Of a DNA stretch of 37,036 bases, positions 1-37,036 are shown piece by piece. This stretch comes from an uncultured Bacteroidota bacterium (GTDB taxonomy: Bacteria > Bacteroidota > Bacteroidia > Chitinophagales > S012-47). Within the stretch, counting starts at the first letter, position 1. Each line of letters opens with the position of its first letter. Made by a program: the position numbers and the translations under genes. The stretch is from contig CAJXXO010000002.1 in assembly GCA_913062655.1 (NCBI GenBank), forward strand, positions 1 through 37,036. Reading direction: 5' to 3'. The notes below the pieces were generated by a model. That model searched no databases, was not told where the DNA came from, and saw only the letters and a list, made by a program, of their open reading frames with translations.

Positions 1-2075
1 GTAAATACGATAGCACACAGCTCAATGCGACAGGCGGTGTTGCTTATCAGTGGAGCCCTGGCGCTTCCCTCACTTGTACCACTTGTCCTGATCCGGAGGC
101 ATTTCCTTTGGTAACCACTATGTATACGGTTGAGGTTACCGATCAATATGGATGTGTCAACGAAGACAGTATCGAAATACTGGTTAACTCAGCGGCAGGC
201 AATATTAGTCCCGACACCGCAATATGCATAGGTGGTGCTGCTAACCTTCAAATTGGCGGAGGGGTATCCTATCTGTGGTATCCCGGCACTGACCTGTCAT
301 GTACAGCTTGCCCAAATCCGGTAGCTACGCCTACGAGTACCATTACCTACAATGTAGAAGTAACAGATGCCAATGGTTGTCGTGATACAGCAGATGTGAC
401 GGTTACTGTTAATCCGCTGCCTACAGTTAATGCAGGGCAGGATGTGACCATATGTGAAAATGACGATACACAATTGAATGCCGTTTCGCCAACGGCTACC
501 AGTTTCAACTGGCTGCCTACGGTGGGCTTGAGCAACCCTAATATTGCCAACCCTATTGCCTCTCCGCCTACCACCACAACTTATGTAGTGACCGTAGAGG
601 ATGCAAATACTTGCCAGAATACGGACGATGTAACGGTAACAGTCAATCAACGACCCAATACCAATGCGGGTAATGATGTGGCCATTTGCCTGGGCGATAC
701 AACTCCTTTGCAAGCTACAGGTGCCCTATCTTATGTGTGGAGTCCGGCTGCAGGCCTGAGTTGTGTAAATTGCCCGGACCCACTTGCCCATCCTACGTCC
801 ACCACCACCTATACCGTGGTGGGAACGGCTGCCAATGGCTGTACACAAGAGGACCAAGTCACCGTTACGGTAAATAGTTTGCCCACCGTCACCGTGACAC
901 CTAGCAGTACCATTTGTATTGGAGATGATATCCAGTTATTGGCCTCTGGCGGTGTAAGTTACCAATGGAGCCCAGCAACAGACTTAAGTTGTACCAACTG
1001 TCCCAATCCAGTTGCTAATCCCGACACTACGATTACGTACACAGTAACTGCCTTCAATGCAGCAGGCTGTTTCGATGTCGACTCTACTACTATTACAGTG
1101 GCCAGTCCTGCTGCTATTTCAGTTTCAGCAGATACTACGGTTTGCCCGGATGAACCATTGCAGTTGAGCGCCAGTGGTGGGGTTACATACAACTGGAATC
1201 CACCAAACAACAACATGGTTGGGGCTAATACGGCTACCCCTACGCTTACCGTAACTGAAAATCAAGTGTATACGCTTACCGTCATAGATGTCAATGGTTG
1301 TGAGATTATTGAGACGGTTGATATTGGTGTATTTGTGCCGGCAGATCCATTGGCGACAGGAACAGATACTATTTGCTTTGGTGAATCTGTAGTACTTGGG
1401 GCTTCAAACGGGGTAACCTATAATTGGTCGCCTGAAAACACCGTGTCAGACCCCACTATACCAGACCCAATCGCTACCCCGGATGTAACGACTACTTACA
1501 CTATTGACATCATTGATGCCAACGGTTGTCCCAATAGTGATGAGGTTACGGTGACGGTGATTCAGTTGCCGAATGTGGATGCCGGACCGGATATCTCCTT
1601 ATACTCTTCCTCACGCGCTGTTTTGGAAGTTACTGGAGCGGTCAGCTACGTGTGGTCACCCAATATTTGGATTCAGGACACCAACTCGGCTCGCACCTTT
1701 ATCTATCCTGAAGATTCCATCACTTACTATGTAGTAGGTACAGATGCTTTTGGTTGTCAGAATATTGATTCGGTAAATGTGTTTGTGTTGCCTAGTCCAA
1801 AATATTTCGTGCCCAACGCATTTACACCCAACGGAGATGGTCAGAATGACCTGTTTAGAATTAGCTACTATGAGAATTTTCTATTAGAGTCCTTGCAGGT
1901 GTTCAATCGCTGGGGCCATATGGTCTTTTCCACTGAAGATATTACACAAGCCTGGGACGGTCGAACGCCTGATGGCGAACCGCTACCCGCTGGAACGTAC
2001 ATCTATATCATAAATGGAACAGATGAAATAGGAGCTCCACTGTATCGACAGGGTAATGTGATCATAATGCGCTAG
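1..2075 (+). CDS. Giant T9SS type B-sorted repeat protein, 3' part (5' end outside window)
   Basis: The reading frame is open from base 3 with no start in view, so this is the C-terminal ~690 residues of a larger secreted protein. It contains one partial and seven further ~80-residue Ig/PKD-like repeats. Each typical unit has a Cys in an 'ICxGD' motif, an aromatic 'YxWSP' core strand, a 'TTTYTV' strand and an 'ANGC' motif with a second Cys. The last repeat is degenerate and lacks the first Cys. The final ~95 residues carry the gliding-motility-associated C-terminal domain (CHU_C/TIGR04131 type), recognisable from 'VPNAFTPNGDGQND', 'FNRWG' and 'WDGRTPDGEPLPAGTY'. This domain directs export and surface attachment or release through the type IX secretion system. 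The probable role is as a cell-surface adhesin or matrix protein. It is a colinear paralogue of the next gene. No clear hairpin terminator follows. Confidence 0.93.
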   Translation, partial: KYDSTQLNATGGVAYQWSPGASLTCTTCPDPEAFPLVTTMYTVEVTDQYGCVNEDSIEILVNSAAGNISPDTAICIGGAANLQIGGGVSYLWYPGTDLSCTACPNPVATPTSTITYNVEVTDANGCRDTADVTVTVNPLPTVNAGQDVTICENDDTQLNAVSPTATSFNWLPTVGLSNPNIANPIASPPTTTTYVVTVEDANTCQNTDDVTVTVNQRPNTNAGNDVAICLGDTTPLQATGALSYVWSPAAGLSCVNCPDPLAHPTSTTTYTVVGTAANGCTQEDQVTVTVNSLPTVTVTPSSTICIGDDIQLLASGGVSYQWSPATDLSCTNCPNPVANPDTTITYTVTAFNAAGCFDVDSTTITVASPAAISVSADTTVCPDEPLQLSASGGVTYNWNPPNNNMVGANTATPTLTVTENQVYTLTVIDVNGCEIIETVDIGVFVPADPLATGTDTICFGESVVLGASNGVTYNWSPENTVSDPTIPDPIATPDVTTTYTIDIIDANGCPNSDEVTVTVIQLPNVDAGPDISLYSSSRAVLEVTGAVSYVWSPNIWIQDTNSARTFIYPEDSITYYVVGTDAFGCQNIDSVNVFVLPSPKYFVPNAFTPNGDGQNDLFRISYYENFLLESLQVFNRWGHMVFSTEDITQAWDGRTPDGEPLPAGTYIYIINGTDEIGAPLYRQGNVIIMR

Positions 2076-2170
2076 TAAAACTGATTCCAAGCTTGTTTGG
2101 CAGGTTTGCATTGAGAGAACAAATATTACACATTAGCATTCTGCCTTTTGTATCCTGTATGTGAAGGAAC

Positions 2171-2207
2171 TTTAATGAAGCGCTAACATTTTAATGTTTA
2201 CGTAACA
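2171..2207 (+). repeat. Tandem direct repeat in promoter region (TTTAATG-N5-(C/G)TAACA, two copies)
   Basis: Copy one is at 2171-2188 (TTTAATG, then CTAACA at 2183) and copy two at 2190-2207 (TTTAATG, then GTAACA at 2202), a 19-bp period. Within each copy the two TTA-like cores are 11 bp apart. Its position just upstream of a possible -7 element suggests a regulator-binding site. I infer this from position and repetition only. Confidence 0.4.
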
Positions 2208-2222
2208 AGTTCTATTTTTAGA

Positions 2223-2230
2223 CACTTTTG
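2223..2230 (+). promoter_or_regulatory. Possible -7 element of the giant adhesin gene
   Basis: CACTTTTG matches the Bacteroidota -7 consensus TAnnTTTG at 7 of 8 defined or free positions and lies 33 nt before the ATG at 2264. No good -33 TTTG is seen at the usual spacing. Two near-identical direct repeats lie just upstream (2171-2207). Confidence 0.35.
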
Positions 2231-2263
2231 GTCGGGGTAACACATAATTGAAAGGGGATCAGA

Positions 2264-5200
2264 ATGAAAAGACTATTACTAGCCTTAGGGTTTATATTGG
2301 TGTCAACAGCTGTATTTGCAACACACATTGCAGGTGGAGTTATAGAGGTGGCCTGCACTGCTTCTGGAAATTACTCTGTTACTGTCCGTAAGTATAGAGA
2401 TGTTACTGGGGCAGGGTATGCGGGAGCTATTACGCTCACAGCTGAAGAAGTTAATTCAGGAAATACGCAAAACTTCCAATTAACAAGGGTTCAAATCAAT
2501 GCCAACCTTCAACCTCCTGTCACAAACCCCTGTCTAGTACCACCGGCTAATAGTGGACAAGATGAGCATGTTTATGAGGGAACTATTACCCTGAACAATG
2601 GGTCTGCTTACTACTTGTATCATCAGGATAATGCCAGGAACACAACCATGAATGTAACAGGTCAACCTGGAGCCACTATTTATGCTGAGTACCCCGATCC
2701 TGGAATTTATGGTTGTAACAATTCCCCGATTTTTAATGTAGGACCTCCCGTATCGGTTTGTCTGAATGAGCCATTGAATTATGATAATTCAGCTTTTGAT
2801 CCTGATGGAGATCAGCTTCAATACAGATTATGTGAGGCGTTTATCAATACCCCAGCCAATCCACCCTTCAACAGTGTACCATATACCAACCCTTACACTG
2901 CGCAAGACCCGGTATCTGCCAATCCTAATTTAGCCATTGATCCAGTTACCGGTATTGTAACCGGAACGCCAGACCTGGCCGGCCGCTGGGTTTTTACCGT
3001 TTGTGTAGATGAGTTTAGAAATGGCGTGCAAATCGGAGAATATCGTAGAGATGTGCAGATGACAGTGACAGCGTGCACCCAAACAACAACCGTTAATGTA
3101 CCGACAGATTATAATAGTGTTGCCCTCGGTCAAGATGTAATTGCCAGTTGTGATGACTCTACAGTTAACTTTACTACCACCAATGCAAACGCTTTCAATT
3201 ATTTCTGGGATTTTGGCGTAGCAGGCACCAACGCTGATACTTCAGATATTCAAAACCCAACTTTCACCTACCCTGATACTGGCACCTACACGGCTATGCT
3301 TATAATAAATGAAGGCTACATTTGTGCCGACACTGGATTTGTGACGGTCATTGTATATCCATATACGTATGCGGGTTTCACCGTTGCAGAACCGCAGTGT
3401 GTGGGTCAGCCCATACAGTTTAATGACACGTCATCTTGGACCTATGGTACTACCTTTAATTGGTCTTGGAGTTTCGGTGCAATTGGTATACCCAATTCGG
3501 GTACTCCCAATCCATCGCGAACCTATACTTCTCCGGGCGTTTACAATGTAAATCTGGTAGTTGAATCAAGCAAGGGCTGTAGGGATACGGCCAACCAACA
3601 AGTAAATGTTTATACGCCACCCACGGCCAATGCCGGTCCACCAACGATTACCATATGTGAGGGAGAGCCTGTTACACTACCTGCAACCGCCACAGGTGCC
3701 AATTCTTATCAGTGGACCTCCCCAAGTGGAGTGGCTTCGCTTGATTGTGATACATGTTTACAACCTACCGCCACACCATCTTCCACAACTGTTTATTCCC
3801 TGACCGCCACCGGTCCGGGAGGATGTGAAGATGATGACTTTATAACGGTTGTGGTACAACCAGCACCTGTAGTCAATGCCGGTCCAGATCAATTTTTATG
3901 TGGTACAGGAAGTGTGCAGCTAAGTGCGCAATTAGTGTCTAGCCCAGGTGGGGTATTCTGGAATTGGTCTCCTTCTACGGGGCTCAATAGTACGCAAGTA
4001 TCCAATCCTACGGCCAGTCCATCCCAGACTACAACGTATGTTGTAACAGCTACTTCCATCAATGGCAGTTGCGTAGGACGGGATACAGTTACGGTTTTTT
4101 TAAATGCCGTTTCGGTGGATGCTGGCACAGCACCTACGATTTGTCCAGGCGATACGGCTACCTTATCGTCTTCCACACCAGTGGCTAATGCTACCTATAG
4201 TTGGGCACCTGCCACCAACATATCGGATCCTACGTCAGCCAACCCTGATGTTTGGCCGGCAAGTACTACTACCTACACGCTAACCATAACAGACCCCGTC
4301 TCTGGTTGTAATGGGGTAGATTCTGTGGAAGTCACCGTAAGTCCTTTGCCACCTGTAAATGCGGGTAACGATAGCACAATCTGTATCAATACTACGGCTC
4401 AGCTCAATGCAACAGGAGCGTCTACCTATACCTGGGATGCCGATCCAACCCTTAGTGGGACGAATATTCCCAATCCAGTGGCCTCGCCAGGTCAAACTAC
4501 TACCTATTACGTAACGGGTGAGGACGCTATTGGGTGTGTAAATAGAGATAGCATCACCTTGACTGTTGTGCCGCCAGCGAACATTAATGTAACTCCGGAT
4601 ACCACCATTTGTGCTAATACTTCTGCGGCACTCAATGCGAGTGGAGGTGTAACCTATACCTGGACGCCAGCAGGGTCTCTGGTGGGGGCAAATACAGCCT
4701 CACCAACCGCCTCTCCAACCTCGTCTACCACGTATTCGTTGACGGTAGAAGACGCCAATGGATGTTTTATAGATACAACGGTAGCTGTTACGGTAACACC
4801 ACCACCATCAATAGATGCAGGTACGGTCAACTCCATATGTTTTGGTGACTCTACCATATTAAATGCCACAGGCGGCATTAGTTATACGTGGACACCTAAC
4901 ACCAATATTATTGGCGCTAACACAGCAAATCCAACTGTATTCCCCGCGGCCACCACTACATACACAGTAGTGGGGGAAGACGCTACAGGTTGTACCAATG
5001 TAGATTCGGTTACTGTAGTAGTAAATACATTGGCCAACGGAGGCTTTAGCCCTGATACCGCCATCTGTGACGGTGAATCAGTAGTATTGTCGGCCAACGG
5101 ATTTACACAGTACACGTGGAAGCCGGCTGGCTCGCTGAGTACCCCAACCGGTAACGCAACAACCGCCTCACCAACTACTACAACCACTTACACTGTTGTA

Positions 5201-7624
5201 GTGGAAGACAATAATGGCTGCGTAGACAGTGGCACAGTGCAAGTAACGGTTAACAGCTTGCCTACCATTCAGGTGTCTGGCCTGCAAACTATCTGTGTCG
5301 GTGATAGCGCGCAACTTACTGCTAATGTGACGAGCACTCCGGGTGGTCAATCGTATACCTGGACACCTGCCGCTTCGCTGAATGATCCTAACGCTCAGAA
5401 TCCATGGGCATCGCCTACCAGTAATACCATTTACACCGTAGAAGCCACTGACGGCAACGGTTGTGTGAACACATCTACCACTACGGTAAATGTAAACCCA
5501 CTGCCGCCCATCACGCTGCCGTTTGCATCTACTACCATCTGTGAGGGCGATAGCGTTCAATTGCCGATATCAACTACGGCTACAGGCGCAACCTACAACT
5601 GGTCACCCAATAATAACCTGACCTGTTTGACTTGCCCTGATCCTATTGCTCACCCGATGCTGAATGAGGTGTACACCGTAACGGTAACTGATGCGATTGG
5701 TTGTAGCAACAGAGATTCAATAGCCGTCAATGTAAATGTGCTGCAGCCGGGTAATTTCATCTCAGATACGGCCATTTGTGTGGGTGAAAGTGTCACGCTT
5801 TTCGCCAACGGCTTTAGCAGCTATACCTGGTTCCCGGGCACTGATTTGTCTTGTACCAACTGTCCTACACCTACAGCCACTCCGTCCACCACCACAACTT
5901 ACTTTGCTGCGGTAGAGGATGCCAATGGTTGTCAGGATACCGGTTCTGTAGAAATAACGGTGAATGCATTGCCAACAGTTAATGCCGGACAGGATGTCAC
6001 TATTTGTGAGAATGATAATGTAACGCTTTCGGCTACGGCACCAACGGCAACCGGCTTCAGTTGGAGTCCGGCCACAGGATTGAGCAATGCCAATATTGCC
6101 TCTCCGGTAGCTAGCCCAGCCACTACCACCGACTACACAGTTACGGTTACGGATGCTAATAACTGCACCAACAACGATGATGTGCGGGTCACTGTCAATC
6201 AGCGACCACCAACCAATGCGGGGCAGGATCAACCGATTTGCTTTGGCGATACAATACCCTTGCAAGCTTCTGGTGCAGTAAGCTATACCTGGGCACCGGC
6301 TGTAGGGTTGTCTGATCCTACTATTGCCAATCCAGATGCTTATCCTACATCGACCACAACTTATACGGTTACCGGAACGGCTGCCAACGGTTGTACCGAA
6401 ACCGATGAGATTACGATAACCGTAAATCCATTGCCTACCATTAGTCTGACCCCTAACAGCAGTATCTGCCAGGGAGAAGACATACAATTGGTAGCCAGTG
6501 GTGGTACCGGGTATAGTTGGTCACCTGCCGCGAGCTTGAGCTGCACCAATTGTCCGGCTCCGGTGGCTACCCCCACACAAACCACCGTGTACACGGTAGA
6601 GGTGTCAACTGCTGCAGGCTGTATTGATACCGCATCGGTAGAAGTATTTGTAGCTACCCCGGCCAGTATAGGTATCCCAAATGATACCGCTGTCTGTCCT
6701 GGGGAAAGTGTAACACTAAACATTATTGGAGGTGTGACCTACGATTGGGAGCCTAAGGTGGATATTACCAATGCCAATACTGCCAATCCGACCATAACAC
6801 CTACACAACCTCGTACGTATACTGTTACTATTGTCGATAATAATGGTTGTGATATCCAGGGTACAGTGGATGTGGGTATTTACACCCCAGCCGATCCGCT
6901 GGCCGGTACTGCACAAACTATTTGTGTAGGGGACAGCGTGACGTTGAGTGCGCAAAATGGCGTGACGTATAACTGGACGCCAGCCACCAACATCATCGAC
7001 CCAACGGTAAGCAATCCTACTGCTGTACCCGCACAGACGACCACCTTTACCGTGGAAATTGTAGATGCAAACAATTGTGTCAATACGGATGAGGTAACTA
7101 TTAATGTACAACCGTTGCCTGCCGTAGACGCAGGGCCGGATATGGCGATTTATGAAGACTCTCGAGCTGTATTGCAGGCTTCCGGTGCACAGACTTATGT
7201 GTGGAGCCCGAATGTATGGATCGAGGATACGGCTGCGGCCAGCACCATCATTTATCCAGAGGACTCTATCAGGTACTACGTATTAGGCACAGATGCCTTT
7301 GGATGCCAGAATACAGACTCCATCTACATACGCGTGCTGCCTAAGCCTAAATTCTACGTTCCCAATGCTTTCTCACCGGATGGTGATGGTCAGAATGACC
7401 TATTTATCATCTCGTACTACCAGAACTTTAACCTGAATTCCTTTAAGATATTCAATCGTTGGGGACAACTGGTGTTCGAAACGGATGACGTAGATCAAGG
7501 CTGGGACGGTCGAACGCCTGGTGGAGAGCCGCTGCCAATGGGTACGTACATTTTCCGCATTGAAGGGGAGGATGACCTGGGTATCCCGCAGGATCGACAA
7601 GGAAATGTGACGCTCTTACGGTAA
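2264..7624 (+). CDS. Giant T9SS type B-sorted PKD/Ig-repeat surface protein (gliding motility-associated C-terminal domain)
   Basis: This 1786-residue protein is complete. Residues 1-19 form a signal peptide (MKRLLLALGF...TAVFA), followed by an N-terminal 'HIAGGVIEV' module of ~250 residues. That module includes a cadherin/Ig-like segment with 'FDPDGDQLQYRL' and 'DPVTGIVTGTP'. Two PKD domains lie at about 280-365 and 365-450 ('YFWDFG' with 'TYPDTGTYTA', then 'WSWSFG' with 'YTSPGVYNV'). About 16 Ig-like repeats follow to ~1690, each with paired Cys in 'ICxGD' and 'NGC' that could form intradomain disulphides. The last ~90 residues are the CHU_C/TIGR04131 T9SS sorting domain ('VPNAFSPDGDGQND', 'FNRWGQ'). 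A purine-rich stretch (AAGGGGA) precedes the ATG. The likely role is as a surface adhesin or extracellular matrix component; the ligand is unknown. It has its own terminator and a promoter region separate from the upstream paralogue. Confidence 0.95.
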   Translation: MKRLLLALGFILVSTAVFATHIAGGVIEVACTASGNYSVTVRKYRDVTGAGYAGAITLTAEEVNSGNTQNFQLTRVQINANLQPPVTNPCLVPPANSGQDEHVYEGTITLNNGSAYYLYHQDNARNTTMNVTGQPGATIYAEYPDPGIYGCNNSPIFNVGPPVSVCLNEPLNYDNSAFDPDGDQLQYRLCEAFINTPANPPFNSVPYTNPYTAQDPVSANPNLAIDPVTGIVTGTPDLAGRWVFTVCVDEFRNGVQIGEYRRDVQMTVTACTQTTTVNVPTDYNSVALGQDVIASCDDSTVNFTTTNANAFNYFWDFGVAGTNADTSDIQNPTFTYPDTGTYTAMLIINEGYICADTGFVTVIVYPYTYAGFTVAEPQCVGQPIQFNDTSSWTYGTTFNWSWSFGAIGIPNSGTPNPSRTYTSPGVYNVNLVVESSKGCRDTANQQVNVYTPPTANAGPPTITICEGEPVTLPATATGANSYQWTSPSGVASLDCDTCLQPTATPSSTTVYSLTATGPGGCEDDDFITVVVQPAPVVNAGPDQFLCGTGSVQLSAQLVSSPGGVFWNWSPSTGLNSTQVSNPTASPSQTTTYVVTATSINGSCVGRDTVTVFLNAVSVDAGTAPTICPGDTATLSSSTPVANATYSWAPATNISDPTSANPDVWPASTTTYTLTITDPVSGCNGVDSVEVTVSPLPPVNAGNDSTICINTTAQLNATGASTYTWDADPTLSGTNIPNPVASPGQTTTYYVTGEDAIGCVNRDSITLTVVPPANINVTPDTTICANTSAALNASGGVTYTWTPAGSLVGANTASPTASPTSSTTYSLTVEDANGCFIDTTVAVTVTPPPSIDAGTVNSICFGDSTILNATGGISYTWTPNTNIIGANTANPTVFPAATTTYTVVGEDATGCTNVDSVTVVVNTLANGGFSPDTAICDGESVVLSANGFTQYTWKPAGSLSTPTGNATTASPTTTTTYTVVVEDNNGCVDSGTVQVTVNSLPTIQVSGLQTICVGDSAQLTANVTSTPGGQSYTWTPAASLNDPNAQNPWASPTSNTIYTVEATDGNGCVNTSTTTVNVNPLPPITLPFASTTICEGDSVQLPISTTATGATYNWSPNNNLTCLTCPDPIAHPMLNEVYTVTVTDAIGCSNRDSIAVNVNVLQPGNFISDTAICVGESVTLFANGFSSYTWFPGTDLSCTNCPTPTATPSTTTTYFAAVEDANGCQDTGSVEITVNALPTVNAGQDVTICENDNVTLSATAPTATGFSWSPATGLSNANIASPVASPATTTDYTVTVTDANNCTNNDDVRVTVNQRPPTNAGQDQPICFGDTIPLQASGAVSYTWAPAVGLSDPTIANPDAYPTSTTTYTVTGTAANGCTETDEITITVNPLPTISLTPNSSICQGEDIQLVASGGTGYSWSPAASLSCTNCPAPVATPTQTTVYTVEVSTAAGCIDTASVEVFVATPASIGIPNDTAVCPGESVTLNIIGGVTYDWEPKVDITNANTANPTITPTQPRTYTVTIVDNNGCDIQGTVDVGIYTPADPLAGTAQTICVGDSVTLSAQNGVTYNWTPATNIIDPTVSNPTAVPAQTTTFTVEIVDANNCVNTDEVTINVQPLPAVDAGPDMAIYEDSRAVLQASGAQTYVWSPNVWIEDTAAASTIIYPEDSIRYYVLGTDAFGCQNTDSIYIRVLPKPKFYVPNAFSPDGDGQNDLFIISYYQNFNLNSFKIFNRWGQLVFETDDVDQGWDGRTPGGEPLPMGTYIFRIEGEDDLGIPQDRQGNVTLLR

Positions 7625-7644
7625 GTGCGTCTGGCGATACGAAT

Positions 7645-7675
7645 AAGACCATTGGGCAACCCAATGGTCTTTTTT
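7645..7675 (+). terminator. Rho-independent terminator after the giant adhesin gene
   Basis: There is a perfect 12-bp stem (AAGACCATTGGG / CCCAATGGTCTT) with a 3-nt CAA loop, followed by a T tract. It lies 20 nt after the stop codon at 7624. Confidence 0.92.
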
Positions 7676-7685
7676 ATTCTTGACT

Positions 7686-8300
7686 ATGCAATCTGGTCAA
7701 CTCTTAGTGATGTTAAAAACGCCTGTTTTGGGCGCTGTGAAGACCCGACTGGCTGCATCCATAGGTGCGGAAGGCGCCTTGCACATCTACCAACAGTTGC
7801 TCAGGAACACCATACGCACGGTGGCCGAAAGCAGATGGCCAACGCAGATATGGTGGACAGGAGAGGCCGCGGCCTTGCCTGCCTTTCCAACAGGATTTGC
7901 GCTGCATGAGCAGCCAGCCGGAGATTTGGGGCAGCGAATGGGCGCGGCTTTTGCCCACAGCTTTACCCGGTTTCCTGATCAACCTGCGGTGATTATTGGA
8001 ACCGATTGCTGGACCTTGAGTACCCAAATCCTGGATGCCGCCTTCGAAGCCTTGCAGCATCACCAAACAGTGCTTGGTCCCGCTACCGATGGGGGATATT
8101 ACCTATTAGGTATGCGGCAATGGTACCCTGAATTGATGGAGGGCATTGCGTGGAGTACGGCAAAAGTGGCAGCGCAAACCAGCGCAAGAATTGCCGCACT
8201 TGACCTTTCCTGCCATACCTTAGTAGCTATGAATGATATTGATACCCTCGAAGACCTATTGCAGACCCCCTTGCGTTATGAAATAGATAAAAAATTGTGA
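7686..8300 (+). CDS. DUF2064/TIGR04282-family glycosyltransferase or nucleotidyltransferase-like protein
   Basis: This 204-residue protein has a GT-A-like fold signature. The N-terminal motif 'KTPVLGAVKTRLA' matches the 'APVPGxVKTRLA' nucleotide-binding motif of DUF2064, and 'IIGTDCWTL' and 'GPATDGGYYLLGM' match its central and C-terminal motifs. The family is related to CofC-type nucleotidyltransferases and is often annotated as arsenosugar-biosynthesis glycosyltransferase. No arsenic gene is present here, so I would not assign that role. ATG 7686 is preferred over the in-frame TTG at 7680, which falls right at the upstream terminator tail. The stop codon overlaps the start of the SixA-type phosphatase (TGATG), which indicates translational coupling in a ppk1 operon. 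Confidence 0.85.
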   Translation: MQSGQLLVMLKTPVLGAVKTRLAASIGAEGALHIYQQLLRNTIRTVAESRWPTQIWWTGEAAALPAFPTGFALHEQPAGDLGQRMGAAFAHSFTRFPDQPAVIIGTDCWTLSTQILDAAFEALQHHQTVLGPATDGGYYLLGMRQWYPELMEGIAWSTAKVAAQTSARIAALDLSCHTLVAMNDIDTLEDLLQTPLRYEIDKKL

Positions 8301-8794
8301 TGAAAACGGTAGTCCTCATTCGCCATGCTAAGTCCTCCTGGGATAATCCAACATTGGATGACTTTGACCGTCCCTTGAATGCACGAGGACAGCGGGATGC
8401 TCCCGCCATGGCCCATCATCTGAGCAAGGAGGGCTTTGCAGAAGGTCGCTGGATCAGTAGCCCCGCCAAGCGTGCGCTTACTACGGCTCAGCTTATGGCA
8501 AAGACATTGGGCCGCCCTGCTGATACCCTGGAGACAGACTCACGCTTGTATCACGCCTGGACAGACACCCTACTCGACATCATCCGCGAACAGCCGGCAG
8601 CAGTAGATCGACTGTTGTTGTTTGCCCACAACCCTGGCTTGACAGAGATGGCACATAGACTCACACAAGTGCGGCTGGATAACCTACCCACATGCGGTAT
8701 CTTTGTGGTATCCTTTCCCATAAGCGATTGGCGTGCGGCAGCCTATGGCAAGGGTAACTTTGTTTGGCTAGACTATCCCAAAAACCACCGTTGA
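8300..8794 (+). CDS. sixA: SixA-type histidine phosphatase
   Basis: This 164-residue protein belongs to the histidine phosphatase (phosphoglycerate mutase-like) superfamily. The catalytic 'LIRHAKSSW' motif is at the N-terminus (His9), a 'SSPAKRALTTAQ' segment follows around residue 51, and the second catalytic 'FAHNPGL' motif is near residue 112. Length and motif spelling fit SixA, which removes phosphate from phosphohistidine of phosphorelay proteins. In this lineage the substrate is unproven. The ATG at 8300 overlaps the previous stop by one base; the in-frame GTG at 8297 is a less likely start. It ends 2 bp before the ppk1 ATG, so the two are clearly co-transcribed, which is notable because polyphosphate kinase also works through a phosphohistidine intermediate. 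Confidence 0.88.
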   Translation: MKTVVLIRHAKSSWDNPTLDDFDRPLNARGQRDAPAMAHHLSKEGFAEGRWISSPAKRALTTAQLMAKTLGRPADTLETDSRLYHAWTDTLLDIIREQPAAVDRLLLFAHNPGLTEMAHRLTQVRLDNLPTCGIFVVSFPISDWRAAAYGKGNFVWLDYPKNHR

Positions 8795-8796
8795 TT

Positions 8797-10929
8797 ATGT
8801 CTGTAGTGTTGGATCGAGCGATATATGAAGTAGAAAATGAACAGGGAGAGAAGTATCCTATTTTCAATCGGGAGCTCAGTTGGCTGTCCTTTAACTACAG
8901 GGTGTTACAGGAAGCAATGAATCCCGATACGCCATTGTATGAACGGGTGAAATTTCTCGCTATTTACTCGTCCAATCTGGAAGAGTTTTTTAAGGTGCGC
9001 GTGGCCTCCCTACGGCATATGATCCATTTCAGCGAAAAGGTCCGTAAAAAGCTCGATTTTGACCCATATGAGCTCCACCGGGATATCCTGATGACCATTG
9101 ACAGGCAGCAGCATGAGTTTCTGGATATCTTTTACAATCAATTGATACCTGCTCTCCAGGCAGAAGATATCTATATCCTTGATCCCAATGCCTTGAATAA
9201 GAAGCAAGACGTCTTTGTACGTGACTATTTCGAGCATTATGTCCGGCCGTGGACGCGCCCCATGCTGATCGTAAAGAACCGTATTTCCGCCTTTTTGAAA
9301 AACAACACCCTCTATCTCCTTTTGCGTATGGTGCCTAAACCGGAAAAAGGAGAGGAGCAAAAAAGAACGCGTTACCACTATGCCAGCCTGGAAATCCCCA
9401 CTGATCACTGCTCCCGCTGGCTGGTGTTACCCGAAGAAGGTACAAAACGATTTGTCATGTTTTTGGATGATGTCATTCGGCACAATCTGGATGCCTTGTT
9501 TCCCGGATATGACATCATAGAAGCCAAAGCGGTGAAGCTGACGCGTGACGCTGATCTCAATATTGACGATGAGTATTCCGGCAATATGGTCAATAAGATC
9601 CGTAAAATGATAGAAAAGCGGAGAACCGGCTTGCCTTCCAGGTTTGTGTATGATAAGTCGATGAGCAAAAAGACCCTCAGCTACTTCATGGAAGCCTTTT
9701 CCATTCGCAAGGAAGACCTGTTGCCTAGCGATCGGTATCACAACTATGAGGACCTGTTCAGCTTTCCCAAATTTGATCGCAGCGGGCTGGTGTATGACAA
9801 GTTGGCACCGCTGAAAGTGGCGGCCATTGATACCAGTTACAATCTACTGGATCAGATCCGGGACAAGGAAGTGCTGATGTATTTCCCCTACCACGATTAC
9901 GACCCGGTGCAAGCTTTCTTACACCATGCGGCCAGAGACCCCAATGTAATCAGCATCAAGATTTCACTGTATCGGGTGGCCAAAGAGTCGCGGATTGTCA
10001 AAGCACTGCGCAAAGCAGCCGAGAAAGGAGTGGATGTCACGGTATTTAGTGAGCTCAAGGCACGTTTTGATGAAATGTCCAATATTCAAGTATCGGAAAA
10101 GCTGGAGTCTTCCGGAGCCAATGTATTGTACAGCCTACCCGGTTTGAAGGTGCACACGAAGATTTGTCTCGTGGCCCGCAAGGAGGGGGATCAAATCAGG
10201 CGATACGCTTATTTGGGTACCGGTAACTTTAACGAGAACACCGCCAAACTGTATACGGACTTTGGCTATTTTACCACCAATGAGCAAGTCTCCAATGATA
10301 TTCGTAAGATATTTAAAGTACTTGCCGGACTGGAGGCCGACCAGCGGTATGAGACCCTGCTTGTAGCGCCCAAGCGAATGCGCATGCAATTCAATCGGTT
10401 GATCGACTTCGAGATCAATCAAGCCAAACAGGGCAAGCCAGCGGCCCTTTTTCTGAAGATGAATAGCCTGGAGGATAAGCGGATTATCATGAAGCTGTAC
10501 GAAGCCAGTAAGGCGGGCGTACAGATTCGTATGATCGTTCGCGGTATCTGTTGCCTGGTGCCGGGTGTGCCTGGTTTGAGTGATAATATCCAGGTGATTA
10601 GCATTGTCGATCGATACCTGGAGCATGCACGGGCTTTCATTTTTCACCACGGGGGAGCCGAGAAAACCTATCTCTCTTCTGCGGACTGGATGTCCAGAAA
10701 CCTAAGCCGGAGAATTGAAACGGCTTTTGAGATCACCGCTCCTCACCTGAAGCAGGTGGTGCAGGATATCCTGGAAATTCAATGGCGCGACAACGTAAAG
10801 GCCCGGCACGTTAATGAGGCGCAGGATAACCCCTTCGTTGTCAATAATGAACGACCCAATCAATCGCAGCTTACGATACACGACTACTTGCAGTCGGTAG
10901 AAACGGTAGCCCTATTGCCTAAGGTATGA
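8797..10929 (+). CDS. ppk1: Polyphosphate kinase 1
   Basis: This 710-residue protein reversibly makes inorganic polyphosphate from ATP. The PPK N-terminal domain opens with 'FNRELSWLSFNYRVL', followed by 'YSSNLEEFFKVRV'. The phospholipase D-like catalytic core contains 'ISLYRVAKESRIVKAL', 'VFSELKARFDE' and 'GLKVHTKICL', whose His (about residue 453) corresponds to the autophosphorylated His of E. coli PPK. 'YLGTGNFNENTA' follows, and the second His-containing segment is 'FHHGGAEKTYLSSADW' around 617-632. Length is typical of PPK1 (~700). ATG 8797 is chosen because it begins just upstream of the conserved N-terminus and leaves 2 bp after sixA; the longer in-frame start at 8764 lies inside sixA. 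The stop codon directly abuts that of gldC on the other strand. Confidence 0.97.
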   Translation: MSVVLDRAIYEVENEQGEKYPIFNRELSWLSFNYRVLQEAMNPDTPLYERVKFLAIYSSNLEEFFKVRVASLRHMIHFSEKVRKKLDFDPYELHRDILMTIDRQQHEFLDIFYNQLIPALQAEDIYILDPNALNKKQDVFVRDYFEHYVRPWTRPMLIVKNRISAFLKNNTLYLLLRMVPKPEKGEEQKRTRYHYASLEIPTDHCSRWLVLPEEGTKRFVMFLDDVIRHNLDALFPGYDIIEAKAVKLTRDADLNIDDEYSGNMVNKIRKMIEKRRTGLPSRFVYDKSMSKKTLSYFMEAFSIRKEDLLPSDRYHNYEDLFSFPKFDRSGLVYDKLAPLKVAAIDTSYNLLDQIRDKEVLMYFPYHDYDPVQAFLHHAARDPNVISIKISLYRVAKESRIVKALRKAAEKGVDVTVFSELKARFDEMSNIQVSEKLESSGANVLYSLPGLKVHTKICLVARKEGDQIRRYAYLGTGNFNENTAKLYTDFGYFTTNEQVSNDIRKIFKVLAGLEADQRYETLLVAPKRMRMQFNRLIDFEINQAKQGKPAALFLKMNSLEDKRIIMKLYEASKAGVQIRMIVRGICCLVPGVPGLSDNIQVISIVDRYLEHARAFIFHHGGAEKTYLSSADWMSRNLSRRIETAFEITAPHLKQVVQDILEIQWRDNVKARHVNEAQDNPFVVNNERPNQSQLTIHDYLQSVETVALLPKV

Positions 10930-11277
10930 TCATTCCTGGATGACACCACTGTTCTTACCGAAGGCATAGGCAAGCTGTTTCATGTCATCTGCGCCCTTTT
11001 TGTTGCCGGTAGCGCGTAGATAGGAATCGGCCATGGTAAGAAAGGTCTGGTAGTAAAAACGATCCATCTCATCTACACGCATTTCTTTGGTCCAAAGGTC
11101 AATACGCAGGGCATTGCTCTCCTCCGCATCCCAGAAACCAACCATGATGGACTTGGTCTCCTTTTCCCCATCAAACGGGGCATCGCTGGCGCTCCAGGTG
11201 ATTTTTTCAGGAACATTTTGCTCATCCAGGTGCACTTGAATATCGATTTTCGAAGTCCGATTGTTATCCGTAGCCAT
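10930..11277 (-). CDS. gldC: Gliding motility protein GldC
   Basis: This 115-residue cytoplasmic-type protein has no signal peptide and matches the GldC family: 'IDIQVHLDEQNVPEKITWSA' near the N-terminus, then 'SIMVGFWDAEESNALRIDLWTKEM' and 'MDRFYYQTFLTMADSYLRATGN'. GldC supports, but in Flavobacterium johnsoniae is not strictly required for, gliding. I chose the ATG at 11277 because the conserved region starts right after it and a perfect -7 element lies 22 nt upstream. The longer frame to 11328 would run through that promoter. No gldB is in the window. The gene is convergent with ppk1 with no intervening base, and divergent from the DUF2461 gene. Confidence 0.92.
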   Translation of the reverse strand: MATDNNRTSKIDIQVHLDEQNVPEKITWSASDAPFDGEKETKSIMVGFWDAEESNALRIDLWTKEMRVDEMDRFYYQTFLTMADSYLRATGNKKGADDMKQLAYAFGKNSGVIQE

Positions 11278-11298
11278 GTTACTTCGTTTTGTGAAGGG

Positions 11299-11306
11299 CA
11301 AAGGTA
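11299..11306 (-). promoter_or_regulatory. -7 element of gldC promoter
   Basis: On the minus strand the sequence is TACCTTTG, a perfect TAnnTTTG Bacteroidota -7 element, 22 nt upstream of the gldC ATG. The -33 region is weak. Its position fixes the shorter gldC start. Confidence 0.6.
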
Positions 11307-11349
11307 GCTCACCTGAACGGTACTGCACGAATAGTTGTAATTTGCGGGC

Positions 11350-12045
11350 ATGTTACAAGAAAGCACACTCGAGTTCTTGCGGCAATTGGCCAGACACAAC
11401 GACCGAGACTGGTTTCAGGCGCACAAGAAAGAGTATAAAGCCGCCAAATCCGATTTCGATCAGTTTGTCGATCAACTTATCGCAACGCTGGCAGCAGAAG
11501 ACCAAGACCTGTTAGGGCTTCAGGCCAAAGATTGTGTCTTTCGCATTTACAGGGATGTGCGGTTCTCGAAAAACAAGCAACCCTACAAGCCCAATTTTGG
11601 TGCTTCGATCACCAGCGGTGGGCGCAAATCCATCGTACCGGGTTATTATATCCACCTGCAACCAGGTGAGCAGTCGTTTATTGGCGGAGGCATGTATCGT
11701 CCACCGGCCCCATTATTGAAGGCAGTCCGCCAGGAGATCGACTACAACCAATCGACCTTTGAAGCGATTCTCAATGATCCGGTCTTTGTCGCTACGTATG
11801 GATCTATCCAAGGCGATCAGTTGGTGCGTGCCCCAAAAGGGTACGATATCGACCATCCGGCTATAGCCTGGCTGAAATACAAGGATATCATTGCTATGAA
11901 GAAGGTGGGTGACACAACCTGGACAAAAGAAGGGGCTGTCCAGGAAATAGCACAATCATTATTGGTGATGAAACCCCTTAAAAACTTTTTGCAGGCGCCC
12001 CTTGCAGACGAAGAAGTAAAGGAGGCCTTACAGCAAAAGGCATAA
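11350..12045 (+). CDS. DUF2461 domain-containing protein
   Basis: This 231-residue soluble protein matches DUF2461 (TIGR02453) over its full length. Conserved features are 'LAxHNDRDWFQAHKKEY' near residue 15, 'FRIYRDVRFSKNKQPYKPNFGA' around 63-84, and 'YYIHLQPGEQSFIGGGMYRP' around 98-117. The family is widespread and its biochemical role is not established, so I make no functional call. It is transcribed divergently from gldC across a 72-bp gap. A TAATTTG element, one base short of the -7 consensus, lies immediately before the ATG and could give a near-leaderless transcript. Confidence 0.9.
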   Translation: MLQESTLEFLRQLARHNDRDWFQAHKKEYKAAKSDFDQFVDQLIATLAAEDQDLLGLQAKDCVFRIYRDVRFSKNKQPYKPNFGASITSGGRKSIVPGYYIHLQPGEQSFIGGGMYRPPAPLLKAVRQEIDYNQSTFEAILNDPVFVATYGSIQGDQLVRAPKGYDIDHPAIAWLKYKDIIAMKKVGDTTWTKEGAVQEIAQSLLVMKPLKNFLQAPLADEEVKEALQQKA

Positions 12046-12343
12046 GAATTGAAACATTGTTAAACCGTTGCAGTACAAGAGCTGAGGGATGATTTGCCAA
12101 CCCAACGTGTAAAAAGCGTTTGGATATTATGGGGCATCTACCTAATTTTCATGCTGCAAATTTTTACCATAAGACGGATTGACAGCTAGCGATGCATGGT
12201 GTACCATCAGGCGGAAATGCTTGATGTAGCTGGATTTTGTCTGGGTTAAAATTTGGTTTGATTGAAAATTAAATTATTTTTGCTCGTAATACCATTGAAT
12301 TAATGGGAGGCGAATCCATTTAATTGCTAAAACCTAAAATCGT
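12046..12343. other. 298-bp intergenic region between the DUF2461 and OmpA-family genes
   Basis: I see no ORF with family resemblance and no structured RNA. The clear content is the promoter of the OmpA-family gene at its 3' end; the first ~200 bp hold nothing I can assign. Confidence 0.6.
12252..12282 (+). promoter_or_regulatory. Consensus Bacteroidota promoter (-33 TTTG, -7 TATTTTTG) of the OmpA-family gene
   Basis: TTTG at 12252-12255, a 19-bp spacer, and TATTTTTG at 12275-12282 exactly match the Bacteroidota sigma-ABfr pattern TTTG-N19-TAnnTTTG. The ATG is at 12344, giving a leader of roughly 55 nt. This is the best full promoter in the window and fits a highly expressed outer-membrane protein. 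Confidence 0.82.
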
Positions 12344-13960
12344 ATGCTGATTAGAAGTCTACTACTCGTTTGCCTCATTACGCTCTCAGCTGTGGCGGTT
12401 CAAGCGCAGCCAACTGAGCGCCCTGGGCCCAATGAGGCTAACATCCCTTCTTATCGGATGGAGCAACACGACAAATGGCTCAACAATGAGACCAGTTTTC
12501 CTGCTAAGGAGCGCAACATGTGGCAAGTGGCTTTGAACACTGGCTCACTGCGTATTGGTGGTGATGTTCGTTCTGAGTGGGGGTATGGTTTCGGCCTGTC
12601 CGTTCGCAAAGCGTTAGGATATACAGTAAGTGTCCGTGCCCGTTATATGGGTGGAGATGCATACGGTTTGAATTCTGCTCCTACAGGAGGCATAGCATTC
12701 AACCCTGCTGTAAATGGAGTTAACAATCCAGTGGCCGATTATTACAATGAGACATCTGGATATGGAGAAGCCTACCTGAACTATAAGAACAGAATGCATG
12801 ATGTTGGTGTCGATGCGATCATTAACATCAACAACCTCAAGTTCCACAAGGAGAAGAATTTCTTCGCTCCTTACGTGTTCTTCGGTGTGGGTGCAATGAC
12901 GTACAACACTACCGTTGACCAGGTGGATGCTAACGGTAATGCGTATGACTATGAGTCTGCACCTAGTGGTAACACACAAGCACAAGTAAAATACGTAAAG
13001 AATCTTCTGGACCGCGATTATGAGACAGAAGGGGAAGACAATACCAAAAGTGATTTCCGCTTGAATGGACAAGCCGCTAACTTGACACTTTCTGGTGGAT
13101 TGGGTCTTGGCTTCCGTCTTACTGATCGTTTCGAAGTAGGATTAGAGCATCGCTTTACCTGGACCGGTGATGACCTGTTGGATGGTGTGGCTTTTGTTTC
13201 TGAGCGTACCTTCGAAGGGCCTAAGCCTATCCCGACACAAGGCCGCGATCTGATTCACTACACCAGCTTTATCTTGGGGGTAAACTTGGGTAAGAATGCG
13301 CAAGAGCCTACCTGGTATGTTAATCCAATCGATTACACTTACGACTACCTGTCTTACCTGGAAGAAAAGACCAACTTCAAGGATGGAGACGAAGACGGTG
13401 TGCCTGACTTGTGGGACCAGGAATTGGATTCTCCTGAAGGCGCTGTTGTGGATACAAAAGGTATCACAAAAGATAGTGACGGTGACGGCTGCCCAGACCA
13501 CGAAGATCCAGAGCCATTCTCTTCTCCTCAGTATGAAATCGTAGACTGTAAGACACAGTGGCCACAGCCATTGTCTGAAGAGCGTGTAGTAGAGCTGATC
13601 AAGGAGAACTCTATCGATGGCTGGTTCTTGCCAACCATTCACTTCAATACGAACAAGTCTAAGATCCTGACTGAGTTCTATGATGACATGCAGTACATCG
13701 GTGAAATGATGGCACGCTACAACAACATCAATGTTGATGTAGTTGGCCACACGGACTACCGTGCCTCTGAGCAGTACAACATTGGCTTGTCACAGAGACG
13801 TGCTGAGGCTGCGGTTAACTTCCTGGTTGAGAACTATGGTATCAGCCGCGATCGCTTTAACATCAAGTACGAAGGCGAAAGCCAAGAGTTGATCAAAGGT
13901 GGTCGATCTGAGAAAGAAATGTACATGAACAGACGAGTTGAGTTCAAGGTAACTGAGTAA
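12344..13960 (+). CDS. OmpA-family outer-membrane protein with acidic calcium-binding-type linker
   Basis: This 538-residue protein has a signal peptide (~1-21, ending 'AVQA'). An N-terminal beta-barrel-like region of ~300 residues is rich in alternating aromatic strands and has 'LGLGFRLTDRFEVGLEHRF'. Around 346-386 lies a thrombospondin type 3-like acidic linker ('DGDEDGVPDLWDQ', 'DSDGDGCPDHEDPEP') likely to bind Ca2+. The C-terminal OmpA peptidoglycan-binding domain spans about 430-538, with 'VDVVGHTDYRAS', 'LSQRRAEAAVNFL' and 'NRRVEFKV'. It should sit in the outer membrane and hold it to peptidoglycan. It is monocistronic, with a consensus promoter upstream and a strong terminator downstream. 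Confidence 0.94.
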   Translation: MLIRSLLLVCLITLSAVAVQAQPTERPGPNEANIPSYRMEQHDKWLNNETSFPAKERNMWQVALNTGSLRIGGDVRSEWGYGFGLSVRKALGYTVSVRARYMGGDAYGLNSAPTGGIAFNPAVNGVNNPVADYYNETSGYGEAYLNYKNRMHDVGVDAIININNLKFHKEKNFFAPYVFFGVGAMTYNTTVDQVDANGNAYDYESAPSGNTQAQVKYVKNLLDRDYETEGEDNTKSDFRLNGQAANLTLSGGLGLGFRLTDRFEVGLEHRFTWTGDDLLDGVAFVSERTFEGPKPIPTQGRDLIHYTSFILGVNLGKNAQEPTWYVNPIDYTYDYLSYLEEKTNFKDGDEDGVPDLWDQELDSPEGAVVDTKGITKDSDGDGCPDHEDPEPFSSPQYEIVDCKTQWPQPLSEERVVELIKENSIDGWFLPTIHFNTNKSKILTEFYDDMQYIGEMMARYNNINVDVVGHTDYRASEQYNIGLSQRRAEAAVNFLVENYGISRDRFNIKYEGESQELIKGGRSEKEMYMNRRVEFKVTE

Positions 13961-13982
13961 TTCAACTCTCGAAAGCTATAGG

Positions 13983-14012
13983 AAAGGGGCATCCACGGGT
14001 GCCCCTTTTTTT
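13983..14012 (+). terminator. Rho-independent terminator after the OmpA-family gene
   Basis: An AAAGGGGCA / TGCCCCTTT stem with an 8-nt loop is followed by a T tract ending at 14012, where the minus-strand methyltransferase gene stops. It may also help stop the convergent operon, although the T tract on that side is short. Confidence 0.85.
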
Positions 14013-14565
14013 ATGGCTGTAGTCGATAAGTGACCTGTAGGAACAATCCGCCCAGTCGATGGAATTGGTAAGACCTTACTTGCATACCTAACGCATTGAA
14101 AAGGCTAAGCCAGCCCTCATGCTTTCGGTTGTTGTGCGGGTGGCCTCTCCATTCAGCATTGACAAGGCTGTCCATTTGCCATGTGAGCCACCTTTGCCAG
14201 GCATGGGTATAAATGTCTTCCATAATAAGCATCTCATGACGCGTAACCCGCTGTGCCTCTCGCAGTAATCCTTCCACATCATGGACGTGATGGAGTACTG
14301 TAGTGAGCAGCGTTCCGTCAAAGGAGTTATCCGCAAAAGGTAGTTGCTGGCCATCAAAGCATAGCGGTCGTATGGTCGGGAAAAGGGACTTGTCGATCAC
14401 ATCAATGGCGGTGACGGAGAGGCCTGCTTGCTGAAATAGATAGGTGAGTGCACCATTCCCTACCCCTATATCCAGGTAACGGTGGTCCTTTTGCAAATAG
14501 GGAAGCAGTCGTTTGTACTTAATCCTTGCCCTTTGTAAGGCCTGCCATTGGTGAAAAGTGGCCAT
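14011..14565 (-). CDS. Class I SAM-dependent methyltransferase
   Basis: This 184-residue protein has methyltransferase motif I 'YLDIGVGNGALTYLF' at about 30-44, an acidic motif 'VTAIDVIDKS', and the motif-IV-like 'FDGTLLTTVLHHV' typical of the Methyltransf_11/UbiE-like fold. The substrate cannot be read from sequence. It is the last gene of a four-gene operon with three glycosyltransferases, so a glycan or glycolipid target is plausible. Its ATG lies 47 bp inside the preceding gene. No other Met occurs before motif I, so the overlap is likely real unless a non-ATG start is used. Confidence 0.85.
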   Translation of the reverse strand: MATFHQWQALQRARIKYKRLLPYLQKDHRYLDIGVGNGALTYLFQQAGLSVTAIDVIDKSLFPTIRPLCFDGQQLPFADNSFDGTLLTTVLHHVHDVEGLLREAQRVTRHEMLIMEDIYTHAWQRWLTWQMDSLVNAEWRGHPHNNRKHEGWLSLFNALGMQVRSYQFHRLGGLFLQVTYRLQP

Positions 14566-15847
14566 AGCGGTAAAGATCGATCAAAATAGCCAGAGCCAAG
14601 CTCCCATATTCGACAAATAAGACGTGATTGGGCACCTGCATCGTGGGGGAACCAAAGGCACTATAGCTAAGTAAAATGGTGGCACTCCACACCCATGGCG
14701 TTATATAATCGGTGAAAGTTGCGGCTACTAATATGGGTGCCAGGTACCAGGGGTTTACCGTTGTTGCCGTTATAAGGTACCACAGGAATACCAGCACTAT
14801 GAATTGAGGAATGGCCATTCGTTGTCTTGCTAGCGGGATAAGTAAGGCTGCATAACCTGCCGCAAAAAGAAAGGATAGAACCGTAGCAATCACTTGCCGG
14901 CTAGTCTCTGGATGGAAAATGGCCTTGCCCAATGGATAGAGACTACCGTTAAACTCAAAGTGATTCACGTATAATCGAAGGCTTTCCAGCACATTGCCTA
15001 TAGTCTGTTGCGGTTCGTACAGCAGAAAAGGAATACCTGCAAGCGCCATGGAGAGGAGTAATACCTTTGCTTTGTTATGCCGTCCTCGCATTCGAAGGAC
15101 AATGGGCCAGATTACTACAGGAAGAATTTTCCATGCCGCAGCTATGCCGAGTCCGGCACCTGTCCACCAGGCTTTTCGCGATCCGATCGCCCACAGCGCC
15201 AGTGTCAACCCAAAAGCTACCCCCACTTCGAGGTGGACATTGCCTATTAACTCTACAATCACCAAGGGGTGCAAGGCATACCAGAGTGATTTATGCGGAG
15301 CAAGGCCGAAGTGGCGGAGTGCTTTGGGGAGCAGGAAGAGGGTCATGCCTTCCAATGCCAACCAACATAATTTCAGTAAGAAAACACGACTCCACATTGT
15401 AGTGGCGAGACCATTTACCAACGCAAAAAACCACTGCGCTACCGGTGGATAGACCGTGAAATAATTCTTCTCTTCAATAAGTGCTGTCTGGGCTGTCGTG
15501 GTATTGACTGTTGGCAGGTGGGTGGCGGGATAGTCAAGAAAAGGATTTATGCCGAGTAGGGACAGTTGCCCATCGTAGAGGTAGCGAAGGTAGTCGTCTG
15601 ACAGGTTGGGTAGATAGAACAATACACTTACCCGAAGCACCATGCCCGTCCACCACCACCAATTACCCGGCTTTTCCCGCAGGTATCGATACAGCAAGGC
15701 TGCTAAGGCAAATAGGGCAGCGCCCAGCGATAGTAGCATCCAACTCTGCTCGCGGGGAATCGTACCCTGCCAGGCGTATAAGGCCATGCTGAGCAACAAG
15801 GCCAACGCTAATTTTACGGTTGAGTGGCTACAGACAGAGGGCTTCAT
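14519..15847 (-). CDS. GT-C-like polytopic membrane glycosyltransferase (mannosyltransferase-like)
   Basis: This 442-residue integral membrane protein has about 10-11 hydrophobic segments. After the first three helices comes 'NLSDDYLRYLYDGQLSLLGINPF', the Asp-containing first external loop typical of GT-C enzymes that use polyprenyl-phosphate sugars (MptA/MptB or GT87-like). It is followed by 'YPPVAQWFFALVN' and a Trp-rich 'AAWKILPVVIWP' segment. It probably transfers a sugar on the periplasmic side from a polyprenyl-linked donor, which the GT2 enzyme at the head of the operon could make. Its ATG overlaps the preceding gene's stop by 4 bp. Exact sugar and acceptor are unknown. Confidence 0.78.
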   Translation of the reverse strand: MKPSVCSHSTVKLALALLLSMALYAWQGTIPREQSWMLLSLGAALFALAALLYRYLREKPGNWWWWTGMVLRVSVLFYLPNLSDDYLRYLYDGQLSLLGINPFLDYPATHLPTVNTTTAQTALIEEKNYFTVYPPVAQWFFALVNGLATTMWSRVFLLKLCWLALEGMTLFLLPKALRHFGLAPHKSLWYALHPLVIVELIGNVHLEVGVAFGLTLALWAIGSRKAWWTGAGLGIAAAWKILPVVIWPIVLRMRGRHNKAKVLLLSMALAGIPFLLYEPQQTIGNVLESLRLYVNHFEFNGSLYPLGKAIFHPETSRQVIATVLSFLFAAGYAALLIPLARQRMAIPQFIVLVFLWYLITATTVNPWYLAPILVAATFTDYITPWVWSATILLSYSAFGSPTMQVPNHVLFVEYGSLALAILIDLYRYGHFSPMAGLTKGKD

Positions 15848-17337
15848 TTTGCCGGGCTTAGAACAGCTTCACGTATTGAACGGTAGAAGACATGTGCAAA
15901 TCCAAGTGTAGCCAAAATATGGACCGGGAGCATGCCAAAGTTCTCATATTGAAAGGCCATGTAGATGCCCCATCCAAAGTAGAATACGAGAAAGCCCTCC
16001 AGAATAGTAGTCCATTCCAGCTTACCACTCAGGTATTTCGTAGGTTGGAAGCCCTTCTTTTTGTCTGTTACATTGAATTTGGGCGTACGTACAAAAGGGG
16101 TTTGCTGTCCCAGGTAGCCGCGTAAAACAGCTACTGCATTATGCAGCGACAATCCCAGGTTGATCGCCAAAAAAGCGGGGAACAGCAACAGGTAATGCAA
16201 GAAAAGGTATAGCCGGCTGCGATGATAGGTGCTGCTAAACATAGCCACGAAAAAGACAATTGCGGTAGCAAAAGTGGCCAATAAGAAAATGGACAGGTAA
16301 TTGTACAATTCACGGGAAAAATACTGATCCATAACCCATAGCAGGGGGACGCTCAGTACTATAGAGGTCCAAATACAGAGGTAGACACTGCTGTTGAGCA
16401 GATGTGCGATACCATGTAATTTCACTGACCATGGGGCCTTGGCGCGCATAATGGAAGGAATCATCTTGCGAGCCGTTTCTGCGCCTCCTTTATTCCAGCG
16501 GAATTGTTGCGACTTATAGCCTTGAATGGCTGCCGGGAGTTCTGCGGGTGAGCCCACTTCCTCCAGGTACACAAACTGCCATCCTCTTAGCTGCGCCCGA
16601 TAGCTCAGGTCCAGGTCCTCTGTTAAGGTATCTGCCGACCAGCCACCGGCATCTGCTATGGCCTTCTTTCGCCAAATACCTGCCGTACCATTGAAATTGA
16701 TGAAATATCCTTTCGCATTTCGACCACGCTGTTCGATGGAAAAGTGCACATCCAATGCAAAGGCCTGGATACGTGTCAGTAAGCTATAGCTTTTATTGAT
16801 GTGCTGCCATCGGGTTTGCACCACACCTACTTCCGGCTGAGCAAAGTAGGGCACGGTGCGCAACAGAAAGTCCGGTTCAGGTACAAAATCAGCATCAAAA
16901 ATGGCGATCAATTCACCATTAGCAGCAGGTAGCCCCTCCGCTAAAGCCCCCGCTTTGAACCCAACTCTATCCTTTCGGTGGAGATGCTGCACCCGAAGCC
17001 CCTGCTCCTCCAGACCGGGCAATAGTTGCTGAATGAGTGCGGTAGTGTCATCTGTGCTGTCATCCAGAATCTGAATCTCAAAGCGATCTTTGGGGTAGGT
17101 AAACCGGCTCACGGACTCCAACAAGCGTTCTACGACAAAATATTCATTGTACAAGGGCAACTGCACCGTTACAAAGGGCAGATTTTTATCGCTGGCGTGA
17201 GCTTTGGGCATAGGTGCGGTCGGCTTCCGCTGCCGCAGATAGCTAATAGCCAGGGACAACTGCAGTAGGCAATAGAGCAGAATGCCCAACATAGCCATCA
17301 GGTAAAAAGCGAAGAATACATACACGGCACTACTCAT
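15844..17337 (-). CDS. Membrane GT2 glycosyltransferase, cellulose synthase/glucan synthase-like
   Basis: This 497-residue processive-type GT2 enzyme has an N-terminal membrane helix. The cytosolic catalytic domain shows 'VTVQLPLYNE', 'ILDDSTDDT', 'IFDADFVPEPDFL', 'TEDLDLSYRAQLRGW' and the 'QQFRWNKG' (QxxRW) motif. Four or more C-terminal membrane helices follow. The architecture matches BcsA/CelA-like beta-glycan synthases and the glucosyltransferases of Bacteroidota. No BcsB or PilZ domain is seen, so cellulose is not a safe call. It overlaps its neighbours by 8 bp (upstream) and 4 bp (downstream), so it is translationally coupled. Confidence 0.88.
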   Translation of the reverse strand: MSSAVYVFFAFYLMAMLGILLYCLLQLSLAISYLRQRKPTAPMPKAHASDKNLPFVTVQLPLYNEYFVVERLLESVSRFTYPKDRFEIQILDDSTDDTTALIQQLLPGLEEQGLRVQHLHRKDRVGFKAGALAEGLPAANGELIAIFDADFVPEPDFLLRTVPYFAQPEVGVVQTRWQHINKSYSLLTRIQAFALDVHFSIEQRGRNAKGYFINFNGTAGIWRKKAIADAGGWSADTLTEDLDLSYRAQLRGWQFVYLEEVGSPAELPAAIQGYKSQQFRWNKGGAETARKMIPSIMRAKAPWSVKLHGIAHLLNSSVYLCIWTSIVLSVPLLWVMDQYFSRELYNYLSIFLLATFATAIVFFVAMFSSTYHRSRLYLFLHYLLLFPAFLAINLGLSLHNAVAVLRGYLGQQTPFVRTPKFNVTDKKKGFQPTKYLSGKLEWTTILEGFLVFYFGWGIYMAFQYENFGMLPVHILATLGFAHVFYRSIREAVLSPAK

Positions 17338-18043
17338 CCTTGGTAAAGATATGGGTAAAGATGGTGGCTAATATCTTGTAACTGGCGCCTATGGTGCCTT
17401 TAACGGTTCCGGTCACCTTAGATTGACCAATGCGCTTGCGGTAGCGTACCGGTACTTCTGTGCAAGCATATCTTTTTTTTGCGGCCTTTATCTGCATTTC
17501 TACCGTCCATCCATAGGTCTTGTCTCGCATGTGCAGGGCTTGTAATTTATCCCACTTGATGGCGCGAAAAGGGCCGAGGTCGGTAAAGCGAACGCCATAG
17601 AAGAGACGAATCAACCTCGTGGCAAGCCAATTGCCAAATACCTGTTGTGGTAGCATGGCGCCTTTTTCCCGATCGCCCAACGCCCGCGATCCGATGACCA
17701 TATCCTTGTTATCCTGTAGTATAGGAGCCACAACTTGCGGCAACTCTTCCGGATAGTCCGAATAATCTGCATCCAGGAAGACGATGATGGCTGGCTGTTC
17801 AGTGGTGGGCATTGCCTGCAAATAGTCGATCCCCTTCAGGCATGCGTATCCATAGCCTTGACGAGGTTCATCCAGCACCACAGCACCGGCTGCCTGTGCT
17901 TGTGCTGCAGTTTGATCAGCGGAATTGTTGTTGACGACAATAATATGATCTACCCTGTCGGGCAGGTCACGTACCACCTTGCCTACGCTGTTTTGCTCAT
18001 TAAAGGCGGGAATAATCACCGCCACCACTTTTCCATCTATCAC
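17330..18043 (-). CDS. GT2 glycosyltransferase, polyprenyl-phosphate sugar synthase-like (DPM1/DPG-type)
   Basis: This 237-residue cytosolic enzyme has 'VAVIIPAFNEQNSVGKVV' at the N-terminus, 'VVNNNSADQT', the 'FLDADYSDYPEEL' metal/NDP-sugar motif and 'VIGSRALGDREKGAMLPQQ', as in dolichyl/undecaprenyl-phosphate sugar synthases. It lacks the C-terminal membrane helices of ArnC or GtrB. It probably loads a sugar onto a polyprenyl phosphate for the downstream GT-C protein. The start is GTG: no ATG precedes the conserved strand, and a perfect -7 element sits 16 nt upstream. It is the first gene of the operon. Confidence 0.87.
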   Translation of the reverse strand: MIDGKVVAVIIPAFNEQNSVGKVVRDLPDRVDHIIVVNNNSADQTAAQAQAAGAVVLDEPRQGYGYACLKGIDYLQAMPTTEQPAIIVFLDADYSDYPEELPQVVAPILQDNKDMVIGSRALGDREKGAMLPQQVFGNWLATRLIRLFYGVRFTDLGPFRAIKWDKLQALHMRDKTYGWTVEMQIKAAKKRYACTEVPVRYRKRIGQSKVTGTVKGTIGASYKILATIFTHIFTKDE

Positions 18044-18059
18044 GCAGCCCTATTTGTTA

Positions 18060-18067
18060 CAAAAGTA
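18060..18067 (-). promoter_or_regulatory. -7 element for the glycosyltransferase operon
   Basis: The minus strand reads TACTTTTG, a perfect TAnnTTTG, 16 nt upstream of the GTG start at 18043. It overlaps the end of the upstream ferredoxin-type gene (stop at 18068). No matching -33 TTTG is seen at 19-21 bp. Confidence 0.5.
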
Positions 18068-19444
18068 TCAGGGCTCCAACAACTTCACCTCATCCCGGTC
18101 AATGTGGATTACAGTTTTATGTGTTGTGGGGCCACTTTCCAGTTTTAACACGCCTCGAGGGCAGACAGCCGAGCAAATACCACAGCCGACACAACTGGCC
18201 CGTACGATATTTTGCTCGCGTTGGGCGTACCATTTAACATCGATACCCATTTCGCAGTAGGTAGAGCAATTGCCACAAGAGATACACTGACCGCCATTGG
18301 TGGTAATGCGAAAGCGCGAGAAATACTTCTGCAAGATACCCAGGATAGCAGCCTGCGGACAACCAAACCGGCACCATACCCGGGAGCCAAATAACGGGTA
18401 AAAACCCACGCCCACCACTCCGGCAAACACACTGCCGATCAGAAAACCATAGCCCTGCTGCGCTCCTTCTGCCCACTGTTGGGGCAGAAAGGACCATTGC
18501 CAGTTAACCAGTAACCCAACGGTCAAAACCGTAATAACCAGCAATACACCATGAATCAAATAGCGCTCAATTTGCCAGGCACGCAGCGACTTGTCAGACA
18601 AATGGCGGAAGGGATCACCGGCTGTTTCGGCCAGCCCGCCACAACCGCACACCCAGGAGCAGTACCAGCGTTTACCAAAAAAGTAAGTCAATACTACGGT
18701 ACCGGGTACAGCTAGTATCAAAGCCCACCAAAAGAAGAACTGCGCTACGGCAGGCCCTTGTGTCAGGGTGGCAACAGAAGAAGGGAAGAGCACATCGTAG
18801 TCGAGGGGCCAGAAGTAGTGAAAGTATAACTCTTGCCCATTTAGTGCAGCCAGAAAATTGGGTAATACAAAAGCAAATACCAACTGAAAAAACATCACCG
18901 AAAGCGTGCGTACCTGTTGGTAGCGGATATGCCGGTATTTGTACAAAAAGCGAATGCCCATCACCAAAACGGCCAGCGAGTACAGCAACCCATAGGCGAG
19001 CCAGGGGTTGTAATAGCCACCTGTATTTTCCGGTAGTCCACTGCGGCCAAACCAATGCTGGAAAAGGGGGTCTACCAAGGCGATTAAGCTATGTAAGTAC
19101 TCCGGCCACCAGTAGAGTATGATGTAAAATCCGGTAAAGACCAGGCCCAGTATCCAGGCCATTGCGCCCCAGGGTTGGGTAGCAGAGCGATGAAAATTTC
19201 CATCATTGCGGATGCCGGCTGGCCCTTGCCCAAAACGGTAGTAGTAATATGCCGCTCCCCCTCCAATGAGGGATAGCAGCATGCCATAGGCCCACAGGTG
19301 CGCCCACAAACCAGGTAGGGCAACCGGGTGCGCCAAACTACCTACCAAAAGCAAAAGTACACCCAGCCCCAACACGCCCAGGCTGATTCGCTGCGCAGCA
19401 GACATGTCGGAGGGTGGTGTCAGTGATAAGGTATGGTCAGCCAT
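18068..19444 (-). CDS. Polytopic membrane 4Fe-4S protein (NapH/NosR/CcoG-like polyferredoxin)
   Basis: This 458-residue protein has about six or seven membrane helices and a C-terminal double ferredoxin domain. In order: helices to ~280; a cysteine motif 'WYCSWVCGCGG' near 270; another helix pair; 'SRVWCRFGCPQAA' near 365; then two 4Fe-4S motifs 'CISCGNCSTYCEMG' near 395 and 'CVGCGICSAVCPRG' near 427. This layout matches the NapH/NosR/CcoG membrane electron carriers that move electrons between quinol and redox partners. The first motif (C-x3-C-x-C) differs from the usual CxxxCP form. It follows the oxidoreductase gene by 6 bp, so the pair probably forms one electron-transfer unit, but the end acceptor is not evident. 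Confidence 0.82.
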   Translation of the reverse strand: MADHTLSLTPPSDMSAAQRISLGVLGLGVLLLLVGSLAHPVALPGLWAHLWAYGMLLSLIGGGAAYYYYRFGQGPAGIRNDGNFHRSATQPWGAMAWILGLVFTGFYIILYWWPEYLHSLIALVDPLFQHWFGRSGLPENTGGYYNPWLAYGLLYSLAVLVMGIRFLYKYRHIRYQQVRTLSVMFFQLVFAFVLPNFLAALNGQELYFHYFWPLDYDVLFPSSVATLTQGPAVAQFFFWWALILAVPGTVVLTYFFGKRWYCSWVCGCGGLAETAGDPFRHLSDKSLRAWQIERYLIHGVLLVITVLTVGLLVNWQWSFLPQQWAEGAQQGYGFLIGSVFAGVVGVGFYPLFGSRVWCRFGCPQAAILGILQKYFSRFRITTNGGQCISCGNCSTYCEMGIDVKWYAQREQNIVRASCVGCGICSAVCPRGVLKLESGPTTHKTVIHIDRDEVKLLEP

Positions 19445-19450
19445 ATAGCA

Positions 19451-20788
19451 TTAGGGTTTGAAGAATAACAGGTCACGTAATTGTCGTTTCTTTTTTGGTA
19501 CAATCGGTGCATCAGGAAACCGCTCTCGATAGGCGTCCAGCAAGGCAGGCGTAAGCGACCGGCTCATTTCAGGATCAAAGTAGAGTGCGGCCCAATGGGT
19601 CATCACCTTCGACAATGGCCAGGCTTCACGAATCATCTTATCCGCTACATCGTGGCGTATGCGTACACCCAATACATTGATGCCCTGCAAAGCATGGGGC
19701 GGAGCCGCAGTGAAGTGCAGGCGGATGCTTTGCCACTGCCGGGCATCTTGCCAAAGCAATGTGTTTTCTGCTGCCGGACGAGAGGGAATAGTCCCGTATA
19801 CCTGGTATTCGATGTCGAAGAATTTGGCCGAATTGTACCAAATGCCGGGTCGGTAAGGTGTGGGGGTGGTGGCCAGGGTGCGGGCTACCGTTTTGCCCAT
19901 CAGCTTACCGGTGTACCATACCGGCTCAATCGCTTTTCTGCCGGGTGGTGGTTGGCGCAGCTCCGCGCAATCTCCAATAGCGTAGATGTCTGGATGAGAG
20001 GTTTGTAAATAGTCGTCCACTAGTACACCTTTATTACAAGCCAGTCCCATCGACTGTGCCAACGCAGCATTGGGGTGTACCCCTACAGCAAGTCCCACCC
20101 ATTGACAAGGAATCACTTCTCCGCCATCAGTCACTACCTCCTTGACACGCCCCTCTTCATCACCCACGATACGCTGCAATTGGGTGGAGAGACGGAGATC
20201 GACCTGGTGCGCTTCAATGTGCCTATCAATCAGTTGTGCTTCCTCTTTGGGTAGTACATTGTCCCAGTAGTTGTCTTCCCGTACCAGCATGGTAACGTGT
20301 ATGCCCCGGCTTTGGAGCATTTCCGCCAGTTCAATACCGATTAGTCCTCCTCCTACCACCACCGCTTGGCGGGTAGAAGCACTCCACTCTTCCAATGCCG
20401 CAAGATCTTGCAAGCTGTACAGACCTTGCACCCCTTGTAAATCCTGACCCGGCCAGTCAAAACGGTTGGAATGTGAACCGGTGGCCAAGATCAGTTTGTC
20501 AAAGGATAGGGGAGCGCTTTGGGACAGGTGAACGGTTTTTGTTGCGGTATCAACTTTAGTTACCCAGTCCTGCAGCAATTGAATGCGGTTTTTGGACCAA
20601 AAGAAATCTTCATACAATTTGGTGTCTTGGTACCGCAGGTGACCCATATACATGTACATCAGCGCGGTGCGCGAAAAGGGATGGGCGCTCTCTCCACTGA
20701 TCATGATAAGCTCATGGTCAGCGCGTTTTCTGAGGTAGCGGGCGGCCGTGGAGCCGGCAATTCCATTTCCTATGATGACAATGCGCAT
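19451..20788 (-). CDS. FAD/NAD(P)-dependent pyridine nucleotide-disulphide-type oxidoreductase
   Basis: This 445-residue flavoprotein has the FAD-binding 'IVIIGNGIAGSTAARYL' at residues 3-19, the NAD-binding 'AVVVGGGLIGIELAEML' near 155-170, and the FAD-closing 'YAIGDCAEL' near 275. It resembles nitrite reductase large-subunit N-termini and rubredoxin/ferredoxin reductases, with a Bacteroidota-type C-terminal extension containing 'WYNSAKFFDIEYQVYG'. I start it at the ATG just before the FAD motif. The longer in-frame ATG at 20905 would overlap the histidine kinase gene and add a non-conserved 39-residue lead. It is coupled to the polyferredoxin membrane gene, so NAD(P)H-to-membrane electron transfer is the likely role. 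Confidence 0.87.
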   Translation of the reverse strand: MRIVIIGNGIAGSTAARYLRKRADHELIMISGESAHPFSRTALMYMYMGHLRYQDTKLYEDFFWSKNRIQLLQDWVTKVDTATKTVHLSQSAPLSFDKLILATGSHSNRFDWPGQDLQGVQGLYSLQDLAALEEWSASTRQAVVVGGGLIGIELAEMLQSRGIHVTMLVREDNYWDNVLPKEEAQLIDRHIEAHQVDLRLSTQLQRIVGDEEGRVKEVVTDGGEVIPCQWVGLAVGVHPNAALAQSMGLACNKGVLVDDYLQTSHPDIYAIGDCAELRQPPPGRKAIEPVWYTGKLMGKTVARTLATTPTPYRPGIWYNSAKFFDIEYQVYGTIPSRPAAENTLLWQDARQWQSIRLHFTAAPPHALQGINVLGVRIRHDVADKMIREAWPLSKVMTHWAALYFDPEMSRSLTPALLDAYRERFPDAPIVPKKKRQLRDLLFFKP

Positions 20789-20828
20789 AGTTTCTATCTT
20801 GCGGGGTAGCGGGCCATAGCGCCAGTCC

Positions 20829-20846
20829 CTTGTCAGAAAAGACAAG
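20829..20846. repeat. Inverted repeat CTTGTC-N6-GACAAG upstream of the FAD oxidoreductase
   Basis: This perfect 6-bp inverted repeat with a 6-nt centre lies in the 88-bp gap between the histidine kinase stop and the oxidoreductase ATG. No T tract follows on either strand, so it is more like an operator than a terminator. The regulator is unknown. Confidence 0.4.
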
Positions 20847-20876
20847 TTAGTTGTTTTCCTACACGAAATAAATGAC

Positions 20877-21920
20877 TTAGGAGGCCTTTTCCAATGTAAA
20901 AGCAAAGGTGGACCCTTCGTCCTTGGTGCTGCGAACGTTGATGGTTTGATTGTGCGCTTCGATGATGTGTTTTACGATGGATAGCCCCAGGCCGGTTCCG
21001 CCCATGTGGCGACTGCGGCTCTTATCTACCCGGTAGAAGCGTTCAAAGACGCGTGGAAGGTCATCTTTGGAAATACCAATGCCATCATCGGCCACCTCTA
21101 TGAGAATATTGGGGTCCATATCATAGAAACCAATGAGCGTGCGGCCATTTTCGGAGCCGTATTTAATGGAGTTGGTCACCAAATTGACCAGTACCTGGCG
21201 TATGCGGTCACGGTCGCCTAAGACGATAGTTGGCTTTTCGCAACCTTTTTTAAAGCCCAGGGTGATATCATTGGAGTCGGCTTGCATCTCCAGCGATTCA
21301 AATACCTCCTGCGCTAATTGGTAAATGTCGAAAGGGCGCAGCTCCATGGCCAGGGTGCCCGATTCCAAGAGCGAAATGGCTTCCAGGTCTTCGACAATGG
21401 TATTCAGTCGCTCCGCATTCTTTGAGGCTTTGTAGAGGTAGTCCAGGTTGATTTTGTCGTCTTTCAGCCCTCCATCAATGAGGGTATGGATATACCCTTG
21501 CATATTGAAAAGGGGGGTTTTCAGCTCATGTGATACGTTGCCCAGGTACTCCCTGCGGAATTGCTCTGTTTGTTTCAGCTCTTCAATTTCCTTTTGCCGG
21601 TCCGCTGTCCACTCCCGCACCTCAGTCTCCACCTCTTCCAGGAAGTTATCCCGCAAACTGAGCTGTTTTACAGATGATTTGGTGCGCTTGCTGTCGTGTA
21701 TGGCTTTGTAGATAACCTTCACCTTTCGGTAAATGAATTGCTCCAGCATATACATGGTAAAGAGGTAAGCAGCCGGAAAAAATATGATAACCCCCACCAA
21801 CAGCACCCACCAGTCAAAATGGTTGGTAAACCATTGGGCGACCAACATCACCACCAGCATCATAGCGGTTAACACCGCGGCTGATAACAGTGCGATCTGC
21901 CTGGGGGTTGGGTTTTTCAT
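20877..21920 (-). CDS. phoR: PhoR-like sensor histidine kinase
   Basis: This 347-residue kinase has two membrane helices (~10-31 and 36-58) with almost no periplasmic loop, as in E. coli PhoR, which senses phosphate indirectly. A linker follows, then the HisKA domain with 'YLGNVSHELKTPL' (phospho-acceptor His131). The HATPase domain has an N box 'NLVTNSIKYG', a G1 box 'VADDGIGI', an F box 'FERFYRVDKSRSR' and a G2 box 'GGTGLGLSIVK'. No PAS domain is apparent. Its ATG shares one base with the stop of the response regulator gene (TAATG), so the two form an operon. The PhoR assignment rests on architecture, pairing with a PhoB-like regulator and the Pho-box-like array upstream; the family alone does not prove the signal. 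Confidence 0.85.
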   Translation of the reverse strand: MKNPTPRQIALLSAAVLTAMMLVVMLVAQWFTNHFDWWVLLVGVIIFFPAAYLFTMYMLEQFIYRKVKVIYKAIHDSKRTKSSVKQLSLRDNFLEEVETEVREWTADRQKEIEELKQTEQFRREYLGNVSHELKTPLFNMQGYIHTLIDGGLKDDKINLDYLYKASKNAERLNTIVEDLEAISLLESGTLAMELRPFDIYQLAQEVFESLEMQADSNDITLGFKKGCEKPTIVLGDRDRIRQVLVNLVTNSIKYGSENGRTLIGFYDMDPNILIEVADDGIGISKDDLPRVFERFYRVDKSRSRHMGGTGLGLSIVKHIIEAHNQTINVRSTKDEGSTFAFTLEKAS

Positions 21921-22603
21921 TAATAATCGAGTTTGTAGCCGATGCCTTTGATGGTTTTGATGGCATCGTCACCGAGTTTTTCGCGCAGCTTACGAATGTG
22001 TACGTCAATGGTTCGGTCCCCAACGATCACATCCTTGCCCCAGATTTTACTGAGGATTTCTTCCCGCTTGAATACTTTGCCCGGCTTGGAGGCCAGTAAG
22101 TACAGTAATTCAAACTCCTTTCGAGGCAGGAAAATTTCATTGTTCTCCATGCGCACAATAAACCGCTCCCGATCGATCTGCAAATTGCCCACGCGGATTA
22201 CGCTATCCGTTTCTTCCTTGAGCTGTCTGCGGAGCAAGGCATTTACCCGGCTTACCAAAAGGCGCGGTTTGATAGGTTTGGTAATGTAATCGTCAGCGCC
22301 AACATCGAAGCCGGCAATTTGGGTAAAGTCTTCGTTTCTGGCTGTCAAAAAAGCGATAAGGGTATTTTTGAATTCGGGCAGCGCCCGCAGTTCACGGCAC
22401 GTTTCGATGCCGTCCATTTCCGGCATCATGATATCCAGAAGGATCAAATCGGGTGATTCCAGCTTGGCCTTTTCGATCGCCTCCTGGCCGTTTTCAGCCA
22501 GCACTACCTGGTAGCCTTCCTTCTGTAAGTTGTAGTCCACGAATTCGAGAATATCGGGCTCGTCATCTACGACCAGGATGGTGAATTTTGATTTGCCAGC
22601 CAT
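21920..22603 (-). CDS. phoB: PhoB-like OmpR-family response regulator
   Basis: This 227-residue protein has a receiver domain with the acidic pair 'VVDDEPD' (Asp13, Asp14), phospho-acceptor Asp57 in 'LILLDIMMPEMDG', and Lys in 'YITKPIKP'. The C-terminal winged-helix DNA-binding domain contains 'FELLYLLASKPGKVFKREEIL' and the recognition segment 'VGDRTIDVHIRKLREKLG', ending 'IKTIKGIGYKLDY', as in PhoB/PhoP regulators. It heads the phoBR operon. A perfect -7 element lies 17 nt upstream of the ATG, preceded by a five-unit 11-bp-period repeat array, the layout of PhoB autoregulation. The gene symbol is by architecture and context. Confidence 0.88.
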   Translation of the reverse strand: MAGKSKFTILVVDDEPDILEFVDYNLQKEGYQVVLAENGQEAIEKAKLESPDLILLDIMMPEMDGIETCRELRALPEFKNTLIAFLTARNEDFTQIAGFDVGADDYITKPIKPRLLVSRVNALLRRQLKEETDSVIRVGNLQIDRERFIVRMENNEIFLPRKEFELLYLLASKPGKVFKREEILSKIWGKDVIVGDRTIDVHIRKLREKLGDDAIKTIKGIGYKLDY

Positions 22604-22620
22604 ACCGTTCCAGTTTTTTG

Positions 22621-22628
22621 CAAAGGTA
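22621..22628 (-). promoter_or_regulatory. -7 element of the phoBR promoter
   Basis: The minus strand reads TACCTTTG, a perfect TAnnTTTG, 17 nt before the phoB ATG. No -33 TTTG is present at the usual spacing; the repeat array at 22639-22688 occupies that region, as in activator-dependent promoters. Confidence 0.65.
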
Positions 22629-22638
22629 GCGGGCCTTA

Positions 22639-22688
22639 CGTTAAGCTTTCGTTACGCTTGGCTTAGCAAGGTGTTAATATACAGGTAA
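22639..22688 (-). promoter_or_regulatory. Pho-box-like array: five hexamers at exact 11-bp period upstream of phoB
   Basis: Read on the minus strand toward phoB, hexamers start at 22688 TTACCT, 22677 TTAACA, 22666 CTAAGC, 22655 GTAACG and 22644 TTAACG, each exactly 11 bp from the last. The final one starts 16 bp before the -7 element. PhoB and PhoP sites in other bacteria are direct repeats with 11-bp periodicity, and Bacillus PhoP sites use TTAACA-like hexamers. The array lies between phoB and the stress-protein operon and could act on both, but its spacing fits the phoB promoter. Confidence 0.7.
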
Positions 22689-22772
22689 TTTTACCAAACG
22701 GTCAACCGCTGATTTTTATCAACTGTCTAGATTCGAAAAACTGGTATTTTTCCCGTAAATCAAAGTAACCCT

Positions 22773-23690
22773 ATGAAATCAATAAAACGCCTAATGGTTG
22801 CCCTGGACCTTTCCGACATGGACCGGACCCTGGTGCAATATGCCTTTTTCCTGGCTGAGACCATTGACCTGAAGCACCTCGACTTTGTGACAGTGGATGA
22901 GCAGATGGATGAGAGCGATCAGCAAATATTGGCTGAACTCAATCTACAAGTAAGCCCGGAAGTCAACTTCAAAGACTGGGTAGATGAGCTCACAAAGGAG
23001 CATGCTAAGCCGGATCATGTTGACGTGGGGTGTCATTTGCTCACCGGCTCGCCTCTGCATGAATTACTCCGATATGCGCGGGATGAGTCGGTGGATATGA
23101 TATTGGTGGGGGCGAAGCAGCACCAGGATGGTACCGGCATATTGTCGAGTCGATTGGTGCGAAAGGCCCCTTGCTCGGTAATGTATGTGCCGGAAAATCC
23201 ACCCACGGCCATCAAACGAATCCTTATCCCTACAGACTACTCGGAGTACTCCAGGATGGCTTTTGATGAAGTGAAGCTCTTTAAAGACGATTTTCCCGAT
23301 GTTGAAGTGGTGGCCCAACACGTTTATCGTGTGCCTTTGGGCTTTTACAAAACGGGCAAAAGCTATGAGGAGTTTGCACAGATTATGGAAGAGAACAGCA
23401 AAAAGCTGTTTGACCAATTTGTTGAGGAGAACGACCTGGCCGACATGGACCTGAAGCCGCAATTTGTATTGGACGATGACAAGAATCCGGCTGACAAGAT
23501 CGTAGCGCAGGCAGAGGCAGAGAAGGTGGATTTGATGATCATCAGTGCCAAAGGACACACGAGGGCTTCATCAATCTTGTTGGGTAGTACAACAGAGAAG
23601 GTCTTGCGTTTGGACAAGCGCATTCCCGTGATGATTTTGAAGAAAAAAGGAGAGACCCTTAATCTGCTTGATATTTTGTTGAAAATTTAG
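22773..23690 (+). CDS. Tandem-domain universal stress protein
   Basis: This 305-residue protein has two Usp domains (about 1-145 and 148-295). The first starts 'IKRLMVALDLSDMD' and the second 'IKRILIPTDYSEYSRMAF', each with the leading beta-strand and Asp of the Usp fold. The second has 'AKGHTRASSILLGST', close to the G-2x-G-9x-G-S/T ATP-binding motif but with the first Gly replaced; the first domain is more degenerate. It is first in an operon of three such proteins and a VIT1/CCC1 transporter. A TATTTTTC sequence at 22745-22752 is a possible -7 element, one base off consensus. Confidence 0.9.
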   Translation: MKSIKRLMVALDLSDMDRTLVQYAFFLAETIDLKHLDFVTVDEQMDESDQQILAELNLQVSPEVNFKDWVDELTKEHAKPDHVDVGCHLLTGSPLHELLRYARDESVDMILVGAKQHQDGTGILSSRLVRKAPCSVMYVPENPPTAIKRILIPTDYSEYSRMAFDEVKLFKDDFPDVEVVAQHVYRVPLGFYKTGKSYEEFAQIMEENSKKLFDQFVEENDLADMDLKPQFVLDDDKNPADKIVAQAEAEKVDLMIISAKGHTRASSILLGSTTEKVLRLDKRIPVMILKKKGETLNLLDILLKI

Positions 23691-23698
23691 GAGGCGTC

Positions 23699-24538
23699 AT
23701 GAAAAAGATTCTAGTGGCCTTTGATGGTTCGTACTACTCCGAATCTGCACTCCAGTTTGCCATTGGGCTGGCCAGGCGTGAGGAAGCACAAATTACCGGG
23801 GTATTCCTCGAAGATGTAACGGCTTATCACCAGTTTAGCCCCATATTCGAAGCCCCGGACGCGGTGGGCTTGGCAGAGGATGTAATCCGGGACTTGAAGA
23901 ACGAGGTGCGGGAAAACCTATCCGTGACCGTCAATCGGTTTAAAAAAACCTGTGACCAGGCCGGTATTCCTTACCTCATAGAGATGGAAGAGGGAATCCC
24001 TTCTTTAGAGCTGTTGGAGGAAACGCAATTTGCAGACTTATGTGTAGTAGGTTCAGTAACCTATTTCAGTAACCTCAGCTTTGCCAATGAATCGCGTCTG
24101 CTATCTGATTTATTGGGTAAGGCGCACTGTCCGATTCTTGTGGTACCCGAACAAGCGGAAGAGCTAAAACATGTAATCCTCACTTACGATGGCTCGGCCT
24201 CCTCAGTGTATGCCATAAAACGCTATGTGCAGCTCTTTGCCCGGACCCATTGCCAGCTTCCATCCACCTTGTTGACAGTAGTAAGACACGAAGGCGATAA
24301 ACTACCCCAGGAAGAGGCTTTGGTGGACTACTTGCGGTTGTATTGTGACACCTTGCAGCAACAAACCCTGGTCGGTAAGCCCAGCGAACAAATACTGTAT
24401 ATGGCCAAAACCACTCCGGGTAGTATGGTGGTCATGGGGGGGTATGGGCGAAATGCCTTTAGCCAGTTGCTGAAAAGTTCTGTGGGTAAGAAAGTAGTTA
24501 ATGCCCGAACGGTACCGGTATTGGTAGCGCATGAGTAA
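23699..24538 (+). CDS. Tandem-domain universal stress protein
   Basis: This 279-residue protein has Usp domains at about 1-155 ('KKILVAFDGSYYSESAL') and 158-279 ('KHVILTYDGSASSVYAI'). The C-terminal 'GGYGRNAFSQLLKSS' is a near match to the ATP-binding loop with the third Gly replaced by Ser; the first domain lacks the motif. A strong Shine-Dalgarno sequence (AGGAGG at 23689-23694) overlaps the preceding stop codon, unusual for this phylum, where many genes lack one. The last 8 bp overlap the transporter gene. Confidence 0.9.
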   Translation: MKKILVAFDGSYYSESALQFAIGLARREEAQITGVFLEDVTAYHQFSPIFEAPDAVGLAEDVIRDLKNEVRENLSVTVNRFKKTCDQAGIPYLIEMEEGIPSLELLEETQFADLCVVGSVTYFSNLSFANESRLLSDLLGKAHCPILVVPEQAEELKHVILTYDGSASSVYAIKRYVQLFARTHCQLPSTLLTVVRHEGDKLPQEEALVDYLRLYCDTLQQQTLVGKPSEQILYMAKTTPGSMVVMGGYGRNAFSQLLKSSVGKKVVNARTVPVLVAHE

Positions 24539-25277
24539 TAGTATGGAGTCCATCCAACAAAAAGAAGATAAGCTGCATGGCAATGGCCTGGGGCAACTCA
24601 AGGTGTACCTCAGTGAGTTTGTCTATGGCGGTATTGATGGTAGTGTGACCACCTTTGCGGTGGTGGCAGGTGCTACGGGGGCCAATTTATCGGTAAACAC
24701 CGTCCTTATCTTGGGTTTTGCCAACTTGATTGCCGATGGGCTATCCATGTCGATAGGCAATTATCTATCAGTCAAGTCAGAGATACAGGAGTTTTATCGA
24801 CACAAGAATATCGAGTACTGGGAGGTGGACAACCTGCCGGAAAAAGAGAAGGAAGAGATACGGGATATCTACCGTGCCAAAGGGTTTACAGGAGAGCTGT
24901 TGGAGCAGGTGGTAGAGACAATAACGGCTAACCGGGAGCGCTGGGTGGATGTGATGATGAAAGAAGAGCTGGAAATGGCTTTGCCGGCAGAATCACCGGT
25001 AAAGAAAGCCGCTGCAACCTTCATCTCCTTCTTTCTGGTAGGCCTGATACCCTTGCTTACCTACGTATGGCATGCGCTTCATCCCATTGTAGAAAGCAGC
25101 TTGTTTACCGTATCTTGTATATTGACCTCAGTGGCCTTTATCCTGATCGGTTGGCTGAAGAGTTACATCACCGAAACCAGTCGCTGGCGGAGTATGGTAG
25201 AGACCTTGCTTTTAGGTGGCGTAGCGGCCATCACCGCCTACTTTGTCGGTGATATCTTAGAGTCTTTATTAACCTAA
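24531..25277 (+). CDS. VIT1/CCC1-family iron/manganese transporter
   Basis: This 248-residue membrane protein matches the VIT1/CCC1 family. 'EFVYGGIDGSVTTFAVVAGATGA' is the first transmembrane segment, with its conserved Asp and Gly. 'GFANLIADGLSMSIGNYLSVKSE' is the second, with Asp, Ser and Asn. A cytosolic acidic helix pair follows, with Glu-rich 'YWEVDNLPEKEKEEI' and 'MMKEELEM' that corresponds to the metal-binding domain, then three C-terminal helices. Plant and yeast members load Fe2+ or Mn2+ into the vacuole by proton exchange; in bacteria export or sequestration of metal is likely. It is embedded between universal stress protein genes and overlaps the preceding one by 8 bp. Confidence 0.92.
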   Translation: MSNSMESIQQKEDKLHGNGLGQLKVYLSEFVYGGIDGSVTTFAVVAGATGANLSVNTVLILGFANLIADGLSMSIGNYLSVKSEIQEFYRHKNIEYWEVDNLPEKEKEEIRDIYRAKGFTGELLEQVVETITANRERWVDVMMKEELEMALPAESPVKKAAATFISFFLVGLIPLLTYVWHALHPIVESSLFTVSCILTSVAFILIGWLKSYITETSRWRSMVETLLLGGVAAITAYFVGDILESLLT

Positions 25278-25287
25278 ATCCTGCCTT

Positions 25288-26118
25288 ATGAAACGTATTG
25301 TAGTAGCTACCGATTTCTCCTCCATTGCGGATCAGGCATTTCTCTACAGCGCTCACCTGGCGGCCCACTTTGGCGCTGAACTCCACGTGGCGCATGTGGT
25401 ATCTCCCAGCCCTTTCCTGGCACACTCACCAGGAGACCTGATAGATCAAACCCTGAAGGAAATGACCCGGGAAGTGGAGCTACATATGACTGAAATGCAG
25501 CAACAATTACCCCAATCCATAAAGGGAAAGGTTGACTTGGTGTATGAAGTGCGCGAAGGGCTTGTCATAGACCAATTACGCGACATTGCGGATGATGTAG
25601 AGGCGGATCTGATGGTAATGGGTACGCATGGTAAGACCGGCTGGCGAGAAGTATTGATGGGTACCCATGCCGCAGCGATGGTAGGGCGGTTGGACATTCC
25701 CTTGCTACTTGTCCCGCCAAAGACTGACTACAATGGTATGCGGCACATCGTGTACGCTATCGACTATCATGACGTACCAGACCGGGAACTGCAGCAATTG
25801 CAGGTTTGGACCCGTTCCTTCTCTTCCCGGCTCTCGCTTTTGCATGTAGATCAAGAGGAAGGAGAGGTAGATGAGGACCAATTGTTTAGCCTGCGCAACA
25901 CGGTAGCGGCACTGGATGGGGTTGATGATGTAAAGTATGCCTTTATTGAAGGTGACGATGCTTTACTGTCCATCAACGATTGGGTAGAAAGTCATCAGGC
26001 AGACCTGCTGGTAGTGAAGCATCGCAATCAAAATTTCTTTCAGCAGTTGGTCCGGAAGAGCTTGTCGCGCCAAATGACCCGGTACACCAGTATTCCCATG
26101 ATGGTTTTTAGCCAGTGA
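25288..26118 (+). CDS. Tandem-domain universal stress protein with intact ATP-binding motif
   Basis: This 276-residue protein has two Usp domains (about 1-147 and 150-276). The first starts 'KRIVVATDFSSIADQAF' and keeps the full nucleotide motif 'GTHGKTGWREVLMGT', fitting G-2x-G-9x-G-T. The second is degenerate. It is therefore the one member of the three with a complete ATP-binding signature and may act as the nucleotide-sensing partner. It follows the transporter gene by 10 bp and closes the operon; no clear terminator follows. Confidence 0.9.
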   Translation: MKRIVVATDFSSIADQAFLYSAHLAAHFGAELHVAHVVSPSPFLAHSPGDLIDQTLKEMTREVELHMTEMQQQLPQSIKGKVDLVYEVREGLVIDQLRDIADDVEADLMVMGTHGKTGWREVLMGTHAAAMVGRLDIPLLLVPPKTDYNGMRHIVYAIDYHDVPDRELQQLQVWTRSFSSRLSLLHVDQEEGEVDEDQLFSLRNTVAALDGVDDVKYAFIEGDDALLSINDWVESHQADLLVVKHRNQNFFQQLVRKSLSRQMTRYTSIPMMVFSQ

Positions 26119-26147
26119 GAACGAAAAAGCATTGAAAATCAATAGGT

Positions 26148-26197
26148 TTACCGAGTGCTTAACACAAACTTAAAGTACGGGTAAAGGGCCAGTAATA
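26148..26197 (+). promoter_or_regulatory. Pho-box-like array: five hexamers at exact 11-bp period upstream of the T9SS beta-helix gene
   Basis: Hexamers start at 26148 TTACCG, 26159 TTAACA, 26170 TTAAAG, 26181 GTAAAG and 26192 GTAATA, each 11 bp apart. The last starts 15 bp before the -7-like element at 26207. The first two units match the first two of the phoB array (TTACC-N6-TTAACA), and the fourth and fifth share a G-for-T change with unit four of that array. Confidence 0.68.
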
Positions 26198-26206
26198 TCT
26201 CATATC

Positions 26207-26214
26207 CACCTTTG
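26207..26214 (+). promoter_or_regulatory. -7-like element of the beta-helix protein gene
   Basis: CACCTTTG differs from TAnnTTTG only at the first base and is followed by CA, as in the phoB promoter (TTTGCA-type end). It lies 38 nt before the ATG at 26253. No -33 TTTG is seen; the repeat array takes its place. Confidence 0.5.
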
Positions 26215-26252
26215 CAGGCGAATTGATTCACTCACACAAATCGCAAATCGAT

Positions 26253-27944
26253 ATGAGAAGACTTGTACTACTGAGCTTAGCTATGATTGGGTTCGTAGCG
26301 GCCAAAGCGCAAACTGTAGTCACCATCACAGATGCTGACCTGCAGCCTAACCAAACTTACAACTGGACAAAAGACAACATCTACTTGTTGGATGGTTTCG
26401 TATTCGTAGACTCAGGAGCTACCTTGAATATCGAAGCAGGTACAGTAATCCAGGCCAAGGAAACACCAACTACTGGTGACAATGCTTCTGCTTTGATTGT
26501 GGCCTCTACGGCACAGATCTTTGCAACCGGTACGGCTGACGAGCCAATCATCTTCACCTCTGAGTTGGATGATGTAAACAACCCTTCCGATCTGGACGAG
26601 ACCGATCGTGGTTTGTGGGGTGGCCTTATCCTATTGGGCCCTGGTACCATTGGTAATACGACACCAACCACCGGTATTGAGGGTATCCCGGTATCGGAAA
26701 CACGTGCTATCTATGGTGGCAATGATGACGACAACAACGTTGGTACATTGCAGTACGTTTCTATCCGTCACGGTGGTGCCGCTTTGTCACCTGGTGATGA
26801 AATCAACGGTTTGACCTTGGGGGGTGTTGGTTCGCAAACTACTTTGGAGCACATTGAAGTGTTTGCCAACTCTGACGATGGTGTTGAGTTCTTTGGTGGT
26901 AAGCCAGAGCTGAAATGGGCCATTACGGCCTTCTGTGGTGACGATGCTTTCGACTGGGATACAGGATTCCAGGGTAAGGGTCAATTCTGGCTCGTTGTGC
27001 AAGCTACCGATGCCGCTGACAACGGTGCTGAGCAAGATGGTGCCAAGCCGGATGATAACCCTCGCTTTGCTGCACCTACCATTTACAATGCTACCTATAT
27101 TGGTGGAGGCGCCAATACCCCGGTTCAGGGTGACTTTGCCAACACCAACGCTTTGTACTTCCGCGATGGAACAGGCGGATACTACGGCAATTCAATCTTC
27201 ACCGACTTTGCCCAAAAGGCCATCGAAGTGGAAGATTTAGAAGCTTCAAAAGGTGTCGATTCCCGTCAGCGCATGGAGAATGGTGAGTTGTCGTTGGAAA
27301 ACAACCTATGGTTTGGTTTTGGCAACTTCACTGCTTTAAATGCTGATCCGGCTACAGGTATCATTCGTTTCACACCAGGTGGCGAGGATACTACTTGTCA
27401 GTTTTTGATCGACCACTTGGCCAACAATGGTAACCAATTGGTAGACCCTCAATTACGCGGTATCTCTCGTACTGCCGGCAGCAAAGGGTTGGACCCTCGT
27501 CCGCAAGCAGCAGAAGCCACTACCGGATTGGCAGCCTACCCTACAGGGGATGATTTCTTCACTGCTACAGGCTACAAAGGAGCATTCAACCCGGCCTTCT
27601 CTACGACCTGGGCACACGGTTGGACAGCATTAGATGAGTACGGTTACCTGGCAGAGCCAACAGGCATCAATGCTTTGACTGAAGCAGGATTCGTATTGAA
27701 CCAAAACCAGCCCAACCCGGCAGATGCTGCCACCATCATCACTTTCGAATTGCCAGAAACAGCTGACATCAACGTATACGTAACCGATATTACCGGTCGT
27801 ATCGTGAAGGAGGTAGTTAACGGTACCTTCAATGCAGGTACACACAATGCTACCATCAACACAGCTGACCTGCAAGCAGGCGTTTACTTCTACACTTTAG
27901 CAGTAGGTAATAGCCAAATCACGAAGAAGATGATTGTTCAGTAA
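26253..27944 (+). CDS. Secreted beta-helix-like protein with T9SS type A sorting domain
   Basis: This 563-residue protein has a signal peptide (MRRLVLLSLAMIGFVAAKAQ). A right-handed beta-helix-like region follows, with 'GATLNIEAGTVIQA', 'LWGGLILLGPGTIG', 'LQYVSIRHGG' and 'LEHIEVFANSDDGVEFFGG'. This recalls secreted Bacteroidota proteins often labelled only 'hypothetical' or, misleadingly, 'multidrug transporter'. The last ~80 residues are a type A T9SS sorting domain ('NQPNPADAATIITFELPE', 'DITGRIVKEV', 'LQAGVYFYTLAVG', ending 'KKMIVQ'). I start it at the ATG before the signal peptide, not at the ATG at 26223. It precedes a TonB-dependent receptor that carries a similar upstream array, so the two may act together at the cell surface. 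The ligand is unknown. Confidence 0.88.
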   Translation: MRRLVLLSLAMIGFVAAKAQTVVTITDADLQPNQTYNWTKDNIYLLDGFVFVDSGATLNIEAGTVIQAKETPTTGDNASALIVASTAQIFATGTADEPIIFTSELDDVNNPSDLDETDRGLWGGLILLGPGTIGNTTPTTGIEGIPVSETRAIYGGNDDDNNVGTLQYVSIRHGGAALSPGDEINGLTLGGVGSQTTLEHIEVFANSDDGVEFFGGKPELKWAITAFCGDDAFDWDTGFQGKGQFWLVVQATDAADNGAEQDGAKPDDNPRFAAPTIYNATYIGGGANTPVQGDFANTNALYFRDGTGGYYGNSIFTDFAQKAIEVEDLEASKGVDSRQRMENGELSLENNLWFGFGNFTALNADPATGIIRFTPGGEDTTCQFLIDHLANNGNQLVDPQLRGISRTAGSKGLDPRPQAAEATTGLAAYPTGDDFFTATGYKGAFNPAFSTTWAHGWTALDEYGYLAEPTGINALTEAGFVLNQNQPNPADAATIITFELPETADINVYVTDITGRIVKEVVNGTFNAGTHNATINTADLQAGVYFYTLAVGNSQITKKMIVQ

Positions 27945-27970
27945 CACTTATTCACCTTCATCATACATAG

Positions 27971-27998
27971 GGCGTAGTCTTCGGGCTACGCCTTTTTT
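27971..27998 (+). terminator. Rho-independent terminator after the beta-helix protein gene
   Basis: A GGCGTAG / CTACGCC stem with an 8-nt loop containing TTCG is followed by six T. It separates the beta-helix gene from the TonB-dependent receptor gene, so each must have its own promoter. Confidence 0.88.
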
Positions 27999-28029
27999 AT
28001 GCATGACAGTCAGCGACTTGATAATCGCC

Positions 28030-28068
28030 TTAACAATTACATAACACTAGCACAAAGTTTTCATAAAT
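28030..28068 (+). promoter_or_regulatory. Weaker Pho-box-like array upstream of the TonB-dependent receptor
   Basis: Hexamers at 28030 TTAACA, 28041 ATAACA, 28052 ACAAAG and 28063 ATAAAT keep the 11-bp period. The first is identical to the best unit of the two other arrays. The following slots at 28074 and 28085 do not match well, so the array ends farther (37 bp) from the -7 element, close to two turns more than in the other promoters. Confidence 0.42.
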
Positions 28069-28099
28069 CCCGCACCACCAGCAGGGTAGGGCATAAAAG

Positions 28100-28107
28100 T
28101 AACTTTG
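28100..28107 (+). promoter_or_regulatory. -7 element of the TonB-dependent receptor gene
   Basis: TAACTTTG is a perfect TAnnTTTG, 16 nt before the ATG at 28124, the same close placement as in front of phoB. No -33 TTTG is seen at the expected distance. Confidence 0.6.
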
Positions 28108-28123
28108 CTCAAAATTTGAAACC

Positions 28124-31000
28124 ATGAATAAGGCTATTGGTTGTACGCTCCTCTTCATGGCATTAACACTTTGGGTGCAAGCCCAAACCGGTACCATTCG
28201 CGGTACCATCACGGATAAAGAAACCGGTGAAACCTTAATCGGTGTTAATGTCTACATTCAGGATCCCTTTATTGGAACCATCACTGATCTCAACGGAGCT
28301 TTCACCCTGGAAAACGTTCCTGCAGGTGTACATACGGTTGTCGTTTCCTATGTATCCTACACTACACAGAATATAGAAGGGGTCAATGTACAGGCTGATA
28401 ATGTTACGGTCCTGGATGTGCCCATGGCAGGCGAGTCCTTTGGACTGGAGGAAGTGGTGGTGCAAGCCAAAATAATGGACAATACCGAGAATGCTATTCT
28501 GGCTATGCAGAAGAAGTCACTTTCAGTGCAGGATGGCATTTCCAGCCAGGAGCTCAGTAAGATTGGCGCGGGCGATGCTGCCGAATCAGTGAAGTATATT
28601 ACCGGTGTATCCATTGTAGATGGCAAGTACATCAATGTTCGTGGCCTGGGTGACCGCTACTCCGGGGCACAGTTGAATGGTGTTACCCTGGCCAGTACAG
28701 ATCCCAATTCAAACAGTGCACAGTTGGACATCATACCGGCTAACCTGTTGGATAATATCATTACCTCTAAGACCTTCACTCCCGACCAACCGGGTGACTT
28801 TACCGGGGGTAATGTGAATATGAAGACCAAATCCTTCCCGGAGCAGTTTACCATGCAAGTATCTACCTCCTTGAGCTATAATGATGTAGTTACCGGGAAT
28901 AGTGACTTTCTGACGCACGAGGGCGGTGACCTGGAGTGGTTGGGCTACGATGACGGTAGCAGAGCCATGCCGGCTGTATTGCAACCGGAAGAAACGCGCG
29001 ACCTGTTGACACAAGGCTTTTACATCCGGGCGCGTGGCAACCAGGAGTTGGCCAATCTATTAGATGCAACTGCCAATTCGGTAAGTCCGCACATGGCACC
29101 TGTAAATGGAGCCGCCAGGCCCAATCACGGGGTGTCGGTATCATTTGGGAATCAGTACAAGGTGGCCGGTAAACCATTCGGTTTATTGATGGGGGCCAGT
29201 TACAAGCGTAATTATGGGGGGTATTTCAACGGGACCTTTGCCAACTGGGACCTGACCGGTGCTGCTGCAGAGGAAATGTTCAATTATTTCCGTTTTAACG
29301 ACAACCGCAATACCGACAACCCATCCATCAGTGCTTTGGCTAACTTATCGTATCGGTTAGCGCCCAAGCACGAGATTGGGGTAAATTTCATTTACAATCA
29401 TGATGCGGTCAAGGCCTCTCAGTTTATGGAAGGTCCTTATCCGGGTATTATATCGGCTACCAACAATGCATTCCAAACCCGCGCCCTGCACTTCAAAGAA
29501 AGAGGAATGCGTACGGTGCAGGTGAGGGGTAAGCACGTATTTGAAAGCTTGCGCAAGGCTGAGTTCGAATGGATCGGTGGCTATACCCGCTCTTTCCAGA
29601 ATGAACCGGACCTGCGCTTATTTGCCAACGAGTATGATGGCGCTAATGATGATTATTTTGTTCGCGTATCCGAGTATGATCGCCCTTCGCACTTCTTCCG
29701 CGACCTGCAGGATGATAGCTACGAATTCAAAGCTGATGTGACCATTCCATTGGGCTACGATGGTAAGCTTGGCAAGGTGAAATTAGGCGGCAACTACAAG
29801 CAGAAGGACCGGATGTCAAACGAAGACCGTTTCCGGTACAATTGGGTGGTCAACAATGCCAATGAAAGCTTATATACCCCCTATGAGGGCGATGCTTTAG
29901 CCTTTTTTGGTCCCGATAATACCGGAATTATTGGCTTTGACTCTACGCGTAATCGCTACCTCTTTGGTAATTACCTGATCGATGAATCGTTGGATGACAA
30001 CGACTACACCGGTACGGAAAGGATTACAGCCGGGTATGGTATGTTGGTATACCAATTGTCAGAGGACCTGAAGTTTATTGGAGGGCTGCGCGGAGAAGGA
30101 ACCTTCATGCAGGCCCAAAGTGCCGATACAACCCTGGAGGCCGGTGAGATCAACCGGATTGACCTTTTGCCTTCCGTTAACCTGATCTACTCGCTGACGA
30201 ATAATATGAATATTCGCCTGGCCGGTAGTCGAACCATCGCACGCCCTACCATGCGGGAAATGTCTCCTTTCAGTACCTATGATTTTATTGGTGGTGCTTT
30301 GGTGTCGGGTAATCCCAACCTCGACCGCAGCTTGATCTACAATGTAGACTTGCGCTGGGAATGGTTTGTGCGTCCGGGAGAGATTGTCGCTATCAGTGGT
30401 TTTTACAAGAACTTTCAGGATCCCATTGTCCGCTTGTTTATTCCTCGTGCGGCCAACCAGGAGATTACTTGGGTAAATACCAACGATGCTACGGTTTATG
30501 GAATAGAGCTGGATTTCCGTAAAGACCTGGACTTTATTTCACAGCGTCTGGCCAATTTCCGCTTTGGCATCAACTTTACCTACACTTACTCTGAAGTAGC
30601 GCTCGATCCCGAAGAGTACGAGACACTGGTGCGCATCAATCCTGAGATCCAGCCGACTCGCCCCTTCAACGGCCAGTCGCCCTACTTGCTGAATACCATG
30701 TTGAACTACAAAGCGGATTCGCTTGGACTGGAAATGAACCTGAACCTGAATGTGTTCGGCCCAAGGCTGACGGAGATCGGGTTCAATGGGGTGCCAGACA
30801 TCTACGAGCAGCCTCGTCCAATGCTGAATTTCAACCTGATGAAGGACATTGGCGATCGCTTCCAGGTCAAGCTCGGTGTCAGCAACATCCTAAATGCAGA
30901 ATTCAAGAAAACACAGACGTATAACAACCAGGAGTACATTACCCAACTCTATCAAATTGGGCGCACCTACTCCTTTGGCTTGTCCTATACGATTCGATAG
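28124..31000 (+). CDS. TonB-dependent outer-membrane receptor with CarboxypepD_reg-like domain
   Basis: This 958-residue protein has a signal peptide (~1-20, 'LWVQAQ'). A carboxypeptidase regulatory-like domain at about 22-105 follows ('GTIRGTITDKETGETLIGVNVYI', 'GAFTLENVPAG'). The plug domain at about 125-240 has 'AAESVKYITGVSIVDGKYINVRGLGDRYS'. The large beta barrel has alternating aromatic strands and ends in the barrel-closing 'TYSFGLSYTIR'. It should take up a ligand across the outer membrane using TonB energy. It has no SusD neighbour, so it is not a canonical glycan-uptake pair. Flanking genes are a secreted T9SS protein upstream and a Na/Pi cotransporter downstream, so phosphate or an organophosphate is a reasonable guess at the ligand, not a demonstrated one. 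Confidence 0.94.
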   Translation: MNKAIGCTLLFMALTLWVQAQTGTIRGTITDKETGETLIGVNVYIQDPFIGTITDLNGAFTLENVPAGVHTVVVSYVSYTTQNIEGVNVQADNVTVLDVPMAGESFGLEEVVVQAKIMDNTENAILAMQKKSLSVQDGISSQELSKIGAGDAAESVKYITGVSIVDGKYINVRGLGDRYSGAQLNGVTLASTDPNSNSAQLDIIPANLLDNIITSKTFTPDQPGDFTGGNVNMKTKSFPEQFTMQVSTSLSYNDVVTGNSDFLTHEGGDLEWLGYDDGSRAMPAVLQPEETRDLLTQGFYIRARGNQELANLLDATANSVSPHMAPVNGAARPNHGVSVSFGNQYKVAGKPFGLLMGASYKRNYGGYFNGTFANWDLTGAAAEEMFNYFRFNDNRNTDNPSISALANLSYRLAPKHEIGVNFIYNHDAVKASQFMEGPYPGIISATNNAFQTRALHFKERGMRTVQVRGKHVFESLRKAEFEWIGGYTRSFQNEPDLRLFANEYDGANDDYFVRVSEYDRPSHFFRDLQDDSYEFKADVTIPLGYDGKLGKVKLGGNYKQKDRMSNEDRFRYNWVVNNANESLYTPYEGDALAFFGPDNTGIIGFDSTRNRYLFGNYLIDESLDDNDYTGTERITAGYGMLVYQLSEDLKFIGGLRGEGTFMQAQSADTTLEAGEINRIDLLPSVNLIYSLTNNMNIRLAGSRTIARPTMREMSPFSTYDFIGGALVSGNPNLDRSLIYNVDLRWEWFVRPGEIVAISGFYKNFQDPIVRLFIPRAANQEITWVNTNDATVYGIELDFRKDLDFISQRLANFRFGINFTYTYSEVALDPEEYETLVRINPEIQPTRPFNGQSPYLLNTMLNYKADSLGLEMNLNLNVFGPRLTEIGFNGVPDIYEQPRPMLNFNLMKDIGDRFQVKLGVSNILNAEFKKTQTYNNQEYITQLYQIGRTYSFGLSYTIR

Positions 31001-31019
31001 ATGCAACCAATAGTCTGAA

Positions 31020-31051
31020 AGAGGGGAGTCGAGTAATTGACTTCCCTTTTT
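31020..31051 (+). terminator. Rho-independent terminator after the TonB-dependent receptor gene
   Basis: AGAGGGGAGTC pairs with GACTTCCCTTT (11 bp including two G-U pairs) around an 8-nt loop, followed by T residues. Its T tract overlaps the possible -7 element of the next gene. Confidence 0.78.
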
Positions 31052-31056
31052 CTTTG
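31049..31056 (+). promoter_or_regulatory. Possible -7 element of the Na/Pi cotransporter gene
   Basis: TTTCTTTG matches TAnnTTTG except for the second base and is followed by CA. It lies 40 nt before the ATG at 31097. No Pho-box-like array precedes it. Confidence 0.35.
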
Positions 31057-31096
31057 CACAACTGTTAACTTCACAGCCACCCAAAATCGTGCTAGC

Positions 31097-32812
31097 ATGA
31101 ATGTGATTCTGGATATTCTGGTGATCGTGGGCGCACTTGGCATCTTCATTTACGGGATGAAGATGATGAGTGAGGGTATCCAGAAAGTGGCCGGTAAGCG
31201 GCTGCGCAAGCTGCTCAGCGGCATGACCCGTAACCGTTTGACTGGTATTATCACCGGTTTTTTTACCACCTCAGTGGTGCAGTCATCCAGCGCTACTACG
31301 GTAATGGTTGTAGGTTTTGTGAATGCCGGCCTACTGACCTTGGTGCAAGCCTCCGGGGTGATTATGGGCGCGAATATTGGCACCACCATCACCGGTTGGA
31401 TTGTCTCCGTACTTGGCTTCAAGGCCAACATAGAAGTCTTTGCCCTCATCGTAGTGGCGGTGAGTTTTCCTATGCTTTTTTCTAAAAAGGACAACCTGAA
31501 AAACCTGGCCGAATTCATGATCGGTTTTGGTATTCTTTTTATCGGCTTGAGTATTCTGAAGGATTCTGTGCCCGACCTGCGGCAAAACCCGGAGGCTCTC
31601 GAGTTTCTGAATCAGTTCACCGGCTATGGCTACGGTTCCGTTTTGATCTTTATTGCCGTGGGCACGCTGCTCACAATCGTGGTGCAGTCCTCCAGTGCTA
31701 CGATGGCCATTACACTGGTATTGATTGCAGAGGGGTGGATCAACTTTGAAACGGGGACGGCTATGGTGCTCGGTGAAAATATCGGCACCACTATTACGGC
31801 CAACCTGGCCGCATTGGTCGGTAATATTCATGCTAAACGGGCCGCCCGTTTTCACAGTGTGTTCAACTTGTTAGGGGTTATCTGGGTGTTGATCATATTT
31901 TTCCCTTTTCTCGATTTTGTCGATTGGCTGAATCAGCGCCTTTTTCACGATGCATCGATTTACACAGTAGTGCAAGACCCTGAAAATCTAAGTGCCAATA
32001 ACACCGTATTGACGGATGGGCTGGCACTGTTCCATACCACCTTCAATATTATCAATACGTTTTTGCTGTTCTTCGTAGCACCGTACCTGGTGCGATTGAT
32101 CGTGAAGTTGGTGCCCTCCAAGGGGAGCGATGATGAAGGATTTAAGCTCACTCATATCAGCTCCGGCTTGATGTCAACGCCTGAGTTGTCTATTCAGGAA
32201 GCACTTAAGGAGCTGCAACAATTCGGTCGACTGATTGAGAAGATGTGTGCCAATGTGATGGTGATGATGTTTAAGACGCCACGCAATCGCGATAAGTTGT
32301 ACATGAAGATTCGTGACCGGGAAGACATCACCGACCGGTTGCAAAATGAGATCACCACTTACATGGCCAAACTGGGGCAATACCGGTTGAGTGAAGACAG
32401 TGCCGGTAAGGTGAAGGGTATGATTCGGATGGCCAATGACCTGGAGCGAATGGGGGATATTTTTTACAAGCTGGCCATCAATAAGCGCAAACAAGAGGAG
32501 CAAAAGAAATTGATGCCGGAGAGTATTGCCACTGAGCTGGACCTGTACTTTGATCAGATCTATCGAGCCATTAAGCAGATGAACAAAAATATGCTGGCTC
32601 CGGCAGGTGAAATAGATATGGAACAAGCGTACGAAAACGAGCGTGAGATTAATGAAACCCGCGACCACCTGAAGCAAGTAGTGTACGAGCGAATCGAGTC
32701 GGGCCAATATGGCGTGGAGGAAGGGATCCTGTACCTCGACTTCGTAAACAGCGCTGAAAAGTTGGGCGATCACATAATCAATGTCAACCAAGCTTTAAGC
32801 GGTATCAAGTAA
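31097..32812 (+). CDS. Na/Pi cotransporter family protein with C-terminal PhoU-like domain
   Basis: This 571-residue membrane protein carries the two inverted-repeat 'QSSSAT' signatures of Na+/phosphate cotransporters (NptA/YjbB/SLC34-like), near residues 62 and 197, each followed by 'GxNIGTTIT' ('GANIGTTITGWIV', 'GENIGTTITANLA'). About eight or nine helices precede a ~200-residue helical cytosolic tail (about 363-565) resembling PhoU, with 'MIRMANDLERMGDIFYKLA' and 'LDFVNSAEKLGDHIINVNQAL'. YjbB-type members may export phosphate, so direction cannot be assumed. I start it at the ATG before the first helix; the longer ATG at 31037 overlaps the terminator and promoter region. Confidence 0.92.
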   Translation: MNVILDILVIVGALGIFIYGMKMMSEGIQKVAGKRLRKLLSGMTRNRLTGIITGFFTTSVVQSSSATTVMVVGFVNAGLLTLVQASGVIMGANIGTTITGWIVSVLGFKANIEVFALIVVAVSFPMLFSKKDNLKNLAEFMIGFGILFIGLSILKDSVPDLRQNPEALEFLNQFTGYGYGSVLIFIAVGTLLTIVVQSSSATMAITLVLIAEGWINFETGTAMVLGENIGTTITANLAALVGNIHAKRAARFHSVFNLLGVIWVLIIFFPFLDFVDWLNQRLFHDASIYTVVQDPENLSANNTVLTDGLALFHTTFNIINTFLLFFVAPYLVRLIVKLVPSKGSDDEGFKLTHISSGLMSTPELSIQEALKELQQFGRLIEKMCANVMVMMFKTPRNRDKLYMKIRDREDITDRLQNEITTYMAKLGQYRLSEDSAGKVKGMIRMANDLERMGDIFYKLAINKRKQEEQKKLMPESIATELDLYFDQIYRAIKQMNKNMLAPAGEIDMEQAYENEREINETRDHLKQVVYERIESGQYGVEEGILYLDFVNSAEKLGDHIINVNQALSGIK

Positions 32813-32830
32813 GGGTAGCTGGTATTTTAA

Positions 32831-32838
32831 TACCTTTA
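32831..32838 (+). promoter_or_regulatory. Possible -7 element of rmlA
   Basis: TACCTTTA is one base off TAnnTTTG and lies 28 nt before the rmlA ATG. No -33 TTTG is seen at the expected spacing, so confidence is low. Confidence 0.3.
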
Positions 32839-32866
32839 TGGGGCAGACCGCAAAACCTCTCATCAC

Positions 32867-33733
32867 ATGAAGGGAATCATCTTAGCCGGAGGATCCGGTA
32901 CCAGGCTGTACCCCATTACGTACGCCATCTCCAAGCAGATTATGCCCATATATGACAAGCCGATGATTTACTATCCCTTGTCAACCCTTATGAAGGCGGG
33001 CATCAGTGACATTCTCATTATTTCTACCCCTAAAGACTTGCCTACTTTCCAAAATCTCCTAAAAGATGGGAGCCAATTTGGGTGCTCCTTCCAATATGCA
33101 GAGCAGCCGGAGCCAAAGGGCCTGGCGCAGGCATTTACCATCGGGGCTGACTTTATTGGACAAGAGAAGGTGGCGTTGATCCTTGGCGACAACATCTTTT
33201 ATGGTACCGGTCTGGGTGATATTCTGCGCAGCCACGTAGACCCGGAAGGCGGTGTCATCTTCGCTTATCACGTCTCCGATCCGGAGCGGTATGGGGTGGT
33301 AGAATTTGACAACCGTCAGATGGCCATATCCATCGAGGAGAAACCGGCCAAGCCCAAGTCCAATTATGCCGTACCCGGATTGTACTTCTACGACAACCAA
33401 GTGGTGGATATCGCCCGCAACCTGCAACCCAGCCAACGGGGTGAGTTGGAGATTACCGATATCAACAAAGAATACCTGAAGCGAAAGCAACTGCAGGTAG
33501 CCATTCTCGACCGGGGCACAGCCTGGTTGGATACAGGTACCTTTGAATCCTTAATGCAAGCCTCACAATTTGTTCACACCATTGAAGCCCGTCAGGGGTT
33601 AAAGATTGGGTGCATCGAAGAGGAAGCCTACCGAAGTGGCTTTATCAATGATGCTCAATTGGAAGCCTTGGCCAAGCCGCTTATGAAAAGCGGGTATGGC
33701 GAGTACCTGATGGATTTGATCGAACATCGATAG
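32867..33733 (+). CDS. rmlA: Glucose-1-phosphate thymidylyltransferase
   Basis: This 288-residue enzyme makes dTDP-glucose from dTTP and glucose-1-phosphate, the first step to dTDP-rhamnose and other dTDP-sugars. The nucleotide-binding '[16 protein letters not shown]' is at residues 3-18, '[20 protein letters not shown]' follows, and '[11 protein letters not shown]' (metal/sugar binding) is near 107-117. 'GVVEFD', '[20 protein letters not shown]' and '[14 protein letters not shown]' complete the RmlA signature. Length is typical. The next gene starts 1 bp after its stop, so the two are coupled. No rmlBCD is in the window. Confidence 0.95.
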
Positions 33734-33734
33734 T

Positions 33735-34670
33735 ATGCGTAAGATTCTTATCACCGGTGGGGCCGGTTTCATTGGAAGTGCCTTGGCCGACAAATTGATT
33801 GCCGATCCGGACAATTATGTGGTTGTGGTGGACAATTACCTGACCGGCAAAACCACTAACCTGGATCGATTCAAAGGCGTCAATGCCAAGTTTATCAAGT
33901 GTGATGTCAACAGTTTCCGCGATATCTCACAAGTGATGATCGCCTATTCCTTTGATTATGTCTTTCATTATGCAGCCGTAGTGGGCGTACAGCGGACCCT
34001 ACGTAATCCGGTGATGGTATTGCAAGACATTGATGGCATCAAGAACATTCTCGAACTTTCAAAGAATACAGGCGTCAGGCGAGTTTTCTTCTCCTCCAGC
34101 TCAGAAGTGTATGGAGAGCCGGTGGAATTGCCCCAAAACGAAACCACCACACCACTCAATAGTCGCCTGCCCTATGCTGTGGTCAAGAATGTTGGGGAAT
34201 CCTTTTGTCGTTCCTTTCAGCAGGAGTTTGGATTGAACTTTACCATATTCCGCTTTTTCAATACCTACGGACCGCGGCAAAGCACCGATTTTGTCATGTC
34301 GCGCTTCATTCGTTCGGCCCTGGCCAATAAGCCCATCACCATCTATGGGGATGGCAGCCAAACGCGTACCTTCTGCTATATAGACGATAACATTGATGCA
34401 ACCACCAACGCTTTTTATAAAGAGCGCTTTGTCAATGATGTAGTGAATATTGGCAACGACATCGAAGTGTCCATCAAAGAGTTGGCCGAGCAGGTGATTG
34501 CCCTTACCAATTCCCAATCGAAAATTCGTTTTGTATCTGCATTGAAGGAGGGCGATATGAGACGCAGAATGCCCGACATCAGTAAAATGCACTCGTTGCT
34601 GGATAGACCGCTGTTACCGTTGGAGAAAGGTATCATGCGGGTGATCCAGGAGGGGAATTTTGTGCAGTAA
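33735..34670 (+). CDS. NAD-dependent epimerase/dehydratase (extended SDR, NDP-sugar)
   Basis: This 311-residue enzyme has the NAD-binding 'ILITGGAGFIGSALADKL' at 4-21, 'VVVDNYLTGK', the catalytic Ser region 'FFSSSSEVYGEP' near 118-129 and the YxxxK motif 'YAVVK' near 147. 'FFNTYGPRQ' and 'ITIYGDGSQTRTFCYIDD' bind the sugar nucleotide. Motif spelling is closer to UDP-glucose 4-epimerase or UDP-glucuronate decarboxylase-like members than to RmlB, which usually has 'STDEVYG'. Its co-transcription with rmlA nevertheless suggests an NDP-sugar for surface glycan. Its 3' end overlaps the convergent exopolyphosphatase gene by 38 bp. Confidence 0.88.
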   Translation: MRKILITGGAGFIGSALADKLIADPDNYVVVVDNYLTGKTTNLDRFKGVNAKFIKCDVNSFRDISQVMIAYSFDYVFHYAAVVGVQRTLRNPVMVLQDIDGIKNILELSKNTGVRRVFFSSSSEVYGEPVELPQNETTTPLNSRLPYAVVKNVGESFCRSFQQEFGLNFTIFRFFNTYGPRQSTDFVMSRFIRSALANKPITIYGDGSQTRTFCYIDDNIDATTNAFYKERFVNDVVNIGNDIEVSIKELAEQVIALTNSQSKIRFVSALKEGDMRRRMPDISKMHSLLDRPLLPLEKGIMRVIQEGNFVQ

Positions 34671-35577
34671 GCTGCTGTAACAAGGCGCCTTCCCGTAGGC
34701 CATATTTCGAGATGACCAGCGCTGTGGCACCAAGTTGTTCCATTACCCAGCGCGCCTGAAAAGCCGCCATTAAGAAATATTCAGCTCGTGCGGGCTTCAG
34801 TCCCGGCCAATCCAGCCGCTGTTGCAAGGTGCTATGCATGATAGGATCCAGCACTTCGCGTACGGTGGTGGCCTTCAGCCGGATACCCGGTTGGTCCCCA
34901 CAGAGCGCATAGAATGATTTGCCGGGGTGTTGCAATTCAGGAATAGTCTCAAACGAACCAGAAGTACCTACCATCAGCGGTTGGCCGTCCTTTTTTATAT
35001 CCGCTAGTGTTTCATCCAACTGTTCCCCCAACCACTTAGCTGCCAGCTCTGCTTTTTGCGCATCTAGGGTATCAAAGGCGTCAAAGCGTGTGGCCATCAC
35101 TGCTGCACCAATGGGGAAGCTACGCGCCCACTGAATGATGCCATTCTTGCACCAGGTCAGCTCTGTGCTGCCGCCTCCGATGTCCATGAGTAGGAAATGC
35201 TGCTCATCCGGCAGGCCCAATTGCACCGCTTCGCAAGTCCAACGCGCCTCTTCTTCGCCTGAAATGATTTGAATAGGGACCTCCAACAGTTCCGATAATT
35301 CTTGCTGTAGCGCCTGCCCTTCCTCCAGGGTGCGGAAAGCCTCAGTGCCTACAGCTACTATCGTATCGGGATTATAGGCATCGATTTGATGAATAAACCG
35401 CTTCAGCGCCTCAACGGCTCGCCTGCGCATGGTGGGGACTACTTTGGTAGCAGATTCCCTGGTCATCTTCACGAAGACTTCATCCTGCTCTACAAAAATG
35501 AGATTAGGGCCCGGTTCTACAATATAAAGGCCAAGTTGAAAAGTGTTTGTCCCTAAGTCCAGTACCGCTGCTTTCAT
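34633..35577 (-). CDS. ppx: Ppx/GppA-family exopolyphosphatase
   Basis: This 314-residue protein has the actin-like ATPase fold of the Ppx/GppA family: 'AVLDLGTNTFQLGLYIVE' at the N-terminus (phosphate 1), 'VAVGTEAFRTLEEGQAL' near 85, the catalytic Glu region 'IISGEEEARWTCEAV' near 117, and 'LLMDIGGGSTEL' near 149 (phosphate 2). It lacks the C-terminal HD-like domain of longer enzymes such as E. coli Ppx, so it is the short two-domain form that removes terminal phosphate from polyphosphate or acts on pppGpp. With ppk1 about 24 kb away, the window holds both synthesis and breakdown of polyphosphate. A TAACCTTG sequence only 4 nt before the ATG is too close to be a confident promoter. Confidence 0.9.
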   Translation of the reverse strand: MKAAVLDLGTNTFQLGLYIVEPGPNLIFVEQDEVFVKMTRESATKVVPTMRRRAVEALKRFIHQIDAYNPDTIVAVGTEAFRTLEEGQALQQELSELLEVPIQIISGEEEARWTCEAVQLGLPDEQHFLLMDIGGGSTELTWCKNGIIQWARSFPIGAAVMATRFDAFDTLDAQKAELAAKWLGEQLDETLADIKKDGQPLMVGTSGSFETIPELQHPGKSFYALCGDQPGIRLKATTVREVLDPIMHSTLQQRLDWPGLKPARAEYFLMAAFQARWVMEQLGATALVISKYGLREGALLQQLTAQNSPPGSPA

Positions 35578-35639
35578 ACCACAAGGTTACAATGGAATTG
35601 ACAAATTATCGGTAGCATTGTTAGACGAAAAAAAGCATT

Positions 35640-36236
35640 ATGCGGAATTGGATAGTACTTTTCTTTTGCACAACAGCCCTATGCATACAAGCGCAAGTGC
35701 CTCGTAGTGAACTGCGCACCTTCAACGAGCAGCGAATCCAACTGACCGAGAAAGGCATGCAGGCACTCGGGTATTGGTCGATTGGGAATATTGCCACGGG
35801 GCTGTTCCTTCGTGGGCAAACCGATGGACAAGCCCGGGCTTTTCATACGATGAATGCCGGTTGGAATCTGGTTAACCTGGGTATTGCTACAGCCGGGTAC
35901 CTGGGGTTGCGCAAACAACGGCCCGGTCGTTTCGACTTACAGGAAACCATACGCGAGCAGTACAACATGCAAAAAATCCTGCTCTTCAATGCCGGCCTTG
36001 ACCTTGGCTATATGGCGGGTGGATTGTACTTGCGAGAGCGGGCCATGGCAACCGATAACCCTGACCGGATGCGGGGGTGGGGCAATAGCATCATTTTGCA
36101 AGGCGGCTTTTTGTTTGTGTACGATTGTGTGATGGCCTACCTGCATAGCCGCAGAAACAAAAAACTGGATGCCTTGATGGATGGTGTAGACCTTACTGCC
36201 GGTGTTGGAGGCGTAGGGCTACGGTACACATTCTAA
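35640..36236 (+). CDS. Uncharacterised Bacteroidota membrane or secreted protein
   Basis: This 198-residue protein has a signal peptide or N-terminal helix (MRNWIVLFFCTTALCIQAQ). At least three moderately hydrophobic Gly/Ala-rich stretches follow ('ALGYWSIGNIATGLFL', 'NLVNLGIATAGYLGL', 'LFNAGLDLGYMAGGLYL'). It ends 'AGVGGVGLRYTF', an aromatic terminus suggestive of an outer-membrane strand. It resembles small Bacteroidota proteins of unknown function (possibly DUF6992; I cannot verify this). TAGCATTG at 35613-35620 is a possible -7 element, one base off consensus. I assign no function. Confidence 0.75.
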   Translation: MRNWIVLFFCTTALCIQAQVPRSELRTFNEQRIQLTEKGMQALGYWSIGNIATGLFLRGQTDGQARAFHTMNAGWNLVNLGIATAGYLGLRKQRPGRFDLQETIREQYNMQKILLFNAGLDLGYMAGGLYLRERAMATDNPDRMRGWGNSIILQGGFLFVYDCVMAYLHSRRNKKLDALMDGVDLTAGVGGVGLRYTF

Positions 36237-36273
36237 AAAAAGCAAAGCCCTGACGTAAACGCCAGGGCTTTGC
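36235..36273 (-). terminator. Rho-independent terminator for the DUF4397 gene (minus strand)
   Basis: GCAAAGCCCTG pairs with CAGGGCTTTGC (11 bp, extended inside by two further pairs after a mismatch). On the minus strand it is followed by seven T, overlapping the stop codon of the plus-strand gene. The hairpin may also slow transcription from the other side, but no T tract follows on the plus strand. Confidence 0.88.
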
Positions 36274-36294
36274 CAAAACTGGATAACTGAATTA

Positions 36295-37036
36295 TTATCG
36301 CTGCACTGTCAGGTTGAGTGTAGTTGTGCCTGACTTCGTAGTCAGAATCACTTTGTACACACCTGAAGCCCAACGGCTGGTATTCAAGTTGGTGTAGTGC
36401 GATCCGGCTGATAAAGTGCCCAGGTTTTCACCGGCCACCATTCTGCCTTGGATATCCACTACCATGTACCCTACTTCCTGTCCTTCGTCCATCGTGAACT
36501 CTAAACGAGCCCCATTGGTAGCAGGATTCGGGTACAAGCCGCTTGCAGTTATTGGATTAGCTTCAATACCTGTGGTTACCGGTAGTGGCACCAGTGCACC
36601 ACCATTTGGCAAGGAAGCGTACAATCCGAAGTCAGGGCCATCGCTGTTTGTGGCCGGGTTCAAGAAACCGGAAGCCAATACGGTGATAGCCGCATCTTGC
36701 AGACCCAGTGCTTGCAGTGGAGCATCAAATACCGCCACTGTAGTGCTACCGGTCTGATCTTGCACAGCCAGTCTGTAGTAGTCCGTTGGCAGCTCCAGGT
36801 AACCCTGGAAGTCACCGTAAGACAGGTTATCTACTACCGTACCGGCACCTTGTCCGATCTCAGCTACATCCACTGTAGGTGCATCAGTTGCACCGTGGAA
36901 TACCAGTACATCTGTCTCGCCACTGTTGTTAGCCGATTGACGTGCCTGGTTGAATACGTAAAGATCGAATGGCTCAGCCGGCAGGTAGCCGCTTGGGCTA
37001 ACAATACCGTTAGCTACGATTTGTAGCACACCACCA
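36295..37036 (-). CDS. DUF4397 domain protein with T9SS type A sorting domain, 3' part (5' end outside window)
   Basis: The frame is open to the window edge (the first possible start in view is only a GTG in a Gly-Gly-Val context), so this is the C-terminal ~247 residues of a longer protein. It contains a DUF4397-type segment 'VLVFHGATDAPTVDVAEIG' followed by beta-rich sequence with 'YYRLAVQD' and 'ITVLASGFLNP'. A type A T9SS sorting domain makes up the last ~80 residues ('LYPNPATNGARLEF', 'VVDIQGRMV', 'WASGVYKVIL', ending 'TLNLTVQR'). It is a secreted surface protein of unknown role. Confidence 0.9.
   Translation of the reverse strand, partial: GGVLQIVANGIVSPSGYLPAEPFDLYVFNQARQSANNSGETDVLVFHGATDAPTVDVAEIGQGAGTVVDNLSYGDFQGYLELPTDYYRLAVQDQTGSTTVAVFDAPLQALGLQDAAITVLASGFLNPATNSDGPDFGLYASLPNGGALVPLPVTTGIEANPITASGLYPNPATNGARLEFTMDEGQEVGYMVVDIQGRMVAGENLGTLSAGSHYTNLNTSRWASGVYKVILTTKSGTTTLNLTVQR

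Follow-up and report, generated by a model that had tools for sequence, protein, structure and literature searches.

A putative Pho-regulated pair of a surface protein and a TonB-dependent receptor in an uncultured Bacteroidota bacterium

Our analysis suggests that two neighboring genes of an uncultured Bacteroidota bacterium, one for a secreted protein with a predicted beta-helix core and one for a TonB-dependent receptor (TBDT), encode a surface uptake pair of the Pho regulon. From the sequence we consider this reading probable. The pair is of the same kind as ElpS, FI and FII with their TonB receptors; the likeness rests on gene order and orthology. We call the 37,036-nucleotide stretch of DNA that we analyzed the window. 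A preliminary description of this DNA had named a T9SS protein, a TonB receptor and a Na/Pi transporter, and domain and profile matches confirm all three genes (Table 1).

Table 1. Features of the window, in order of position
Feature	Position	Strand	Properties
PhoR-type histidine kinase	20877..21920	-	best match PnpS, 259 bits, below cut-off; adjoins phoB
PhoB-type response regulator	21920..22603	-	62–65% identical to PhoB of PUSIV-type loci; next best about 36–40%
Pho-box-type array before phoB	22638..22677	-	19.9 bits, weakest of the three sites above null maximum
Pho-box-type array before helix gene	26159..26198	+	20.6 bits; ends 54 bp before ATG
ElpS/FI/FII-family secreted protein (helix protein)	26253..27944	+	563 aa; signal peptide, T9SS tail; from TIGR04183, AlphaFold2, homologues, conservation
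Intrinsic terminator hairpin after helix gene	27969..27994	+	11 pairs and T run; segment -21.3 kcal/mol
Pho-box-type array before receptor gene	28030..28069	+	21.4 bits, best site of the window; ends 54 bp before ATG
TonB-dependent receptor, partner of helix protein	28124..31000	+	958 aa; CarbopepD_reg_2, Plug, barrel; TIGR01782-like
Terminator hairpin between receptor and Na/Pi genes	31018..31052 (about)	+	16-pair stem including T run; segment -24.4 kcal/mol
NptA-type Na/Pi cotransporter, C-terminal PhoU domain	31097..32812	+	571 aa; Na_Pi_cotrans and PhoU; TIGR00704 222.7 bits, cut-off 210.1

Probable phosphate control of the pair

The array matrix was obtained by tied-period EM on 62 relatives' promoters, from which the window was excluded. 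The resulting motif, TTAACA-nnnnn with an 11-bp period, was scanned as four repeats; its log-likelihood gain is 383 at period 11 and at most 39 at periods 8–10 and 12–14. Across the whole window just three sites score above chance, and they lie before the helix gene, the receptor gene and phoB. The null consisted of 40 simulated windows, with a top score of 16.8 bits, so that the Pho-box-like arrays of the preliminary description hold up for the first two genes. The array before the helix gene (TTAACA-CAAAC-TTAAAG-TACGG-GTAAAG-GGCCA-GTAATA, four 11-bp repeats) also outscores all 492 control upstream regions. Across related loci such arrays precede 53 of 56 lead genes, and the receptors of PUSIV-type loci have the same promoter arrays. 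In the held-out set an array is present at p ≤ 0.012 in 17 of 19 cases (Mann-Whitney p 1e-11). PstS promoters, used as an extra validation, gave a mixed picture, with clear arrays at two loci (L199, L204), weaker ones at two more (L197, L198) and none at several others. We reject a chance origin of the arrays. This unbiased EM, with its held-out tests and period controls, supersedes our initial scan with a simple consensus.

The regulator itself is encoded in the window. By sequence, the window PhoB is the orthologue of the PhoB of PUSIV-type loci; among curated models TIGR02154 (227.8 bits, cut-off 296) and NF053854 (218.6 bits, cut-off 270) rank at the top, both below cut-off. The array before phoB can be read as autoregulation. 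For a Bacteroidota PhoP, the DAP-seq motif is TTTAACA, and this PhoP likewise occupies a site ahead of the phoPR operon that encodes it (PMC9603813); our EM half-site agrees with the published motif. Because the only above-chance arrays of the window precede the helix gene, the receptor gene and phoB, we consider it very probable that PhoB controls the pair. The promoter step of PhoB activation is strongly supported in silico. The promoter arrays, the orthology and phoBR in the same window also give strong support to regulation of both genes of the pair by phosphate.

Terminator hairpins follow the first and the second gene, the latter missed by a simple terminator scan and found by segment folding. 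Hence, the three genes look like three transcription units: they are adjacent, as the preliminary description had it, but do not appear to form one unit.

The pair and its known relatives

The helix protein ends in a T9SS type A sorting domain (aa 487–563; TIGR04183 50.7 bits, cut-off 23), and SprA is encoded in the organism's genome. No lipobox is present in the protein (MRRLVLLSLAMIGFVAAKAQT); the type A tail stands in its place. Its core, about aa 20–400, is predicted to be a right-handed beta-helix. In the AlphaFold2 model (pLDDT 70, pTM 0.68) short strands are stacked. Of the earlier reading as a T9SS beta-helix protein, the tail is confirmed and the fold only moderately supported. Foldseek returned weak matches only and no confident fold match, and searches of Pfam, NCBIfam and PDB sequences found no match for the core. 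Over 117 domain rows, D208, D209, E212, D230, D231, D234, E260 and D262 are conserved acidic residues.

The receptor scores 58.3 bits against the SusC/RagA model TIGR04056 (cut-off 368), below a full SusC. All partner receptors tested are TIGR01782-like, yet under the TIGR01782 cut-off. In a Flavobacterium-like genome the two best genome-wide matches of the window receptor are the helix-linked receptors of PUSIII type and PUSIV type. Like SusCD and PusCD, the pair joins a Bacteroidota surface protein to a TonB-dependent receptor, and PusCD is Pi-regulated too, but the surface protein of our pair is unrelated to theirs. As previously described, no SusD-type gene was seen beside the pair, where the upstream neighbor is Usp/VIT and the downstream ones are sugar-nucleotide genes (identified by reading the sequence). 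With no SusD partner and a receptor far below the cut-off, we reject SusCD membership.

Of 393 genomes sampled from the phylum, 271 contain homologues of the helix protein. All 60 loci read carry a helix gene as well as a TBDT gene, a combination seen in none of 40 control regions, and in nearly all locus maps the two adjoin. Some observations count against our reading, as does the moderate confidence of the predicted fold. Another recognized phosphate gene lies within 10 kb in only 12 of the 60 loci, and several Flavobacterium-like helix paralogues (L112–L114) have no adjoining receptor. On an Alteromonas plasmid the order is PhoB, PhoR, phosphate-binding protein, 2OG oxygenase, helix protein, TBDT and ExbB/ExbD/TonB. 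One ExbB-ExbD neighborhood (family f25) was rejected as a phosphate cluster, its Pfam domains being ExbB, ExbD, AIRS, FtsH, PTPS and FolE2.

The preliminary description had called the module possibly undescribed, which does not stand, since such pairs have been reported in Flavobacterium and Caulobacter. In Flavobacterium johnsoniae, PUSIV (Fjoh_0541-0549) comprises GT, Porin_O_P, PhoR, PhoB, a TBDT and the lipoprotein FII, and PUSIII (Fjoh_3851-3859) has FI and a TBDT; Pi depletion strongly raises FII and its TBDT (FC column, 9.91 and 8.02) (PMC8115612). The helix family also occurs at loci whose gene orders and neighbor Pfams are those published for PUSIII and PUSIV. The window shares with them a homologous helix protein beside a homologous receptor and an orthologous PhoB; Porin_O_P was not detected in the window organism's genome. 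In Caulobacter crescentus, ElpS (CC0170), likewise a secreted protein linked to phosphate starvation, is paired with the TonB receptor CC0171 (PMC2996285), and homologues in Sphingomonas and Indioceanicola show the published order of helix, receptor and T2SS genes. Deletion of elpS leaves phosphatase activity unchanged; without cc0171, which is expressed in rich and poor medium, ElpS is still produced (PMC2996285). These results, too, count against our reading.

Two things are new compared to the described pairs: the anchor, and the division into two units that each bear an array. A T9SS tail takes the place of the lipid of FI and FII in the window protein, and ElpS is a lipoprotein released by a T2SS-dependent protease, whereas the window organism uses T9SS. 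The helix gene precedes the receptor gene, each with its own array and with a terminator between them. Anchor type varies within the helix-family tree, and the T9SS tail is common to a large clade. Hence, the missing lipid anchor marks a variant and does not exclude the protein from the family.

The neighboring Na/Pi transporter

The third gene matches the NptA-PhoU cotransporters (TIGR00704) above the curated cut-off. The listed open reading frame opens at TTG 31037, and the ATG of Table 1 is the likelier start. The gene is probably a separate unit outside the control of the pair, for the following reasons. First, no Pho array precedes it (1.7 bits, p = 0.30), as the preliminary description had noted. 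Second, a terminator lies ahead of it. Third, the nearest relatives with complete genomes (G037, G178, G162) have no Na_Pi_cotrans gene. Fourth, a Pit-type gene elsewhere in the genome has a modest array. We also reject NptA as an established part of a module in this genome.

One could argue that the transporter has nothing to do with the pair and instead helps PPK and Ppx to balance polyphosphate, as an exporter of phosphate or a valve for its overflow. The missing array fits, PPK1 and a Ppx/GppA-type gene are present in the same window, and the NptA-like YjbB has been proposed as a phosphate exporter (Motomura 2011, as cited in PMC13170248). Several NptA types import phosphate, however (PMC13170248), and neighborhood alone cannot settle the direction of transport, so that we hold the exporter idea only tentatively, at slightly less than an even chance.

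Proposed mechanism and meaning

At low phosphate, PhoR/PhoB (20877–22603) would activate its own genes, the helix gene and the receptor gene through the four-repeat TTAACA arrays. Induction of the pair by low phosphate is suggested by its Flavobacterium relatives. The helix protein would exit via Sec, followed by type IX secretion, and be held on the surface by its tail. Because the pairing is constant, and because of the class of the receptor, the helix protein may capture a phosphorus compound or present it to the receptor, which would import it into the periplasm. The acidic patch on successive helix turns is a candidate metal- or ligand-binding site. Freed phosphate would then cross the inner membrane by a Pit-type transporter encoded elsewhere in the genome, whose gene carries a modest array of its own, and perhaps also by the neighboring NptA; PstS was not found in the organism's own genome. 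By analogy with the proposal made for PUSIII and PUSIV (PMC8115612), the substrate is most likely an organophosphate or some other bulky compound of phosphorus.

Rather than handing over a ligand like a lid, the helix protein could assist secreted phosphatases or itself hydrolyze polymers to free their phosphorus, while the receptor imports the product or something else required under phosphate stress. Extracellular alkaline phosphatase activity goes up when ElpS is overproduced, even though ElpS shows no such activity of its own (PMC2996285), FI and FII were modeled on polygalacturonase (PMC8115612), and the acidic residues lie family-wide on consecutive turns, 22 residues apart. Yet the core lacks a Pfam or PDB sequence match, no phosphatase gene adjoins the window pair, and the invariable receptor pairing fits transport better. 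We regard this alternative as rather unlikely.

That helix protein, receptor and Na/Pi transporter form a single phosphate-uptake module in the window organism, as their adjacency first suggested, is improbable given the terminator, the missing array, the gene's absence from the nearest relatives, the Pit-type gene elsewhere and a PhoU-bearing protein of a different subtype from that of the distant family f39. In f39, the three-layer arrangement of the earlier proposal is conserved; for the window the idea is weak. Receptor, helix and Na/Pi genes lie in a row beside PPK at five of five f39 loci (L048, L051, L137, L138, L156), and in this lineage PstS was not found in 9 of 9 genomes, nor PHO4 (Pit) in 4 of 4. 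The lineage, in which the pair is followed by the Na/Pi gene, offers a clean natural test of the role of the pair. It is an unlikely thought that the T9SS-anchored helix protein acts at the surface as SusD does, as a receptor with a new fold from which phosphorus compounds pass to the TonB receptor, and that in lineages without PstS and Pit the pair and a dedicated Na/Pi transporter provide the main route for phosphorus from surface to cytoplasm.

For an uptake pair of the Pho regulon, our preferred reading, the repeat of TTAACA every 11 bp provides a ready regulon marker. Roughly two in three of the sampled Bacteroidota genomes contain the helix family. Its core has no Pfam or NCBIfam model, and the family points to a poorly understood step in phosphorus scavenging: the passage through the outer membrane.

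Relation to described pairs

Our results show that the helix gene and the TonB-dependent receptor gene next to it (gene 1 and gene 2 in the table) form a pair of a known kind. The preliminary description considered the system possibly undescribed, but the pair is already known from Caulobacter and Flavobacterium johnsoniae. The Caulobacter lipoprotein ElpS is produced on phosphate starvation; elpS adjoins the TonB receptor CC0171 and T2SS genes, and the co-occurrence of the two has been remarked upon (Le Blastier et al. 2010; PMC2996285). In F. johnsoniae, the related FI and FII adjoin TonB-dependent transporters in PUSIII and PUSIV, whose proteins are strongly induced on phosphate depletion (Lidbury et al. 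2020; PMC8115612).

The T2SS-side gene order of Caulobacter is matched by homologues on Sphingomonas and Indioceanicola plasmids (helix, receptor, T2SS). A genus that we call Flavobacterium-like, a label inferred from gene order, has helix loci in PUSIV order (Glyco_tran_28_C, Porin_O_P, PhoR, PhoB, receptor, helix) and in PUSIII order (ECF sigma, FecR, receptor, helix, T9SS protein, S41 peptidase). The top two matches of the window receptor in one such genome are exactly the PUSIII-type and PUSIV-type receptors, and the top match of the window PhoB is a PUSIV-type PhoB (62–65% identity; up to 76 matches per genome). On the Alteromonas macleodii plasmid pBGP9 (L136), phoB, phoR, a phosphate-binding protein, a 2OG oxygenase, the helix gene, a TonB receptor and ExbB/ExbD/TonB lie in one block.

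Features of the window
Feature	Position	Strand	Remarks
Two big surface proteins	108-7624		rich in repeats
1786-aa protein	2264-7624		T9SS type B sorting domain
Polyphosphate kinase 1 (PPK)	8797-10929		
PhoR/PhoB-like pair	20877-22603	phoB -	
Region between phoB and stress operon	22604-22772		contains phoB array
Universal-stress-protein operon	22773-26118	+	Usp, Usp, VIT1-family transporter, Usp
Gene 1 (helix)	26253-27944		563 aa; signal peptide without lipobox; T9SS type A tail
Gene 2	28124-31000		TonB-dependent receptor
Gene 3	31097-32812		NptA-type Na/Pi transporter with PhoU domain
Ppx/GppA-type gene	34633-35577		

The helix family and its anchor

A search of 393 genomes from the phylum found helix-core homologues in 271. 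Both pair genes were present in 60/60 fetched loci and 0/40 control regions, which is informative on the receptor alone, since the loci were picked by helix matches; lower-scoring Flavobacterium-like paralogues, many without receptor, were read apart from these 60. Several orphan helix paralogues in Flavobacterium-like genomes (L112–L114, L117–L119) have no receptor, lipobox or T9SS tail by the tests used, and TTAACA-type arrays also occur at some orphans (L112, L117, L121, L126).

The type A tail of the gene 1 product fits its suspected T9SS export, and the T9SS pore SprA is encoded in the surrounding metagenome-assembled Bacteroidota genome (2.88 Mb, 423 contigs, 83% complete). In a maximum-likelihood tree the window protein falls into a clade of 45 rows (support 98/92), 35 of which have the tail. 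In contrast, a simple lipobox test classes most of the Flavobacterium-like PUSIII/PUSIV forms, and most of the proteobacterial forms, as lipoproteins. The family's surface anchor has changed several times.

Many members contain the helix domain twice (duplicated within a single protein in L040, L050, L053, L145 and L082), and one contains it four times (L145, 1867 aa); L082, on an Akkermansia-labelled MAG contig, has at least two copies in 1631 aa. Most of 117 domain rows keep a line of acidic residues (D208, D209, E212, D230, D231, D234, E260 and D262, window numbering), which suggests a common metal- or ligand-binding site. The first two acidic pairs are 22 residues apart, a spacing that would stack them on adjacent helix turns.

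Promoter arrays and neighbouring genes

A motif of four repeats at 11 bp, its sequence left free, was fitted to the region 5' of the pair's first gene in 62 relatives, with the window left out, and converged on TTAACA-nnnnn. In a second run (56 regions) the log-likelihood gain was 383 at period 11 versus at most 39 at periods 8–10 and 12–14. When the whole 37-kb window was scanned on both strands with this relatives-only matrix, only three sites exceeded the maximum of 40 simulated windows, those 5' of gene 2, gene 1 and phoB; the Pho-box-like arrays noticed earlier before the helix and receptor genes are real. Both end 54 bp before the ATG. Of 19 held-out loci new to the matrix, 17 had a lead gene that reached p ≤ 0.012 when 492 promoters served as controls (Mann-Whitney p 1e-11). 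An array (p ≤ 0.05) precedes 53/56 lead genes but only 9/56 second genes. Hence, one operon with one array is the usual layout, and the window, with two arrays for one pair, is atypical.

The half-site matches the Riemerella PhoP DAP-seq motif TTTAACA, and PhoP binds 5' of its own operon (PMC9603813). Taken with the motif, its period and the held-out result, this points to the arrays as putative PhoB-binding sites. A weaker array (p 0.006 versus controls) overlaps the phoB array and faces the universal-stress-protein operon, which may therefore be PhoB-linked as well.

Phosphate genes are enriched near the pair, yet this neighbourhood signal is weak compared with the promoter signal: within 10 kb, any of seven phosphate-related queries was present in 12/60 loci versus 2/40 controls (Fisher p 0.04), and PhoB in 6/60 versus 0/40.

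The Na/Pi gene and the proposed working

The preliminary description joined gene 3 to the pair as a possible three-layer phosphate module. In the window organism this membership is not supported, because a hairpin with a T run separates gene 2 from gene 3, matrix scoring against control promoters confirms that gene 3 has no array, the closest complete relatives that also carry the pair (G037, G178, G162) yielded no Na_Pi_cotrans gene, and a Pit-type (PHO4) transporter gene of the same genome (G000:C70:7232-8620, L233; about 740 aa) has a modest TTAAC-type array in front (p 0.012). Gene 3 is the sole Na_Pi_cotrans gene found in this genome, and PstS was not found there.

The three-layer idea is alive in a related family, f39. 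The receptor gene is followed there by the helix gene and then by one for a shorter Na/Pi protein, with PPK next to them and divergent, in 5/5 loci read (L048, L051, L137, L138, L156). PstS was found in 0/9 and PHO4 in 0/4 genomes. Judged from its genes, f39 would be a natural three-layer phosphate module.

For the pair itself, the promoter step is well supported by the arrays: PhoB would turn on surface protein and receptor jointly. Because Caulobacter mutants show no clear phenotype (PMC2996285), it is possible that the pair has a supporting role for secreted phosphatases. Most likely, we infer, the surface protein would capture or prepare a phosphorus compound, and the receptor would import it.
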